Source: Micromonospora chokoriensis (GTDB lineage Bacteria; Actinomycetota; Actinomycetes; Mycobacteriales; Micromonosporaceae). From it: 64,000 nucleotides of DNA. The position numbers were made by a program, and so were the translations under genes. Shown here in pieces: positions 1-64,000 of this stretch. The number at the start of each line of letters is the position of its first letter. Position 1 is the stretch's first letter. Location: contig NZ_JOAN01000002.1 of the NCBI RefSeq assembly GCF_000718555.1, positions 248,001 through 312,000 of the forward strand, given 5' to 3'. The notes beneath the pieces are model-generated. The model searched no databases. It saw only the letters and a program-made list of their open reading frames with translations, and was not told where the DNA came from.

Positions 1-1457
1 AGGCGGCCGAGCAGCGGCTCGACGACTTCTTCCGGACCCCGGACGGCAGCTTCGACTTCTCGGCCCGCGACCTCACCCGGTACGACCCCACCAACGAACC
101 GGACATGAACGCGCCGTATCTCTACAACTACTTCGGCGTGCCGTACAAGACCCAGGAGACGGTCCGGGCCGTGTTGGACCAGCTCTGGAGCAACGCCCCC
201 GGCGGCATCCCGGGCAACGACGACGCCGGCACCATGTCGTCGTGGTACGTCTTCTCGGCGCTGGGCATGTACCCGCAGAACCCGAGCCGGGCCGACCTGG
301 TGCTCTCCGCACCGCTCTTCCCGCGCGCCGTGATCGAGGCCGGGCACGGCCGCAAGATCACGATCAACGCGCCGGACGCCTCGGCCAAGAACAAGTACAT
401 CCAGTCGGTCAAGGTGAACGGCAAGAAGTCGAACCGGAGCTGGGTCTCCGACACCCTCGTCAACAAGGGTGGCACCGTCGACTTCGCGCTCGGCGCCAAG
501 CCCAACAAGTCGTGGGGCAGCTCCCCCGATGACGCCCCGCCCTCGTACGGCGACGGTCGGCGGCCGTACCTGACCGGTGCGAGCCTGCAGATGCTCAAGG
601 TCGAGCCGGGCACCGCCTCGGGTACGACGTACAAGGTTCAGGCGCTCACCGACACTCCCACCGCCGTGCGGTGGAAGGTCAGCGCGCCGGCCGGGCTGAC
701 CGTCACTCCCGCGCAGGGTGAGTTCAAGCTGACCGGCGACGGTCAGGGCAGCAGGGAGCTCTCCGTTTCGGCGGCGGCCAACCTCAAGCCGGGCGCCTAC
801 GCCGTCACGGTGACCGCCACCACCACCTCCGGTACGGCGCTGCCCACCGTGCAGATCCCGGTGACGGTCGCCGTGCGCGACAGCGTGCTGTGGAACCTCA
901 ACAACAACGGCATCTCGGCCGACGACACCAACCCGCAGGCCAACTTCGACACCGGAGGGTGGAGCTACTCCGCCAAGGCGCTCGAAGCCGCCGGGGTGAA
1001 GCCGGGGTCCACCGTGTCGGTCGACGGGTTCGACTTCACCTGGCCGAACGTGGCGCCGGGCGACCCGGACAACATCCTGGTCGGCGGCGGGGGCCAGGTG
1101 CTCAGCGTCCAAGCGGCCGAGGGCGACACCAAGCTGAGCCTGCTGGGCAGCGCCGCGTTCGGTGCCACCAGCGGCACGGTGACGCTTACCTACACCGACG
1201 GCACGACGCAGGAGGCTGCCATCGGCTTCAGCGACTGGACGCTGGGCGGCGGGGGCGACCAGCCGTCGTTCGGCAACGTGACGGCGGTGCACACCACGTA
1301 CCGCGATGTGCTGGGTAGCGGCATCGACCCGGTGGCCACGTACGTCTTCGCGACGGCCCCGATCGACCTGCAACCGGGCAAGCGGCTCGCCAGCCTCACG
1401 CTGCCCACCACCGCCGAGGGCGGCGTCATCCACCTCTTCGGGGTGGCGACGGCCTAA
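1..1457 (+). CDS. Glycoside hydrolase family 92 alpha-mannosidase, C-terminal part
   Basis: The reading frame is open from base 3 and continues from upstream of the window, so the 5' end is missing; 484 residues are visible. The hallmark GH92 block GNDDAGTMSSWYVFSALGMY lies near visible residues 70-90 and carries the acidic residues used by this Ca-dependent exo-alpha-mannosidase family. Behind it come Ala/Gly/Thr-rich beta-sandwich regions: an NEW3-like segment (about residues 185-285) and a further C-terminal beta-rich module, typical of secreted actinobacterial enzymes. The expected role is trimming mannose from extracellular glycans or glycoproteins. A strong hairpin follows the stop codon. 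The family call is firm; the linkage it cleaves cannot be read from this part. Confidence 0.9.
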   Translation, partial: AAEQRLDDFFRTPDGSFDFSARDLTRYDPTNEPDMNAPYLYNYFGVPYKTQETVRAVLDQLWSNAPGGIPGNDDAGTMSSWYVFSALGMYPQNPSRADLVLSAPLFPRAVIEAGHGRKITINAPDASAKNKYIQSVKVNGKKSNRSWVSDTLVNKGGTVDFALGAKPNKSWGSSPDDAPPSYGDGRRPYLTGASLQMLKVEPGTASGTTYKVQALTDTPTAVRWKVSAPAGLTVTPAQGEFKLTGDGQGSRELSVSAAANLKPGAYAVTVTATTTSGTALPTVQIPVTVAVRDSVLWNLNNNGISADDTNPQANFDTGGWSYSAKALEAAGVKPGSTVSVDGFDFTWPNVAPGDPDNILVGGGGQVLSVQAAEGDTKLSLLGSAAFGATSGTVTLTYTDGTTQEAAIGFSDWTLGGGGDQPSFGNVTAVHTTYRDVLGSGIDPVATYVFATAPIDLQPGKRLASLTLPTTAEGGVIHLFGVATA

Positions 1458-1482
1458 CCCTGGTCCGGACCGCCGAATGACG

Positions 1483-1520
1483 TGCGGGCCTGCTCTGCCG
1501 CGAGGCGGAGCAGGCCCGCA
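1483..1520 (+). terminator. Rho-independent-type terminator hairpin after GH92 gene
   Basis: Inverted repeat with 13-bp perfect arms (tgcgggcctgctc at 1483-1495 against gagcaggcccgca at 1508-1520) located 26 bases after the GH92 stop. There is no clear T run, as is common in actinobacteria. Confidence 0.75.
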
Positions 1521-1590
1521 CTGGCATCGGATGGGTGAGGGGCTCGCGTTTCGCGGGTCGGCGACGAACGGCGGAGCATAGCGTTCGGAC

Positions 1591-2760
1591 GTGAACGGAT
1601 CACGTCTGCCTCGTCGGTTGCTGCTCACCGGGGCCGGCTCGGCCGCCGTGGCCGCGCTCACCGCCTGCCAGGCGGCCCGGTCCACCGTACCCACGCCGCA
1701 GCCGACCCGCGCGACGACGAGCGCTACGCCGGACGCGGCAGCGCTGCGGCGCAAGATCGCGAGTCTGCTCGTGGTGGGCTTCCGCGGTGACCGGGTGAAC
1801 CGCGACGACTGGATCGTCAAGGCGATCAGAGACGGTCTCGGCGGGGTGATCCTCTTCGACCGCGACCTGGAGACCGACACCGCCCGCAACGTCCGCTCAC
1901 CGCAGCAGGTCACCACGCTGATCCGGGACCTGAAGAGCGCCGCGTCGGGCCGACTCATCGTCTCGATCGACCAGGAAGGCGGGCGGACCGCGCGTCTCAA
2001 CCCGAGCAACGGTTTCCCCGCCACCAGATCCGAAGCCGAGATCGGCGCCGAGAACTCCGCGCCGGCGACCCGCCAGTGGGCACGGGGACTCGTCGACAGC
2101 CTCACCCGGGTCGGGGTCAACCTCAACTACGCGCCGGTCGTCGATCTGAACATCAACCCCGAGAGCCGGGCGATCGGGGCGCTCGACCGCAGCTTCTCCG
2201 CCGACCCTGACGTGGTCGTCAGCAACGCCACCGAGGAGATCAAGGCGCACCGGGCCGCGAACGTCAAGACCTCACTCAAGCACTTCCCGGGCATCGGAAG
2301 CGCCGCGGGCAACACCGACTTCGAGGTCGTCGACGTCAGCTCCACCTGGCACCGCACCGAGCTGGAGCCGTTCCGACGACTGATCCGGGCTGGTCTGGCG
2401 GACTCGGTGTTGGCGGCGCACGTGCTCAACAAACAACTGGATCCGAACCGGCCCGCCTCGCTGTCGCCGAAGGTCATCACGGACCTGCTCCGCGGCGAAC
2501 TCGGCTGGCAGGGCCCGGTGGTCAGCGACGACATGCAGGCGGTCGCCATCACCCGTCAGTACGGCACCGCCGAGGCCGTCCACCTGGCGTTGCAGGCCGG
2601 CGTCGACCTGCTCGTCTTCGCCAACCAACAGGTGTACGAACCGAATATCTTCACGAAGACGCTGGACGTGGTGGTCGGGCTGGTCCGCAGCGGGAAGCTG
2701 ACCGAGGCGCGCATCGACCAATCGGTCGCCCGGGTCGACACCCTCCGCCCGAAGCGCTGA
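1591..2760 (+). CDS. Glycoside hydrolase family 3 lipoprotein (beta-N-acetylhexosaminidase-like)
   Basis: GTG start; 389 residues. The N-terminus has twin arginines (RLPRRLLLTG) and a lipobox-like LTAC at about residues 23-26, so this is probably a Tat- or Sec-exported lipoprotein. The rest is a single GH3 TIM-barrel domain of NagZ type: IDQEGGRTARL near residue 130, KHFPGIG near 230 and SDDMQAV near 310, the last containing the expected nucleophile Asp. NagZ-type enzymes remove N-acetylglucosamine from peptidoglycan fragments or chitin-derived sugars. The length fits the single-domain NagZ subgroup, which lacks the second GH3 domain. It stands alone between terminators or convergent genes. 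Confidence 0.88.
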   Translation: MNGSRLPRRLLLTGAGSAAVAALTACQAARSTVPTPQPTRATTSATPDAAALRRKIASLLVVGFRGDRVNRDDWIVKAIRDGLGGVILFDRDLETDTARNVRSPQQVTTLIRDLKSAASGRLIVSIDQEGGRTARLNPSNGFPATRSEAEIGAENSAPATRQWARGLVDSLTRVGVNLNYAPVVDLNINPESRAIGALDRSFSADPDVVVSNATEEIKAHRAANVKTSLKHFPGIGSAAGNTDFEVVDVSSTWHRTELEPFRRLIRAGLADSVLAAHVLNKQLDPNRPASLSPKVITDLLRGELGWQGPVVSDDMQAVAITRQYGTAEAVHLALQAGVDLLVFANQQVYEPNIFTKTLDVVVGLVRSGKLTEARIDQSVARVDTLRPKR

Positions 2761-2788
2761 TCCCCGGCGCCTGTGGGCAGGGCCTCCG

Positions 2789-3229
2789 TCAGCGGCGGCC
2801 GGCGGCTAGGGCGACAAGATACTGTCCGCCTCCAGCGTCGACGCTTGCGGTCACCGGCAGTCCAGGCACCAGCCGCGAGAACCGGTCGACCAACCAGTCC
2901 GCCGCCTCCTGGGCGTCCTTCCTGCTCGGACAGCGGGCGACCAACTCGCGGCCACCCTTGCGTTCGAGTCGCTCGGCGACGGTGATCAGTGGCGCGGGTT
3001 CCACCACGTGCAGCCGGTCCGGCCAGGCGATGACCACCTTGACCGCGCCCTTGCGGGTGTTGCAGGCGCGGTGCGCCAGTCGCTCGGTGACCTTGGCCTT
3101 CTTGTCGGCGGTGCGGCTGTCGACGCTGGGACCACGCGGGTCGTTCACCGACATGTCGGCGTCGACCGCCTCATCGCACACCCAGCATCGCCAACTGTCA
3201 CGCCTCGCGACGTCATCGAGGAGACTCAT
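2789..3229 (-). CDS. HNH-type zinc-finger nuclease-like protein
   Basis: A 146-residue protein starting MSLLDDVARRDSW. Its first half has CWVCDEAVDAD, then NDPRGPSVDSRTADKK and LAHRACNTRKG, the layout of an HNH fold: a CxxC zinc ligand pair, an Asn/Asp-rich turn and an H-x2-CN helix. The second half (about residues 70-146) is a small alpha/beta region with no recognised domain. Its substrate is unknown; proteins like this occur as housekeeping-type genes in actinobacteria. It converges on the GH3 gene (28 bp apart) and is divergent from the MOSC gene. Confidence 0.7.
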   Translation of the reverse strand: MSLLDDVARRDSWRCWVCDEAVDADMSVNDPRGPSVDSRTADKKAKVTERLAHRACNTRKGAVKVVIAWPDRLHVVEPAPLITVAERLERKGGRELVARCPSRKDAQEAADWLVDRFSRLVPGLPVTASVDAGGGQYLVALAAGRR

Positions 3230-3385
3230 CCGAGCAAATTAGCCCGTCGGGCCCCGACCAACGACATCCCCACCCCCGGCGAGCACCGCCAACCGCCAAC
3301 GCCTACCCCTGGCCGGGACCTGCTCCACGACCGGATGGCGGAAAATCGCTCGGCGTACGGTCGTCAGGGCGTTTAGGTTGCGGGC

Positions 3386-4051
3386 GTGAGCAGAATTGTC
3401 TCGGTCAATCTGGCGGTGCCCGAGCCCAACCCGGCCAAGGACGTTGGTGTCACGGGTATCAACAAACAGCCGGTCGATCGCCTGGTGGCCGTACGGGCGC
3501 CGGGGCCCAAGACGACCGGGCTGCACAGCGGCCTGGTCGGTGACCAGATCTTCGACATCGAGCACCACGGCGGTGACGACCAGGCCGTCTACGCGTACGC
3601 GCGAGAGGACTACGACTGGTGGCAGGCGCGATTGAGCCGCCGGTTGTCCAACGGGCTCTTCGGCGAGAATCTGACGACCGAAGGAGTTGACGTCAACGGC
3701 GCGGTCATCGGCGAACGGTGGCGCATCGGTCCACGGTTGGTCCTCCAGCCGACCTTCGGGCGCATCCCGTGCGTCACGTTCCAGGTCAAGATGGGCGAGC
3801 CGCGCTGGGTGAAGACCTTCGGCCGGGCGAGCCGCCCGGGCGCGTACCTGCGCGTGCTGGAGCCGGGTGAGGTGTGTGCCGGCGATCCGGTCACCGTGGA
3901 GGACCGCCCGGAGCACGGGGTAACGATCGCGCGGGCGTTCCGGGCGTACCTGACCGAACCGGGTCTGCTGCCCGAGCTGGTCGAGATTGACGGACTGCCC
4001 GACGATCTGCGCGAGACCCTCACGGAGCGGCTTCCCCAGCGACGGCGGTAG
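3386..4051 (+). CDS. MOSC domain-containing protein (YiiM-like)
   Basis: GTG start; 221 residues. MOSC (molybdenum cofactor sulfurase C-terminal) features are visible: GLVGDQIFDIEHHGGDDQA near residues 50-70, FGENLTTEGVDV near 92-103, and the conserved Cys in RIPCVTFQVK near 130. A C-terminal extension (RAFRAYLTEP...) matches the 3-alpha helical tail of YiiM-type proteins. Relatives use molybdenum cofactor to reduce N-hydroxylated compounds; the substrate is not deducible here. It is divergent from the HNH gene across a 156-bp promoter region. Confidence 0.85.
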   Translation: MSRIVSVNLAVPEPNPAKDVGVTGINKQPVDRLVAVRAPGPKTTGLHSGLVGDQIFDIEHHGGDDQAVYAYAREDYDWWQARLSRRLSNGLFGENLTTEGVDVNGAVIGERWRIGPRLVLQPTFGRIPCVTFQVKMGEPRWVKTFGRASRPGAYLRVLEPGEVCAGDPVTVEDRPEHGVTIARAFRAYLTEPGLLPELVEIDGLPDDLRETLTERLPQRRR

Positions 4052-4164
4052 CTCGGTTGCGACTGGCGCACACCCGACACCGGAGCACGGGGTAGCCGAC
4101 TGTGACCACGGCGTCACCACCGGCACACTCCTTCCCGACACGTCCCTGTCGAATGGAGGACCAC

Positions 4165-5250
4165 GTGCGTCTCCGATCGTTCGTCACCGCGGCACTGGCC
4201 GCGGTTCTGGCCGCCAGCGCACTCGCGCCGCCGGCACCCGCCTCGGCGGCCACCGCCGACCGCTGGGGTTTCGCGTACGTCAAGGACCCCACCGTGTCGG
4301 TCTGGACCGTGCTGGACACCAGCCGGCAGTGGGGTAGCTGGAAGACCGCGTTCCCGGCCGCCTGGGCCGACGGCATCAAGCTCGCACCGGGCCGGTTCCA
4401 GGTTCGGTTCCCGCAGGTGGGCGCCAGCTCACGAGGCGTGCCGCACGTGACCCCGGTGAACCGGACCGGGCACTACTGCGAGGTGGTTCGCTGGTTCCAG
4501 TCCGGCGTCGACGAGATCGTCGACGTGCAGTGCCACAAGCCCGGTGGCACCCGCGACGACACCCCGTTCACCGTTCTCTGGACGACCAGTTCGGGCGTGC
4601 TGCCCGCCGGCACCTCCCACGCGTACGCGCAGTGGGGTGGTGGCGCGGTGGTGCAGTCGTACAACTCCACAGGCGCGGTCAACACGGTCGGACCGGTCGG
4701 CGTCGGGCAATACCTGGTGCAGCTGCCCGCGGTGGGGCTGGCCGGCGTGCTCGCCGGCAACGTGCAGGTCACCGCCGTGCAGCCGAACGCCGGTCCCCGC
4801 CGGTGCAAGGTCTACTCCTGGAACGTGGTCGGCAGCGACGTGCGGGTGTACGTCTTCTGCTACGACCAGGCCGGCGCGTTCATCAACACCGACTTCGCCC
4901 TCTCGTACCACCGTCGGCGGCCGGTGATCGGCTCCCTCGGCCCGCCGTCGTACTTCGGTTACCTGGGTACCGCAGTCGGCGGGCCGACGAACGACAACTC
5001 GGTGCTCGGCGTCGGGGCGAACACGGTGGTGCCGATCGCCCCCGCCGGCCGCTATCTGGCGACCTTCCCGCAGATCGGTCTCAAGGAGACGCACGCCCAG
5101 GTGGTGGCGCAGGGCTCCGGCAGCAACTACTGCCACCTCACCCAATCCTGGACATACACCACCGACGCCGACGTCGACGTGATCTGCTTCGACAACGCCG
5201 GCGTGGTCACCCCGCACCGCTTCCTGGCCACCTTCACCTCCCGGCTCTGA
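4165..5250 (+). CDS. Secreted protein of three tandem beta-rich repeats, function unknown
   Basis: The frame is open further upstream, but GTG at 4165 is preferred: it has a GGAGGA ribosome site at 4155-4160 and begins a clean signal peptide (VRLRSFVTAALAAVLAASAL, then ASA-ATADRW). The protein has 361 residues. The mature part consists of three roughly 105-residue repeats, each starting with an aromatic-Gly/Ala motif (WGFAYV, SHAYAQW, YFGYLG), passing through a Y/FxVxFPQxG-like strand (FQVRFPQVG, YLVQLPAVG, YLATFPQIG), and ending with a Cys pair (YCEVV..VQCHK, RCKVY..VFCYD, YCHLT..VICFD). One disulfide per repeat is likely. I do not recognise the family. A strong terminator follows. Confidence 0.75.
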   Translation: MRLRSFVTAALAAVLAASALAPPAPASAATADRWGFAYVKDPTVSVWTVLDTSRQWGSWKTAFPAAWADGIKLAPGRFQVRFPQVGASSRGVPHVTPVNRTGHYCEVVRWFQSGVDEIVDVQCHKPGGTRDDTPFTVLWTTSSGVLPAGTSHAYAQWGGGAVVQSYNSTGAVNTVGPVGVGQYLVQLPAVGLAGVLAGNVQVTAVQPNAGPRRCKVYSWNVVGSDVRVYVFCYDQAGAFINTDFALSYHRRRPVIGSLGPPSYFGYLGTAVGGPTNDNSVLGVGANTVVPIAPAGRYLATFPQIGLKETHAQVVAQGSGSNYCHLTQSWTYTTDADVDVICFDNAGVVTPHRFLATFTSRL

Positions 5251-5262
5251 CCCCCTCGCTGC

Positions 5263-5298
5263 GCCGGCGGTGACAGCGCAAACGCTGTCACCGCCGGC
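5263..5298 (+). terminator. Perfect 16-bp hairpin terminator
   Basis: gccggcggtgacagcg (5263-5278) is exactly complementary to 5283-5298 around a CAAA loop; a short T-containing stretch follows. It ends the transcript of the three-repeat secreted protein. Confidence 0.85.
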
Positions 5299-5522
5299 AC
5301 TTTCGCATCACGCGGCTACGAGTGACCCGGATGGCACGCAGCGCCCGATACCGGACAATCAGTCGTCGGCCCTGAGCGATTCGCTGTGGTGGTGGACACG
5401 AATCCGGTGCTATGTCGGCAGTTTGCGATGTCGCGACGTAGCGTCGAGGGTTGCCCAGGGCGGGTCCGCATGCCGCACGCCTGGATGACGCCGACCCGCG
5501 AGGTGAAGATGGTGCACGCCCG

Positions 5523-8500
5523 GTGACCGTGACGACTGATCTGCGGCTGGGCACGCTCCCGCCGGTAGCCACCGCACCGACAGCCCCGGCGGTGTTCCGT
5601 TCCTCCGCTGCCCCGATCCGCCGCACGCTCGTCGACATTCTCGACGAGACCGTACGCGCACACCCCGGGGCCTCCGCTCTCGACAACGGTGCCACGGCGC
5701 TGACGTACCGCGAGCTGGCCGACGAGGTGCAGGCCGTCCGGGCGTCGCTCGCCGCCAACGGGATCGGTGTCGGCGACCGGGTGGGCGTCCGGATCTCATC
5801 CGGCACGGCCGAGCTGTACCTGGCGATCCTCGGCGTGCTCGCGGCCGGCGCGGCCTACGTGCCGGTCGACGCCGACGATCCCGAGGAACGCGCCGAGCTC
5901 GTCTTCGCCGAGGCGGGCGTCGCCGCGGTGCTCGGTGACGGGCTGACGGTGTCGCTGCGGCGTACCCCCGGGGGTCAGCACGGCCGGCCCGGCCCGGACG
6001 ACGACGCCTGGATCATCTTCACCTCTGGCTCGACGGGCACCCCGAAGGGTGTCGCGGTAAGCCACGGCGCGGCGGCGGCATTCGTCGACGCCGAGGCGCA
6101 GTTGTTCCTGGTCGGCGAGGCCAATGAGGCGATCGGCCCGCACGACCGGGTCCTGGCCGGATTGTCGGTGGCCTTCGACGCGTCGTGCGAGGAGATGTGG
6201 CTGGCGTGGCGGCACGGCGCCTGTCTGGTGCCGGCCGCGCGGTCGCTGGTCCGCAGCGGCGTCGACCTCGGGCCGTGGCTGGCGCAGCAGCGCATCTCCG
6301 TGGTCTCGACCGTGCCGACGCTCGCTGCCCTGTGGCCGGTCGAGGCGTTGGACGAGGTCCGGCTGCTGATCTTCGGTGGGGAGGCCTGCCCACCGGAGCT
6401 CGCGCAGCGCCTGGCGGTGGAGGGCCGCGAGGTCTGGAACACCTACGGGCCGACCGAGGCCACTGTGGTCGCCTGCGCCGCGCGGATGACCGGTGAGGGG
6501 CCGGTACGCATCGGACTGCCGCTGGCCGGGTGGGATCTCGCGGTCGTCGACGGGTCCGGCGCCCCGGTCGAGATGGGCCAGGCCGGCGAGCTGGTGATCG
6601 GCGGGGTGGGCCTCGCCCGCTACCTGGATCCGGTGAAGGACGCCGAGAAGTTCGCGATGCTGCCGGCGCTCGGCTGGCAGCGGGCCTACCGCAGCGGGGA
6701 CATCGTCCGGGCCGAGCCCGAGGGACTGCTGTTCGTCGGACGCGGCGACGAACAGGTCAAGCTCGGCGGACGCCGGATCGAGCTGGGTGAGATCGACGCG
6801 GCACTACAGGCACTTCCGGGAGTCGCCGGTGCCGCCGCCGCCGTGCAGCGGACCGCCGCGGGCAACCAACTGCTGGTGGGGTACGTGGTCCCCCACGACG
6901 GCGTCGCATTCGACGCCGCGACGGCGGCGCTGCGCATTCGTGAGCAACTGCCGGCCGCGCTCGTTCCGCTGCTGGCCGTGATCGACGCGCTGCCCACCCG
7001 AACGTCCGGCAAGGTGGACCGGGCCGCGCTGCCCTGGCCACTGGCCACCGCCGCGGACGCCGAGGGTGAGCTGACCCCGACCGAGGAGTGGCTCGCCGGC
7101 GGCTGGGCCGAGATTCTGGGCGTACGCCCCAGCGAGGCGGACGCGGACTTCTTCACCCACGGCGGCGGCAGCCTGAACGCCGCGCAACTGGTGGCGTGGA
7201 TCCGACGTCGGCACCCCCAGGTCTCGGTCGCCGACATCTACCTGCACCCGAAGTTGTCGAAGCTCGCGGCCGTGCTCGACGCGCTCGACACCACTGTGGC
7301 AGCTCGCCGGGAGGTCCGGCCGACGCCACGACGCGCTGGCCTGATCCAGGCCGTGCTGATGGTGCCGATGCTCGCGCTGGTCGGGCTGCGCTGGATGACC
7401 GTCCTGGCCGCCCTCGGCAACGTCCTCACTCTGCTCGCTCCGGCGCCCTGGGCGCCGACCGTGTCCTGGTGGTGGGTTGCGCTGGGCTGGGCGTTGCTGT
7501 TCAGCCCGCCCGGGCGGATCGCCCTGGCCGCCGGAGGAGCACGGCTGTTGCTTCGCGGCGTACGCCCGGGTAGTTATCCGCGCGGGGGCAGCGTGCACCT
7601 GCGGCTGTGGGCAGCCGAACGGCTCGCCGAGTTGACCGGCGCCACAAGCGTCGCCGGCGCATCCTGGATGATCACGTACGCGAAGGCGCTCGGCGCGCAG
7701 ATCGGCGCCGACGTCGACCTGCACTCCGCCCCGCCGGTCACCGGCCTGCTGAAGCTCGGCCGCGGCGCGGCCATCGAGCCGGAGGTCGATCTGGCTGGCC
7801 ACTGGGTGGACGGCGATGTCGTCCACATCGGCAAGGTGCGCGTCGGCGCGGGGGCCCGGGTCGGGTCCCGCAGCACCCTCATGCCGGGCGCACGGGTCGG
7901 CAAGGGGACGCGCATCGCCGCCGGCTCGACCGTGACCGGCGCCGTACCGGCGAACCAACTCTGGGCGGGTTCACCGGCCGCCCCCGCTGCCAAGGATCCG
8001 GCCGAGTGGCCCGAGCAGCGTCCCCCGCGTACGCGGATGGGGGCACGCCTCTGGCCGATGACGTACGGGTTGACCGCGCAGTTGCTGGGGCTGGTGCCGA
8101 TCGTCGCCGCGCTGCCGTCGCTCGCCCTGCTCGGCTGGACGCTCACGACCCGACCGACGGTCGGCGCGGTCCTGGCCGCCGTCGCGGTGGCGACCGTCGC
8201 CTACGTCGTGGGCTACGCGCTGCTGGTGCTCGGGGCCATCCGGGCGCTCAGCATCGGCCTGCGCGCCGGCTACCACCGGGTGCAGGGGCGGGTGGCGTGG
8301 CAGGTGTGGACGACCGAGCGGCTGATGGGAATGGCCCGGGTCGGGCTGTTCCCGCTCTACGCCAGCCTCTTCACGCCGGTGTGGTTGCGGCTGCTGGGCG
8401 CCAAGGTGGGTCGCGGGGTGGAGGCCTCCACGGTGCTCGCGCTGCCCACGATGACCACGGTCGCCGACGGGGCGTTCCTGGCCGACGACACAATGGTCGC

Positions 8501-9437
8501 GACCTACGAGTTGAGCCACGGGTGGCTGCGCGTCGCCCCGGCGCGCATCGGCAAGCAGGCGTTCCTCGGTAACTCCGGGATGGCGGCGCCCGGCCGATCG
8601 GTGCCCAAGCGCGGGCTCGTCGGCGTGCTGTCGTCGGCGCCGCGTAAGGCGAAGAAGGACTCGTCGTGGCTCGGCGCGCCGCCAATGCCGCTGCGCCGCA
8701 CGGTGGAAGCCGCCGACACCAGCCGCACCTTCGAGCCGCCGCTTCGGCTGAAGCTGGCCCGGTCCGCGATCGAGCTGTGCCGGATCGTCCCGGTGATTGT
8801 CGCCGCCGCCCTGGCGGTCGGTGTCCTGGCCGTGCTCGCGTACGTCTGGCAGACCGCAGGGTGGGGCGTGGCCGCGCTCGCCTCTGGGCCGGTGCTGTTG
8901 GGTGCGGCGATCGCCGCCGCCGCCATCGCGACGGCCGCCAAGTGGCTGCTGGTCGGGCGGTTCCGGGTCACCGAGCGCGCGCTGTGGACCTCCTTCGTGT
9001 GGCGCAACGAGCTTGCCGACACGTTCGTCGAGGTCCTCGCCGCACCGTGGTTGGTCCGCTTCGCGACCGGCACGCCGCTGCTCGCGGCGTGGCTGCGCAC
9101 GCTCGGCGCGAAGATCGGCCGGGGCGTCTGGCTGGAGACCTACTGGCTTCCCGAGTACGACCTGGTGCGCCTCGGTGACGGCGCCACGGTGAACCGCGGT
9201 TGTGTGGTGCAGACCCACCTGTTCCATGATCGTGTCATGAGCATGGACACGGTGGAGTTGGGCGCGGGAGCCGCGCTGGGCCCGCACGGCATCGTTCTCC
9301 CGGGCGCGAGCATCGGCGCGCGGACCACAGTCGGCCCCGGTTCGCTGGTGACCCGCGGCGACGCCGTGCCCTGCGACAGCCGGTGGCTGGGCAACCCGAT
9401 CGCGACCTGGCCCGCACCGACCGCGCGGGCCAGATGA
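5523..9437 (+). CDS. Single-module NRPS with membrane C-terminal domains, epsilon-poly-lysine synthetase (Pls)-like
   Basis: The open frame reaches back to 5451 (TTG), but GTG at 5523 or 5529 gives a normal start; with 5523 it has 1304 residues. An adenylation domain (about 30-505) shows FTSGSTGTPKG, FDASCEEMW, NTYGPTEATVV, YRSGDIV, GRRIELGEID and TSGKVDRAALP. A carrier domain follows, with the phosphopantetheine Ser in HGGGSLNAAQ near 545. There is no condensation or thioesterase domain. Instead, three pairs of membrane segments (around 605-670, 850-910 and 1080-1145) separate soluble domains with hexapeptide-repeat, left-handed beta-helix character (e.g. VRVGAGARVGSRS, GASIGARTTVGPG). This is the architecture of Pls, which makes isopeptide-linked homopolymers of basic amino acids. 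The substrate is not established. The stop overlaps the next start (ATGA). Confidence 0.88.
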   Translation: MTVTTDLRLGTLPPVATAPTAPAVFRSSAAPIRRTLVDILDETVRAHPGASALDNGATALTYRELADEVQAVRASLAANGIGVGDRVGVRISSGTAELYLAILGVLAAGAAYVPVDADDPEERAELVFAEAGVAAVLGDGLTVSLRRTPGGQHGRPGPDDDAWIIFTSGSTGTPKGVAVSHGAAAAFVDAEAQLFLVGEANEAIGPHDRVLAGLSVAFDASCEEMWLAWRHGACLVPAARSLVRSGVDLGPWLAQQRISVVSTVPTLAALWPVEALDEVRLLIFGGEACPPELAQRLAVEGREVWNTYGPTEATVVACAARMTGEGPVRIGLPLAGWDLAVVDGSGAPVEMGQAGELVIGGVGLARYLDPVKDAEKFAMLPALGWQRAYRSGDIVRAEPEGLLFVGRGDEQVKLGGRRIELGEIDAALQALPGVAGAAAAVQRTAAGNQLLVGYVVPHDGVAFDAATAALRIREQLPAALVPLLAVIDALPTRTSGKVDRAALPWPLATAADAEGELTPTEEWLAGGWAEILGVRPSEADADFFTHGGGSLNAAQLVAWIRRRHPQVSVADIYLHPKLSKLAAVLDALDTTVAARREVRPTPRRAGLIQAVLMVPMLALVGLRWMTVLAALGNVLTLLAPAPWAPTVSWWWVALGWALLFSPPGRIALAAGGARLLLRGVRPGSYPRGGSVHLRLWAAERLAELTGATSVAGASWMITYAKALGAQIGADVDLHSAPPVTGLLKLGRGAAIEPEVDLAGHWVDGDVVHIGKVRVGAGARVGSRSTLMPGARVGKGTRIAAGSTVTGAVPANQLWAGSPAAPAAKDPAEWPEQRPPRTRMGARLWPMTYGLTAQLLGLVPIVAALPSLALLGWTLTTRPTVGAVLAAVAVATVAYVVGYALLVLGAIRALSIGLRAGYHRVQGRVAWQVWTTERLMGMARVGLFPLYASLFTPVWLRLLGAKVGRGVEASTVLALPTMTTVADGAFLADDTMVATYELSHGWLRVAPARIGKQAFLGNSGMAAPGRSVPKRGLVGVLSSAPRKAKKDSSWLGAPPMPLRRTVEAADTSRTFEPPLRLKLARSAIELCRIVPVIVAAALAVGVLAVLAYVWQTAGWGVAALASGPVLLGAAIAAAAIATAAKWLLVGRFRVTERALWTSFVWRNELADTFVEVLAAPWLVRFATGTPLLAAWLRTLGAKIGRGVWLETYWLPEYDLVRLGDGATVNRGCVVQTHLFHDRVMSMDTVELGAGAALGPHGIVLPGASIGARTTVGPGSLVTRGDAVPCDSRWLGNPIATWPAPTARAR

Positions 9438-10774
9438 GCCCGAACGCATCGGCGTCGGGCGGTGCCACGCCCGGCGCTGAGCGCTCGGGCGACTCGTACC
9501 TGCCCGAGCACGGCAACGGCGGCTACCGGGTGCTGCACTACGACCTCGACCTCGACTACCGGGTCGTGTCCAACCGGCTCGCCGGCCGGGCCGACATCAC
9601 CGCGACGGCCACGCAGCCGCTGTCGCGGTTCACCCTCGACCTCGGCCGGCTCCGCGTCCAGGATGTCCGCGTGGACGGGCGCCCAACGAAGTACGTCCAC
9701 CGGCCGGACAAGCTGCAGATCAAGCCCGAGCGGCCGATCGGCGTCGGAGACACCTTCCGGGTGGAGATCCGGTACGCGGGCAAGCCGGTGCCGATCGCCG
9801 GCCGGTGGGGCGAGCTGGGGTGGGAGGAGCTGACCGACGGGGCGCTGGTGGCCAGCCAGCCGAACGGTGCCCCGTCGTGGTTTCCCTGCGACGACCAGCC
9901 CGGCGCCAAGGCGACCTTCCGGGTGGCGATCACGGCCCCCGCCCCGTACACCGTGCTGGTGACCGGCGATCCGGTGCAGCGGCGGCGTGGCGCGGGCAGC
10001 ACCACCTGGGTGTACGAGCGGCAGGAGCCCACCCCGCCGTACCTGATGAGCGTCCAGATCGGACGCTACGAGCTGGTGGACCTGGCGGTTGGCGGAGTGG
10101 TGCAGCGCGCCGCGATTCCCCCCGCGCTGCGCAGGAACGTCGCCCACGACTTCGGCCGACACGGCCAGATCATGACGACGTTGCAGCGGCTCTTCGGGCC
10201 GTACCCGTTCCGGGAGTACGTCGTCGTGGTCGCCGACGACGACCTCGACGACCCGGTCGAGGCGCAGGGCATGGCCGTCTTCGGCAAGAACCACGTCGAC
10301 GGTCTGCGCACGCACGAGCGGCTCGTCGTGCACGAGCTGGCCCACCAGTGGTTCGGCAACAGCCTCACCGTGGCCGACTGGCGGCACATCTGGCTCAACG
10401 AGGGCTTCGCCACGTACGCCGAGTGGTTGTGGTCCGGCGTCTGCGGCGACCTGCCGGCGGACGCCCTGGCCGCGCAGTGGTACGCGCGGGTCGCGGCCCT
10501 CCCCCGGGACGTCATCGTCGCCGACCCCGGCGTCGCCCGGATGTTCGACCCGCTTGTCTACAAGCGTGGCGCGCTCACCGTGCACGCGCTGCGCAAGAAG
10601 GTCGGCGACGAGTCGTTCTTCGCGCTGCTGCGGGCCTGGGTCGCCGAGCACCAGCACGCCACGGTGACGACCGAGCAGTTCCGGTCACACGCCCAGCGCT
10701 TCACCCACGAACCCCTGGACGGTCTCTTCGCCGCCTGGCTCGACAGCCCGGCGCTGCCCCCGCTACCGCGCTGA
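9434..10774 (+). CDS. M1 family zinc metallopeptidase (compact form)
   Basis: The ATG at 9434 overlaps the NRPS stop by four bases, so the two are translationally coupled; an upstream in-frame start at 9383 is unlikely. The protein has 446 residues, about half the size of aminopeptidase N. An N-terminal beta-saddle domain leads to HELAHQWFGNSLTVADW (near residue 300) and WLNEGFATYAEW, giving the HExxH-x18-E zinc site. The usual GAMEN substrate loop is replaced by EAQGMAVFG, so exopeptidase preference is uncertain. No signal peptide is visible. Coupling to a Pls-like synthetase suggests it trims or degrades that product, as peptidase genes beside pls are thought to do, but this is inference. 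Confidence 0.85.
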   Translation: MSPNASASGGATPGAERSGDSYLPEHGNGGYRVLHYDLDLDYRVVSNRLAGRADITATATQPLSRFTLDLGRLRVQDVRVDGRPTKYVHRPDKLQIKPERPIGVGDTFRVEIRYAGKPVPIAGRWGELGWEELTDGALVASQPNGAPSWFPCDDQPGAKATFRVAITAPAPYTVLVTGDPVQRRRGAGSTTWVYERQEPTPPYLMSVQIGRYELVDLAVGGVVQRAAIPPALRRNVAHDFGRHGQIMTTLQRLFGPYPFREYVVVVADDDLDDPVEAQGMAVFGKNHVDGLRTHERLVVHELAHQWFGNSLTVADWRHIWLNEGFATYAEWLWSGVCGDLPADALAAQWYARVAALPRDVIVADPGVARMFDPLVYKRGALTVHALRKKVGDESFFALLRAWVAEHQHATVTTEQFRSHAQRFTHEPLDGLFAAWLDSPALPPLPR

Positions 10775-10894
10775 CCACCCGATGGGAACGATTGCCCGGC
10801 GATCACCTGACCGGCGGCCAGATGGATTAGCCTGCCCTGGCTATGCCGGTGCACGACCTGCGACCGTTCGAGAGAGAACGTGGGGTGAGCGACG

Positions 10895-11605
10895 ATGACC
10901 GGACTCGCCGAACGCCTGGCAGACCTTGCCAGCGGAGCAATGCTCCACGACGCCCACGTCACCGGCTGCAGCCGCCTCTCGGCTGAGTTCGTGCGGTTGG
11001 AGTTGTCGGCCGAGGCGTTCCGGAAGTCGACGTGGGTGCCCGGGGCGAAACTGCAGTTCCGGCCCCGGCGCGGCTCGATGAGCCTGCGCACGTACACCCC
11101 GATCAGCTGGGATGCGGACCGGGGTGTGACCGAGCTGATCGCGTACGCACACGGGAACGGACCGGCGGCGCAGTGGTTGCGGCGGGTGACGGAAGGTCAG
11201 ACGGCTGAGGTCTTCGGGCCACGACGCTCGATCGACCTGCGCGCGGCGGCCGGTCCCGTACTCTTCGTCGGGGACGAGACCAGCGTGGCGCTCGCCTGCG
11301 CGTTGCGTACCGTTGCGGCCGACGCGTCGTACGTCTTCGAGGCACGCGATCCCACCCAGCTCACCGACGTTCTCGCCCAGCTCGGGTTCACCGAACGAGT
11401 GGCGCTTGTCGCCACGGCTGCCGACCGTGTCGATCTCCTCCGTCGGGCACGCGACGCTGCCCCTGAGACGCCGTACACGCTGGTGGTCACTGGAGATGCG
11501 GCGACGGTGCACGCGATGCGTCGAGACAGCCGTGAGTGGGAGCGGAAACCCCGACAGGTCAAGGGCAAGGCGTACTGGGCCGAGGGCCGCAGCGGCCTCG
11601 ACTGA
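10895..11605 (+). CDS. Siderophore-interacting FAD-binding protein
   Basis: A 236-residue protein with a ribosome site GGGGTGA before ATG. It has the siderophore-interacting (ViuB-like) two-domain layout: an FAD-binding barrel with the flavin motif SLRTYTP near residue 70, then an NAD(P)H-like domain with VLFVGDETSVALA near 125, and the conserved C-terminal KAYWAEGRSGLD. Family members reduce ferric siderophores in the cytoplasm to release iron. No siderophore transport or synthesis gene lies next to it. The Nudix gene starts 16 bases downstream, so the two may be co-transcribed. Confidence 0.85.
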   Translation: MTGLAERLADLASGAMLHDAHVTGCSRLSAEFVRLELSAEAFRKSTWVPGAKLQFRPRRGSMSLRTYTPISWDADRGVTELIAYAHGNGPAAQWLRRVTEGQTAEVFGPRRSIDLRAAAGPVLFVGDETSVALACALRTVAADASYVFEARDPTQLTDVLAQLGFTERVALVATAADRVDLLRRARDAAPETPYTLVVTGDAATVHAMRRDSREWERKPRQVKGKAYWAEGRSGLD

Positions 11606-11621
11606 TCGTTACGGTGGGCGG

Positions 11622-12038
11622 ATGACCAATAGCGATCAGGACCAGGGTGCGGTTGCCCTGATCTTCGATGACTCCGGCGATCTCCTGCTGCACCTGCGCG
11701 ACGACATTTCGGGAATCTCCTGGCCCGGCTACTGGAGCGTGCTGGGCGGCGGCTGCGACCCCGGCGAGAGCCCGCGTCAGGCCGTCGAGCGGGAACTGTT
11801 GGAAGAAGCGGGCCTGGTGCTAGACGAGATCACCGAGCTGTTTCAGGTGCAGGACGAGTTCGGGTCCGGCCAGCTGATCACCTTCTTCTTCGGCCGCTGG
11901 AACGGTCAACCGCACCTGCTGCCTCTCACCGAGGGCGTCGAGCTTCGCTTCTTTGCGCCGCAACGGCTCTCGGAGCTACGGATCCCGCCGTACATCTCGG
12001 CGGCGATCCAACGAGTACTCGCCCACCACGGCCAGTAG
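11622..12038 (+). CDS. Nudix hydrolase
   Basis: The frame is open for a long way upstream, but ATG at 11622, just after the flavoprotein gene, gives a 138-residue protein of normal Nudix size. The Nudix box is intact: GGGCDPGESPRQAVERELLE followed by EAGL, matching Gx5Ex7REUxEExGU. The family hydrolyses nucleoside diphosphate derivatives; the substrate is not deducible. Probably transcribed with the preceding gene. Confidence 0.87.
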   Translation: MTNSDQDQGAVALIFDDSGDLLLHLRDDISGISWPGYWSVLGGGCDPGESPRQAVERELLEEAGLVLDEITELFQVQDEFGSGQLITFFFGRWNGQPHLLPLTEGVELRFFAPQRLSELRIPPYISAAIQRVLAHHGQ

Positions 12039-12318
12039 GAAAGGCCGACTGGTCGTGCGGATGCCGAACCCGGACAGGCAGACGACGCCGGACAGCCAAC
12101 TCCCACCGCACTTCCCGACTTCGCGGTACTGATCAATCCTGAGCCCCAGCCCACACCGCAGTACCGGACCAGCGTGCAGACGTTCGACCGCTAGTCACCC
12201 CGCCAGGATCGCGCGCTGGTTCGGATGAGCGAATACCCGCCGGTGGCCGGGAACCGCATCGCAGCTGACATCGTCCCAGAGATGTACGAATTAGGCACTT
12301 CCGTCATCTAGGGGCGAT
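12039..12318. other. Gap with possible decayed coding remnants
   Basis: No intact gene is visible in these 280 bases. Short plus-strand frames look protein-like but are broken: one ending TSVQTFDR before a stop at about 12192, and another reading MSEYPPVAGNRIAADIVPEM from about 12226 to a stop at 12309. They may be remains of a lost gene or chance frames. Confidence 0.3.
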
Positions 12319-12861
12319 ATGCGAACGATCGTCGGAGGGTTCGTCGTGGTGATGATCCTGACCGGACTGGCTGCGTGCGGGCGTGCGCCAACGGTGGCCG
12401 AGGCACCGACCGACGAGCGGGAGGCGCAGCCATCCCCTGCCGTGACCGGCACGCCGGCGATCCGATCCAGGTGGGTCTCCTGCGCGGTCAACGCTCCGAT
12501 CGGCGACGACGGGCGTCCGCCCAATGCCCTCACCCTGCCGCGCCTTGGCACCGAATTCGCGGTCGCGTACGCGGTTCACTGCCAGCGCGAGCCAAAGCGA
12601 CGCGCCGACGGCGGTGAGGACCTGGTCCTCACCGAGGGCCGGGCCACCGATGTGACGGCGCTTCTTGCCGCGCTGCGCCTGCCCAATGACACGACCCCCG
12701 TCGAGGCCTGCACCCTGGAGATGCCCTGGGAACCGAACCTGCTGCTGTTCGGCGCGCAAGGCCAATGGATCCGGCCGGGACTGCCGGTGGACACCTGCGG
12801 CAAACCGCTCGCCGCAGTGCAGGAGGCGGTGCGGGCGCTGCGCTTGACCACCGTCACGTAG
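12319..12861 (+). CDS. Putative lipoprotein, function unknown
   Basis: ATG start 5 bases behind an AGGGG ribosome site; 180 residues. The N-terminus MRTIVGGFVVVMILTGLAAC is a lipoprotein signal with lipobox LAAC, so the mature protein is tethered to the outer face of the membrane. The mature part has a Thr/Pro-rich linker and four more Cys (in SCAVN, VHCQR, EACTLE and DTCGK), probably forming disulfides. I do not recognise a family. It converges on the immunity gene. Confidence 0.65.
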   Translation: MRTIVGGFVVVMILTGLAACGRAPTVAEAPTDEREAQPSPAVTGTPAIRSRWVSCAVNAPIGDDGRPPNALTLPRLGTEFAVAYAVHCQREPKRRADGGEDLVLTEGRATDVTALLAALRLPNDTTPVEACTLEMPWEPNLLLFGAQGQWIRPGLPVDTCGKPLAAVQEAVRALRLTTVT

Positions 12862-12998
12862 GCGGTCGTACGGAAACTCGTGCTCAGCCGAAGCCGCGGC
12901 CTCCGGCTGCAACCAGGACTGGTCAGACATGGTGGCCACCGACATCAGGGACCGGGAACTCCATCCACGGCCGCCGTCGCAAACCACCATCGCGCGCA

Positions 12999-13412
12999 TC
13001 AATCTTCGATGTCCAGGACCTGGGGACGGAATTCTGGGCGACCGCACGTGAGAATACGACTCAACTGACGACGAATCTCAGCGATGTCAACTCGGAGATC
13101 AGCAACCGTCACGTTCCACTCGGCCCCAGGAAGCTGCAATGCCGCAACAGTCTCCTCATCGAACACCAATCGCAACTGGTGGCCATGGAACGTCGCCTCC
13201 TTGACGCCGCCGAACCTTGTGCGACCGACCGAGTCCACTACACAGTAGGTCTCCCCCTGCGGCCAGTTGCTTCTGGGCGGGTAATCGTTATTCCTCAGGT
13301 CGCACTGGAAGATCAGGTCACGGCCCGCCTCATGGTCAGACTCACCGAATCCGACCATGAGCAGGTGCTGCTCCGCCTCCAAGCCGACCTCGTTCGCAAT
13401 CAGCGTGTTCAT
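12999..13412 (-). CDS. Imm10-like immunity protein
   Basis: A 137-residue cytoplasmic protein starting 9 bases after the stop of the giant Rhs gene, with an AGGA ribosome site in the gap. The sequence follows the Imm10 pattern: LLMVGFGESD, LIFQCDL, YCVVDSVGRTRFGGV, then a beta strand and LRLVFDEETVAALQLP. Imm10 proteins are immunity factors encoded directly behind polymorphic toxins. Position and family both indicate that it neutralises the deaminase-like tip of the Rhs protein. The family call rests on remembered pattern similarity. Confidence 0.7.
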   Translation of the reverse strand: MNTLIANEVGLEAEQHLLMVGFGESDHEAGRDLIFQCDLRNNDYPPRSNWPQGETYCVVDSVGRTRFGGVKEATFHGHQLRLVFDEETVAALQLPGAEWNVTVADLRVDIAEIRRQLSRILTCGRPEFRPQVLDIED

Positions 13413-13421
13413 CGATTCATC

Positions 13422-16400
13422 CTAGCTGTTCGGCCCGCGCCACCAGAACTGCTGAAATCCCTCTTCCTGCCAGGTGTAAACCCAGTTCGCACCAGTGTGT
13501 TCAGCCGCTTGCTCCATGGCGGTCTGGCACCAGCTACACGGCGGCAACTCTCCTTCAAGGAGGATGGTGTCCCCGGGCTCGACGGGGTTTCGTCCCAGTG
13601 CCGCGTCATCGCCTCGCACCCAGTACGGCCATGGCGAGCCGGCCTCTCGGGTGGCCCTGGCCTCGGTGTGCGAGGCCATGGCACCCTTCCATTTACCTTG
13701 TGCCTGCTCCTCAGCGGTCTGACGACCGGCGAAGTATGTCTGCTCCTGCCCAGACCGAACACTTCCACTCGAATCGAGCCTGGTGTGTCCTGCAATATGG
13801 TTCGGCCGGGGGCATTCCTGGTTGTTGTTGTGAACCAGGACCGAAGAACTGCCGGCGATCACATAGTACGTGTGGGTGTTGTCGACGGTGAGGTCGCGCA
13901 TGGTCTTGCTGCCGTCGACGTCGTCGACCTTGACAACGGTGACGGTACGTCCTGGTCCTCCGCCACCCATACCGGCGCCGGTGCTGTCGCCCTCGATCCG
14001 CTTGTCGTCGTGGACCAGCAGTCGGTGTCCCGGCGTCAACTGCCCGGCGTCGACCCATCGACCGTCCGTGGCATCCCAGAACGGGTGATGCTCGGTCGTC
14101 TTCAACACCGACGTCTCACCGGATTCACCATCCCGGACGGTCACATCGGTCAGGTCGTCATCGATGTTGACGTGCAGGTACGTGACCTTCTCCGATGCGC
14201 TCTCACCGGTAACGGGATCCGTCGCGACCACCTCGTCGCCGAGATCGACGTCCTCGATCGGCTTGGTGCTTCCGTCCGCCATCAACACCCGCGTTGCCGG
14301 GTCGAAACTGTGCTCACCGGTCAAACACCCCGAGCCTGACGAAGGCCGCTCCTCCGAGCGAGACCGCTGCGACGCGGACGACGGCGACCCACCCCCACCT
14401 GCGGCGCGGCTCGAGACGCCGGGCGCCCGGCCACCAGACCCACCACGAAGCTTGGCACCAAGACCGCCAGTGAGCCTGCTCGCCCCGGCCGACCAGGCGC
14501 CATCCAAGCCGCCTTCGATCATGTTGCCGGCCAGCCCGCTCCAGGAGAAGTCCTCATCTCCCTGGGCGACATCGGTCATGTAACCCGCACCGGCCGACAT
14601 CGCGCCCGCGACCGCACCGGCCAGGATCAAACAACCAACACCCGTGGCACATAGCGCCCCGACCGCGACCGCCGCGACCAAGCCGACAGCAGCCGAAGCG
14701 AAGAACTTCCACGGATCTTGTTTGATGGCATCGACCGTGGACTTAACACTCTCCACGGCGGACTTGACCGCCTTCTTCGCGGTCGCCTTGACGCACTTTC
14801 CTACCCCACTGGAGAGGCACTTGTTAGCCGAATGGTAGGCATCCTTGACGGTATTGATCTTCTTCTTCGCCCAGCGGACAGTGGTTTCCTTGACAACGTT
14901 AAGAGCCTTTTTGCCCTTACTGATCGCCTTCTTTGCCGTGGTCTTCGCAACGGTCTTGACGTAGTTGTAGGCCTTGGCCACGGTCTTGACCGCCGCCTTG
15001 TACGTCGCAACCGGGTTGCTCACCACCTTCACCGCGGCCTTGAAGAGGCTCTTGAGGCCCCAGTGCCCGGTCGGGTCGGTGGTGGTGAGCGGATTGGCGT
15101 CGCCGTACTGAAAACGGTTGGCGGTGACCGAATCCGGCAGAGGACTGTTGGCGACCGTGTCGCGGGAGTCGAACTGGGCGGTGTCCGGGTTGTACCAGCG
15201 GGCGAGCATGTTCACCCGCCCAGTCGTCTTGTCGGTCCACTCTGACTGGTAGCCGAGGCTTCCTGCCATACCGGACGTCGCGGTGACCACACCCAGAGGG
15301 TTGTAAGTAGTCGATGCCGACAAAGTGGCGCCGGTGGCGGTCAGCAAGCCAACCAGGTCAGTGTGCTGATCGGTCCAGGCGTACAGAGAACCCGCGCCAG
15401 CACCGGAGCCGACGCCGAGCAGGTCCCCTTCCGGGCCACGTGTGTAGGTTGCGGTGTTGTCCTGCGCAAGAGTGTTGCCCAGGCCCGAGTACTTGAATCC
15501 GGGTCGCACCGCTCGACCCAACGCGTCGTAGAGGTAGGTGCTGGTGACGCCACCAGTCCCCTGCTGGGACAGCACCTCGCCGAAGGCGTTCGACGAGGTG
15601 GCGTAGTTGACCGTACCGACGGTCGTCTGACGCAGCGTGCCCCGAGCTGTGTACGAGTACGTGCCCGCTCCGGTCTGGGCCGTCAACTGGTTGCGGGCGT
15701 CGTAGGTGAAAACCTTCGCGCCGGCCTTGGTCCGGTTACCGGAGTCGTCGTAGGTGTAGTTGGTCGTGGTGGAGCCGCTGGTCCAGGTCTCCAACCGGTC
15801 GGCTAGGTCGTAGGTGTAGGTGTTCGATCCCGCGCCGGAAAAACCGGTCGTGACCTTCGACGTCTCATTGCCATTGTTGTCGTAGCCGTAGGTGATTGAT
15901 CCGAGGGTCTGTGCCCCGCTCGACGTCTTGACGGTGTCGGTCTTCAGCCGGTGCAGTGCGTCATACGTCAGTGTACGGACGTTGTTGTTCGTGCCATAGG
16001 TGACCGTCGCCGGCAGCGACACCTTGTTGTAACCGACGGTTAGATTGATCCCCGTGGTGGGGTTGGTCGCCGTCTTGAAACGACCTGCTGTGTCGTAGGT
16101 GTAGTTGGTCGTGCCAGCAGCATCACTGCGCGATGCCATGCGGCCATCTCTGGTGTACGAGAACGAGGCGTTGTCATTCGGCCCGGTGATCGTGAGAGGC
16201 AGACCGCGGTCATCGTAGGACAGCGTGTTTGTCCCGGAAGGTACAGACAGCGAGGTAAGGCGGCCGGCATCGTCGTAGTCGAACGTCCGATCGGCGGTGG
16301 CTACCTCGGCGCCCGCGCCGGAGATCTGCTTGATTCTGCCCAGGTCGTCGTAGGTGTTGGTGACGTTGACCCCGCCCGGCATCGCCTGCTTCTTCGGCCG

Positions 16401-19400
16401 TCCCGCCGCGTCATAGCTGGTGGTAAATGTACGGTCTGCGAGGCTCGGGAAGGCCGTCGTCGACGGCTCAATCTGCGATTCCGGCAGTCCCCACGAGTTG
16501 TATGTCGTCCAGAACGGGTTGCCGCGACCGTCGGTGAAGCGAGTGCGTTTGCCCGCCAGGTCATATCCGAACGAGGTGCCGATTGATTTCGTGGCGGTGA
16601 CCGGCTGGACCTCGCCGGTGACTCGACCCAGCGCGTCGTAGCTGAACGTGGTGGTCGTGTTTCGGGCGTCCCTCACCGAGGTGACGTTGCCGTTGTCGTC
16701 GTATCCCATTGACTGGGTGGTCAGCACAGCGTTGGAAGCGTCGAGGTTCTGGGTCTGCAGTACTCGGCCAGCGCCGTCGTACGAAAGCGTCTGCTTGGTG
16801 TCGTCCGCCAGGGTCGTCTTGACAGGGCGCCCCAGGCCGTCATATTCGGTAGTCGTGACGTTGCTGGCACCGTCTTTTACCGTTACCGGTTCACCGAGCC
16901 AGTTGTACGTCGAAGACGTGACGACCCCGTCGGGCGAGGTGACCTTCTGCAGCCACGGGCCAGCGGCAGGCGTCGTCCCGTACGCGCCCGAGCCGTAGTC
17001 ATAGCTGGTGGTGTTCGTGGTCGGGGTGGGCTGTCGGACCACCTGGCTCGACGTGAGCTTTCGACCCAGGAAGTCGTACGTCGCCGTCGTCTTGGCGCCG
17101 GTTGGATCGACGGACTCGATCTGGTCGCCAACCTTGTCGTAGGCCGCCGTCGACACCTTGCCGAGCGGATCGGTAGCCCTCACCGTGTTGCCCAGCGAGT
17201 CATATCCGTAGGTCGTGGTCTTGCCCAACGGGTCGGTGGTTGACGCGACCTGGCTCAGCTTGTCGTAGACGGTGATGGTTTTCGCGTCGGTGATCGGGGT
17301 GCCACCAGGCGGGGTGTAGCCGGGCAGCAGCGTTTCGACCGGGCGGCCTACCGCGTCGTAACGGGTGGTGACGGTGTTGGTCAGCGGGTCTTGGGTCTCC
17401 GTCGCCTCACCGAAGGTGTTGTAGCCGGTCCGTGACACCGGCACCGCCGGCACCGGTCCGGACCCTCCGAAGGTCTCCGTCGACACCGACGGCGCGACGA
17501 CCTTGGCCAGTTGCCCGGCACTGTCGTACTCGTAGCTCGTCAGGTTGCCCATCGGGTCGGTCATCGCGGTGGCCAGGCCCCGCTTGTCAACCGTGTACTT
17601 CGTGGTCAATCTCTGGCCGGTAACCGTCGTGTCGGTGCTACGGCCGTTGCCTGCGCCATACAGCGTTGAGGCCTCCGCCGCCGACAACGCGCGCTGGAAG
17701 ATCTGCACATTGTCTATGGCTCCGTCGACGTAATCGCCCTCGTTGGGGCCCATCATGATTCCACCGACACCCAATGGCGTGATCGCGTTGAACGGCGTGG
17801 GGTTGGTGCCCGTGCCTCCCTGGGCGCCATTGACGTACAACGTCATGGCCTTGGTCCCCGAATCGAAGACACCGACCAGGTGCACCCAGGTGTTAGTAGT
17901 TAGTGAAGCTGCGGAGCTGGCCGAGTAGTAGGCCGAAGGTGAGGCCGAATCGCTGTTGGGCGAGATGAACGCCCACTTGTTCAAGCCCTTGCTGTACTGA
18001 AGGAAGAAGGCACCGTGCTTCGATCCGCCTTCACCAACGAACGTCTGATAAGTGTTGAAGTTGTTCAGCTTTACCCAGGCCGAGACCGAGTACGACTGGG
18101 TGGTGTTGAGGACCGGCTGCTGCGTCCGGTACAGCGTCGTCCGGTTGAAGACCGCAGCACCGCCGGAACGCGGGATAGCACCGTTCCAGGAAGCCAGGGT
18201 TTGCTGGGACGGCGATGAGTCGAAGGCCTCCCACGCTGGTCCAGGCTCCTCCATCTTCCACCAGCCCGACGGTCCGGAACTGTGGTTCACACTGACGCTC
18301 TTCGAGGTCACGTTCCCCATCGGGTCGTACGTGTTGTCGACGGTTTGGAGCGGCGTCTCGAGTTGACCGACGGAGTTACGGGTGCTGATCGGATGATCGT
18401 CCGCGTCGTACTGGTAGCTGGTGACGCGGTGCAGATCGTATGGCTGAAGAACGGATTTACGCAGGCGGTTCGCCTCGTCGTACTCGAAGGTCGCCCAGTT
18501 CGCCCCATTGTCCGACCGACGCGAGACTGGATTCCCGACCGCGTCGTAAGAGTTCTCCTCCTGAACGTGAGTCTTGACGCCGTCAGTTCGGGTGACCCTG
18601 GTGACGTTGTCGTTCAGGTCATACTCGTACCGGGTGACCCAGTTCATCGCGTCGGTGTCCGAGGCGAGGTTGCCGTTGGCGTAGTACGACTTCGACGACA
18701 CCTTCGTGGCGGTGCCGTCCTGCCCCGTCACCGTCGTGGTGAGCTGCTGACCTACGGCGTCGTAGACCTCCTCCACGGTGCGGAGCCGATCGCCGGCGGG
18801 GCAGGAGGTCGACGGACTCGGACTGCTGTCGCAGGTGACCGTCTTGGTGTTGTTGCCGTATAGGTCGTACTCGAACAGGGTGACTGTGCCGACCGCGTCG
18901 ACAGTCTTCACTACCTGGCCAAGGCTGTTGTAGAAGCTACTGGCGTCGCGGTACGCGTCACCGCCGGTCGTGTCTTCGACCTTCCGGTAGGTCACGTTGC
19001 CGTCGGAGTCGTACGTGGTGGTCGACTTCGCCGTGTGCGTGGCACCCGTGACCTGGTTGAGCACCGGTGGTTCGACCTGCTGGATGACCTGGCCGTCCGA
19101 GTCGTAGACGAAGGTAGTGGTCAGGTCGCCCGTCGGTGCACCGGCTTTGACGGTCTTGGTCAGCGTGCGCCCGAGCCCGTCATAGCCGAACTCGGTGGCC
19201 AGGCCAGCGGCGTCGGTCACCCGCACCACGTCACCGGCGGCGTTGTACTCGGTGCTCTGCTGGGCGTTGCCCGGAGACTTCGTGGTCAACGGCAGACCGG
19301 CTGGAGTCGTACCACCGCCCACGGCCGCTGTGGTCGCGGTCGTGTACGTCATGGCGGTGGTACGCCCGCTCGGATAACCGGGGATGGGCGGCGTGGTCAT

Positions 19401-22400
19401 GCTCAACCGGTTGCCGGACGTGTCGTACGAGAACTTGGTGAGGTACTTGTTGTCCGCCTCGGACTGCGACCTGGCGTCCCGAATCTCGATCAATTGATCG
19501 TTTCGCGGGTCTGGGGTCAGGTTCACCGTTGTGGCGTCGGGCCAGTACTTGTAGTAGGTGGTGTCGCACCACTCCTGATCACGGCATACAGTGGATCGGA
19601 TGGTGTTGCCCCGTACGTCTCGGCCGGTCACCGACTTCATGCCGAGCGGGTCGTACACGACCGACTCGTACCCGCCGATGTCGTAGCCGAACGACGTGGT
19701 CTGTCCCAACACGTCGGTCGAGGCGACCATCCGGCCGCCGTTCAGCAGGTCGAAAACCTGCTTCGACGTTTTTCCAGTCGGGTCAGTGATCGCCACGCTC
19801 GACACCGGGGTCAACGTCGGTGTTGATCCGACGGCCAGGCTGCTCTTCGACGCCTTGAAGTGCGAGTCAACCTCGAACGGTGACAGCGTTCGGTTGTAGT
19901 AAGCAAACTCGGCGATGTTGCCCTTGAAGTAGCTCACGTCGCCAGACGAACCGGGCCACGACCTGGTGGTGCCGGCACCAATGTAGGAGTGCGCGGCGTT
20001 AGTAGCGACCATCGCCGCGGTTCCGCCCACGATGGTGTTGTCTAGGTAGAGCAACTGAAGGGTGTTCGACGCCGACAGGACGACGTGGTGCCACTGTCCG
20101 TCGTTGACCTTCTTCGTCGAAGTCACCGGTGCCGCGCTGCCAGTCCAGAAACCCCCGCGAAGGTACCCGTCGGCGCCGACGTACAGCGCTGGCGTCCAGC
20201 TAGCGGCGATCGTCGCGCCTAGTTGCGCAAACTGGTACGAGTAGAGCACGCCGCTGGCGGCGTGGTTCGCCGGGACCTTGAACCACATCTCGACCGTGGC
20301 CGCCTCAGACTCCGGGTAAGCCGTACCCGGGTAAGCCGAATTCATGGGGTCGTAAGGCTTTACGTACGAGGAGGTGCCGTTGAAGACAGCGCCGTAGGTG
20401 TCCGGGAACGGACTGGTGCTATTCGGCTGCGCGGTGTTAAACGAGACGTTGTTGTAACGAGCCTCGTGGCTGTGAACCACGTTGACGGCGTCTACCGGTG
20501 CCCCAATATCACCCAAACGCCAGTAGTCAGTCGGCTGGGAGCCGAGCACTGAGGAAACATAGACCTGACTAGAGCCGTACGCGGTTGGGGCACCGATCTT
20601 CCACACGCCGCCGTGCTCGTCGGTGACCGTGCTGGTCCGACCACTGACCGAGTCGTAGGAGACCTGCGCCTGCACGCGGCCCGCCTCGCTCGTCACCTTG
20701 GACAGCTGAGCGGTGCCGGTCTTGCCCGACGCATGCATCGCCGAGACCATCGGCACGGTCAGAGCCTTGTTGAAGAAGGCGACATCAGCGATCGAGCCGG
20801 TGAAGTAGGTGGCTTTGGCAGTGGTGTGCGGCTGGTCCGGCCAGGCGCCACCGAGGAAACCGGCGCCGACAATACTCTTTGTCGCATCGAGCGCGCTGAG
20901 CCTGATGGTGCCGGTCAGCGTTGCAACCTGCGCACCGTCCAGGTAGAGCTGCTGATTACCACCGTTGCCGGCCAACGCGACATGATGCCACTGGCCATCG
21001 GTCACCGTGTTCGGCGACGACATGGCCGCGCCGTCGGTTCCCGTGGGGAACGCGCCGTGCAACTTGCCGTCCGAGCCGACGTACAGAGCCGGGTTGTACT
21101 TACCAGTCGTGGTCGCGCCCGGCGCAACCGTGTCCCGTTGATAGCTGAACAGGACGCCAGTGGGCGTGCTGGTCCGGAACCACATGCTGATCGACTGGTA
21201 GGACGTCTCGGCGACGGGCTTAGACGGGAGTGCGACAAGCGAGTTCGTGCCGTTGAACTCCGCAGAGGTTGACGTCGAGTCGGCCAGCGGCGACGAGCCA
21301 CCCAGGGTGACATTGTTGTACGTCGCGTTGTCAGTGCCGTCGTTGGACAGCACGGAGCTGGCCGCTGCTGCCGTACCGGCAGCCTCGTTCAACCGCCAGA
21401 ACGAGTACGGGGCCGTGTTCAGCACGGTGGTGGCGTGCTGGGAGACCCGGGTGTACTCATAGTTGGCGCAGGCGGTGGTTGTTCCCGGCGGGCAGACCTT
21501 GGTCAACAAGTCGTTGTCGTACGTGTAATTCCAGGTCAGTGCCGTGCTCGCGGAGCCCACCACCACCGGATCCGTGGTGACGGACGAGACGTGCGGGTAC
21601 ACCGAATTCGGCGGCGTGGACCAAGCGATGGACAGCGTCCGGTTCGACGTTGATTTCATCTGATCGGCGCGGCCGCTCGCGTCGTAGCGGAACGTAACGG
21701 CTCTTCCAGACGAGTCGGTGACCTTGGTAATGGCGTAGACACCGGTGCCGGCGGACCGCGTGAACTCGTACGCGGTGGCATCCTTGTCGGTGAGTGAATA
21801 CCCACCAGTGATGGATTTGAAGACCGAGAAGCGGCCCGACGGTGCCATGAAGGTGCCGTCGTTGTTGCGACCGAACGCGACCTCCTGCCCGTTCGGATAA
21901 CGCACGTTCACGGTTTGCAGGACACCCGCGCCGTCGACGACGTCCCGGGCCCGCATGTCCAAGACAGAAGACCAGCCGCTAGCGAAGGCACCATCAACCC
22001 TGGTGTCGAGGCTGTTGTAGTCACGCGTGATGGATAGGGCCGGGCCTGCAGCGGCTACCTGAGCGTCCGTATCCGACGAGGTGTAGTTACCGATGTTCGC
22101 CTCGTAACCCTTTCCACCGTTCTGTGCCAACGTCGACGTCACCATCGGTTGCGGCACTTGGGTGGTGAAGGCCGACTTTGTCGTCGGCGTAGGGTTCTTG
22201 GACGAGAAATCATCAACCTCGACCGCGTACGTGTAGGTCTTCCCCCAGGAGAGAACGCCCGCGGGGACCTTCCACACGCCGGGAACCCAACCGGATGAGG
22301 TGACCTGCGTACCTTGGTCGTTGTAGACGAGGAAGTTGAAGCGAAAACCCTTGTTGGGCCAACTGTCCGGGTCGTGGCCACCAGCCGCCAACTCCGGAGT

Positions 22401-24200
22401 CAGCGTACCGACCACGTAGTTGTTCGAGGGGTACTGCGAATCGACCTGCGGCGGCACGTTGTCGCTGTAAGTGATATCAATGAACGGATCACACCGGATA
22501 CTGCCTCGCGTTGGATGCGCGCAAAAAACATTCGCGTCCACCGAAGTGAACCGTTTCCACGCGACCGTGTCCGTCTCCGACGCGGTCAACGCCAGGCCGA
22601 AGTTGCCACCCCCGGTTACCCATTCGTTGACGCCCGCAGTATCGAGAGGCACCGCGACCCAGGTACCGACATTTCGGGGCGGTGGATAGGTGGTGTTATT
22701 GCAGGCAGCCGTGCTGCTCGGCGAGGCCTTACCGATCGATTCGGAATAGGCGGGGAAAGTGTCATACTTCACCGAAGATGACCAGTTGGCGGTGACTCGG
22801 CGGACATCGAATTCCCGAGGTTCACAAGGGCCGCCCGTGCCCTGGTAGGTCATGAACAGGTTAAGCGTGGCCGCGCTGAGTCGCTTCCCAGCATATGAGG
22901 TAGCAAACGTCGGGAACGGCAGCAGCGCCTTCGCCTTGCCAGGAACACCGTTGTCCAATCCGAACGTTCCGACCGCGACGTTATTTTCTTCCTTCCGATC
23001 CGACTCTGAAACCCCCGACTGAACGTACGTATCGCCGCTTGTCGTAGAGATCGTCGGATCCAGAACTACTGGAAACTTTCGCGCCTTATCCTGGAGCCAT
23101 GCGACGTCAACTGACATCTTGAGGATAGGCACTTCGCCGACGGTGTCGATTGAATAGCGGATGTCGTGCGACATCGCACCCGCTCCTGATACGTCAACCG
23201 CCGCATCCTCCATGTAGCCGATCGGCATGGTGGCGACAATGGTGCTCTCGTCATCGACGAACTCGACCGCGCCGCCCTCGCCGACCCGGGCCGTCAAACC
23301 CTTGAGGCGCAGCGGAAACTCGTACGTCGTCGGCACGTCGGCCGACCGGAAGACCAAGGTCTCCTTGACCCCGTCGGCCATGGCGGCCAGTTCCAAGTCC
23401 ACATTCCGGTAGACGCCGGCGTACCGCGCGATCTCCCGATCCACCGAGGGCAGACCGATCGAGGCTCCAGATAGCGAATAGGCCAACTCATGACCGGTGT
23501 CGAACGTCAGCCGAACGAGGTCGTCTGCGGCGACTGAGTCTGCGATCGATCCGCCGGATCGGCTTGTCGAGCCGATGTCGGATCGCGTCAGCCCATCGGC
23601 GAAACTCAGTCCGAACGAGTTCGCGGTCACCTGCGGACGCCCCTGCGACCCCAGCGCCAGAGTGCTGTCGATTGTCCGCCAGGACCCATCGGCAGCCTTG
23701 AAGTTGACCGGGTGTTCGTGGACCCAGCGCGTGTATGAGCCATCTGCGTTCTGGAGGAGGTCCCCGTTCTGCGAGGCCGCAGAAGACACCGGCTTGCTCA
23801 TCGACGCACTAAAACCGGCCCCGGCCGCAGCGGTGGTCACCGTCTTCGCATCGGCCCGATGCGGCTCATAGCGCTTCAGTTCGCCCCTGGCTCTGTCTTT
23901 TCCTTCGCCCAAGTCGTTTACCCGCTTGGCAGGAACGTAATGCCCGCTATCCGGGGAGACTCCACGCTTTTGCTGAGGAGTTGGCGGATCTGCAAAAGCC
24001 CAGGACGGGCGAGTAGACAATAGATTCCACAGCGACGTCAGGGGGTTACCCCCATGACCTGGGGGAACCGCGTCCACCGGAACCGCCACGGTTAGCGTCA
24101 GCGTCACGAAGACGGCAATGCGCCGAGTCAGATGCCCAACCGCGCGTCTCGGCCAGACACGCTCGTTGAACGCGCCGGCGGGCGCAGACCAACCACGCAT
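13422..24200 (-). CDS. Rhs-family polymorphic toxin with LamG-like, HINT and C-terminal deaminase-like domains
   Basis: The frame opens at 24314, but ATG at 24200 has a GGGGGAG ribosome site and starts a secretion signal (AVFVTLTLTVAVPVDA), giving 3592 residues. In order: a DNRLRE-like stalk domain (about 380-540), three LamG-like lectin folds (about 1000-1140, 1285-1440, 2035-2170), dozens of YD/Rhs repeats, and the Rhs-associated core (WYNPDTAQFDSRDTV, near 3000). A hydrophobic stretch (VAVGALCATGVGCLILAGAV) precedes a HINT protease from CLTGEHSFDPATRVLMADG (about 3291) to SVLVHNN (about 3457). The tip has HTE (near 3512) and PCSWC (near 3557), the zinc and catalytic signature of deaminase-fold toxins. 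HINT self-cleavage should free the tip. The exact deaminase family is unassigned. Confidence 0.88.
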   Translation of the reverse strand: MRGWSAPAGAFNERVWPRRAVGHLTRRIAVFVTLTLTVAVPVDAVPPGHGGNPLTSLWNLLSTRPSWAFADPPTPQQKRGVSPDSGHYVPAKRVNDLGEGKDRARGELKRYEPHRADAKTVTTAAAGAGFSASMSKPVSSAASQNGDLLQNADGSYTRWVHEHPVNFKAADGSWRTIDSTLALGSQGRPQVTANSFGLSFADGLTRSDIGSTSRSGGSIADSVAADDLVRLTFDTGHELAYSLSGASIGLPSVDREIARYAGVYRNVDLELAAMADGVKETLVFRSADVPTTYEFPLRLKGLTARVGEGGAVEFVDDESTIVATMPIGYMEDAAVDVSGAGAMSHDIRYSIDTVGEVPILKMSVDVAWLQDKARKFPVVLDPTISTTSGDTYVQSGVSESDRKEENNVAVGTFGLDNGVPGKAKALLPFPTFATSYAGKRLSAATLNLFMTYQGTGGPCEPREFDVRRVTANWSSSVKYDTFPAYSESIGKASPSSTAACNNTTYPPPRNVGTWVAVPLDTAGVNEWVTGGGNFGLALTASETDTVAWKRFTSVDANVFCAHPTRGSIRCDPFIDITYSDNVPPQVDSQYPSNNYVVGTLTPELAAGGHDPDSWPNKGFRFNFLVYNDQGTQVTSSGWVPGVWKVPAGVLSWGKTYTYAVEVDDFSSKNPTPTTKSAFTTQVPQPMVTSTLAQNGGKGYEANIGNYTSSDTDAQVAAAGPALSITRDYNSLDTRVDGAFASGWSSVLDMRARDVVDGAGVLQTVNVRYPNGQEVAFGRNNDGTFMAPSGRFSVFKSITGGYSLTDKDATAYEFTRSAGTGVYAITKVTDSSGRAVTFRYDASGRADQMKSTSNRTLSIAWSTPPNSVYPHVSSVTTDPVVVGSASTALTWNYTYDNDLLTKVCPPGTTTACANYEYTRVSQHATTVLNTAPYSFWRLNEAAGTAAAASSVLSNDGTDNATYNNVTLGGSSPLADSTSTSAEFNGTNSLVALPSKPVAETSYQSISMWFRTSTPTGVLFSYQRDTVAPGATTTGKYNPALYVGSDGKLHGAFPTGTDGAAMSSPNTVTDGQWHHVALAGNGGNQQLYLDGAQVATLTGTIRLSALDATKSIVGAGFLGGAWPDQPHTTAKATYFTGSIADVAFFNKALTVPMVSAMHASGKTGTAQLSKVTSEAGRVQAQVSYDSVSGRTSTVTDEHGGVWKIGAPTAYGSSQVYVSSVLGSQPTDYWRLGDIGAPVDAVNVVHSHEARYNNVSFNTAQPNSTSPFPDTYGAVFNGTSSYVKPYDPMNSAYPGTAYPESEAATVEMWFKVPANHAASGVLYSYQFAQLGATIAASWTPALYVGADGYLRGGFWTGSAAPVTSTKKVNDGQWHHVVLSASNTLQLLYLDNTIVGGTAAMVATNAAHSYIGAGTTRSWPGSSGDVSYFKGNIAEFAYYNRTLSPFEVDSHFKASKSSLAVGSTPTLTPVSSVAITDPTGKTSKQVFDLLNGGRMVASTDVLGQTTSFGYDIGGYESVVYDPLGMKSVTGRDVRGNTIRSTVCRDQEWCDTTYYKYWPDATTVNLTPDPRNDQLIEIRDARSQSEADNKYLTKFSYDTSGNRLSMTTPPIPGYPSGRTTAMTYTTATTAAVGGGTTPAGLPLTTKSPGNAQQSTEYNAAGDVVRVTDAAGLATEFGYDGLGRTLTKTVKAGAPTGDLTTTFVYDSDGQVIQQVEPPVLNQVTGATHTAKSTTTYDSDGNVTYRKVEDTTGGDAYRDASSFYNSLGQVVKTVDAVGTVTLFEYDLYGNNTKTVTCDSSPSPSTSCPAGDRLRTVEEVYDAVGQQLTTTVTGQDGTATKVSSKSYYANGNLASDTDAMNWVTRYEYDLNDNVTRVTRTDGVKTHVQEENSYDAVGNPVSRRSDNGANWATFEYDEANRLRKSVLQPYDLHRVTSYQYDADDHPISTRNSVGQLETPLQTVDNTYDPMGNVTSKSVSVNHSSGPSGWWKMEEPGPAWEAFDSSPSQQTLASWNGAIPRSGGAAVFNRTTLYRTQQPVLNTTQSYSVSAWVKLNNFNTYQTFVGEGGSKHGAFFLQYSKGLNKWAFISPNSDSASPSAYYSASSAASLTTNTWVHLVGVFDSGTKAMTLYVNGAQGGTGTNPTPFNAITPLGVGGIMMGPNEGDYVDGAIDNVQIFQRALSAAEASTLYGAGNGRSTDTTVTGQRLTTKYTVDKRGLATAMTDPMGNLTSYEYDSAGQLAKVVAPSVSTETFGGSGPVPAVPVSRTGYNTFGEATETQDPLTNTVTTRYDAVGRPVETLLPGYTPPGGTPITDAKTITVYDKLSQVASTTDPLGKTTTYGYDSLGNTVRATDPLGKVSTAAYDKVGDQIESVDPTGAKTTATYDFLGRKLTSSQVVRQPTPTTNTTSYDYGSGAYGTTPAAGPWLQKVTSPDGVVTSSTYNWLGEPVTVKDGASNVTTTEYDGLGRPVKTTLADDTKQTLSYDGAGRVLQTQNLDASNAVLTTQSMGYDDNGNVTSVRDARNTTTTFSYDALGRVTGEVQPVTATKSIGTSFGYDLAGKRTRFTDGRGNPFWTTYNSWGLPESQIEPSTTAFPSLADRTFTTSYDAAGRPKKQAMPGGVNVTNTYDDLGRIKQISGAGAEVATADRTFDYDDAGRLTSLSVPSGTNTLSYDDRGLPLTITGPNDNASFSYTRDGRMASRSDAAGTTNYTYDTAGRFKTATNPTTGINLTVGYNKVSLPATVTYGTNNNVRTLTYDALHRLKTDTVKTSSGAQTLGSITYGYDNNGNETSKVTTGFSGAGSNTYTYDLADRLETWTSGSTTTNYTYDDSGNRTKAGAKVFTYDARNQLTAQTGAGTYSYTARGTLRQTTVGTVNYATSSNAFGEVLSQQGTGGVTSTYLYDALGRAVRPGFKYSGLGNTLAQDNTATYTRGPEGDLLGVGSGAGAGSLYAWTDQHTDLVGLLTATGATLSASTTYNPLGVVTATSGMAGSLGYQSEWTDKTTGRVNMLARWYNPDTAQFDSRDTVANSPLPDSVTANRFQYGDANPLTTTDPTGHWGLKSLFKAAVKVVSNPVATYKAAVKTVAKAYNYVKTVAKTTAKKAISKGKKALNVVKETTVRWAKKKINTVKDAYHSANKCLSSGVGKCVKATAKKAVKSAVESVKSTVDAIKQDPWKFFASAAVGLVAAVAVGALCATGVGCLILAGAVAGAMSAGAGYMTDVAQGDEDFSWSGLAGNMIEGGLDGAWSAGASRLTGGLGAKLRGGSGGRAPGVSSRAAGGGGSPSSASQRSRSEERPSSGSGCLTGEHSFDPATRVLMADGSTKPIEDVDLGDEVVATDPVTGESASEKVTYLHVNIDDDLTDVTVRDGESGETSVLKTTEHHPFWDATDGRWVDAGQLTPGHRLLVHDDKRIEGDSTGAGMGGGGPGRTVTVVKVDDVDGSKTMRDLTVDNTHTYYVIAGSSSVLVHNNNQECPRPNHIAGHTRLDSSGSVRSGQEQTYFAGRQTAEEQAQGKWKGAMASHTEARATREAGSPWPYWVRGDDAALGRNPVEPGDTILLEGELPPCSWCQTAMEQAAEHTGANWVYTWQEEGFQQFWWRGPNS

Positions 24201-24446
24201 GACAGTTCTCCCCCATTGAGCCAGACTGCGCGGAAGCTTCCTGTAAACAAGCTGAAAACACAAGAGCGATTCGACGAAAGCGGCGCCACATCCCATTCGA
24301 CCAGCCATGATCACCTTCGGTTATCTCACCAGATGGGCACACATTTGGGACGGATGCGCTGCACGCTCAACGCGCGCGGTCTAGCCGCATGGCCTTTAAC
24401 TGCCTGCAGTACGATCCCCCAAACAGCACCGAACAGGAGACCACCG

Positions 24447-24944
24447 ATGCATGCCTGGCGGCGTCCGAAATGGGCAGTATCTGCCCTCTGCTTGGCGGCA
24501 GTTCTGGCCGCCATCGCGTCGTGGGCGCTCTGGCCATCTTCTTCACCCCCGCCACGGGAACGCCAGTACCGCGCCACCACCGCCTGCCTGCTCACGGACG
24601 ACAAGGGACTCGTTGGCGAGCAGGCCCAAGCGACGTGGAAGGGAATGCAAGCGGCGTCAGTCGCCACACTCGTCAAGGTGCAGTACCTGTCCGTACCTGG
24701 ACCGCAGACCCCGGCAAACGCGGCGGCCTACTTCAACAGTCTGGCGCTTCAAAAATGCGCTCTCATCTTCGCCACTGGTGAAGCTCCCATCGCCGCGATG
24801 CTCGATGGCTATTCTCGTTTCCCCGAGCTGCGATACGTGGCCGTTGGTGGCGCTAATGAGGACCCGCAGGTAACGGTTGTTCCAGCTACACCACTGGACA
24901 CGGTTCCAACGACCGTGCAAAGGATCATCAGCGAGGCCGCTTAA
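24447..24944 (+). CDS. Short membrane-anchored BMP-type substrate-binding protein
   Basis: ATG at 24447 is chosen for its AGGAGA ribosome site at 24435-24440; the frame is open further upstream without a good start. The 165-residue product has an N-terminal signal or anchor (WAVSALCLAAVLAAIASWAL), then a region like the BMP (basic membrane protein) sugar or nucleoside binding fold: ACLLTDDKGL, ATWKGMQAAS, AAYFNSLALQKCALIFATG, FPELRYVAVGG. BMP proteins are usually over 300 residues, so this is one lobe only. It is divergent from the Rhs toxin gene; a role alongside that toxin is possible but unproven. Confidence 0.55.
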   Translation: MHAWRRPKWAVSALCLAAVLAAIASWALWPSSSPPPRERQYRATTACLLTDDKGLVGEQAQATWKGMQAASVATLVKVQYLSVPGPQTPANAAAYFNSLALQKCALIFATGEAPIAAMLDGYSRFPELRYVAVGGANEDPQVTVVPATPLDTVPTTVQRIISEAA

Positions 24945-25322
24945 CACTACGGACCGTTTCAGGGCTCGGGATCAACTCGGGCCCTTGCATCTCTCGATAG
25001 TCGAGCCCACGGGCGGCCACCCCGCTGCGCGGCACCGCCCGACCTACCCCACCGCTGAAGGTCCCCGCGCCACCGCCACCAAGCCCGCCCACGTTGAATC
25101 CAGCCAACGCACCCGGCTCAGCCACGCATATGCCCTGGTCAACGGTCGCGGGCCCCACCTCGCGGAGACGCACGCCGGGGTCCAGGCCCAAACGCCCAAA
25201 CGTCCGGGAACTACGTGCCAGGCAGCTTCTTCCGTCTATTCACCCTCAGTGACCCGACCGCACAGTTAAGGCGTTCCGAACGGAGCAGCCGGACGGACGA
25301 AGCAAGGGAACTGGGGATCACG
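24945..25322. other. 378-bp gap with no supported gene
   Basis: It holds a weak Gly-rich minus-strand frame (24928-25191) with no recognisable domain or ribosome site, and the likely promoter region of the small secreted peptide gene at its right end. I see no repeat, RNA gene or terminator that I can support. Confidence 0.5.
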
Positions 25323-25469
25323 ATGAAGAAGAACGCCCTGTTCGCAAGCACCCTGGCCGCCATGATCGTGCTTCTCTTCCCGGCCGCCGCGAACGCCGAC
25401 GACTCGACCGCCCCCACCACTCCCCCGGTCGTTGTCGAGGACAGCAACAACTCGACCGCCTGGGACTGA
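25323..25469 (+). CDS. Small secreted peptide of 48 residues, function unknown
   Basis: ATG follows a GGGG-rich ribosome site. The first 25 residues (MKKNALFASTLAAMIVLLFP then AAANA) form a classical signal peptide, leaving a mature acidic Thr/Pro-rich peptide of about 23 residues ending NNSTAWD. It lies 90 bp ahead of the first gene of the RiPP region and points the same way. The sequence resembles no known modified-peptide precursor (no Cys). It may be a secreted accessory or signalling peptide, or unrelated to the cluster. Confidence 0.55.
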   Translation: MKKNALFASTLAAMIVLLFPAAANADDSTAPTTPPVVVEDSNNSTAWD

Positions 25470-25559
25470 GCGCACGATCAATACTCGCCCTGCCGGCCTT
25501 GGCGGTCCGCAGTTGTGGGATCGACCCGCCGATGAACGCCAGTGGAAGGCAGAGGACCG

Positions 25560-26624
25560 ATGACTGAAGCTGTGCCGGTCACCCCCATCGCGGGTTTGAT
25601 AGTCGTCGGACCACGTTCAGAAAACCCGCAACTGCACGAGCTGCTGACCGAGCGCACCGCGCTCTGGCGGCAGGCGCGGATCACGACCGGTTCGGTGAGC
25701 GGTAAGCCGTGGACCGCCGGATCGGTCGAGGCTGCCGTGCGCGACGCCGTCCGATGCGTGGACGGGTCGGACGAGAGCACCGCGGCGATCGTGGACCCGG
25801 AGCATCGGGTCACCACACTGCTCGTACTGCTCGGTGAGGGCCGGACCCGTTGGACCGGGATTCGGAGCCTGACGGACCTCGAGTTGATGCCGACGGCTGC
25901 CCACGTACCGGGTGACGCCTTGGCGATTTTGGCACCGTGGGCCGGTTTGCTTGCTCCGGAGCCGCTCGCGGCACACGATTCGACACGATTCTCCGCAGCT
26001 GCGGTGCGGACGTCCGACCCCGCCCAGCCCCACCGCGGGCTCGGCTGGGCGACTCGGACGGACCTGGCGCTGCGGCACGCGATACTGGACAGCCTACGGT
26101 CGATGTCGTCGAACGCGGTTCCGACGGCTGGCCGCGCGGTGGCCGGCGCCTCGGGTGCGACGGAGTGGACGTGGCTTCTCGACGGCTCGCTCACCCTGCT
26201 GTCCGGGTACAGCCGGGACAGCCGGCGGCACTCCCTGCCGGACACCGGCTTCGACGTCGTCACCCGCCATATCCCGCAGTTCAGCGGGGCGCTGCGGCTC
26301 GCCGCCATCGTACGTCGGTCGTCCAGTGCCGTCGTGGCGGCAGCCTGGGGCCGGCAGAGCGAGGAGGCGATCGACTACGCCCTCACTGCGGCCCGGACCC
26401 GAGACCTGCTGCTCCCCACTACGTCCCAGGCAGCCGTCCCGAGCCCGCCGGAGACCGCTCCCCTGATCAGCGCCCTGTCCCCGGGCGACGTCCAGCGCCT
26501 GCTGCACGACATCCACGCCACCGTCTTCGGCACCTCCGGCCGGCGGGTGCTGGGGATCCGGGTCGCCGCCGACGCGCTGCTCGGCCCGCAGGACCTGGCC
26601 TGGGGGCCGGTCTGGCTCGGCTGA
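25560..26624 (+). CDS. RiPP-cluster protein of unknown function, possibly a degenerate YcaO-like protein
   Basis: ATG at 25560 (an in-frame ATG at 25542 is also possible); 354 residues. No motif is decisive. Parts resemble the order of a YcaO domain: HRGLGWATRTDLALRHAILD (around 160-180) recalls the GxGxx...AxxxAxxEAxER segment, and a later AAWGRQSEEAIDYALTAART recalls the C-terminal GRG..eeA region, but the ATP-binding Glu residues and the PxPxP tail seen in the two true YcaO genes are missing. It lies 135 bp upstream of the precursor gene in the same direction, so a role in peptide modification or precursor handling is plausible. Treat the YcaO resemblance as weak. Confidence 0.5.
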   Translation: MTEAVPVTPIAGLIVVGPRSENPQLHELLTERTALWRQARITTGSVSGKPWTAGSVEAAVRDAVRCVDGSDESTAAIVDPEHRVTTLLVLLGEGRTRWTGIRSLTDLELMPTAAHVPGDALAILAPWAGLLAPEPLAAHDSTRFSAAAVRTSDPAQPHRGLGWATRTDLALRHAILDSLRSMSSNAVPTAGRAVAGASGATEWTWLLDGSLTLLSGYSRDSRRHSLPDTGFDVVTRHIPQFSGALRLAAIVRRSSSAVVAAAWGRQSEEAIDYALTAARTRDLLLPTTSQAAVPSPPETAPLISALSPGDVQRLLHDIHATVFGTSGRRVLGIRVAADALLGPQDLAWGPVWLG

Positions 26625-26639
26625 GCCGGTGACCAGTGA

Positions 26640-26655
26640 TGTCAGTGCAGTGACA
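26640..26655. promoter_or_regulatory. Imperfect palindrome upstream of the precursor gene
   Basis: TGTCAGTGCAGTGACA is a 16-bp palindrome except for one opposed G pair (TGTCA-G-TGCA-G-TGACA). It lies about 105 bp before the precursor start and is a candidate operator for the cluster regulators. No second copy was noticed before the minus-strand operon. Confidence 0.3.
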
Positions 26656-26759
26656 GCGAGACGTAGGTCGATCGGATATCGGCACCCGATGGAATGGTCT
26701 TAGTCAACACGGCGGGCCGATCCGGAGACGGAAAGCCCAGACATCACTGAGGAGCAGCG

Positions 26760-26948
26760 ATGAACATCGACGACAAGACCAACCTGGCCGACCTGGCGAA
26801 CGAGATCCTCGAGCTCGAGTCGGAGACCTTCGAGATCTCGGACTACGCGGACGCGAGCGGCGTCCTGCTGGCGGTGGCGGCCTCGTGCAGCACCAGCTCC
26901 ACCAGCACCTGCTCCAGCACCACCAGCACCACCTCCTGCTCCGCCTGA
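26760..26948 (+). CDS. Thiopeptide/azole-type RiPP precursor peptide
   Basis: A GAGGAG ribosome site at 26749-26754 sits 5 bases before ATG. The product has 62 residues. Residues 1-41 are an acidic leader (ILELESETFEISDYADASG) of the thiazolylpeptide-precursor type, ending LLAVAA. Residues 42-62 form the core, SCSTSSTSTCSSTTSTTSCS plus a final Ala: 20 of 21 residues are Ser, Thr or Cys and can become azoles or dehydro-residues. Ser42 and Ser52/Ser53 have the spacing used for thiopeptide pyridine formation (positions 1 and 11-12). The exact leader cleavage site is inferred. A strong terminator follows within 45 bp, giving a short abundant transcript. Confidence 0.88.
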   Translation: MNIDDKTNLADLANEILELESETFEISDYADASGVLLAVAASCSTSSTSTCSSTTSTTSCSA

Positions 26949-26992
26949 TCGTTCCTCGACCAACCACCCGAGGGCCTTGCCCTCTCCCGAAC

Positions 26993-27028
26993 AGCCCTCT
27001 CGGACGATGACCGTCCAAGAGGGCTTTT
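26993..27028 (+). terminator. Terminator behind the precursor gene
   Basis: AGCCCTCT at 26993-27000 pairs with AGAGGGCT at 27018-27025, extended inside by GGAC/GTCC, and is followed by TTTT. This is a textbook intrinsic terminator for the precursor transcript. Confidence 0.85.
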
Positions 27029-27127
27029 CGGCGTGCCGCCACGGAAGCAACAGGCACGACGGCAGCAAGCGCGGCGTCAACAGGCACGACTGCACCAAGC
27101 ACAGCGGCCGCAGGACCGACACGAACA

Positions 27128-27168
27128 GCGTGGCGCCCCACCGGAAAGTGACCGGCGGGGCGCCACGC
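27128..27168 (-). terminator. Hairpin at the end of the minus-strand biosynthetic operon
   Basis: Two 17-base arms (27128-27144 and 27152-27168) pair at 16 of 17 positions around a 7-base loop, 14 bases beyond the last YcaO stop codon. There is no T run. It separates the converging precursor and operon transcripts. Confidence 0.75.
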
Positions 27169-27181
27169 GTCGTACGGCAGC

Positions 27182-29155
27182 TCAGGGGAACGGGTGCGGG
27201 ACTTTCCGAATGTCATCATCGGCCAGGTCGCTGGTGCTAAGGCCGGCCCGCCGAGGCGCGGTGCGCAGCCGGGGCATCTGCAGGGCCCGTTGCCTGGTCC
27301 AGCCGAAGTCGATCGGCAGCAGGCCGGGGACGATCGTGGACACCGTGTGCAGGCCCATCCGGCGCTGTTCCGGGGTGGTCTGGTCGACCACGATCACGTC
27401 GTGGCCGGCCCGTTCCAGCTCGCGCTGGCAGGCACGGAGGTCGAGCAGGAGGTCTCGGGAGTCCGGGTCGCCGGGGGGACGGATGTCCTGGATCGCGCAG
27501 TGGCCGGCCGGTTCGAGGTAGTTGCGGGCGTGCTGGGTCATCCGTGGCAGGCCGAACAGTTGGGGGTGGTCGCCCAGGTTGGCGCAGCGGGTGTAGTCGT
27601 CCGCCATGGCGTCGAGTTCGTCCCAGCGCTCGTTCACCTGCCGGGACAGGTGGGGAATGTAGGTGAGCACCTCCGACAGCGCACCCTCGACGGCCGTCTC
27701 CGGGTTGAGGCTGGCGCCGGCGGCGAAGGAGAGGGCGCCCGCGCCGCCGTCGCGGCGGACCGCGAGGCCGGTGACGACGGGTACGGCCAGGTCGACGCGG
27801 CTGTCGAAGGCGTGTACGTCGTACCCGCGGAAGGCCGCCCGGTCCACCATGGCGCGGATGGCGGGGCTGCGGCACGAGTCGAGGTCGATCTCGGTGAGCG
27901 CCAGGTTGCCGTACCAGCCGAGCAGGAACGCGTCGCGTTCGATGAGTTCGAGCAGACCGAAGAGGATCGCCTCCTCCAGGCAGCTGCCGATCGCGCAGCC
28001 GTTGGAGGACTCGTAGACGAAGTTGTCGTCGGCCTGCCCGGAGGCGTAGTACGTGAGGCGGGCTGGCACGAGCACGGGCCGGTCGTCGCGAAGGGAGTAA
28101 CCCCACACCCACGGGATCGGTCGGTCCGGGGCGAACGGATCGACCATCGGGTCGGTCCGGTACGTCTGCGCCGAGTACTCCCCGCAGCTGCGCGGGTCGA
28201 GCGCGGTGTCCCCGAGGTCGGTGTACGCGGCGACGATCGGCTCGGCCCGGCGTCGCTGGTGGGTGCCGGCGTACCGTTCGAGCCCTTCCAGATACGCGAG
28301 GTCCTTGCTGGTGCGGAAGGAATTGGCCTGCCCGCTCCAGCTGAAGTTGACAAGCCCCGCGTACCCGCGGATGAAGACGCTGCCGGTGACCGCGGAGGTG
28401 GTGGGCGAGGTGACGTCGAGCCAGGTGCCGGCGCCCAGGCTGCCGCAGACCGGGTTGGCCATCGCCCCGGTGGCCAGCGGGTACGACGTTGTCGAGGTGA
28501 GCCGGTAGCTGCCCGGGTCTGGCTTGGGGCGGGAGACCAGGTCGAGGGTGGCAAGTTGCGGGGTGGCCTCTTCCAGCGGCGCGCAGTTGGGGCAGAGCGG
28601 ATCGGTGAGCAGCGAGAAGGTCAGTACGTGCAGCGTCGCCAGGTCGATCCGGGTGACCTGCGGCAGGCTGAGGTCGGCGGTGGCGTGCCAGCCGCCGGCG
28701 GTCCGCCGGCCGACGACCCCGGACCGGCCGAGGACGGCCGCCTGGTACACCGACCAGACGGCGTCCACGACGTAGTCCGGGACGACCGGCCAGGTGCCGG
28801 CCGGGATCACGGTCCGGCCGTGTTCGAGGGCCTCCCGCTCCGATCTGGTCCGCAACCGCTGCCACCGCATCGCGAGGCACTGGCCGCAGGCCTGGGCGTC
28901 CGAGACGCCGCCCCACGGGCCGATGAGCACGGCCTGGGCGCTGAGATGCACGTCGGCGACGCCGCGTACGGGTGCGAGGCGGGTGGCGGGCGCACCGAAC
29001 ACGTCGATCGCGCCGACGGTCTGCACCGCCGGGCCGGGGCCGTAGGAGGCGTCCCCGACGTCGCGCCGGTACCGGTCGGTGAGCGCTTGCTGCAGGGTCA
29101 GCCGGGCTAGCTCCATCGGGATGGGGCGGGTGTCGGCTCGCGTCGTCGTGCTCAT
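27182..29155 (-). CDS. YcaO cyclodehydratase-type protein 1 (TOMM biosynthesis)
   Basis: ATG at 29155 overlaps the permease stop by 4 bases; the longer frame to 29671 is an artefact. It has 657 residues. The N-terminal third has a ThiF/TOMM-like region with zinc-type Cys pairs (ACGQC near 90, LCPNC near 190); the rest is a YcaO domain with the ATP/Mg site SNGCAIGSCLEEAILFGLLE then LIERDAF, and a proline-rich tail ending KVPHPFP. YcaO proteins use ATP to turn Cys, Ser or Thr into azolines. It is the last gene of the operon. The second copy at 37576 shares architecture and tail, suggesting divided labour, for example Cys against Ser/Thr. Confidence 0.88.
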   Translation of the reverse strand: MSTTTRADTRPIPMELARLTLQQALTDRYRRDVGDASYGPGPAVQTVGAIDVFGAPATRLAPVRGVADVHLSAQAVLIGPWGGVSDAQACGQCLAMRWQRLRTRSEREALEHGRTVIPAGTWPVVPDYVVDAVWSVYQAAVLGRSGVVGRRTAGGWHATADLSLPQVTRIDLATLHVLTFSLLTDPLCPNCAPLEEATPQLATLDLVSRPKPDPGSYRLTSTTSYPLATGAMANPVCGSLGAGTWLDVTSPTTSAVTGSVFIRGYAGLVNFSWSGQANSFRTSKDLAYLEGLERYAGTHQRRRAEPIVAAYTDLGDTALDPRSCGEYSAQTYRTDPMVDPFAPDRPIPWVWGYSLRDDRPVLVPARLTYYASGQADDNFVYESSNGCAIGSCLEEAILFGLLELIERDAFLLGWYGNLALTEIDLDSCRSPAIRAMVDRAAFRGYDVHAFDSRVDLAVPVVTGLAVRRDGGAGALSFAAGASLNPETAVEGALSEVLTYIPHLSRQVNERWDELDAMADDYTRCANLGDHPQLFGLPRMTQHARNYLEPAGHCAIQDIRPPGDPDSRDLLLDLRACQRELERAGHDVIVVDQTTPEQRRMGLHTVSTIVPGLLPIDFGWTRQRALQMPRLRTAPRRAGLSTSDLADDDIRKVPHPFP

Positions 29156-29907
29156 GAGTTGTTGCTCCAGCGAAAGGTCCGCACCGCGAGGACGCCGAAG
29201 ACGACTGTGAACCCGGCCAGGGCCGCGCTGCTCAGGCCGATTGTCGCGAGGTCGCCGCTGCCGGTGAGGGCGGTCGAGATGCCGTCGTTCATGTAGCGCA
29301 GCGGCAGGGCTCGGGAGATGTTCTGCAGCCAGGCGGGCATGAGATCGATCGGCAGGAACGAGCCGGACAGGAACGCCATCGGCACCATGATCGAGTTGGC
29401 GATGGCGGCGACGGCCTCGGGGGTGTTGGCGCGGGATCCGACGACGACGCCCATGGACAGGAACGCGGTGACGCCGAGCAGCAGCACGGGCAGGGCGAGC
29501 GGCCAACTGCCGGCGAGGCTGAGGCCGAACGCCGGCAGCAGGGCCACGCCGACGAAGAGCACGGCCTGCACCAGGCCGATCACCAGCGCGCCGGTGTAGC
29601 GGGAGGCGAGCACCGTGGTCAGCGGTGTGGGCGTCATCCGGATCAGGCGCAGGATGTCGTCGTTGCGCCACTGCATGAGCGTGAAGGCGATGCCGAAGAG
29701 GGCGGCGTTGCCGACGCCCCAGGAGAGCACGCCGGGTGCGATGTAGTCGATGTAGTTACGCCCGGAGCCCTCCACCTCCTGCCCCGCGAAGATCAGGCCG
29801 AAGACCACCAGGAAGAGCAGCGGGAAGGCGAAGGTGAAGAACACGGTGGTCTTGTCGCGTACGGATGCCTTGTAGTTGGCCGTGCTCAGCGCGGCGAATG
29901 CGGTCAT
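29152..29907 (-). CDS. ABC-2 type transporter permease of the RiPP cluster
   Basis: ATG at 29907 overlaps the ATPase stop by 4 bases; 251 residues. Six hydrophobic segments are visible (e.g. TVFFTFAFPLLFLVVFGLIF, VLFVGVALLPAFGLSLAG) in the ABC-2 membrane family order, with the conserved NxxxxPMAFLSGSFLP region in the C-terminal half. Together with the neighbouring ATPase it should export the finished peptide and may give self-protection. Its stop overlaps the YcaO start. Confidence 0.88.
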   Translation of the reverse strand: MTAFAALSTANYKASVRDKTTVFFTFAFPLLFLVVFGLIFAGQEVEGSGRNYIDYIAPGVLSWGVGNAALFGIAFTLMQWRNDDILRLIRMTPTPLTTVLASRYTGALVIGLVQAVLFVGVALLPAFGLSLAGSWPLALPVLLLGVTAFLSMGVVVGSRANTPEAVAAIANSIMVPMAFLSGSFLPIDLMPAWLQNISRALPLRYMNDGISTALTGSGDLATIGLSSAALAGFTVVFGVLAVRTFRWSNNS

Positions 29908-30872
29908 GAGCGCGTCTCCGATCCAGTGAGTTCCAGGTAGACGTCCTCGAGGGTGGCGGTGCGGGTCTGCACCTCGTCGAGGCCGATGAGGTCGCCGACG
30001 GCGGCCAGGGTGGCGCCGGCCGTGGTGGTCTCCAGCACGACGGAGCCCCCCTCGACGGTGACCCGGATGACGCCGGGAAGAGCCCCGGCCTGGTCGGTGG
30101 AGAGCTGACCGACCGGCACCATGACGCGGGTGGGTACGTGCGCCGCGCCGACGAGCCGGTGCGGGGTGTCGAGCGCGATGACGGCGCCGGTGACGACGAT
30201 GGCGACGCGGTCGCAGAGCGCCTCGGCCTCGTCGAGGTGGTGGGTGGTGTAGACGATCGTGCGGCCCTGCGCCTTCAGCTCGCGCAGCACCTGCCACAGG
30301 TCGCGGCGAGCCTGCGTGTCGAGTGCCGCGGTGGGCTCGTCGAGGAAGACCAGCTCCGGCTCGTGGATGAGGGCGCCGGCGATGGCGAGCCGCTGCCGCT
30401 GACCGCCGGAGAGATCCCCGACCCGCTTGTCCGCCTCCCCGGTCAGCCCGACCAGCTTCAGGGCGGGGCCGGCCGCCGTGGCCGGCAGCCCGTACAGGGC
30501 GGCCACCGTGGCAAGGTGCTCGCGGGCCGTCAGCCGGGCGAAGAACGCGCTCTTCTGGGTCTGCAACCCGAGGCGGGGGAGCAGTGCCACGTTGCGAGGC
30601 CAGGGCGACATCCCGAGCACCTGGATGGTGCCGGCGTCCGCCTGGCGCAGGCCCTCCATGATCTCGATCAGCGTCGTCTTGCCGGCGCCGTTGGGGCCGA
30701 GGATGCCGAAGAACTCTCCGCGTCGGATGGTCAGCGAGATGCCGTCGACGGCCTGCACGTCGCCGTAGCGCTTCCGGACGCCGTCCAACACGACGGCCGA
30801 CTCCGTGCCTGCCTCCACGATGGGTTCCTCACTGCTCGGTGTCGACGATTCGATGGCGTGCGTCGTGGTCAT
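29904..30872 (-). CDS. ABC transporter ATP-binding protein of the RiPP cluster
   Basis: ATG at 30872 overlaps the M50 gene stop by 4 bases; 322 residues. Walker A GPNGAGKTT (near 60), signature LSGGQRQRLA (near 155), Walker B LVFLDEPTAALD and the switch His in TTHHLDEA are intact. A C-terminal extension of about 90 residues is typical of the DrrA-type drug and antibiotic exporters. It partners the ABC-2 permease encoded next. Confidence 0.9.
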   Translation of the reverse strand: MTTTHAIESSTPSSEEPIVEAGTESAVVLDGVRKRYGDVQAVDGISLTIRRGEFFGILGPNGAGKTTLIEIMEGLRQADAGTIQVLGMSPWPRNVALLPRLGLQTQKSAFFARLTAREHLATVAALYGLPATAAGPALKLVGLTGEADKRVGDLSGGQRQRLAIAGALIHEPELVFLDEPTAALDTQARRDLWQVLRELKAQGRTIVYTTHHLDEAEALCDRVAIVVTGAVIALDTPHRLVGAAHVPTRVMVPVGQLSTDQAGALPGVIRVTVEGGSVVLETTTAGATLAAVGDLIGLDEVQTRTATLEDVYLELTGSETRS

Positions 30873-32101
30873 TTCTGGACCTCTCCTCTGCGGCCGTCGG
30901 CCGGCTTGCGGGTCCCCGTGAACGAGGTGCGGGGCACCACGAAACACATCCCGATCAGTACGGCCAGCCCGGCCGAGACGGCCCCGGCGACCGGCCCGAA
31001 GTGGGCGGTGGCAACACGGTGCGCGACCAGCGCGACGACCGTCACGATGCTCACGACCAGAGCCGCCCCGCCCAGGGCGTACGCGGCATAGGCGATCCGG
31101 GCGGCCCGGGGGTATCCCGCCAGGCCCGGTCCGCGGCCGACCAGGCCGGCCAGCGCCCGACCGGCGAAGCGCCGGCTGCCACTGGCGTAGCGCAGCATGC
31201 CCAGCGAGTGGGCGAGCATCTTGTAGCCGTCCATCGGTGGCAGCGGCAGCAGGAACAGCGCGGCCTGGGCGAGCCCCAGCAGCAGGAACGCGCCGAGCAG
31301 CGCCCGGGCCGGCTCCCCCGCCGGCAGCAACAGCCAGGCCGGCAGCACCGGCAGCAGCAACAGCAGGTTCACCAGGATGCCGGCCGACGCGGTCGTCACC
31401 TGCTGCCGGCGGGTTCGCAGGAACAGGTAGTCGTCGACTCGGCAGTACATGACGACCATGGGCAGCTGCCAGCGGATCCCGATCTCGCCGACCGTGCCGC
31501 CGAAGTGGTGCGCCACCACCCCGTGCCCCAGCTCGTGCAGGCCCATGGTGACCCACAGCGCGGTGGCGACCGCCATCAGCGCGAACGGGTCGTCGAGCAC
31601 CCGGGCGGTGTCGGCGACCAGGGCCGGCCCCTGCCACACCACAGCGGCCAGCATCAGCAGGATCGCCGCGCACGCCGGGACGAGGAATCCGCCCCGGAAG
31701 GTGAACCCGAAGAAGCGGTGCAGGCTGGCCGTGGTGGCCGTGGCGTCACTGACCAACCGCAGCGAGCCGCCGAGGAGTTTGCGCCGGGCCGGCAGCGGGT
31801 CGACCGTCGGCGCCGGGCACCCCTGGATGAGGCCCCGGGCGGCCAGCAGCCCGAGGAGCTGCTGCCAGGCGGCCGGGCCGAGCGAACGACCAAACTGCCG
31901 GCCGTACGCCTGCGCGATCTCCTCGCGCGACGTGACCCCGTCGAGCCGAACGAGGACGAAGTGCTCCTTCACCCCGATCTCGAACGTCTTGTCCGCAGCG
32001 GGATCCCGGACCAGGTACACCGACGTGGCGTCACGCAGGTAGCGCCCGCTGATCTGGATGTCGGCGCGCACCGCCGGCCCGGCGGCGACGGCGGTGCTCA
32101 T
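30869..32101 (-). CDS. M50-type membrane zinc protease with N-terminal PqqD-like domain
   Basis: ATG at 32101 overlaps the preceding stop by 4 bases; 410 residues. Residues about 20-95 (YLRDATSVYLVRDP, FVLVRLDGVTSREEIAQAY, LLGLLAARGLI) look like a PqqD/RRE-type winged helix that binds leader peptides. Next come at least six membrane segments with the zinc motif HELGHG (near 186) and the second site-2-protease motif LPLPPMDGYK in a later helix. The fusion suggests a membrane protease that captures the modified precursor and cuts off its leader before or during export by the adjacent ABC pair. Known M50 members cut in the membrane; a leader-peptidase role here is inference. Confidence 0.75.
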   Translation of the reverse strand: MSTAVAAGPAVRADIQISGRYLRDATSVYLVRDPAADKTFEIGVKEHFVLVRLDGVTSREEIAQAYGRQFGRSLGPAAWQQLLGLLAARGLIQGCPAPTVDPLPARRKLLGGSLRLVSDATATTASLHRFFGFTFRGGFLVPACAAILLMLAAVVWQGPALVADTARVLDDPFALMAVATALWVTMGLHELGHGVVAHHFGGTVGEIGIRWQLPMVVMYCRVDDYLFLRTRRQQVTTASAGILVNLLLLLPVLPAWLLLPAGEPARALLGAFLLLGLAQAALFLLPLPPMDGYKMLAHSLGMLRYASGSRRFAGRALAGLVGRGPGLAGYPRAARIAYAAYALGGAALVVSIVTVVALVAHRVATAHFGPVAGAVSAGLAVLIGMCFVVPRTSFTGTRKPADGRRGEVQK

Positions 32102-33156
32102 GCCCCCTCGCCATACTCGCGCAGCGCCCGGCCCAGCATGTACGACAGGTACGCCTCATCGGTGATCGTGACGTGCAGCCGGTTGTTGGTCATGTGCATG
32201 TACGGCGACAGCAGCAACGGCAGCGAGGTCTGCGGATCGGTGGGGATCTCGTCGCGGGTGTCGTCCCAGGAGCGGAACACGAGCTGCCCGCGCTCGGTCA
32301 GCTCGGCGGCCCGGCGGCGCAACTCAAGGCAGTGTTCGGCCCAGCCGCGCAGCAGCCCGGGCAGGTCCTGACCCCCGGTGGTCCGCAGCGAATGCCGGAT
32401 CTCGGCGAAACGTCGGCCGATCTCGGCACCCGTCGCGGCGTACTGCTGCTGGTATTCGTCGTCGCCCGCGTAGTTGGTGTCTGGGAACGCGCTGCGCCAG
32501 AACTTGTGGTACCGGTCCAGATAGTCGACCAGGTCGTCGGTCTCTGGCAGGAAGCACGCCGACATCACCATCATCAGCTGCGCCGACGTGCCGAGCAGCA
32601 CGGTGCGCAGGTGCAGGTTCTTCGTGCGGATGGCGTCGACGACCATCTCGCTGGAGTGCGCGAAGTGCCACTCGGCGAGCTCGATCCCGGCCGCGCCGCC
32701 GTACTTGCCGTACTCCGGCTCGTACGGCTCGTAGCTGTAGGTGTTGTTCTCGCGCAGGTTCATCCGGCCGTCGCCACGCAGGTAGCTGGACTTCTGGTCG
32801 GCGGAGAACTCCATGTCGAACAGGGAGTTGTAGAAGTCCTCCAGGAACCCGGCGTCGACCTGGTACAGCGCTGGCCGGACCCGCAGGTACTCGGTGATGG
32901 CCGCCTCCGCGCGCCGCTTCACCTCGGCGGTCGCCGCCACGGTCACTGGCTTGAGCCGCAGCCGGACGTGCGGCCCCTCGAGCCAGTAGTTGATGAAGAA
33001 GTGGCCCGCGATCAACCCATCGGCCTGGAGCCCGCCGATCAGCGGACGCACGCACTGCACGAGCAGCGGCTGCGGGTTGGCCGCGTAGAAGATGTGGATG
33101 GCCTGCCACTCGCCGGCTGCCACGTCCGTCACGGGGTCGATGAGGGTCTGCGTCAT
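32098..33156 (-). CDS. Thiopeptide-type bacteriocin biosynthesis protein (LanB C-terminal/pyridine synthase-like)
   Basis: ATG at 33156 overlaps the LanB stop by 4 bases; 352 residues. It opens WQAIHIFYAANPQPLLVQCV and has FFINYWLEGPHVRLRLKP near 75-90 and YEPEYGKYGGAAGIELAEW near 165-185, which match the SpaB-C/TIGR03891 fold shared by glutamate-elimination enzymes and thiopeptide pyridine synthases. Sequence alone cannot tell me which. Directly behind the split LanB, it most simply serves as the elimination half that turns glutamylated Ser/Thr into dehydro-residues. No second gene of this kind was found. Confidence 0.82.
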   Translation of the reverse strand: MTQTLIDPVTDVAAGEWQAIHIFYAANPQPLLVQCVRPLIGGLQADGLIAGHFFINYWLEGPHVRLRLKPVTVAATAEVKRRAEAAITEYLRVRPALYQVDAGFLEDFYNSLFDMEFSADQKSSYLRGDGRMNLRENNTYSYEPYEPEYGKYGGAAGIELAEWHFAHSSEMVVDAIRTKNLHLRTVLLGTSAQLMMVMSACFLPETDDLVDYLDRYHKFWRSAFPDTNYAGDDEYQQQYAATGAEIGRRFAEIRHSLRTTGGQDLPGLLRGWAEHCLELRRRAAELTERGQLVFRSWDDTRDEIPTDPQTSLPLLLSPYMHMTNNRLHVTITDEAYLSYMLGRALREYGEGA

Positions 33157-35933
33157 GGCTGCCCGTCCTGTCGCGTCGCGGGGGGAAGGATCGAAGGGGA
33201 ACGGAGGGTCTCGACGGCCAACTCGGCGACGTGTTCGCCGCGGCTGGACCGCACGTGCAGCGCGTCCTCGTCGGGGAGCATCTCCCGGAACACCACCCGC
33301 GCTCCGGGGCTCTGCAGCAGTCCGTCGAGGGCGTACAGGGAGAGGTAACTGGCGAAGTCCACGTACTGCGGCTTGCCGCTGCGCGATCGGCCGTCCCCGG
33401 CGGTCTCGGTGACGGTGGCGAACGTGCGGTCCGGCAGGCCGTGCGTCCGCCGCCAGCGCTGCCAGGCCAGGAACCAGTCCTCGTCGGCGACCTGCGGCGA
33501 CAGCCGAGGCAGGTCCGCACCGGCGACGGTCCAGGCCCGGCGGCTCAACACCAGGTTGCGATGGCGCACCCGGGGCCGGCACCGCACCCCGTCGCGCGGC
33601 TCCGCTTCGGGCACCCCGCCCCACAGGTTCACCGGGGCCAGCGCCGTCGGCGACAGCAGCAGCAGGGTCCGGGGGATCTCCGGAAGTGCCAGCGGCACCA
33701 GGTAGCCGAGGTAGACCGGGATGACCTCACGGCCCAGCCGGTGTGACCGCAGCACCAGGCGCTCCTCGGCCACGTCGTGCTCCAGGTAGAGATCGTCGAG
33801 GTGGAGTTGGTTCTCGGCCGGCACGGAGCTGGTCTCGCCCGGGCAGACGATCTGGTAGCGGGTCAGCCGCCCGTGCAGGTTGAGGTTGGTGACCACCGCG
33901 CCGCCGGTGATCTCCGCGAGGACGGCCCCGTCCGGTTCGATCTCCCCCGTCTGGCGCAGTAGCTGTTGCGCCAGCCCGTCCGGCTCCAGTTCGTCCGCCG
34001 GCGCGTCGAAGCAGTGCGTGAAGCGGCTGAACGGGAAGGACAACCCACCGTAGGACTGGTTCAGGACCGCGACCGGGTCACCGGGACGGTCCGCGAGCTG
34101 GACGAAGTGGCTCTGCGGGGCGAACCGGGTGGTCACCGGGGTCAGGTGCGCGGCGACGGCGTCGACCGTCTCCTCGTCGAGCCACACCTCCCCCGCGTCC
34201 GCGGCCCCGGCCCAGACCTCGCGCATCCGGACGACCAGCTCGCGGCGGGCATCGTCGAGGGCAGTGATGCTGGGCAACCGCAGCCAGTTCACCTCCGGGA
34301 CGTACTCGCCGTCCACGAACGACTTCGGACGCCCGTTGAACGACAGGTACTGGTCGAAGAAGTCCTCGTGGAAGTCGTGCACCAACTTCAACAGGTCATC
34401 GCAGCGCCCGCCGCGGCCGTACCGGGCCAGGAAGTACCCGTTGAACGTGATGCGCTGGGGCAGGGTCACGTCGAAGGCCGGCAGGATCCGCTCCACCGAC
34501 CGCAGCGAGTCCGCGAGCAGCCCGGACCACGCCTGCCGGTCGAGCACGAGGGCCTCGGCACCGGCTCGGACGTCCTCGTAGAGCAGGGTCCGCGGCAGCG
34601 TCGCGGCCTCGTCACCGAGGCTGATCTGCACCTCGTGCAGACTGGCGCGCAGCCGCCCGAGCAGCTCCCGGCGTTCGGTGTGACCCGCCAGCGCGTACCT
34701 GTCGACGCACGAGATGGGCTCGGTCAGCCCGTCGGCCAGCTCGTCCGCCCAGGGGCGCTCGATCGCCCGCAGGGCCTCCTGGAAGGCGCGCAGCGGGTCG
34801 CGGCTGTGCACGTCGGTCAGCAGCACCGGGAACTGGATCATGCCGAGGTGCAGGAGCGCGGCGAGGTACCTGTCGCACTCGTCGGCGCTCGCCCGCTCGG
34901 TGGCCCCGAGCCACTCGGCGAGCTGCCCGAACCGGACGCCCGGGGTGCTCTCCATCATCCGCAGCATGCGTTCGAGAACGCCCGTACGCTGCAGGAAGTA
35001 GAGCCGGTCGGAGGCCGCGTCGAAGGTCACCGCGGCGTTGTCGTCGCCCGTGGTGACCCAGCGGCGGACGAACCGGACCCGGTCTTCGTCGTTGCGCCAT
35101 CCGGTGGCCGCCTGGACCGGCAGGTCGGCGCGACGCTGTGGGTCGGCCAGGACGAGTTCGGCGAGCCGACCGAGCACGACCACGTTCAGCCGGGGATGGC
35201 TGGACCAGTCGTCGGCCACGGCCACCCGGTGCCCGGCGTCGGCGGCCTCGGCGAGCTGACCCACCCCGACCGCGGTGAGCGTGCTGAACGGGCTCGGCTT
35301 GCACGCGGTCCGGTACAGGTAGGACAGCACCGAACGGGTGATCCGCCGCTCCTTCTTGCCGGGTCGGTCGGCGCGGCCATCGATGAACGCGTCGAGCTGC
35401 GAATCCAGCGACGGCGAGGCGAGCAGCACACCTCGGCGCAGCCGGTCCTCGGCGGCCAGCTGGCGCAGCCGTGCTGTCGTGTCGGTCACCTCCGTGCCGA
35501 CGACCCGTCCGCCTTCGGCGCGCAGGTCGTCGAGCCTGCGCCGGGCCGTCAACCAGCTGGTGAGCTGCTCGGCGGCAGGGGCGTTGCGCCCTGCCAGCAG
35601 GCTGACGGCGGCAGCCACGTCCTGGGGCAGCCGGTTGTTGAACACCTCGCGGCGCAGCCGCAGCAGTTGCCGGCGGACCAGGTCGTCATCGTTGTCGTTG
35701 ACCATGCCGTGGAGCAGGTCGCTGAGGTGGCTCGCCGACTCGGCCAGCGACTCCTCCTCCTGCAACATCTCCTCGGCCCAGCGGCAACTGTCCGGGCAGC
35801 GAAGCGCCCCGACGGTGGCCAGGGGCAGGCCCGCGACCCGGGCCATCAGGCGGTTTTGCAGGCTCCAGCGGGTCTGCGCCGGTCTGCCGGCGACAAGTGC
35901 CGGTTGCAGGTCGGGTTCGGTGGTCAGGGTCAT
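33153..35933 (-). CDS. Lantibiotic dehydratase N-terminal type (tRNA-Glu-dependent Ser/Thr glutamylase)
   Basis: ATG at 35933 is chosen because GGAG lies 6 bases before it; an ATG at 35972, inside the preceding gene, is an alternative. It has 926 residues. The LanB signature region reads RTACKPSPFSTLTAVGVG (near 245), and the segment VVTNLNLHGRLTRYQIVCPG and the C-terminal FREMLPDEDALHVRS are typical of the Lant_dehydr_N domain. The enzyme activates Ser/Thr hydroxyls with glutamate from glutamyl-tRNA. The C-terminal elimination domain is absent and is supplied by the next gene, the split arrangement found in thiopeptide and goadsporin-type clusters. Confidence 0.87.
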   Translation of the reverse strand: MTLTTEPDLQPALVAGRPAQTRWSLQNRLMARVAGLPLATVGALRCPDSCRWAEEMLQEEESLAESASHLSDLLHGMVNDNDDDLVRRQLLRLRREVFNNRLPQDVAAAVSLLAGRNAPAAEQLTSWLTARRRLDDLRAEGGRVVGTEVTDTTARLRQLAAEDRLRRGVLLASPSLDSQLDAFIDGRADRPGKKERRITRSVLSYLYRTACKPSPFSTLTAVGVGQLAEAADAGHRVAVADDWSSHPRLNVVVLGRLAELVLADPQRRADLPVQAATGWRNDEDRVRFVRRWVTTGDDNAAVTFDAASDRLYFLQRTGVLERMLRMMESTPGVRFGQLAEWLGATERASADECDRYLAALLHLGMIQFPVLLTDVHSRDPLRAFQEALRAIERPWADELADGLTEPISCVDRYALAGHTERRELLGRLRASLHEVQISLGDEAATLPRTLLYEDVRAGAEALVLDRQAWSGLLADSLRSVERILPAFDVTLPQRITFNGYFLARYGRGGRCDDLLKLVHDFHEDFFDQYLSFNGRPKSFVDGEYVPEVNWLRLPSITALDDARRELVVRMREVWAGAADAGEVWLDEETVDAVAAHLTPVTTRFAPQSHFVQLADRPGDPVAVLNQSYGGLSFPFSRFTHCFDAPADELEPDGLAQQLLRQTGEIEPDGAVLAEITGGAVVTNLNLHGRLTRYQIVCPGETSSVPAENQLHLDDLYLEHDVAEERLVLRSHRLGREVIPVYLGYLVPLALPEIPRTLLLLSPTALAPVNLWGGVPEAEPRDGVRCRPRVRHRNLVLSRRAWTVAGADLPRLSPQVADEDWFLAWQRWRRTHGLPDRTFATVTETAGDGRSRSGKPQYVDFASYLSLYALDGLLQSPGARVVFREMLPDEDALHVRSSRGEHVAELAVETLRSPSILPPATRQDGQP

Positions 35934-35958
35934 CACGGACTCCGTTCGACTCGATTGA

Positions 35959-37539
35959 TCAGGCGATGTCATAGCGAAAGTCCGCGGGACGGGCCCGTTC
36001 GTGGCCGAGCAGCATGATCAGCAGGGGCGCCTCGCCGATGGCTTCGAGGTCGAGCTCCTCGATGAAGGAGATGTTGTCGAAGCCGAGGGCCACACCGCCG
36101 CCGACGTCCAGCGCCGACGCGGCGGTGTAGAAGTTTTGTGCGACGGCGCCGATCGTGGCGTTGACCAGGCGGTAGCCGCGATCCCCGACGGCGTCGAGCA
36201 CCGCTGTCGTACGCACGGTCGGCACGATCACCACGCCGGCCTGCTCCAGGTTGTAGTTGGACAGGAAGTAGTTGCGCTGCAGGAACGGCCCGGGCCGGCC
36301 CGCCTTGACCAGGTACAGGGCGTGTCCGTCCGGGTCGTACTCGTACGCCCCCGGTGGCACGCCGTCGACGTGGTTGACGAAGGCGTAGAGCTTCGCCAGT
36401 CGGGCTGCTCCGGCGCCACTCGCCGCGTCGGTGAACGGCGTGCGAGCGCTCGCGGCCAGCCCGGTGCCGAGCTGCGCGGCGGTCAGTGGCACCTTCGCGT
36501 CGAAGCGGCCGAAGCTGCTGCGCCGACGGCGCAGCGCGGTGCGTACCGGAACATCGAGCGCGAGTGGGGGTGGCAGCTCGACGCGCGCGCGGCCCGGCTG
36601 CGGCGGATGGGCCGCCGCGGCCACCAGTTGCCCGGGTGCGGGCGACTCGGTCGCACCCTGCACCGTCCCGGCGTGAATCTTGGTCATCGTGTCGAAGGTC
36701 AGGACGGTCCGGGACCGCTCCTGGTCGCGGTGGCGCACCGACACCCGCGCCGGCGCGCTGCCGGGCCGGCGCGCCGAGTCCCAGGCCAGCGGTACGACGG
36801 CGAAGATGCCCTCCTCCTCGTTCGCCACGCCCAGCAGCTCGGCGATCCGCGGCTCGTCGAACCACAGCTCCGGCTCCACCACACGACCCCGGGCACCGGC
36901 CCACAGCCGCCAGGTCTGCACGATCGTGCCGACGTCCATGGTGACCGCGTGGAACGAGAAGCTGTTGTACTTGAAGGCGTTCTGCCAGTACTTGACGCTG
37001 AGCAGGAGGAACTGGTCGTCGCCCTGGCCCGCGCGGGCACCGAGCGCCTCCCGGACGACAGGTGTCACGTCTCCGGTGAGCAGGCGCTGCATCGCGTGGT
37101 GCTTCGTCGAATAGTGGTAGACGCCCGGCGGCATCGGGCCGCTCGGCCCGCAGACCCAGTAGACGCTCACCGGGTAGAGGCCACCGCCCGACGCGGTGCC
37201 ACGGTTCCAGTTCGCCGTGGTGTACGTCGGCAGCGCACGCAGGTCGGTGTTGGCCTGGACGCCGAGGCGACGGCCGACCAACCCGTACGAATCCTGCAGC
37301 ATCGCGCCGAGCAACGGCAGGTCGAAGGGGCGTGCGGTGTCCCGCTGCGCGCCGTCGAGCCCGTCCTGGACGGTGGCGTCCCCGGGTGGGCTCCCGTCGT
37401 GCAGGGGGAAGGTCTCGACGCCGGGGAAATACTTCCCCTTGCGCGGCTGGTCGGGCCAGTTCGGCACGAAATCCTTCGGCTCCATCAGGACACGACCGCG
37501 GTGCATGATGGCGGTCGCGTATTCATATGCGTAACCCAT
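35959..37539 (-). CDS. SagB-type nitroreductase-fold azoline dehydrogenase (tandem domain)
   Basis: ATG at 37539 (MGYAYEYATAIMHRG) is preferred, with AAGGA 5 bases ahead; GTG at 37575, right behind the YcaO stop, is the alternative. It has 526 residues. Two nitroreductase-like halves are visible: the first with TASGGGLYPVSVYWV and GVYHYSTKHHAM (about 110-150), the second with SSFGRFD, PPGAYEYDPDGHALYLVK and VNATIGAVAQNFYTAASALD (about 330-500). FMN-dependent SagB enzymes oxidise azolines to thiazoles and oxazoles. Tandem halves are usual for this subgroup. Confidence 0.87.
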   Translation of the reverse strand: MGYAYEYATAIMHRGRVLMEPKDFVPNWPDQPRKGKYFPGVETFPLHDGSPPGDATVQDGLDGAQRDTARPFDLPLLGAMLQDSYGLVGRRLGVQANTDLRALPTYTTANWNRGTASGGGLYPVSVYWVCGPSGPMPPGVYHYSTKHHAMQRLLTGDVTPVVREALGARAGQGDDQFLLLSVKYWQNAFKYNSFSFHAVTMDVGTIVQTWRLWAGARGRVVEPELWFDEPRIAELLGVANEEEGIFAVVPLAWDSARRPGSAPARVSVRHRDQERSRTVLTFDTMTKIHAGTVQGATESPAPGQLVAAAAHPPQPGRARVELPPPLALDVPVRTALRRRRSSFGRFDAKVPLTAAQLGTGLAASARTPFTDAASGAGAARLAKLYAFVNHVDGVPPGAYEYDPDGHALYLVKAGRPGPFLQRNYFLSNYNLEQAGVVIVPTVRTTAVLDAVGDRGYRLVNATIGAVAQNFYTAASALDVGGGVALGFDNISFIEELDLEAIGEAPLLIMLLGHERARPADFRYDIA

Positions 37540-37575
37540 GTCGGTCCTTGTCTCCTCGCGTGGTGGTTCGCGCAC

Positions 37576-39492
37576 TCACGGGAACGGATGCGGGACGAGG
37601 TGCAGGTCCGCGACCTCAAGGTCGTGATCCCGCAGGCCGGCGGCGGCCAGTGCGGCGCGCATACGCGGCAGGTGCGGCGCCCGCTGCCGGTCCCAGCCGA
37701 AGTCGATCGGCAGCAGCCCCGGCGCCAGGACGCTCACCGTGTGCAGGCCCAGGTCCCGCTGCTCGGGCAGCGTCTGGTCGACCACCACCACGTCGAAACC
37801 ATGCGCGGCGACGTCGGCCACGCAGCGCCGCAGGTCCACGGCGAGGTCGTCGGAGAGCAACTCGGCACGGTCGGCGGCCGGGTAGACCTCGGTCATGGCC
37901 CGGGACTCCCGAGGGGCCACGAAGAACGCCGCGTGCTCGGCCATCTCGGGTAGGCCGTACACGAGCGGGTGGTCGTGCAGCGCCTGGACGTTGGCGAAGT
38001 CGGCGACCATCGTCCGGTAGCGCGCCTCCTCCCGCTCGGTGCGGCTGCGCAGGTTGACCGAATCGGTGGCGATCTCGCAGAGGGCCGCCGCCATCGCCGT
38101 CTCCGGGTCGAGGCTCGCGCCGGCCCCGAAGCAGATGGCGCCCAGGCCACCGCCGATGCGGGTCGCCACCCCGACGACGACCGGGATGCCGAAGGTGATC
38201 CGGGCGTCGAAGAACCGGGCCCGGTATCCGCACATCTCCAGTCGGTCGACCATCCACCGGGTCTCGGTGCGGGCACTCGTGCGCGGGTCGATCTCCGGCA
38301 GGGTGACCCGGCCGTACCAGGAGAGCAGGAACGCGTCGCGCTCGACGACCTCCATCAGGCCGTGGTAGATCGCCTCCGCGGCGCTGCCGCCCGACGCGCA
38401 GCCGTTGGAACTCTCCTGCACGAACCGGTTCTCCAGCCCCGGCGCGTGGTAGTAGGCCAGGATCTCCGGCACCAGCACCGGCCGGTCGTCGCGCAGCGAG
38501 TGACCCCAGACCCACGGGATCGGCCGATCCGGCGCGAACGGTGTCACCCGTGGGTTCGCCGCGTAGAACGCGTCCGAGTAGAGCCCGCAGACCCGCGGGT
38601 CGACCGCCGCGTCGCCGAGTTCGTCGTACGACGCCGACACCACGGTCCGTTTGGCCTTGGCGCGCATGCCGGCGATCCGTTCGAGCCCTTCCAGGACGCC
38701 GATCCGGGCGCTGCGGGCGTAGCTGTCGGCGTGCCCACCCCAGTAGGTCTCCCGCAGGTAGCTGCCCGAACGCAGCAGGAATCCACCGCTGACCGCCGAC
38801 GTGGAGGGCGACACCGGGTCGTAGGCGACCATGGGACCGACCGGCCCACACAGCGGGTTCGCGAACGCCTCCACCGTGAACGGGTAGTCGTCGACCGACC
38901 GCAGCCGAAACGATTCGGGCGCTGACTTACGGGTGCTCCCGATCCTCGGGCGCGCAGCCTCCGGGGTGTCCGGCAGGCTGCGGCCGCAGGACGGGCACTC
39001 GGCGTCCGGCACCACCGGGTAGCGGCGCACCGCCAGCACGGTGAGGTCGACCACGTACACCGAGGCGTACGCGTCCCGGGCCGTCGTCGGGCCGTCCGCG
39101 CGATCGAGATGCGCGTCGACGAGCGCCGCGATGGCCTCGCCGCTGAAGGCCAACCGGAATGGTGACGGCCCGGCCTGCCGGGTCGGGCCGCCCAACTCCA
39201 GGGCGTCCCGCAGGGAGCGCTGCCGAACCGCCTGCCACCGCCGGGCCAGGCACCGCGGGCACGCCGGGTGGGCGGCGTTGCCCGGGAACGGCCCGACGAG
39301 GGCGTACTGGCCGTACAGGTGCACGGTCACCGACGCCGCTTGCGGGCCGTCCGACACGGCCAGTTCATCGCGTACGCCGAGCGGCGCGACCGAGACCGTC
39401 AGGTCCCCGCCGAGTCGCCTGCGCAGCCACTTCTCGAGCTCGGCGCAGTCGAGCGCCCAGTGCTCCGGGGAGCCGACGAGGTCAGGCCGCAT
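37576..39492 (-). CDS. YcaO cyclodehydratase-type protein 2 (TOMM biosynthesis)
   Basis: ATG at 39492 lies 11 bases inside the end of the ThiF-like gene; 638 residues. The architecture matches YcaO protein 1: an N-terminal region with CxxC pairs (HPACPRC near 78, ECPSCG near 165), then a YcaO domain with SNGCASGGSAAEAIYHGLME and VVERDAF, and a tail ending LVPHPFP. The two YcaO proteins are recognisably paralogous across their whole length (e.g. PFAPDRPIPWVWG and GLLPIDFGW in both) but have clearly diverged. Placed directly behind the leader-binding protein, this copy is the likelier primary cyclodehydratase. Confidence 0.88.
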   Translation of the reverse strand: MRPDLVGSPEHWALDCAELEKWLRRRLGGDLTVSVAPLGVRDELAVSDGPQAASVTVHLYGQYALVGPFPGNAAHPACPRCLARRWQAVRQRSLRDALELGGPTRQAGPSPFRLAFSGEAIAALVDAHLDRADGPTTARDAYASVYVVDLTVLAVRRYPVVPDAECPSCGRSLPDTPEAARPRIGSTRKSAPESFRLRSVDDYPFTVEAFANPLCGPVGPMVAYDPVSPSTSAVSGGFLLRSGSYLRETYWGGHADSYARSARIGVLEGLERIAGMRAKAKRTVVSASYDELGDAAVDPRVCGLYSDAFYAANPRVTPFAPDRPIPWVWGHSLRDDRPVLVPEILAYYHAPGLENRFVQESSNGCASGGSAAEAIYHGLMEVVERDAFLLSWYGRVTLPEIDPRTSARTETRWMVDRLEMCGYRARFFDARITFGIPVVVGVATRIGGGLGAICFGAGASLDPETAMAAALCEIATDSVNLRSRTEREEARYRTMVADFANVQALHDHPLVYGLPEMAEHAAFFVAPRESRAMTEVYPAADRAELLSDDLAVDLRRCVADVAAHGFDVVVVDQTLPEQRDLGLHTVSVLAPGLLPIDFGWDRQRAPHLPRMRAALAAAGLRDHDLEVADLHLVPHPFP

Positions 39493-41662
39493 GGACCGAA
39501 CCGCCCGTCAACACGATCCGAGCCGTGTGGAGGCCGCCGGCGAGCAGGTCCGGCGGGGTGGTGCGGATCAGCAGCACGTCACCGCCCGCGTTGCGGACCC
39601 CGTCGAGCAGGTCGTCCCAGGTCACGTCCGCTACGTCGGCCGGGACGCCGGTCACCGCGAGCACGGCCGGGTCGAAGTCGGCGACCAGGTCGTCGCCCGG
39701 GTCGACGTCGGCGTCGCGTTCCCGGCCAAGCTGCACCCGCCCGAGCAGGTCTCGCACGGCGGTCATCACGGCGGCGTTCCAGGTCAGCTCACTCCCGGCT
39801 GCCCAGAGGACGTCCCCGGTGCGGGGGTCGGTGGCGTGGGCGATCGCCACCGGCGAGGTGCCGAACCGTCCGCCGCGCAAATTCAGCACCGTGACATCCA
39901 CCCCGGCGTTCGCCGCGGACCGGCGCAGGAAGACGATCTCCGGGTTGTCGATGTCGGAGAGCCGCGCGGGAGCCACCTCGGCGCGGCCACGGAGCGCGTC
40001 GATGATCCGGGTGTACGCGACGGCCGACAGCAGGCCCCGCGCGGCGGCCTCGGCAGGGGATGTCCCCGCCCCGGCACCCGCCGAGGTGGCGATGACCGGG
40101 CGGTGGGCGTTGTGCTCGCCGAACGGCCGGACAGCGGCGGCCGGCACTCCGATCTCCTCCTTGGTGAGCAGCGACGTCGCCGTCACGACCGGGCCGGTCG
40201 CGGGGGCGGTGCCGCTGCACGTGACGATCTCGGCGACCGGCACCGTCCGCTCCGGCGCGGCCTGTTCGGCGGGCAGGGGGACACCGTGGTCCACGTAGCT
40301 GACCGCGGCCGTGCGTAGGGCCGCGAGCCGGGCGCCGGCCAGGGTGTGCAGGTCGAACGTCGCCACCTCGCGGGTGCGCCCCGGACCGGGCGAGAACCGC
40401 AGGGTGCTCACCTTCAGCGGGGTCTGAGTCCACTGCTCGTCGCTGAACTCGGCGAAGACGCCGACGTGGGGGTGGATCAGAACCTCGCGGTTGGTCAACT
40501 CGGCCAGCAGCTCCGACGCCTCGACCTGCGCCTCGACGATCCGGGTCTGCCCGATGGCGAGATCCGTCGTGACCGGCTCGTCGAGCACCGCGTCGCCGGA
40601 ACAGAACCCGCAGGCCGGGTGCGGCAGCAGCGGCTCGGTGACCACGTCGAGCGACTCGAGGTCCTGGATGATGACGCTGCCGGCCGTCTCCGCCGGTAGG
40701 GCGCCGGTCAGGGTCCGGAACACCTCGTACCCGAGGAGGTTTCCGATCATCGCGGCGAGCGGCCGGCCCACCGCGGCGTCCCGGCGGGCCGTGGCGAGGG
40801 AGACGCCCTGCCACAGGTCGGCGGCGGCCGCCGGGTCGCCGTTGGCGGCGAGGCGCAGCGCGGCGCAGAGCCAACAGCCGGTGCTGCCAGCTGTCATGTG
40901 CGGGCCGATCACCGCGCGCCGGCCGAACGTCCACGCGGTGAGCAGGTGACGCCCGGCCGGCACCCGCTCGCTCAGCAGGTCCAGCGTCTGTCGGGCGCCG
41001 GCGGACCCACCGGTCACGACGACGACGTCGTACGCCGCGAGTTCGTCCCAGGTGTAGCGGGTGCCGGCGGCGGGGACGACCGCGATGTCGACCGGGCAGC
41101 CCTCGTCGGTGAGCGCCCGCGCCTCGGCCCGCACCTCGGCGAACCTGTTGTCGGGGTGGTCCAGGCTCGGCATGATGCCGATGGTCGACGACCCGTTGCG
41201 CACCAAACTCAGAACGCACCAGCGGGCCACCAGGTCGTCGCCCAAGACAGCCACCCGGGCGTCGCGGAACGTCGTGAACCGGCCGTCCGCGCCGTCGGCG
41301 TAGTGATCCACGTACGCGATCTGCGGCGCGAACCGCTCGGTGACCGCCGCCTGCCCCTCGCCGGTGGCCCGGGTTGCCAGCGGCACGTCGCGGGCGAAGC
41401 CCCGCTCGTACAGCGTCCCCACCAGGTTGGCGACCATGGCGCGTTGCTCCGCGCCGAGTGCCGCGCCGAGGTCCGCGACCTGGTGGTCGCCGGTGAGGTA
41501 GGGAACGATCAGAGTGGCCAGCCGGTACGCGCTACGGCCGCTCAACTGGAAGCCGCCGAGGGAGTTGTGGAACAGGACGCCGTCCGGCGTCTGGGTGTAG
41601 AGAACGTCCCGGCGGATGCGCGGCCGGGTCTGGGCGATGTCGTCGAAGGTCGCTGCGGCCAT
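39482..41662 (-). CDS. ThiF/Ocin-like TOMM leader peptide-binding protein
   Basis: ATG with GAGGTG ribosome site; 726 residues. The N-terminal 90 residues (DVLYTQTPDGVLFHNSLGGF ... LVGTLYERGF) look like a PqqD/RRE leader-binding domain. An E1/ThiF-like Rossmann region follows (VAVLGDDLVARWCVLSLVRN), then the zinc-type pairs GCWLCAALR and HPACGFC (about 265-350). The C-terminal half is alpha/beta and may derive from a YcaO-like fold without its active site. Such F proteins hold the leader and deliver the core to YcaO. It leads the modification genes, 64 bp after the SARP gene. Confidence 0.82.
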   Translation of the reverse strand: MAAATFDDIAQTRPRIRRDVLYTQTPDGVLFHNSLGGFQLSGRSAYRLATLIVPYLTGDHQVADLGAALGAEQRAMVANLVGTLYERGFARDVPLATRATGEGQAAVTERFAPQIAYVDHYADGADGRFTTFRDARVAVLGDDLVARWCVLSLVRNGSSTIGIMPSLDHPDNRFAEVRAEARALTDEGCPVDIAVVPAAGTRYTWDELAAYDVVVVTGGSAGARQTLDLLSERVPAGRHLLTAWTFGRRAVIGPHMTAGSTGCWLCAALRLAANGDPAAAADLWQGVSLATARRDAAVGRPLAAMIGNLLGYEVFRTLTGALPAETAGSVIIQDLESLDVVTEPLLPHPACGFCSGDAVLDEPVTTDLAIGQTRIVEAQVEASELLAELTNREVLIHPHVGVFAEFSDEQWTQTPLKVSTLRFSPGPGRTREVATFDLHTLAGARLAALRTAAVSYVDHGVPLPAEQAAPERTVPVAEIVTCSGTAPATGPVVTATSLLTKEEIGVPAAAVRPFGEHNAHRPVIATSAGAGAGTSPAEAAARGLLSAVAYTRIIDALRGRAEVAPARLSDIDNPEIVFLRRSAANAGVDVTVLNLRGGRFGTSPVAIAHATDPRTGDVLWAAGSELTWNAAVMTAVRDLLGRVQLGRERDADVDPGDDLVADFDPAVLAVTGVPADVADVTWDDLLDGVRNAGGDVLLIRTTPPDLLAGGLHTARIVLTGGSVHAA

Positions 41663-41726
41663 AGCGGAAGCACCTCATTTTCTTGTGGATGACGGCAGAC
41701 GCCGCCTGGACGGGGTGGACCGGCGA

Positions 41727-43529
41727 TCACGCCGCGAGAGCGGTGCTCCGTTCGCCGTAGCCATCGACGGCGAAGGCCCGGACCAGTTCGTGCATCGTGT
41801 AGGTGCCGGAGCCGCCCTCAAGGGCGCCGGCGTCCGCCAGCAGGTCGAGGATCTGACCGGTGGCGGTAACGGGCCGGTCGAGGACGCCGGCAAGGTCGGC
41901 GAGGGTCATGGATTCCGGGTACGCACATCGGGCGATCCGCACGAGCGCGTCGCTGAGCCGGGGATCGAGTTCGTCGAGCCAGGCCCCGAAGGTCCCGGTG
42001 ATCGACATCCGGGGGTCGTCGATCAGGGACATCCGGGCGAAGCGGTCGCCGCGCAACCACGTGACACAGTCGGCGATCCGGGTTCGCGGGCGGACCTGCA
42101 ATCGAGCCGCCATGATCCGCAGGGCCAGCGGGAAGTTCCCGCAGAGCGCCGCCAACTGGTGCACCGCGCCGGGTTCGGCTGCGGTCCGGTCCGGTCCGAG
42201 TAGGGCCGAGAGGAGTTCGAAAGCCTCGTCGTCGGTGAAGGGGTCGAGCCGGTGCACGCGGCCGCCGTGCGTCGCCACCAGCCCGGTGAGGCTCATCCGG
42301 CTGGTGATGAGCACCGAGTGTCCGCCGTCGAGCGACAGGACCCCGCGGATCTGCTCGGCGTCGAGCACGTCGTCCAGGATGAGCAGGGCCGGGTCCGCCG
42401 CCCCGGCAACCTGGAGCCGCACCAGCTCGGCGGTCAGCTCCACGGGCGTTCGGGCCGTACCGTCGGGCCGACGCATTCGGAGCGTGGCGTGGCCTGCCAC
42501 GGACCTGGCCCGCAGTTGGTCCGCGACGTGTAGCGCCAGCGCGGTCTTGCCGATGCCCGGTGCGCCGGTCAGCACGACCGTACGCGGGCCCGGCCGATCG
42601 TCGCCGAGCCACCCGGTCAGCAGCGCGACATCCGCCGCCCGCCCGGTGAAGTCGCTGGTCGCCATCGGCGGAGGGGACTCCTCCGTCCTCGCCGCGCCGC
42701 CGGTGGTGATCGGGGCATCGTTGGCCGCGCCGACGGGCGTCAGCTCGTCACCGCGCAGAATCGCGGCCTCCAGACGTTGCAGCGACGGGCCTGGGTCCAG
42801 GCCCAACTCGTCGAGGAGGTACCGCTTGACGTTGCGGTACTCGACAAGCGCCTCGGTCTGCCGGCCGGTGCGGTACAGCGCCTCGATGAGCTGCTCCGCG
42901 AAGCGCTCGTGCCCCGGGTGCGAGCGGGCCGCTCGCCACAGGTCGGGCAGCACCTCCCGGCAGCGGCCGAGCATCAACTTGAGGTCGTGCACCCGTTCGG
43001 CGGCCCGCAGCCACTCCTCGGTCAGCCGCGGCGCCTCGTCCCGGCACAGCGCGTCGGACGGCACGTTGGCCAGCAGCGCGCCGCGCCACAGCCGCAGGCC
43101 CTCCGTCAGGCTGTGCAGCTCGGACTCGGGATCCGTCTCGTTCTCGGCCCGACCCACCAGTTGGCGAAACCGCAGCAGGTCGAGCGTCTCGGCGTCCGCG
43201 ACGATGCGGTAGCCGCCCGGAACGGACTCGATCACGTTGCCGGCGATGCCGTGCTTGGCGAAGAGTCGCCGCAGGCGAAGGACGCAGGTCTGGAGCGCGG
43301 CCTTGGCCGAGGCCGGCTGCTGCTCGCCCCAGATCGCGCCGAGCAACGAGTTGATCGACACCACCGCGTTGGGGCGGAGTAGCAGGGCAGCCAGCAGAGT
43401 GGTCGGCTTGGATGGCGGGAGCACGGCGACGTCACGCCCGTTGGTCAGGTTCAGTGTGCCTAGGATTTGAAAACTCATGCGCCGGAATTGGGCTACGCCC
43501 ACAGTTTCAATATTCGCGAGACTCGTCAT
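41727..43529 (-). CDS. SARP-family activator with NB-ARC ATPase domain
   Basis: ATG at 43529 has AGGA at a suitable distance; an ATG at 43478, nearer the domain edge, is possible. It has 600 residues. Order: an OmpR-type DNA-binding winged helix (SFQILGTLNL ... LRLRRLFAKHG, about 18-105), a bacterial transcriptional activation domain (about 110-255, ending LLDELGLDPGPSLQRLEAAI), and an NB-ARC ATPase with P-loop GAPGIGKTALALH (near 320) and LLILDDV, but no TPR tail. AfsR/SARP proteins switch on antibiotic clusters. Lying directly before and reading into the modification operon, it is the probable pathway-specific activator. Confidence 0.88.
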   Translation of the reverse strand: MTSLANIETVGVAQFRRMSFQILGTLNLTNGRDVAVLPPSKPTTLLAALLLRPNAVVSINSLLGAIWGEQQPASAKAALQTCVLRLRRLFAKHGIAGNVIESVPGGYRIVADAETLDLLRFRQLVGRAENETDPESELHSLTEGLRLWRGALLANVPSDALCRDEAPRLTEEWLRAAERVHDLKLMLGRCREVLPDLWRAARSHPGHERFAEQLIEALYRTGRQTEALVEYRNVKRYLLDELGLDPGPSLQRLEAAILRGDELTPVGAANDAPITTGGAARTEESPPPMATSDFTGRAADVALLTGWLGDDRPGPRTVVLTGAPGIGKTALALHVADQLRARSVAGHATLRMRRPDGTARTPVELTAELVRLQVAGAADPALLILDDVLDAEQIRGVLSLDGGHSVLITSRMSLTGLVATHGGRVHRLDPFTDDEAFELLSALLGPDRTAAEPGAVHQLAALCGNFPLALRIMAARLQVRPRTRIADCVTWLRGDRFARMSLIDDPRMSITGTFGAWLDELDPRLSDALVRIARCAYPESMTLADLAGVLDRPVTATGQILDLLADAGALEGGSGTYTMHELVRAFAVDGYGERSTALAA

Positions 43530-43796
43530 TGCGTCGTCCTGCTCAACAGATACACACCGTTTCTCCCCCCACTCGACACCGATGACCATTGCGGGATGAT
43601 TTCGACCGCGCTCCCCTCTTGGGGGATTAGCGCTTTCGCTCTGCGGTGCTGTAACAAGTTTGTTGAGTTGGCAATAGGAGGGTCAAGGAACGACCGGCGG
43701 TAAGAAGCTGCATGGCAGCTTTCCCACGAATGGCAGGGCCGCCTCGTCGCAGCATCGCCGCTGGTAGCGGGCGGGTGGCCGAGCCGCCATCCACGG
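43530..43796 (-). promoter_or_regulatory. Probable promoter region of the SARP gene
   Basis: 267 bases between the M20 gene and the SARP gene, with an AT-rich patch (about 43630-43680) unlike the surroundings. I see no terminator behind the M20 gene and no clear SARP-type heptamer repeats, so M20-to-SARP readthrough is possible. Confidence 0.35.
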
Positions 43797-45059
43797 TCAC
43801 CGCCGCAGGTGGGCGAGCGCGGCGAGCGTCATCGCCGAGATGCCGGTCGGCAGGGCCAGCGCCACATGCGGGGCGAACGCGGGAGAGTGGTTGGCGGGCA
43901 CCGGGACCGTCGCGGCCGTCGACCATTGTCGAGGGCTGGTGACGCCCAGCAGCCAGTAGACCGTCGGTATGCCCGAATGCCCGTGCACATCGCTGCCCTC
44001 GTCGCCGAAGAGCGGGAAATCCTCGGTCGCCATCGCTCGTGGCCAGGACGCGATCCGCGCGGCGCCGAAGGCAGCCTCGTGCGCCGCACGGACCACGGCG
44101 GTCGCCGTGGCATCCGGCAGGTTCACCGGCGAGGAGGAGACCGTACGGATCTCGGGATCGGAGTCCGCTCCGGAGGCCGCGCACTCGGCCCTGACAATCC
44201 GGGTGACCGCCGCGACCACCCGGTCCAGGGTGGCGGTGGCGAACGCGCGGATCGTCAACCCGATGACGGCCTCGGCGGGGATGACGTTGCCCGTCTCGCC
44301 GGCTCGCAGCGAGCCGACGGTGAGCACGACCTGCTCAGCCGGGTCCACCTCCCGGGACACGACCGTCTGCAGTCGGAGCACGATGGCCGCGGCGATGACC
44401 ACGGGGTCGATGGTGAGGTGCGGCGTCGCCGCGTGACCGCCCCGACCGAGGATCGTGATCTCCAGGGAGACGCTGCCGGCCATCACCGGGCCGGCGCCGA
44501 ACGCCAGCATCCCCGCTGGAAAGGGTGCGCTGTGCTGGGCGAGGACGACGTCGGGTCGACCGGTCAGGTCGTACAGGCCCGCCGCCAGCATGGCGCGGGC
44601 CCCCTCCAGGGTCTCCTCAGCGGGTTGCCCGACGATGGCGAGCGTCCCACTCCATTGCTCGCGGTCGGCGGCCAGCACGGTGGCGGCCCCGGCCAGACAG
44701 GCGAGGTGCAGGTCATGCCCACAGGCATGCATCACCGGCACCTCCCGGCCCTGGGGCCCGGCGGCCACCTCACCGCTGGCGTACGGCAGACCGGTCTCCT
44801 CCTTGACCGGCAGCGCGTCGAGTTCGGCGCGGAGCAGGACGGTCGGGCCGACGCCGTTGCGCAGGACGCCCACCACACCGTGGCCACCGACCTCGGTGGA
44901 CACTCGATAGCCGGCTCGGCCTAGCCGCTCGGCGAACGTGCCCGCCGTCCGTGCTTCCGCGCCAGACAGCTCGGGGTGGGCATGCAGGTCGATGTAGAAG
45001 GCGGCGGCCTCGCGCAGGGACGCGCTCCGGCCAGACATGGGCTCAGTGGCTGATTTCAT
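43797..45059 (-). CDS. M20 family amidohydrolase/peptidase
   Basis: ATG with AAAGGA ribosome site; 420 residues. M20D (aminoacylase/IAA-amino-acid hydrolase) motifs are intact: HAHPELSGAEARTA near 26-40, MHACGHDLHLA near 110-120, QPAEETLEGA near 145, and RAMATEDF near 345. The family uses a two-metal centre to hydrolyse N-acyl amino acids or small peptides. It is the first minus-strand gene at the cluster edge, divergent from the LuxR gene. It might process peptide ends, hydrolyse a product for self-protection, or be unrelated. Confidence 0.87.
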   Translation of the reverse strand: MKSATEPMSGRSASLREAAAFYIDLHAHPELSGAEARTAGTFAERLGRAGYRVSTEVGGHGVVGVLRNGVGPTVLLRAELDALPVKEETGLPYASGEVAAGPQGREVPVMHACGHDLHLACLAGAATVLAADREQWSGTLAIVGQPAEETLEGARAMLAAGLYDLTGRPDVVLAQHSAPFPAGMLAFGAGPVMAGSVSLEITILGRGGHAATPHLTIDPVVIAAAIVLRLQTVVSREVDPAEQVVLTVGSLRAGETGNVIPAEAVIGLTIRAFATATLDRVVAAVTRIVRAECAASGADSDPEIRTVSSSPVNLPDATATAVVRAAHEAAFGAARIASWPRAMATEDFPLFGDEGSDVHGHSGIPTVYWLLGVTSPRQWSTAATVPVPANHSPAFAPHVALALPTGISAMTLAALAHLRR

Positions 45060-45273
45060 CCAGAAGTCCTTTTAGTACCGGCGATTTTCGGGAAGGCCGC
45101 CGAAAGAAGGTGACCGATTCCTGTCCCGTACGGAAGGAATTTCCCCAAACGAGTCGCGCCATCGGCGGATGAGCGGAATTGCAGTGGTCGAACGGATCTT
45201 GCACCCCCGCACGGCGGCTGATAACTTGCGGGCATTTCCATATGTTGAGCTGTCGGGGTGGTGAGGTGACCCG

Positions 45274-46314
45274 GTGAAGGCTGAGGACCACCGACAGGGA
45301 AACCGGCCAGAGCGCACAATCACTGTTGAAGCGGCCAATCTCTACCAGTGGATTCTTCAACGGGGCCAGGTATCCAGCGCAGAGTTGGAGGACGCCACGA
45401 CCGTCCTTGGACAGTCGCCTGAGGAGTTGGCCGAGGCCCTGGCTTCGCTGCTGGCCCTGCGGCTGCTGCGGCACGCGCCCGACGAGCCCGACGTGCTCGT
45501 GGCGAACAGCCCGGATTCGGCCGTCGCGGAGCTCGTCGCCCCCCTGGAGTTCGAGGTTCGTCAGCGCCAGCGCCGGATGGAGGCGCTGGAGGCGACCCTG
45601 CTGGCCTTCAACCCGATCTACTTCAACACCCGCCAGGTCCGCAATCGGCGTGAGGCCATCGACATCATCGACGAGGTCGACCGGGTCCGCGCCACTCTCG
45701 CCGGGATCGCCCGGCGGTGCACGGTCGAGGTCTTCAGCGCCCATCCCGGGGTGCTATCGGACGGCGCCATCGAGGAGTCCCTGCCGAAGGACCTCGAAAT
45801 GCTGGCACGCGGGATTCGAATAAGAACGGTCCACCAACACCCGGTGCGTGTCCATCCGCGCATGCGCCCTTTCCTCAAAGAGCTCGTCGATGCGGGCTGC
45901 GATGTGCGCACCCGAGAAGAGATCACCGACCGGATAATCATCTTCGACCGTGAGATTGCAGTCATTCCGAACATGCTCGCGAGCGGCGCGGTCGTCCTGC
46001 GGGAGCCGTCCGTGGTGGATTACCTGTATCGCTCGCTGGAGCAGGTCTGGGCCTCGGCCCTGCCCTTCGACGACGAGACCACGCCGAACGGTGGCTACGG
46101 AGTGGCCGGCGACGACCTCAAACGGGCACTGCTACACCTGCTGGCGGCCGGCCGGAAAGACGAGTTCATCGCTCGCAAGTTGAGTATCTCGGTGCGCACC
46201 TGCCGGCGGCACATCGCAGAGATCATGCATGACCTCGGTGCGGAGAGCCGGTTCCAGGCCGGGGTGCTCGCGCGGCAGCGCGGGCTATTGGACGATCTCA
46301 CCGAGGCGGGGTGA
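45274..46314 (+). CDS. LuxR-type HTH regulator, thiopeptide-cluster style
   Basis: GTG start behind GGTGAGG; 346 residues. The N-terminal third resembles a TrmB-like winged helix (LYQWILQRGQVSSAELE ... LLALRLLRHAP), the middle is a phospholipase-D-like sensor region seen in TrmB-related actinobacterial regulators (RVHPRMRPFLKELVDAGCDV), and the C-terminus is a LuxR helix-turn-helix (RKDEFIARKLSISVRTCRRH then IAEIM, about 285-320). It is divergent from the M20 gene across 214 bases, closing the cluster. Regulators of this build often control RiPP clusters; it probably acts with the SARP. Confidence 0.82.
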   Translation: MKAEDHRQGNRPERTITVEAANLYQWILQRGQVSSAELEDATTVLGQSPEELAEALASLLALRLLRHAPDEPDVLVANSPDSAVAELVAPLEFEVRQRQRRMEALEATLLAFNPIYFNTRQVRNRREAIDIIDEVDRVRATLAGIARRCTVEVFSAHPGVLSDGAIEESLPKDLEMLARGIRIRTVHQHPVRVHPRMRPFLKELVDAGCDVRTREEITDRIIIFDREIAVIPNMLASGAVVLREPSVVDYLYRSLEQVWASALPFDDETTPNGGYGVAGDDLKRALLHLLAAGRKDEFIARKLSISVRTCRRHIAEIMHDLGAESRFQAGVLARQRGLLDDLTEAG

Positions 46315-46546
46315 GGACGGCCGTGTCGGTCAGTCCCAACCTGTGGAGTTCCCGCCGCTGAGGATCCGCATCTCGCTCTCCCTTCCGGTGGCGATGATTG
46401 CCGGTCGTGTCGCCCGGCATACCCAAATTCTGCGCGGGCCGGGCGGCGGCGAACAGCCGCAGGAACCTGCGTGACATGTTGTTCCGTGCGGCCGCCCGCC
46501 GGTCATGCTCGGTCCAGCGGCACCACCCAGACCGGCGCGTACCTGA

Positions 46547-47374
46547 TCAGGAGCTGGTGTGATGACCTGCCTTGATGACCTGGTCGTACTCACTGCGCCG
46601 GGCGTCGTATGCCTGCTCCAGGAAGGTCTCCGAGTCAGGCCCGATCGGCAACCGCAGCGGCGGAGACTCCATCTGACCGAGCCGCCAGACGACGTCGGCG
46701 AAGAGTTCGGGAGAGTTGATTCCCGCCGTGGTGTTCATGCCGCGTAGCGCGCCGAGCATGCCATCGTCGACCGGCAGGTAGTCGGCGATGCGGCGCTGCG
46801 GCAGCACCAGGTTGGCGCTGTAACCCGTGGCGAAGCCGCCCGGCTGCAGGATGGTGACCTTCACCCCGAGGTGTCCGGCCTCGGCGGCCAGCGATTCGGC
46901 CGCTCCTTCCACCGCGAACTTGCTCGCGGTGTACGCGGCGAGGCCCGGGAAGGGCACCATGCCGGCGACCGAGCTGACGAAGACGGCGTGCCCCCGGCGC
47001 TGCGCCCGCCACAACGGCAGCACCGCACGGGTGAGCCGCCACGGCCCGAAGACGTTGGTGTCGAACTGCGCGGCGAGCTCCGCGTCGGAGACCTCCTCGA
47101 AGGCGCCGAACTGTCCATAGGCTGCGTTGTTGACCAGGACGTCGACGCCACCGAAGGCGTGCACCGCCCGCTCGACGGCTGCCGCGCACTGCTCCGGATC
47201 CCGCACGTCGAGGGCAGCAGCCACCACGTTGTCCGGATGCCGCGCCACCAGTCCATCCAGGGTCTCCGGCCGTCGGGCCGTTGCCACCACCTGTTCGCCC
47301 TCGGCGGCGAGCCGGCCCGCGAGGGCCAGACCGAGTCCGCTGGAACACCCGGTGATCAACCAACACTTCGTCAT
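46547..47374 (-). CDS. Short-chain dehydrogenase/reductase
   Basis: ATG at 47374 follows a GGAG site and begins the Rossmann motif at once (MTKCWLITGCSSGLGLALAG); the longer frame to 47464 is unlikely. It has 275 residues, a classical SDR. NAD(P)-binding TGCSSGLG, NNAAYG near 85, catalytic Ser in VSSVAG and YTASKFAVEG (Tyr-x3-Lys near 150) are all present. The sequence type resembles the oxidoreductases of uncertain substrate common in soil bacteria. It is divergent from the tannase operon and may share its regulator. Confidence 0.87.
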   Translation of the reverse strand: MTKCWLITGCSSGLGLALAGRLAAEGEQVVATARRPETLDGLVARHPDNVVAAALDVRDPEQCAAAVERAVHAFGGVDVLVNNAAYGQFGAFEEVSDAELAAQFDTNVFGPWRLTRAVLPLWRAQRRGHAVFVSSVAGMVPFPGLAAYTASKFAVEGAAESLAAEAGHLGVKVTILQPGGFATGYSANLVLPQRRIADYLPVDDGMLGALRGMNTTAGINSPELFADVVWRLGQMESPPLRLPIGPDSETFLEQAYDARRSEYDQVIKAGHHTSS

Positions 47375-47541
47375 GCTCTCCACCCGCCCTATCCATTGAG
47401 TGACTTTGCGATTGCACAGTGTCAGATGCGGTGTGGAGAGTGAAGACAGGTCGACCGTCGCCAACCGGACGAGTCAGGTATCCGGCGCGAAGCCCGGTCC
47501 GCCGATTCGGGAGTTGGCACCACCTTCCCTGATTGGGCAGT

Positions 47542-47554
47542 GGCACGCAGTGCC
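47542..47554. promoter_or_regulatory. Operator-like inverted repeat, copy 1
   Basis: GGCACGCAGTGCC: 5-bp perfect arms with a 3-base spacer. It differs from copy 2 by a single spacer base. Confidence 0.5.
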
Positions 47555-47685
47555 GCCGCGCCACCCCATCCTCGCCATCGAGTGCCATCACTGCCGCCCG
47601 CCTCCCTGACAGCGCCCAGGTCCGCCAGTCGGCGCGCACGCCCGGCCCGACCCTTGCGGGTAAATGTGACCCATGGCACAGTGTT

Positions 47686-47698
47686 GGCACTCAGTGCC
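47686..47698. promoter_or_regulatory. Operator-like inverted repeat, copy 2
   Basis: GGCACTCAGTGCC: 5-bp perfect arms, 49 bases before the tannase start codon. Confidence 0.5.
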
Positions 47699-47716
47699 GC
47701 ATCTGAACGGCCTGGC

Positions 47717-47729
47717 GGCACAGCGTGCT
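47717..47729. promoter_or_regulatory. Operator-like inverted repeat, copy 3
   Basis: GGCACAGCGTGCT: the same arms with one mismatch at the outer base. It is centred 31 bases (about three helical turns) from copy 2 and just before the ribosome site, where repressor binding would block transcription. Confidence 0.42.
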
Positions 47730-47746
47730 TAGGCAGGAGATCCGCT

Positions 47747-49408
47747 ATGAAGCGAGTGCTGCGAGTTCGTGGAAGATCGAGACGATTCCCCGCCGGGCTG
47801 GTGCTCGCCACCACGTTGGTGGGCGCGACGGCGATCCTCGGGCCCGCGCCGGCCGCCGCCTCGCCGGGCACGACCCTGAGATGCGCGGAGTTGGCGGGGA
47901 GAGAGATCCCGGCATCAGCGATCGGTTTGCCGACCAGGGGCGGCCGCGTCGGGTCGGCAAGCCTGGCGACCCAGACCGTGGGTGGCGAGACCGTCGAGTA
48001 CTGCAACGTCGGCGCGTCGCTCTTCCCGGTCGATCCCTCCGCGCCGGACATCAGGCTGCAACTCGCCATGCCGCGCGACTGGAACCACAACGCGATGATG
48101 TTCGGCGGCGGTGGATACAACGGAACGATTCCCAGCATCGCGCAGAACATGCCATTCGGGCGTCCGGACCAGCCAGCGCCCCTGGCTCGCGGCTACGCGA
48201 CGTTCGCGAGCGACTCCGGACATCAGGCAGGTCCCGCAGGGTCCCTGGACGGGTCCTTCGGCATGAACGACGAGGCGCTGCGCAACTTCGCCGCCGGCGA
48301 CGCGCTCAAGAAGACCCACGACGCCGCCCGGTACCTCATCCGTCGTGGCTACGGCGCAGAACCCGGCCGAACGTTCTTCGCGGGCGGCTCGACAGGCGGT
48401 CGTGAGGCCCTCGTCGTCGCCCAGCGGTGGCCGGACGACTTCGATGGCGTCATCTCCGCCTACCCGGCCTGGAACAACACGGCGGAAATCCTGCACCTCG
48501 GATACCTGGCGCAGGTGATGTCCCGGCCTGGCGCATTCCCCGGGCCCGACAAGCAGACCCTCCTCTACAACAGCGTCATCGCGGCCTGCGACGGGCGGGA
48601 TGGTCTCCAGGACCACACCGTCTCGAACCTCGACGGTTGCGACTTCGACCCCCGGACGCTCCGCTGCCCCCGGGGCGCCGACACCGGCCCGACCTGTCTC
48701 TCCGATGCGCAACTCACATCGGTGATCGCGGCGTCCACGCCGTTCGTGTGGCCGTACCGGATCGCCAGCGGTGAGCGCTACTACCCCGGCTTCCCGCTCC
48801 TCTCCGGTGCCGACATGAGGACGCCGATCCTCGGATTCGGCACCTCCGCGCCCGCCAACCCGATGCCGGTGACGAGCGGATACGGGGTCCAGTACTGGGA
48901 CCAGTGGGTGAAGTACTTTCTGACGAGGGATCCTGGCCACAACTCCCTCGATGTCGACCCTCGGCGACCAGGGAAGTGGCTCCCCCGCATCAGCCACCTG
49001 TCCACCATTCAGGATCGCAACAACTCCGACCTTCGTCCCTTCGCCCGATCCGGCGGAAAGCTGCTCCTCCTGCACGGGGCCGCGGACGAGTTGGTCTCGC
49101 ACCGCTCGACGAACGACTACTACCGACGGGTGCTCGATACGGTCGGGCCCCGACAGGCCTCAGAATTCATGCGGTACTACCTCGTGCCCGGGGCGAACCA
49201 CGCCAACTTCGGCGCACCCGCCTTCGCTGCCAACTGGGACTCGCTCTCCGCTCTGGAGCGGTGGGTCGAGAAGGGACAGCCGCCGGTCGCGCCGGTTGCT
49301 GTGGACGGCAGGAACGGCCGCACGCGCCCGCTCTGCGAGTACCCGGGCTGGCCCAAGTACCGCTCGGGTGACCCCGACAACGCCCAGAGCTTCGTCTGTG
49401 TGCGCTGA
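47747..49408 (+). CDS. Secreted tannase/feruloyl esterase family protein
   Basis: ATG at 47747 with AGGAGA at 47735-47740; the upstream frame is open but lacks a start. It has 553 residues with a signal peptide (RRFPAGLVLATTLVGATAIL ... PAAA-SPG). The alpha/beta hydrolase shows the Ser nucleophile in FFAGGSTGGREALV (near 210), an Asp in LLLHGAADELVSH (near 445) and a His in VPGANHANFG (near 485). Unlike fungal tannases it has no Cys next to the catalytic Ser or His, so the usual CS-D-HC disulfide is missing. The family cleaves gallate or hydroxycinnamate esters. It heads an ABC import operon, suggesting release of an aromatic acid that is then taken up. Confidence 0.82.
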   Translation: MKRVLRVRGRSRRFPAGLVLATTLVGATAILGPAPAAASPGTTLRCAELAGREIPASAIGLPTRGGRVGSASLATQTVGGETVEYCNVGASLFPVDPSAPDIRLQLAMPRDWNHNAMMFGGGGYNGTIPSIAQNMPFGRPDQPAPLARGYATFASDSGHQAGPAGSLDGSFGMNDEALRNFAAGDALKKTHDAARYLIRRGYGAEPGRTFFAGGSTGGREALVVAQRWPDDFDGVISAYPAWNNTAEILHLGYLAQVMSRPGAFPGPDKQTLLYNSVIAACDGRDGLQDHTVSNLDGCDFDPRTLRCPRGADTGPTCLSDAQLTSVIAASTPFVWPYRIASGERYYPGFPLLSGADMRTPILGFGTSAPANPMPVTSGYGVQYWDQWVKYFLTRDPGHNSLDVDPRRPGKWLPRISHLSTIQDRNNSDLRPFARSGGKLLLLHGAADELVSHRSTNDYYRRVLDTVGPRQASEFMRYYLVPGANHANFGAPAFAANWDSLSALERWVEKGQPPVAPVAVDGRNGRTRPLCEYPGWPKYRSGDPDNAQSFVCVR

Positions 49409-49505
49409 CGATCGCCGTCGGCGCGCCTTCGCCGGGCCTCGACCGCCGACGCCGCGCGACGCCGACCCTCTCCGCTCTCCCAAAGGTCGCCTGGAAGGAA
49501 GCAGT

Positions 49506-50270
49506 GTGACGACGAACGGCCGGGTGGCGCTGCGCACGCAGGCCCTGACGAAGGTGTTCCGCGGCTTCCGCGCGGTCGACTCGGTGGACCTGGTGGTCCG
49601 CGAGGGCGGCGTACACGCGTTGGTAGGTCCCAACGGCGCGGGGAAGACCACGCTGTTCAACCTGCTGACCGGCTTCGTGGCTCCGACGTCCGGGGCGATC
49701 AGGGTGTTCGACGAGGACGTCACCGGCAAACAGCCCGAGCAGGTCGCTCGCCGGGGGGTGGCCAGATCCTTCCAGATCACCAGCCTCTTCGAGACACTGA
49801 CCAGCCGCGAGCACGTGGAGCTCGCCCTCCAAGGGCTCACCCGCCAGGGGTTCCGGTTCTGGCGGTCGGAGAAGCTCCTCGGCGGCAATCGCACCCGGGT
49901 GGATGACCTGCTCACGCAGGTGGGGCTGATGACGCTGGCGGACAAGCAGGTCGGCCTGCTCGCCTACGGGCAGAAGCGCGCGCTGGAGCTGGCACTGGTG
50001 CTGGCACTGGACCCACGGGTGATGCTTCTCGACGAACCGACGGCCGGCATGGGGACCGAGGACGTCGACCGCACCATCGAGCTGGTCCGGCGCATCGCGG
50101 CAGGTCGCACCGTGGTGTTCGTCGACCACAACATGCACGTCGTCGGCAGCCTGGCGGACCGGGTGACGGTGCTGCAGCAGGGCAAGATCCTCGCCGAGGG
50201 CGCCTACGACGAGGTCCGCAACGACGAACGGGTCATCACCGCCTACCTGGGCGAGGCCGACCATGCTTGA
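49506..50270 (+). CDS. livG: LIV-type ABC importer ATP-binding protein (LivG family)
   Basis: GTG at 49506 behind GGAAGGAA; 254 residues. The larger open frame that begins within the tannase gene is not real. Walker A GPNGAGKTT (near 40), signature-region LLAYGQKRALELALVLALDP (a variant of LSGGQ), and Walker B VMLLDEPTAGM are present. This HAAT-family ATPase works with the neighbouring LivF-, LivH- and LivM-like proteins. The substrate is named by family only; context favours an aromatic acid over branched-chain amino acids. Confidence 0.87.
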   Translation: MTTNGRVALRTQALTKVFRGFRAVDSVDLVVREGGVHALVGPNGAGKTTLFNLLTGFVAPTSGAIRVFDEDVTGKQPEQVARRGVARSFQITSLFETLTSREHVELALQGLTRQGFRFWRSEKLLGGNRTRVDDLLTQVGLMTLADKQVGLLAYGQKRALELALVLALDPRVMLLDEPTAGMGTEDVDRTIELVRRIAAGRTVVFVDHNMHVVGSLADRVTVLQQGKILAEGAYDEVRNDERVITAYLGEADHA

Positions 50271-50955
50271 GGTCACTGCTCTGAATGCGTGGTACGGCGA
50301 GGCGCAGGCGCTGCATGAGGTGAACGTGCGGGTGGGCGAGGGCGAGGTCGTGACCCTGGTCGGACGCAACGGTGCCGGCAAGACCACCCTGGTGCGGTGC
50401 CTGATCGGCCTGCACCGGCAGGTCAGCGGTGCCGTCTGCTTCCTCGGCCGCGACGTCACCCGGCTGCCGGCCCACCAGCGTGCCCGCGCCGGCATGGGCT
50501 GGGTCCAGGACGACCGTGGCATCTACGCGAGCCTCACCGTGGAGGAGAACCTGCTCCTCCCACCCAGCGTCTCCGAACGGGCATGGACGCTCAAGCGGGT
50601 CTACGAGGCGTTCCCCGAGCTCGCCGGTCGCCGAAAGGCCGGGGGCACCACGTTGTCCGGTGGGGAGCAGCAGATGCTGGCCATCGCCCGGGCACTCCGG
50701 ACCGGCGCCTGTCTGCTGCTGATGGACGAGCCCTCCGAGGGCCTGGCCCCGGTGGTCGTGGCGCGGATTCGAGAGATCATCCGCGAGGTCAAGGCCACCG
50801 GCGTCGGCGTGCTGCTCATCGAACAGAACGTCACGTTCGCGGCCACCGTGGCCGATCGGCACTACCTGCTCAGCCAGGGCCGCATCGTCGAGACCCTCGA
50901 CACCGCCGACCTCCAACGGCGTGAGGGCGAGCTGCTCAAGCATCTCGGCATCTGA
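50263..50955 (+). CDS. livF: LIV-type ABC importer ATP-binding protein (LivF family)
   Basis: ATG lies 8 bases inside the LivG-like gene; 230 residues, the usual LivF size. Walker A GRNGAGKTT (near 36), signature LSGGEQQMLAIARAL (near 130) and Walker B LLLMDEPSEGLAP are intact. Second ATPase of the importer. Confidence 0.9.
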   Translation: MLEVTALNAWYGEAQALHEVNVRVGEGEVVTLVGRNGAGKTTLVRCLIGLHRQVSGAVCFLGRDVTRLPAHQRARAGMGWVQDDRGIYASLTVEENLLLPPSVSERAWTLKRVYEAFPELAGRRKAGGTTLSGGEQQMLAIARALRTGACLLLMDEPSEGLAPVVVARIREIIREVKATGVGVLLIEQNVTFAATVADRHYLLSQGRIVETLDTADLQRREGELLKHLGI

Positions 50956-51005
50956 CCCGTCGAGCAGTCGACGCGACGCACCCGACTCCAGACAGGAGAA
51001 CCACC

Positions 51006-52250
51006 ATGAACAGCAGACAGATTCGGGCCGGTGCCGTGGCCATGACCGGAGTCCTGCTCCTCGGCGCCTGCGGTGGCGGTGGCCCCGGCGGATCCGGTGG
51101 TGACTTCACTGACGGCAAGCTGGTGCTCGCCATCCTCAACGACCAGTCCGGCATCTACAAGGACGCGTCCGGGCCCAACTCCGTCAAGGCCGTGAAGATG
51201 GCGGTGGCCGACTACCAGAAGAAGTACGGCGATCGGGCGGTCGTCGACGACATCGAGGTGACGTCGACCGACCACCAGAACAAGCCGGACATCGCCAACA
51301 CCAAGGCCAAGGAGCTGTACGAGCGCGGAGGCGCGGACGTCATCCTCGACGTGCCGACCTCGTCCGCGGCCCTGGCCGTCGCCAACCAGGCGAAGAGCCA
51401 CAAGAAGCTGTTCCTCGACGTCAGCGCGGCGACCACCGCACTGACCGGCGCCCAGTGCAACAAGTACACCTTCCAGTGGGCGTACAACACCTACATGCTC
51501 GCCAACGGCACCGGCACCACCGTCACCCAGAACGGCGACAAGAACTGGCACATCATCTACCCCGACTACCAGTTCGGCCAGGACATGACCAAGTCCTTCA
51601 CCGAGGCGATCAAGGGTGCGGGTGGCACCGTGCAGGGCACCATCCCGACGCCATTCCCAAACGACAACTTCGCGACCTTCCTCACCAAGGCCGGCAGCAC
51701 CAATCCTGACGTGATCGGCACGATGCAGGCGGGCGGCGACCTGATCAATGTGGTCAAGCAGTTCAACGAGTCGGGGTTGAAGGACAAGGGCATCAACCTG
51801 GCCGTGGGGCTGATGCTCATCACCGACATCCATTCCCTGGGCGTCGAGCAGTTCGCCGGCACGATGTTCACCGACGCCTGGTACTGGAACATGGACGCGG
51901 AGTCGCGCGCGTGGGCGGACCGGTTCCGCGACGAGACCGGAGCCCGGCCGACCTTCGAACATGCTGGCAACTACTCCGCCGCGCTGCAGTACCTGGAGGC
52001 GGTCCAGGAGGCCGGCACCGACGACGCCGACGCGGTCGTCGGCAAGCTCGAGGGCAAGAAGATCAATGACATGTTCCTGCGCAACGGCGAAGTTCGCGCC
52101 AAGGACCACCTCGTGGTCCACGACGCGTACCTGGCCCGCGTCAAGAAGCCGTCGGAGGTGAAGGAGCCCTGGGACTACGAGGAGATCGTGACCACGATTC
52201 CCGCCTCGAAGGCATTCCCGCCCGCCGAAGCGTCCACCTGCTCGAGGTGA
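51006..52250 (+). CDS. LIV-type periplasmic-binding lipoprotein of the ABC importer
   Basis: ATG after AGGAGAA; 414 residues. A lipoprotein signal with lipobox LGAC is followed by a Gly-rich linker (GGGGPGGSGG) and a type I periplasmic binding fold (LVLAILNDQSGIYKDASG ... VKMAVADYQKKYG, then IIYPDYQFGQDM). The region KELYERGGADVILDVPTSSA matches Peripla_BP_6 proteins, many of which bind aromatic acids. It captures the substrate outside the membrane for the importer. Confidence 0.88.
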   Translation: MNSRQIRAGAVAMTGVLLLGACGGGGPGGSGGDFTDGKLVLAILNDQSGIYKDASGPNSVKAVKMAVADYQKKYGDRAVVDDIEVTSTDHQNKPDIANTKAKELYERGGADVILDVPTSSAALAVANQAKSHKKLFLDVSAATTALTGAQCNKYTFQWAYNTYMLANGTGTTVTQNGDKNWHIIYPDYQFGQDMTKSFTEAIKGAGGTVQGTIPTPFPNDNFATFLTKAGSTNPDVIGTMQAGGDLINVVKQFNESGLKDKGINLAVGLMLITDIHSLGVEQFAGTMFTDAWYWNMDAESRAWADRFRDETGARPTFEHAGNYSAALQYLEAVQEAGTDDADAVVGKLEGKKINDMFLRNGEVRAKDHLVVHDAYLARVKKPSEVKEPWDYEEIVTTIPASKAFPPAEASTCSR

Positions 52251-52320
52251 CCGGGGTGATCCGGTTTCGTACGCCCCCGGCGTCCCTCGGCGCCCAGGAT
52301 CAGCAGCAGGAAAGGAAGGC

Positions 52321-53193
52321 ATGAACGCACTGCTGCAGTACGCCGTGCAGGGCTTGGCGGCCGGCAGCTTCTACGCGCTGGCCGCCCTGGGACTGGCGAT
52401 CATCTTCGGCGTCCTGGGGGTGGTGAACTTCGCCCACGGCGCGTTCTACATGCTGGGCGCAGTCACCGCGGCCGTCCTGCTCGACACCCTCAACCTCACG
52501 CTGTGGTGGTCACTGCTGGTGGTGCCGGTGCTGATGTTCGCCTTCGGCGTCGTGGTGGAGCGGCTGTTCGTGCAGTGGCTTCTCCGGCTCGACCCGCTCT
52601 ACAACTTCCTGCTCACGTTCGGGCTCACCCTCGTCCTCGTCGAGTTGGTCAAGCAGAAGTACGGCGTCTCCGGGTTGCCGTACACGCCTCCGGAGGCGCT
52701 CCAGGGACGCGTCGAGCTGGCCGGCGTCGTGCTGCCCCGCTATCAGCTCTTCGTGTTTCTCTTCTCCGTGGCGATCTGTGTACTCGTCTGGTTGGTGATG
52801 ACGCGGACCAGGGTTGGCATGATCGTTCGGGCGTCGACCGAGAAACCCGAGCTCGCCCGGGCGCTGGGCATCAATGTCGGCCGCTGGGTTACTCCGGTGT
52901 TCGGCTTCGGCGTCGCGATCGCCGGCCTGGCCGGCGTGCTTTCCGCACCGTTTCGCGCGATCACGGCCGACATGGGCAACAACTTCGCGATCATTCTGTT
53001 CGCGGTCGTGGTTATCGGGGGGCTCGGTTCGATCGTCGGCGCCGTGGTCGCGGGTTTCCTGGTGGGCCTGGTGGAGGCGTTCGGTCAGGCCTACGCCCCG
53101 ACGTTCGCGCAGGTCCTGATCTTCGTCCTGATGGCCCTGGTCATCCTGGTCCGCCCCGCCGGGCTGTTCGGACGCAAGGAGGCGACGGCATGA
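52321..53193 (+). CDS. livH: LIV-type ABC importer permease (LivH family)
   Basis: ATG behind AGGAAGG; 290 residues with eight or so membrane segments. GLAAGSFYALAALGLAIIFG at the start, VVNFAHGAFYMLGA, and the cytoplasmic coupling region ASTEKPELARALGINVGRW are standard LivH features. Its stop overlaps the LivM start by 4 bases. Confidence 0.9.
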   Translation: MNALLQYAVQGLAAGSFYALAALGLAIIFGVLGVVNFAHGAFYMLGAVTAAVLLDTLNLTLWWSLLVVPVLMFAFGVVVERLFVQWLLRLDPLYNFLLTFGLTLVLVELVKQKYGVSGLPYTPPEALQGRVELAGVVLPRYQLFVFLFSVAICVLVWLVMTRTRVGMIVRASTEKPELARALGINVGRWVTPVFGFGVAIAGLAGVLSAPFRAITADMGNNFAIILFAVVVIGGLGSIVGAVVAGFLVGLVEAFGQAYAPTFAQVLIFVLMALVILVRPAGLFGRKEATA

Positions 53194-54230
53194 GCCAGTC
53201 TACGGCTACTCCAGCCCCGGTCACCGAGGCGCACCCGGTGGTCGCGGCGGCAAACCCGAGGCTGCGATGGGTACTGCTGGCCGGCGGCCTGGTGGCTGCG
53301 CTGGCACTGCCATGGTTCGTCTATCCGCCGGTGGCGATGGACATCGTCGCGATGGCCTTGTTCGCGATCGCACTGGACATCCTGCTCGGCTACACGGGTC
53401 TGCTCTCCTTCGGACACGCGGCGTTCTGGGGAAGTTCGGCCTATGTGACGGGCCTGATCGCGACGAACTACGGTGTGCCGTTTCCGGTGGCCATCATCGG
53501 CGGCGCGCTGTTCGCGATGATCCTCGCGCTGCCCGCCGGGTACCTGTCGGTGCGCCGGTCCGGGATCTACTTTGCGATGGTGACCCTCGCCTTCGCGCAG
53601 ATGGTCTACTTCGTCGGGTACCAGTGGAGCGGCCTGACGGGTGGCGAGAACGGCCTGCAGGGCGTACCCCGGCATTTCTTCGGCGTCGAACTGGTGGAGA
53701 CCGACTCGTTCTACTTCTATTACGCGGCCCTGCCGATTCTCCTGCTCGGCATGTGGGCCGCCTGGCGGATCGTGCACTCGCCGTTCGGACGGGTTCTGGT
53801 GTCGATCCGCGACAACACCCAGCGCGCGCGGGCGTTGGGCTACGAGGTGGACAAGTACAAGGTCGTCGCGTTCGTGCTATCCGCCGGACTGACCGGCCTG
53901 GCCGGCGGTGTGTTCGCCATCAACCACGGTTTCGTCGCGCTGACCGAGCTGCACTGGAGCACCTCCGGCGAAGTCGTGCTGATGACGGTGCTCGGCGGTA
54001 TCGGCACGCTGTGGGGAGGCGTCCTCGGCGCGACCCTGGCCGTGCTGCTCGCCGATTACCTCGCCTCGTCCGGCTTCGACGGCATCGACCTGGTCACCGG
54101 CTCGGTCTTCGTCCTCGTGGTGCTGCTGTTCCGCCGTGGGCTCTGGGGTACCGTTCGTCACCAATGGCTGGCCTGGCAGCAGCGCCGTTCGTCGCGCCGC
54201 ACCAGATCAGGAGGGGGCACCCGTCGGTGA
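53190..54230 (+). CDS. livM: LIV-type ABC importer permease (LivM family)
   Basis: ATG at 53190 overlaps the previous stop; AAGGAGG precedes it. It has 346 residues. LLGYTGLLSFGHAAFWGSSA, YFAMVTLAFAQMVYFV and the coupling segment SIRDNTQRARALGYEVDKYK are typical LivM sequences. Its stop overlaps the regulator start (GTGA). Confidence 0.9.
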   Translation: MSQSTATPAPVTEAHPVVAAANPRLRWVLLAGGLVAALALPWFVYPPVAMDIVAMALFAIALDILLGYTGLLSFGHAAFWGSSAYVTGLIATNYGVPFPVAIIGGALFAMILALPAGYLSVRRSGIYFAMVTLAFAQMVYFVGYQWSGLTGGENGLQGVPRHFFGVELVETDSFYFYYAALPILLLGMWAAWRIVHSPFGRVLVSIRDNTQRARALGYEVDKYKVVAFVLSAGLTGLAGGVFAINHGFVALTELHWSTSGEVVLMTVLGGIGTLWGGVLGATLAVLLADYLASSGFDGIDLVTGSVFVLVVLLFRRGLWGTVRHQWLAWQQRRSSRRTRSGGGTRR

Positions 54231-54907
54231 CGTCGCGCAGAATACTCGAGACCAAGTATCGGATCTCCGAGACGGCAATGGCCCTCTTCCTCGAGGAGGG
54301 GTACGCGAACGTCACCGTCGAAGCCGTCGCGGAGGCGTCAAGTGTGTCCCGCCGCACCGTCTTTCGACACTTCGAGAGCAAGGACGAGCTCGCGTTTCCG
54401 GACCACACCGAACGCCTCAGGCTCGTCGAGCGATGCCTCAATGACGCCGCCCCTGGCACGGACCCGGTAGAGGCCGTCATCGCCGCCACCGAGGAGTCAC
54501 TGCGCGACTTCCTCACTCGGCCCGAGCTCGTCCTGCGGCGTTACAAACTGACGCGTGTCGTTTCCGAGCTACGGAAACGGGAGGTCATAGAACACGAGCG
54601 GTACGTGGCGCTCACCCGGTCGTTCCTGCGCGACCATCTAGCGGCCGACGCCCCACCTTTCCAGGCGACGGCCCTTGCCGCCCTCATCGACGCGATCCAC
54701 CGATCCGCGCTCGGAAACTGGGTGCGTAGCGCCGGCGCGACCGATGCCATCGCCGAGGTGGAGGCGGGCATGGAATGGGTTCGCCGCCTGATGGCCCACC
54801 AGTCGACCTACTCCGCCTCCCCGCTACTGCTCGCGGCGCTGCCGGACACACCGCACAATCGCCGCGTCCTGGTCTCGTTGCGGGACGCGGCAGCGGAGGT
54901 GCTCTAG
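54227..54907 (+). CDS. TetR family transcriptional regulator
   Basis: GTG at 54227 overlaps the LivM stop by 4 bases, with GGAGGGGG about 12 bases upstream; 226 residues. The N-terminal helix-turn-helix is clear: ISETAMALFLEEGYANVTVE, AVAEASSVSRRTVFRHFESK (residues about 12-55). The C-terminal ligand domain is unremarkable. As the last gene of the tannase-ABC operon it probably autoregulates the operon through the inverted repeats ahead of the tannase gene, with the imported compound or a derivative as inducer. Confidence 0.88.
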   Translation: MTSRRILETKYRISETAMALFLEEGYANVTVEAVAEASSVSRRTVFRHFESKDELAFPDHTERLRLVERCLNDAAPGTDPVEAVIAATEESLRDFLTRPELVLRRYKLTRVVSELRKREVIEHERYVALTRSFLRDHLAADAPPFQATALAALIDAIHRSALGNWVRSAGATDAIAEVEAGMEWVRRLMAHQSTYSASPLLLAALPDTPHNRRVLVSLRDAAAEVL

Positions 54908-55040
54908 TCGCGGCGGCCAGAGCGCCTAGTGCACTCGTCGGGAACCGCTGCCGGCGCCCCGACGTCCAACGGATGGTCAACATTCGTAGCGCCGTAGACG
55001 AGAGGTGCCCACACCCATGATTACGGAGAGCAATTCGTTC

Positions 55041-55069
55041 TTGACGGAGAGATCTTGTCTCATTAAGGT
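55041..55069 (+). promoter_or_regulatory. Strong promoter giving a probable leaderless transcript
   Basis: TTGACG (55041-55046), a 17-base spacer and TAAGGT (55064-55069) make a near-consensus housekeeping promoter. Only six bases separate the -10 box from ATG at 55076, so transcription should start at or next to the start codon. Confidence 0.6.
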
Positions 55070-55075
55070 ATCGAC

Positions 55076-55666
55076 ATGTCTAGATCGGTTTCATTCCGAG
55101 CATTGACCGTCACCTTCGCCGCCGCCCTAGTGGCTGTCGCTGGGCCAATCAGCGCGTCGCCCGCCCTTGCCAGCAACTTCGGGTCCACGGGGACAACAGG
55201 TATCACCGGGACAACCAACGGCGTGTGGTTGACGACCAGCGCGAGTTTCGTCGTCGGCAGGATTTCGCTTACGAGTACCTACAGCAGTGCGGTGACCACC
55301 GTCATGAACGGGCAGTACAACCCCACCGACCTGAACGTCTCCATCGCGTCCCCAACGTACTGCGACTCCAGCCTCGATACCTGCATCTACGATTCCGACT
55401 ATGGCGACAACGGGCTGAACGGCTGGAACGCCTGCGATGGACCGACGAGCGGCAGCCACCCGAACATGCGCTGCGCGACCCAGTGGGTGCGGATCAACCA
55501 GCAGTACAACCCGCCAGCGAACCGGATCGTCTGCCACGAGGTCGCCCACAGCGTCGGCCTGCGGCACACGTCGGAACAGGCTTCCTGCGTAAAGCGCACC
55601 GCTGATGGCGGAAACTCATCAACCCTGAGCACCCACGACCGAGGACACCTCAATGCGACCTACTGA
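55076..55666 (+). CDS. Secreted metzincin-like zinc protease
   Basis: 196 residues with a signal peptide (FRALTVTFAAALVAVAGPIS ... ALA-SNFG). The zinc motif VCHEVAHSVGLRHT (near 154) is a full HExxHxxGxxH metzincin signature. Six or so Cys in the mature part (YCDSSLDTC, ACDG, RCATQW, VCHE, SCVK) suggest disulfides. At about 165 mature residues it is as small as snapalysin-type enzymes, but I do not recognise the exact family. There is no ribosome site, consistent with leaderless translation. The next gene overlaps its end by 14 bases. Confidence 0.75.
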   Translation: MSRSVSFRALTVTFAAALVAVAGPISASPALASNFGSTGTTGITGTTNGVWLTTSASFVVGRISLTSTYSSAVTTVMNGQYNPTDLNVSIASPTYCDSSLDTCIYDSDYGDNGLNGWNACDGPTSGSHPNMRCATQWVRINQQYNPPANRIVCHEVAHSVGLRHTSEQASCVKRTADGGNSSTLSTHDRGHLNATY

Positions 55667-56336
55667 GAAGGCCAACGACCCACGCCGGGCACGAAGGGTC
55701 GCCACTATCGCGGCGCTGTTCCTCGGCATGTCGATGTCCCTGGCGGCGTGCGCCGAGCCACGCTCGAGCAGCGGCCCAACGACAGATTCGGCCGAGGCGC
55801 AGAATTCTGACGAGCGCTTCTGGCAGACGTTCCGGGTCTCCGGTGACGAGGTGGAGCCCTATGTCGCCCTCGACTCTATGGCGAAGACCGCTGACGCGAC
55901 CGTACTGGCCCGCTTCGGCAAGGTAGGAAAGATCCGCACCCTGACCGCCGAGGGTAACGACACGGTCCACTACGTATCCGTCGAGCTGGCCGTCACCCGA
56001 CAACTCGCGGGCAACGGCAGCCTTCCTTCGGTGGTCCCGCTCGAATTCATGGTTATTCCCGGGCGTGGACAATCGATCAATAGGGTCGCCGAGGAAATGT
56101 CCGCATCGCTCCCGAAGGACGACATGGTCCTCTTCCTACGCGCCAAGAAGGGGAATGGTGAGGCAGGGCTGTACCGCGTAGTCAACTCTCGCGGACTCTG
56201 GGCATCGACATCCCGTGACACCCTCGACACACCCTTGGCCGAAGAGCCGGTGAAGGACGAGGCGCAGTACAGGGGCGACATCGCCAAGGTGTCGACGATC
56301 TCAGAACTCGCCAACCTCGTCGACAACCTGCGGTAA
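55653..56336 (+). CDS. Putative lipoprotein, function unknown
   Basis: ATG inside the last codons of the protease gene; 227 residues. A long N-terminal region (RRARRVATIAALFLGMSMSL) ends in lipobox LAAC. The mature part contains beta-rich sequence (ATVLARFGKVGKIRTL, VHYVSVELAVTRQLAG, DDMVLFLRAKKGNGEAGLYR) similar in style to actinobacterial proteins of unknown function. Overlap with the protease gene implies co-expression; a partnership in the envelope is possible. Confidence 0.65.
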   Translation: MRPTEKANDPRRARRVATIAALFLGMSMSLAACAEPRSSSGPTTDSAEAQNSDERFWQTFRVSGDEVEPYVALDSMAKTADATVLARFGKVGKIRTLTAEGNDTVHYVSVELAVTRQLAGNGSLPSVVPLEFMVIPGRGQSINRVAEEMSASLPKDDMVLFLRAKKGNGEAGLYRVVNSRGLWASTSRDTLDTPLAEEPVKDEAQYRGDIAKVSTISELANLVDNLR

Positions 56337-56344
56337 CGCCCACG

Positions 56345-57361
56345 TCAGCGCAGGGCCAACCGGACCACGAACTGGCAGCCCTCGGCGGTGTTTCGCACCT
56401 CGACCCGACCTCCGTGTGCCTCCACCAGGCCACGAACGATGGCCAGGCCGAGCCCTCCGGACGCCCCACCGTCACCCGGGCCGGGGGTACGGGCCGGTTC
56501 ACCACGGAACGCGATGTCGAACAGCCGGGGAAGGTCGGCCGGGGGGATGCCGCCACAGGTGTCGGTGACCGACAGCCAGGCGTGGTCCTCCTCGCGGCCG
56601 GCTTCGATGCGTACCGTGCCGTCTTCCGGGGTGTAGCGGACCGCGTTGAGCAGCAGGTTGGCCACGACCCGAGCCAGCTCCGGTTCGCTCGCGGCCACCG
56701 TCGGCCAGCCGGACTCGCTGGCGATCAGCTTGATTCGGCGCGCGTCGGCCAGCGGGGTGGTGCTGGCCAACGCGTCCGACACCACCTCGGCGAGCGGCAC
56801 CGCCGTCAACGACAACCGCAGCGCTCCCGCGTTGATCCGGGACAGCTCGAACAGGTCGTCGACGAGTCGGGTCATCCGGTCGGTCTCCAACCGGATCCGG
56901 CGGTGGTACTCGTCGACCGTGTCCGGATCACGGACCACCCGGTCCTCCAGCGCCTCCGCCATGGCCCGCAGCCCGGCGAGCGGGGTACGCAGGTCGTGCG
57001 AGACCCAGGCGACCAGGTCGCGCCGGCCCTTCTCCAGTTGCCGTTCCCGCTCCCGGGCCTGGTCACGCCAGACCGCGGCGCGGGCCAGTCGACGGCCGAA
57101 GTGCCCGCCGACGGCGAGGCTGACCACCGCTGCCGCCGCGACGGTGATCAGCACCACCTCAAGGTCGTGTGCGGAGAGGAACATCGCTTCCGCGACCGCC
57201 ATCACCCCCACCGCGACGGCGACCACCGTGGTGGTGAGCAGCACGCTGAGGTGCACGGTGATCGAGCTGCGTCGAAGCGCCCGCAGCAGCACCGCGCCGG
57301 CGAGTCCGATGCCCAGTGCCCCACCGAGGGAGATCGCAAAGATCAGTAGTACGTCACGCAT
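56345..57361 (-). CDS. Sensor histidine kinase
   Basis: ATG at 57361 lies 8 bases inside the response regulator gene; 338 residues. Three membrane segments fill residues 1-105 with hardly any extracellular loop, so it senses the membrane itself or an intramembrane cue. H-box VSHDLRTPLAGL (His near 145), N-box LLLNAVRYTP, DTCGGIPP and GLGLAIVRGLVEAHGG are intact. It pairs with the adjacent OmpR-type regulator. Confidence 0.9.
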   Translation of the reverse strand: MRDVLLIFAISLGGALGIGLAGAVLLRALRRSSITVHLSVLLTTTVVAVAVGVMAVAEAMFLSAHDLEVVLITVAAAAVVSLAVGGHFGRRLARAAVWRDQARERERQLEKGRRDLVAWVSHDLRTPLAGLRAMAEALEDRVVRDPDTVDEYHRRIRLETDRMTRLVDDLFELSRINAGALRLSLTAVPLAEVVSDALASTTPLADARRIKLIASESGWPTVAASEPELARVVANLLLNAVRYTPEDGTVRIEAGREEDHAWLSVTDTCGGIPPADLPRLFDIAFRGEPARTPGPGDGGASGGLGLAIVRGLVEAHGGRVEVRNTAEGCQFVVRLALR

Positions 57362-58049
57362 CGGCCGGCTCGTACCGGTAGCCGACGCCCCAGACAGTCA
57401 CGATCCGCCGCGGATCGGCCGGGTTGGCCTCGATCTTCTCCCGCAGCCGGCGTACGTGCACGGTCACTGTCGAGTGGTCCCCGAAGTTCCATCCCCAGAC
57501 CTGCTCAAGGAGTTCGGCACGGCCGAACACCCGCGACGGATGCCGCATGAGGTAGGCGAGCAGGTCGAATTCGCGCAGCGTCAGGGCCAGGTCGCTACCG
57601 GCGAGGCGGGCGGTTCGGGAGCTGGTGTGCACCACCAGGCTGCCGTCGGTGAGCGCCTCCGGCCGCTCGGGCGGCGACTCACTGCCGGCACGACGCAGCA
57701 CCGAAAGGACCCGCAGCACCAACTCCCGAGGGGAGAAGGGCTTGGTCAGGTAGTCGTCCGCGCCGAGCTGCAGCCCGAGGATCCGGTCGGACTCGTCACC
57801 GCGCGCGGTCAGCATGATGATCGGTACGCCGTCCGGCTGGGCCCGCAACTCCCGGCACACCTGGAGGCCGTTGATCCGGGGCAGCATCAGGTCAAGCACG
57901 ACCAGGTGTGGCGCCTGCCGCTGCACCGCCGCCAGTGCCGCCGCGCCATCCGCGGCAAGGCTCACCTGGAAGCCGTCGTTCTCGAGGTAACGACGAATGA
58001 CGTCGCTCACCGTCTGATCGTCGTCGACCACCAGCACCCGCTGTGTCAC
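57354..58049 (-). CDS. OmpR/PhoB-family response regulator
   Basis: GTG start; 231 residues. The receiver domain has acidic VVDDD at 7-11, phosphoacceptor Asp53 in VVLDLMLP and Lys in LTKPFSP; the C-terminal winged helix shows LALTLREFDLLAYLMRHPSR and TVTVHVRRLREKIE. It is divergent from the epimerase gene. CGTAAG elements upstream of the glycosyltransferase operon and beside this gene are candidate binding sites. Confidence 0.92.
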   Translation of the reverse strand: MTQRVLVVDDDQTVSDVIRRYLENDGFQVSLAADGAAALAAVQRQAPHLVVLDLMLPRINGLQVCRELRAQPDGVPIIMLTARGDESDRILGLQLGADDYLTKPFSPRELVLRVLSVLRRAGSESPPERPEALTDGSLVVHTSSRTARLAGSDLALTLREFDLLAYLMRHPSRVFGRAELLEQVWGWNFGDHSTVTVHVRRLREKIEANPADPRRIVTVWGVGYRYEPADA

Positions 58050-58146
58050 AAGCCTCCCCGTTCCGACCCGTCGATGTCTCCCCCACCGGTCCGTCGGCCC
58101 AGCCTAGCCACGCGTCGGTGCCCGCCCACACCAGCAAACCTTGCGA

Positions 58147-58156
58147 GGTTCTTACG
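58147..58156 (-). promoter_or_regulatory. CGTAAG-type element between response regulator and epimerase genes
   Basis: On the minus strand this reads CGTAAGAACC, matching CGTAAGATCC at 60681-60690 at 9 of 10 bases. Possible response-regulator half-site. Confidence 0.35.
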
Positions 58157-58207
58157 GCCGCCTTCGCAGACCCGCCCGGGCGTACCCGGGGTCATACGGT
58201 GACCGGA

Positions 58208-59287
58208 ATGCGGATACTTGTCACCGGGGCAGCCGGATTCATCGGTTCACACGTCGCTGACCTGCTCAGCGAAGACGGGCACGAGGTGGTGGCCGTCGAC
58301 GCGCTCCTGCCCGAGGCGCACGGTGCGACACCACCATCCTGGGCCGAGCGGCACAACCTCGTGGTCGGCGACGTCCGCGACGGCGAGCTGCTGACCCGGC
58401 TCCTGGCCGGGGTCGACGCGGTCTGCCATCAGGCAGCCATGGTCGGCCACGGCATCGACCCGGCCGACGCTCCCCGGTACGCCGCGCACAACGACCTCGG
58501 CACGGCCACCCTCCTCGCGGCGATGCACGCCACCGGGGTACGCCGCCTGGTGCTGGCCAGCTCGATGGTGGTCTACGGCGAGGGCCGCTACCACTGCCCG
58601 GCTCACGAAATCGTCCGGCCTGCCGGCCGCCGGGCCGCCGACCTGGCCGAGGGCCGCTACGAGCCGACCTGCCCGCGCTGTGACCGGGCGCTCTCCCCCG
58701 GTCTCGTGCCCGAGGACGCGCCGTTGGAGCCGCACAGCACGTACGCCGCCACGAAGCTGGCCCAGGAACACCTCGCCGGCGCCTGGGCCCGGCAGACCGA
58801 CGGATCGGTCTGGGCGCTGCGCTACCACAATGTCTACGGTCCACGGATGCCCCGCGACACCCCGTACGCCGGGGTGGCGTCGATCTTCCGGTCGGCCCTG
58901 GCCGCCGGGCAGCCGCCCCGGGTGCTGGAGGACGGCCGGCAACGGCGCGACTTCGTCCACGTGACTGACATCGCCACGGCCAACCTGCTGGCCCTCACGA
59001 CGCCGGCTCCGGACCCCCTGGTCCCGGTCAACGTCTGCTCGGGTGAACCGCACACCGTCGGCGAATTGGCCCACGAGTTGGCCTCGGCCATGGGCGGGCC
59101 AGCGCCGGTCACGGTCGGAGGCGGGCGGGCGGCCGACGTACGGCATGTCGTGGCCGATCCGGCGCGCGCCACCCGGCTGCTCGGCTTCACCGCCCGAATC
59201 GGTTTCGCCGCTGGCATAGCGGACTTCACCACGGCGGTGATGCGGGATCCGGCATCGGTCACGACACCGTCCACAGTAGGTGGTTGA
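58208..59287 (+). CDS. NAD-dependent sugar epimerase/dehydratase (extended SDR)
   Basis: ATG at 58208 begins the Rossmann motif (MRILVTGAAGFIGSHVADLL); the longer frame is not needed. It has 359 residues. The catalytic Ser in SSMVVYGEG and YAATK (Tyr-x3-Lys near 180) are intact, as is RRDFVHVTDIATAN. Between them lies an insertion with RYHCPAH and TCPRC, a likely small zinc-binding loop found in a subset of these enzymes. It probably makes a nucleotide sugar for the glycosyltransferases nearby. Its last 29 bases overlap the convergent membrane protein gene. Confidence 0.87.
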   Translation: MRILVTGAAGFIGSHVADLLSEDGHEVVAVDALLPEAHGATPPSWAERHNLVVGDVRDGELLTRLLAGVDAVCHQAAMVGHGIDPADAPRYAAHNDLGTATLLAAMHATGVRRLVLASSMVVYGEGRYHCPAHEIVRPAGRRAADLAEGRYEPTCPRCDRALSPGLVPEDAPLEPHSTYAATKLAQEHLAGAWARQTDGSVWALRYHNVYGPRMPRDTPYAGVASIFRSALAAGQPPRVLEDGRQRRDFVHVTDIATANLLALTTPAPDPLVPVNVCSGEPHTVGELAHELASAMGGPAPVTVGGGRAADVRHVVADPARATRLLGFTARIGFAAGIADFTTAVMRDPASVTTPSTVGG

Positions 59288-60614
59288 CGGCGAGGGCCGT
59301 GGCGGCCTGGGCCGCCAACCACATCCGCCGGTGACGGGTGGGCAGGTGCGCGGTGGCGACGAGCAGCCAGACGGTGAACGGTAGCCAGATCCGCTCGACC
59401 TCGGCTTTGCTGAGCCCGGACAGATCCGCCGCGAGCACGGCCACCGCCGCCGCGATGGGCAACCACACGGTGGGTCCGGCGCTGGCGACCCTTTGTCGGA
59501 GGGCAGTCGCGGCCGGTGGTCGGATCGACACGGCGGCCACCGCCCGCCGCAGCGCCGGCCCGACCACCGGGCCAGCCGAGAGCAGCAGGGCGGCGAGATT
59601 CGCCCAGACCCAGTAACCGTAGGGACGTTCCGCCGCCCAGCCCTGGTAGTAACGGCGTGCCACCAGGTGGTAGCCGTCCAGCCACCAGAAACCGGCGAGG
59701 GTGAACGCGGCGACGACGGCCGCGACCGCCGTCGCCGCGACCAGGAGCACGCCGAGACGGTCCCGCGCCCGGAGCAACACCACTGTCAGCGCGAGCAGCC
59801 CGACCAGGACGAACCCGTACGACAGGTAGAGCGCGAAGCCGAGCAGCAGCCCGCCGAGCGCGGCCGAGGGTCGGCCACCCGCCGCCAGCAGCGCCAGCCC
59901 AGCCGCGACCACCGCGACGAAGATGCCGTCCCCGGATGCGCCCACCCAGACCGCCCCCGGGAAGAGGACCAGGAACGGCCACACCGCCCGGGCCGCGTCC
60001 TCGACGCCGAACGCCCGCAGCGCCACCGGCACCGAGACCGAGACCGTGGCGCCGAGCAACACGCAGGCGAGCCCGGCGGCAGTCCCGCCGCCCAGGCCGA
60101 TCCGTTCCAGCCAGACGAAGAACAGCAACGCTCCCGGCGGATGACCGGCGGTGTGGGTGGACCACGAGTCGGGCTGGAAGTCGAGGATCCGGTCGGCGAA
60201 GCCGGCCAGCATGATTCCGACATCGGTCACCCGGGGCACCTCGTGCAGGTACTCGGCCTGCACGGTGAGCCGCTCGGTCAACCCCGCGGACCAGCCGTCC
60301 ACCAGGGCCAACGACAGTGTCCAGAGCACCGAGGCGACGTAGCCGACCGCAAGCAGCCGCGGCCATCGGATGTCGGCGCCCCAGCGCGTCCCGCGCCAGA
60401 CGAACAGCGCCGCGACGAGGAGAGCGACGGGGGTGCCGAGCCCCAGATGGGGCCCCCAACTGGCGTAGAGCGGAGCCGCGTCGGCATGCAGGCGCACGCC
60501 CCGATGGTTGAGCAGCGCGCCGACGGTGACGGCGACGGCGAGCAGGGCCACCTCGGCACCGAGGACGATCACGTCGGCGGACCGGGGTCGTCCCGGCCGG
60601 GTCATCATGGTCAT
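59259..60614 (-). CDS. Polytopic membrane protein, glycosyltransferase-like (GT-C type)
   Basis: 451 residues with about ten to twelve membrane segments. The first external loop contains acidic HADAAPLY and later DFQPDSWSTHTAGHPPGALL, a layout like GT-C lipid-linked-sugar transferases (mannosyltransferase-like). No family signature is decisive. Several ATG codons at the start (60614, 60605) are possible. It overlaps the epimerase gene tail to tail and is divergent from the GT2 gene. Confidence 0.65.
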   Translation of the reverse strand: MTMMTRPGRPRSADVIVLGAEVALLAVAVTVGALLNHRGVRLHADAAPLYASWGPHLGLGTPVALLVAALFVWRGTRWGADIRWPRLLAVGYVASVLWTLSLALVDGWSAGLTERLTVQAEYLHEVPRVTDVGIMLAGFADRILDFQPDSWSTHTAGHPPGALLFFVWLERIGLGGGTAAGLACVLLGATVSVSVPVALRAFGVEDAARAVWPFLVLFPGAVWVGASGDGIFVAVVAAGLALLAAGGRPSAALGGLLLGFALYLSYGFVLVGLLALTVVLLRARDRLGVLLVAATAVAAVVAAFTLAGFWWLDGYHLVARRYYQGWAAERPYGYWVWANLAALLLSAGPVVGPALRRAVAAVSIRPPAATALRQRVASAGPTVWLPIAAAVAVLAADLSGLSKAEVERIWLPFTVWLLVATAHLPTRHRRMWLAAQAATALAVNHLLWTVS

Positions 60615-60680
60615 GGTGACGGCCGACGATACGACCTCCGACCAGGGATCCGACAGCCAGCCGGGGAGACGTCAGGGAGT

Positions 60681-60714
60681 CGTAAGATCCGTTGCCGCGT
60701 AAGGGATTCGTAAG
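60681..60714 (+). promoter_or_regulatory. Three CGTAAG repeats in the GT2 operon promoter
   Basis: CGTAAG occurs at 60681-60686, 60698-60703 and 60709-60714, starts 17 and 11 bases apart, about 50-80 bases before the GT2 start. The 11-base spacing of the last two is typical of tandem OmpR-family sites. Confidence 0.45.
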
Positions 60715-60761
60715 CAGAGACAGCGGTCCGGACGGCCCGTGGCGGGCCTAGCGTCGCCGGT

Positions 60762-61439
60762 ATGCACACAACGATCGACGTGGTGCTGCCGTGTCTGGAC
60801 GAGGCGGCCGCACTACCTGCCGTACTGGGCGGGTTGCCGCCCGGCTACCGCGCCATCGTGGTCGACAACGGCTCCACGGACGGTTCGCCAGTCATCGCTG
60901 CCGAGTACGGGGCCCGGGTCGTCCACGAGCCACGACGCGGGTACGGCGCGGCCGTGCACGCGGGCCTGCTGGCGGCGGACGCGGAGCTGATCTGCGTGCT
61001 CGACGCGGACGGCTCGTTCGACCCGGCCGAGTTGCCCAGGCTCGTCGCGGCGGTGCGCGATGGTCGGGCCGATCTCGCCGTCGGGCGACGTCGGCCGGTC
61101 TCGGCGGATGCCTGGCCCTGGCATGCCCGTACCGGCAACGCCCTGGTCGCCGCGCTGCTGCGGCGTCGTGGCGTGCCGGTCTACGACATCAGCCCGATCC
61201 GGGTGGCCCGCCAGGAGGCGCTGCTGGGACTCGGTGTCACCGACCGGGCGTTCGGCTACCCCCTGGAGTTGCTGCTGCGCGCGGCCGAGGCGGGCTGGCG
61301 GATTCTCGAGCTGGACGTCGCGTACGCGCCGCGGGCCGCCGGCACCAGATCGAAGGTCTCCGGGTCGGTCCGGGGCACCTTGCGGGCGACCCGGGACTTC
61401 GCCGCGGTGCTGCGCGCCGGCGTCGGTGGTGCCCGGTGA
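60762..61439 (+). CDS. Family 2 glycosyltransferase
   Basis: 225 residues, GT-A fold: IDVVLPCLDEAAALPAVLGG at the start, VVDNGSTDGS, and the metal-binding LDADGSFDP (near 85). A possible -10 box TAGCGT ends 7 bases before ATG, so the transcript may be leaderless. It begins a run of four coupled genes with GTGA/ATGA overlaps. It likely transfers a sugar to a lipid carrier or small acceptor. Confidence 0.88.
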   Translation: MHTTIDVVLPCLDEAAALPAVLGGLPPGYRAIVVDNGSTDGSPVIAAEYGARVVHEPRRGYGAAVHAGLLAADAELICVLDADGSFDPAELPRLVAAVRDGRADLAVGRRRPVSADAWPWHARTGNALVAALLRRRGVPVYDISPIRVARQEALLGLGVTDRAFGYPLELLLRAAEAGWRILELDVAYAPRAAGTRSKVSGSVRGTLRATRDFAAVLRAGVGGAR

Positions 61440-62116
61440 ATGTCCTGCTCCTGGTCGCGAAGGCACCGGTCCCCGGGCTGGTCAAGACGCGCCTCTGCCC
61501 GCCCGCCGACCCCACGCAGGCGGCCCGGATCGCCGCGGCGGCGCTGCTGGACACCTTCGCGACGGTGCGCGCCACCGCGTCGACCATTCCGGTGCTGGCC
61601 CACGCCGGCCGATTCGACGAGGCCGAGTACGGCGCGGAGCTGATCGCCGCGTTGGCGGGTTGGCACCTTCTTCCGCAACGTGGCGCCACGTTCGCCGACC
61701 GCCTCGCCAACGCCCACGCCGACACCGCTGCGACGTTTCCCGGCCAACCGGTGCTGCAGATCGGCATGGACACGCCACAGCTCCGGCCGGCCCTGCTCAC
61801 CACCGCGCTGGAGCGGCTCGCCGAACACGGCGCAGTCCTCGGGCCTGCGCTCGACGGCGGCTGGTGGGCACTCGGGCTCCGTGATCCGACCTACGCGAAC
61901 GCGTTACGCGAGGTGCCCATGTCGACCGACGACACCGGTCGCCGCACCCTCGCCGCTCTGCGCGGGTACGGCGTACACCCGGCGATCCTGCCGGTGCAGC
62001 GCGACGTCGACGACTGGCCGACAGCGCTGGCGGTCGCGGCCGACCTGCCCGGCACCCGGTTCGCGGACGCCGTCGAGGCGGTAGGCAGCCAGTTGGCGAA
62101 CGGACTCCCCCGGTGA
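61436..62116 (+). CDS. DUF2064/TIGR04282 glycosyltransferase-like protein
   Basis: GTG at 61436 overlaps the GT2 stop by 4 bases; 226 residues. NVLLLVAKAPVPGLVKTRLC at the start, FADRLANAHAD, IGMDTPQL and LGPALDGGWWALGL are hallmarks of this nucleotidyl/glycosyltransferase-fold family. Its reaction is not settled. Members are often encoded beside a GT2 gene, as here. Confidence 0.87.
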   Translation: MNVLLLVAKAPVPGLVKTRLCPPADPTQAARIAAAALLDTFATVRATASTIPVLAHAGRFDEAEYGAELIAALAGWHLLPQRGATFADRLANAHADTAATFPGQPVLQIGMDTPQLRPALLTTALERLAEHGAVLGPALDGGWWALGLRDPTYANALREVPMSTDDTGRRTLAALRGYGVHPAILPVQRDVDDWPTALAVAADLPGTRFADAVEAVGSQLANGLPR

Positions 62117-62817
62117 ATTCGACGATCAGTCTCGACGGTTTCGGGATGGTGCTGGGCGGGCTCGACGGGTGGCCCGCCGCGTGCGGTACGCCGGTCGCCC
62201 CGATGTCGCAGGCCCAACCCGAACACTGGCTGGTGCACGCCGACGGACGACGTGACCTGTTGCCGGTACGGCGCTGGCACGGCCCGCCCGAGCCGGCGAT
62301 CGAGTCCGTCGTCGACAGGTGCGCCGGGCCAACGATCGATCTCGGCTGCGGCCCGGGCCGGCTGACCGAGGCACTCGCCCAGCGAGGTCTCGTCGCGCTG
62401 GGGGTGGACATCTCCGCCGAGGCGGTGCGGCTGACCCAGGGCCGGGGGGTGATCGCCCTGCGTCGTGACGTCTTCGCACCACTTCCCGGCGAGGGGAGGT
62501 GGTCACACGCCCTACTCATCGACGGCAACATCGGCATCGGTGGCGACCCGGTCCGGCTGCTGCGCCGCTGCGGCGCCCTGATCGTGGCCGAGGGAACGCT
62601 TGTGGTCGAGGTGGAACCGCCGGGAGCCGGGCTGTGGCAGGGACAGGCGTACGTCCTGTCCGGCTCCTCCGGCGAAGGGGAACGACAGGGACCGGCATTT
62701 GCCTGGGCGCGGGTCGGGGTGGAGGCGGTGGGGCGTATCGCCGTCGCTGCCGGCCTGCGGGTCGCGGACCGGCTCCGCTTCGGTCCCCGCTGGTTCGCCG
62801 AGTTGGTGCGCTCATGA
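62113..62817 (+). CDS. SAM-dependent methyltransferase
   Basis: GTG at 62113 overlaps the previous stop; 234 residues. The SAM-binding motif TIDLGCGPGRLTEALAQRG (near 75) and VDISAEAVRL define a class I methyltransferase. The acceptor is unknown. Coupled on both sides within the operon. Confidence 0.87.
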   Translation: MNSTISLDGFGMVLGGLDGWPAACGTPVAPMSQAQPEHWLVHADGRRDLLPVRRWHGPPEPAIESVVDRCAGPTIDLGCGPGRLTEALAQRGLVALGVDISAEAVRLTQGRGVIALRRDVFAPLPGEGRWSHALLIDGNIGIGGDPVRLLRRCGALIVAEGTLVVEVEPPGAGLWQGQAYVLSGSSGEGERQGPAFAWARVGVEAVGRIAVAAGLRVADRLRFGPRWFAELVRS

Positions 62818-63980
62818 TCCGCCGGCCACGCCTCCCCGCCCCCGAGGACTTCACCGCGCCGTCGCACTCACCGCTGGTCGCCGCCCGGCTCGGGCTCTGG
62901 CTCGGAGTGGCGTTCGGGCTGTGTTTCGCCACCGGGCTGCTCAGCCACTTCATCCAGCACCCGGCGGGCTGGTTCACCTGGCCGACCCGACCGGTCAACC
63001 TCTACCGGGTCACCCAGGGTGTCCATGTGCTCTCCGGCGTCGCGGCGATCCCGTTGCTGCTGGCCAAACTGTGGAGCGTCTACCCCCGGCTGTTCGTCCG
63101 TCCACCCCTGCGCCAGCCGATCCGGTTGTCCGCGCACGCCCTGGAACGGATCTCCGTCCTGGTCCTGGTCTGCGCCGCGTTCTTCGAGCTGGTCACGGGC
63201 TTGTTCAACGCCGCCCAGTCGTACCCGTGGGGCTTCTTCTTCCCGACGGCGCACTACGCGGTCGCCTGGCTGGTGGTGGGTGCGTTGCTGCTGCACGTCG
63301 CGGTGAAGCTCCCGGTCGCCCGCGCGGCGCTGAGCACGTCACTGCGGCGCCGGAGCGGGTTGGAGGCCACCGCCACCGGGCCTGACGATCGAGAATCGGC
63401 TGAGCGACGCGCGTTCCTGCGTACCTCGGCGGGCGTCGCCGGCATCGCCGTGCTGGCCACCGCCGGGGTCACCGTGCCGTGGCTGCGTCGGGTGTCGCCG
63501 CTGGCGTGGCGTTCCGCCTCCGGACCACAGGGCATCCCGATCAACCGGACGGCGGCTGCCGCGCGCATCACCGTTGCACCGGACTGGCGGCTGGAGATCG
63601 TCTGGCCGGGCGGGCGAGACACCCTGTCCCTGGCCGAGCTGGCAGCCCTGCCACAACGCACGGCCGAGCTGCCGATCGCCTGCGTCGAGGGCTGGAGCGC
63701 CTCGGCCCACTGGACCGGCGTACCCGTCGTCGAGCTGCTCCGCTCAGCCGGCGCACCGACCGGCCGACCAGTTCGGATCACCTCACTGGAGGCCGACGGC
63801 CTGTACGCGGCGAGCACACTCCCTGCCGCCCACGCCGGTGACCCGCTGACCCTGCTCGCCCTGCGGATCAATGGCGAGCAGCTCTCGCCCGACCACGGTT
63901 ACCCCTGCCGACTCATCGCGCCGAGCCGGCCGGGCGTCCTGCAGACCAAGTGGGTGGCCCGGCTGGAGGTGTTGCGGTGA
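62814..63980 (+). CDS. Membrane-anchored molybdopterin-dependent oxidoreductase
   Basis: ATG at 62814 overlaps the methyltransferase stop; 388 residues. Four membrane helices (about 25-170) form a cytochrome-b-like bundle with conserved-looking His residues in LLSHFIQH, GVHVL, AHYAV and LLHVAV. A Tat-like ERRAFLRTSAG segment with a fifth hydrophobic helix (about 195-220) leads to a sulfite-oxidase-type molybdopterin domain whose Mo-ligand Cys is in IACVEGWS. It probably works outside the membrane, passing electrons through the helices. The substrate is unknown. Confidence 0.85.
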   Translation: MIRRPRLPAPEDFTAPSHSPLVAARLGLWLGVAFGLCFATGLLSHFIQHPAGWFTWPTRPVNLYRVTQGVHVLSGVAAIPLLLAKLWSVYPRLFVRPPLRQPIRLSAHALERISVLVLVCAAFFELVTGLFNAAQSYPWGFFFPTAHYAVAWLVVGALLLHVAVKLPVARAALSTSLRRRSGLEATATGPDDRESAERRAFLRTSAGVAGIAVLATAGVTVPWLRRVSPLAWRSASGPQGIPINRTAAAARITVAPDWRLEIVWPGGRDTLSLAELAALPQRTAELPIACVEGWSASAHWTGVPVVELLRSAGAPTGRPVRITSLEADGLYAASTLPAAHAGDPLTLLALRINGEQLSPDHGYPCRLIAPSRPGVLQTKWVARLEVLR

Positions 63981-64000
63981 GGACCGTACGACTGCTGCTA
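63977..64000 (+). CDS. Start of the next gene (first eight codons only)
   Basis: GTG at 63977 overlaps the oxidoreductase stop by 4 bases (GTGA), the same coupling as in the rest of the operon; it reads MRTVRLLL, perhaps a signal or membrane segment, and runs off the window. Confidence 0.5.

Follow-up and report, generated by a model that had tools for sequence, protein, structure and literature searches.

Organization of the locus

The window (the whole 64 kb stretch of DNA analyzed here) contained an open reading frame of 62 codons at 26760–26948 on the plus strand, which ran from ATG to TGA, had an AGGAG-like ribosome binding site immediately 5' of it, and translated to MNIDDKTNLADLANEILELESETFEISDYADASGVLLAVAASCSTSSTSTCSSTTSTTSCSA. 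The original prediction had called this frame a RiPP precursor whose core was almost all Ser, Thr and Cys, and both frame and core were as it described: the last 21 residues, SCSTSSTSTCSSTTSTTSCSA (26883–26945, plus strand), were Ser, Thr or Cys at 20 of 21 places, with the final Ala as the sole exception and Cys at places 2, 10 and 19. When all six frames of the window were searched for open stretches of 30 or more residues, only the precursor held a Ser/Thr/Cys-dense run (at least 16 per 20 residues), and it reached 20 of 20. The conserved leader motif, EILELESETFEISDY (26802–26846, plus strand), retained 13 to 15 of its 15 residues across 64 loci, whose precursors were chosen in part by that same motif. 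The leader-like motif closed at ...FEISDY, after which 33 residues remained; the 21-residue boundary was a guess of the original prediction, and the mature peptide may start upstream of it. A simple scan for sigma-70 promoters and terminators around the precursor found nothing.

Ten genes lay on the minus strand. Read 5' to 3', they began with a SARP-family regulator (BTAD, NB-ARC; 41727–43589), present in 58 of 58 full-length loci, an F-type ocin-ThiF-like leader-binding protein with a YcaO-like C-terminal domain (39482–41662), and YcaO cyclodehydratase 2 with a fused C-type domain (37576–39492), all three assigned by family match. There followed a SagB-type FMN azoline dehydrogenase of two nitroreductase-like halves (35959–37575; TIGR03605, 147 bits), a putative LanB glutamylation protein (LanB-N, with Lant_dehydr_N; 33153–35972; PF04738; related to 6ec7 and 9jhq), and a LanB protein (LanB-C, with Lant_dehydr_C; 32098–33156) predicted from motifs and model scores to eliminate glutamate. 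The last four were an M50 membrane metalloprotease (30869–32101; PF02163), probably the leader peptidase, whose HExxH motif was kept in 77 of 78 relatives; a DrrA-type ABC transporter ATPase (29904–30872) and a DrrB-type ABC-2 permease (29152–29907), both family matches; and YcaO cyclodehydratase 1 with a fused C-type leader-binding domain (27182–29155; TIGR03604, 350 bits; TIGR03882, 79.5 bits). From the F protein to YcaO 1, adjacent genes abutted or overlapped throughout. The family matches agreed with the earlier claim that azole (YcaO), dehydrogenase (SagB) and dehydratase (LanB) genes adjoin the precursor. A listed 926-aa form of LanB-N suggests that its start lies about 13 codons downstream of the ORF start.

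Both YcaO proteins exceeded the TIGR03604 and TIGR03882 cut-offs, giving the cluster the YcaO with leader-binding C domain by which LAP clusters are recognized. Both also ended in PHPFP, and a PxPxP C-terminus marks azoline-forming YcaO proteins. Counted by gene position, since the two YcaO genes cross-match, the PHPFP ending occurred in 66 of 67 and 67 of 67 loci, the single miss (L029) being an over-extended frame. Because both proteins keep this ending across loci, both are likely to be working cyclodehydratases; that one makes thiazoles and the other oxazoles is our guess.

The precursor shared the plus strand, at the far end of the operon, with an upstream gene for a 360-aa protein (25542–26624). 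This protein matched no family, its best solved relative reached only E 0.72, and its predicted model had a pLDDT of 38. The gene was seen in two of the best 80 of 161 loci, both from Micromonospora.

Relatives and conservation of the precursor

The precursor scored 41 bits against TIGR03892 (thiazolylpeptide-type bacteriocin), above the curated cut-off of 25, which makes it a member of that family; against NF033400 it scored 20 bits, under the cut-off of 30. Pfam-A gave no family at E 0.01, the match to DUF7438 being insignificant (E 0.077), and the near-identical protein P0001 is annotated PF19409 in the database listing. A search of about 5.8 billion proteins with the precursor returned 137 matches at E ≤ 0.01, and we examined the 120 that were listed. 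Many of the listed matches are named thiazolylpeptide-type bacteriocin by NCBI, their genera include Streptomyces, Kitasatospora, Micromonospora, Dactylosporangium, Actinokineospora and others, and 85 of the 120 contain STCSSTTSTTSC. The TIGR03892 match and the content of the operon support the idea of a RiPP precursor with a product predicted to be densely azole- and dehydro-modified.

An alignment of 32 LanB-N proteins served as the query against named bacterial genomes, and we considered the best 80 of the 161 loci. The ten-gene order on one strand was conserved in 57 of 58 full-length loci among these 80, and the sequence of the sole exception (L050) is lost in a stretch of N that follows the ATPase gene. 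Precursors were recognized by the leader motif and a tail rich in Ser, Thr and Cys, a criterion that in part selects for the conservation seen; they were found in 64 of 80 loci (56 of 58 full-length), and five extra copies gave 69 precursors. Fourteen of the 16 loci without a precursor were short pieces (3.2–16.7 kb), and the other two were full-length loci with the sequence broken by N (L050) or by a G/C run (L096). The layout of the window, with the precursor downstream on the opposite strand, recurred for 66 of 69 precursors, and the other three stood before the SARP gene (L067, L080, L086). TIGR03892 precursors beside the ten-gene operon occurred in Streptomyces, Actinacidiphila, Catellatospora, Micromonospora and other genera. 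These clusters match the window in leader motif, core, gene content and gene order, and the 360-aa gene is extra in the window.

The order of residues in the core, which the original prediction had not recognized, turned out to be a familiar one. Compared with the window core, one of the 69 precursors was identical, 10 had one difference, 39 had two, 13 had three and 6 had four to seven; that is, 50 of 69 lay within two of 21 places and 63 of 69 within three (64 genomes). The exact 21 residues recurred in Micromonospora radicis (L029) and in protein P0040. Measured against the commonest core, 28 precursors were identical and 28 had one difference. Judged by its sequence, the precursor does not represent a new kind of molecule: many actinobacterial genomes encode the peptide, and this is its Micromonospora form. 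Three core strings were absent from the text of the literature searched, with figures and supplements outside that search.

The most interesting aspect is the near-invariance of the core. Median conservation relative to the window (64 loci) was 19 of 21 residues for the core and 15 of 15 for the leader motif. Median identities over the same loci were 55.7% for LanB-N, 63.4% for LanB-C, 62.2% for SagB, 48.2% for the F protein, 44.6% for the M50 protease, 68.7% and 69.0% for the ABC proteins, 52.4% for the SARP regulator, and 58.7% and 58.9% for the YcaO proteins (58.7% and 59.3% by position, 67 loci each). A core that stays near-unchanged while the enzymes drift (medians 45–69%) argues for one conserved function.

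Codons were compared across the 69 locus precursors and the window (70 in all). Eleven of 21 core positions were invariant (T7, S8, T9, S11, T13, S15, T16, T17, S18, C19, A21), and the codons at these positions did vary. At each of the mostly-Ser positions (3, 5, 6, 8, 11, 12, 15, 18, 20), AGY and TCN codons were both used. Over 2080 genome pairs the core had 13793 synonymous versus 3047 amino-acid-changing differences, and the leader (20 residues ending at the motif) had 6408 versus 4546; these counts give a direction rather than a test, because the genomes are related and the precursors were picked by motif. Since synonymous differences in the core far exceed changing ones, the core peptide is, as far as codon usage can tell, under selection in this family. 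The precursor gene is real and probably active, and a chance low-complexity ORF was ruled out by the TIGR03892 match, synteny and codon evidence.

The window carried a variant of the core. The tail after SDY was 33 residues long in the window and in M. radicis, versus 31 in 68 of 69 precursors. When the window core was aligned with the commonest core on SCS and STSTCSSTTSTTSCSA, it had TS inserted and AA replacing ST before the insertion, so that AASCSTS stands where the commonest core reads STSCS. P0040 had the window's exact 21-residue core without the extra tail length. In this alignment, the Cys pattern of the window core (2, 10 and 19) departs only slightly from the usual one (4, 10 and 19).

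Proposed biosynthesis

We propose, with good confidence, that the product of this precursor gene is a linear RiPP with azoles and dehydroamino acids, of the goadsporin/spongiicolazolicin sort. Starting from the gene, its family, the operon, its conservation and the elimination-type motifs described below, we infer the reactions, with their order and sites, and also where the leader is cut and how the product leaves the cell. In this scheme the C and F domains would bind the leader and bring the two YcaO proteins to the precursor, where chosen Cys and Thr/Ser residues would be cyclized to azolines and then oxidized to azoles by SagB. Next, at the Ser or Thr directly before each azole, one LanB protein of the split pair would add glutamate and the other would eliminate it, giving Dha or Dhb. 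Leader removal would fall to the M50 protease and export to the ABC transporter. That product could be an antibiotic or a signal for other actinobacteria, a guess made by analogy with goadsporin.

In goadsporin, azoles form first (PMC5303826) and Dha arises only at a Ser directly preceding an azole. Because we applied this rule to the window core, the core can be read in triplets: a Ser/Thr that would become Dha/Dhb, a Cys/Thr that would become an azole, and a Ser/Thr that would stay unchanged. The window triplets would be S1-C2-S3, a TS spacer, S6-T7-S8, T9-C10-S11, S12-T13-T14, S15-T16-T17 and S18-C19-S20, followed by A21, and the product would have about six azoles and about six dehydrations. 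For six of each, the calculated neutral monoisotopic mass is 2600.015 for the 31-residue tail from ASGVLL onward, 2528.978 when the first Ala of that tail is missing and 1747.509 for the 21-residue core, and a seventh azole would reduce each value by 20.026. By the same analogy, such a pattern with some Ser/Thr left unmodified is more likely than modification of all 20 Ser, Thr and Cys residues.

In the consensus core, the azole places would be 4, 7, 10, 13, 16 and 19, each preceded by Ser or Thr. Among 110 aligned proteins, places 7, 10, 13, 16 and 19 held Cys, Ser or Thr exclusively, and place 4 held Leu, Ala or Phe in six, all with shortened cores. Of the places supposed to stay unmodified, 5 held other residues (Gly, Ala, Asp), as did 20 (Ala), and Ala was also found at place 12, where it would leave an azole without a preceding Dha. 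We counted Cys in register at positions 3–20 of 44 distinct cores, taken from 110 of the 120 listed proteins (ten with differing ends were left out), and 97 of 124 fitted, a count that includes the universal anchor Cys19. When Cys19 and Cys10 were removed, 24 of 43 fitted (35 distinct 20-residue cores, with the letters C/S/T/G/A/D only and shortened cores excluded). By eye, the ten left-out proteins kept the register in P0102, P0105 and P0116 and lost it in P0067 and P0109. The Cys positions are suggestive support for the register, and we consider the triplet part, taken by itself, evenly balanced between right and wrong.

The TS insertion, shared by the window and M. radicis, offers a natural experiment on whether the enzymes count in threes, and the conserved core family is a natural set for asking how YcaO and LanB enzymes sort identical residues into azole, dehydro and unchanged. 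A bolder reading, which we regard as rather unlikely, is that these peptides are an uncharacterized class of linear azole peptides whose core, written in a repeated three-residue code of dehydro residue, azole and free hydroxyl residue, stays near-unchanged across actinobacterial families for one conserved target or shared signal, whereas RiPP cores usually vary. If so, the identity of Ser, Thr or Cys at each place would matter, and the two-residue insertion of the window would test the code.

Comparison with known linear azole peptides

A special case of the proposed reading is that the window cluster is the Micromonospora orthologue of the spongiicolazolicin cluster, for which a core like STSCSSTSTCSSTTSTTSCSA would be expected, and we put this slightly on the favorable side of even. 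The discoverers of the spongiicolazolicins reportedly found clusters of this kind to be widespread among actinobacteria. According to published descriptions, spongiicolazolicins A and B (Streptomyces sp. CWH03) are also linear azole peptides of similar length with a tripeptide azole pattern; their 29 and 28 residues match the consensus tail, ASEVVLAG plus the 21-residue core, with and without the first Ala (PMC8838263). Two further papers report tripeptide azole blocks of the pattern Dha-azole-X, likened to the tripeptide blocks of nostatin (PMC11583998), and describe the spongiicolazolicins as goadsporin-related (PMC10676384). The likeness is one of length and published description, the length match could be coincidence, and the window tail exceeds the consensus by two residues. 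Phazolicin is a different LAP, and the tripeptide remark applied to it too. By analogy, we think that these clusters make spongiicolazolicin-type peptides.

Goadsporin (godA–H) is compared here by gene content and published description. Its cluster likewise encodes a YcaO, a dehydrogenase and a split LanB, and its product is linear, with azoles and with Dha before azoles. Goadsporin has a single cyclodehydratase (GodD), whereas the window has two YcaO proteins plus the F protein, and it has a peptidase-ABC protein (GodB), whereas the window has an M50 protease and a DrrAB-type ABC transporter (PMC5303826). It also has an acetyltransferase (GodH; PMC5303826), and none was found among the cluster genes scanned. 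Our scans detected no peptidase domain on the window ABC proteins, and without a GodB-type transporter the cluster is not that of goadsporin itself. Goadsporin-like self-resistance through a second SRP54 was rejected, there being no SRP54-type gene near the cluster: the genome has one full ffh (contig C3), a weaker relative about 8 kb away (210 bits), which is probably FtsY, and a 21-bit match on contig C25.

Other known classes resembled the cluster in part. Goadsporin and the coryneazolisins are grouped as dehydratase-bearing TOMMs, both without a cycloaddition protein (Cox et al. 2015, PMC4603692). The coryneazolisins share with the window two D proteins, lanthipeptide-like dehydratases, the lack of a cycloaddition enzyme and a core almost wholly of Cys, Ser and Thr, but they are a Corynebacterium family with Ile in the core, a comparison made by description (PMC4603692, section 26). 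A dehydrazole was considered, but that class is defined by a DUF4135 LanM-type dehydratase (PMC10676384), and the dehydratase of the window cluster is of LanB type. The LanC cyclase that marks class I lanthipeptides gave no family match among the cluster ORFs scanned.

Elimination protein or pyridine synthase

The original prediction had likened the core to those of berninamycin-type peptides. Berninamycin-type thiopeptides have a Ser/Thr-rich core and, like the window cluster, YcaO and split LanB enzymes. In a thiopeptide, the lone Lant_dehydr_C protein of the cluster would be a pyridine synthase, or bifunctional, and two Dha residues would close a macrocycle, which we consider very unlikely here. 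A [4+2] cycloaddition protein is part of the thiopeptide enzyme set (PMC4603692, section 12), and none was found in the window cluster. Against the pyridine synthase model NF045556 (cut-off 325), the window Lant_dehydr_C protein scored 86–87 bits and was the sole match in the genome, so that no [4+2] pyridine synthase above the cut-off was found in cluster or genome. Synthases exceeding the cut-off did occur in two loci, at 479 and 444 bits, and the partner proteins adjoining these scored 94 and 68 bits; the window protein resembles the partners and not the synthases.

The motifs gave the same division. Both over-cut-off synthases carried HVRLY or HVRLF and had no HxxxNR, whereas their adjoining partners carried HVRLR and AHLxCNR. 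The window protein carried HVRLR and HMTNNR, that is, the HxRLR and HMxxNR pair absent from both synthases, and the pair was present in 79 of its 80 relatives (HVRVR and HLRLR allowed), the remaining one being cut short. Through an alignment with MibB we equate the window motif with H961 of NisB, which is essential for dehydration (PMC4341554). A pyridine synthase alone would, moreover, leave the cluster without an eliminating enzyme.

Some observations lean the other way. The predicted fold of the Lant_dehydr_C protein was nearest TbtD and PbtD (TbtD by Z), in listed rows that held no stand-alone elimination protein, and this comparison of models leaves some doubt over the elimination role. 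All 21 members of the Lant_dehydr_C alignment matched both the pyridine synthase model and TIGR03891 (E ≤ 1e-5), the TIGR03892 precursor model bears the name thiopep_precurs, and some presumed elimination proteins in thiopeptide-like loci had no HxxxNR, which means that the motif is not a strict marker. We rejected the thiopeptide or berninamycin class on the synthase scores and the motif pair: going by motifs and score, the window protein is of the glutamate-elimination kind and not a pyridine synthase. At the sequence level the cluster resembles that of a goadsporin-like LAP: glutamylation and elimination are predicted for two different LanB proteins, and no enzyme for cycloaddition was found. 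Since neither the cluster nor, above the cut-off, the genome yielded a pyridine synthase, a linear azole/dehydroamino peptide like goadsporin and the spongiicolazolicins is the most likely product, rather than a berninamycin-like macrocycle.

A decayed or silent cluster that makes no product seems more improbable still: one related genome (G404) has its LanB-N gene in two pieces, but the operon genes of the window are open and overlap or abut, and synonymous differences predominate in the core.

Spread in the genus and genomic surroundings

A LanB-N relative was present in 39 of 160 Micromonospora genomes, the window's own included. Four of these were of the window type (at least 82% identity; one in two pieces), 14 had 49–52% identity and 21 had 38–44%. 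The window LanB-N was 91% identical to that of Micromonospora sp. NPDC050276. Because it is closer to named Streptomyces proteins (up to 59%) than to the 14 Micromonospora relatives at 49–52%, transfer between genera is suggested. In G404 (contig C4:2674655–2677470), the two LanB-N pieces had 94% and 97% identity, reflecting a frame break or an assembly fault.

Adjoining the cluster at 13422–24314 on the minus strand was a polymorphic toxin-like gene for a 3630-aa RHS-repeat protein with laminin-G, pretoxin HINT and a C-terminal Pput_2613-like deaminase. A LuxR-type regulator (45274–46314, plus strand) lay close to the SARP gene, and in L050 an ORF at 16058–17320 (minus strand) beside the cluster had, by eye, a layout similar to this regulator. 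Because contig C5 of the source genome (111–123 kb and 181–184 kb) has two more YcaO genes and two more Lant_dehydr_C matches, the genome probably holds other RiPP clusters. Elsewhere in the locus set, L045, L068 and L100 had two to three precursor copies within a single cluster, and a second conserved, more Cys-rich core, ICSSSTSTSSCSSCSTSSCCSCTSSSCSSTS, was identical in four genomes of the same genus (L010, L012, L016, L017).
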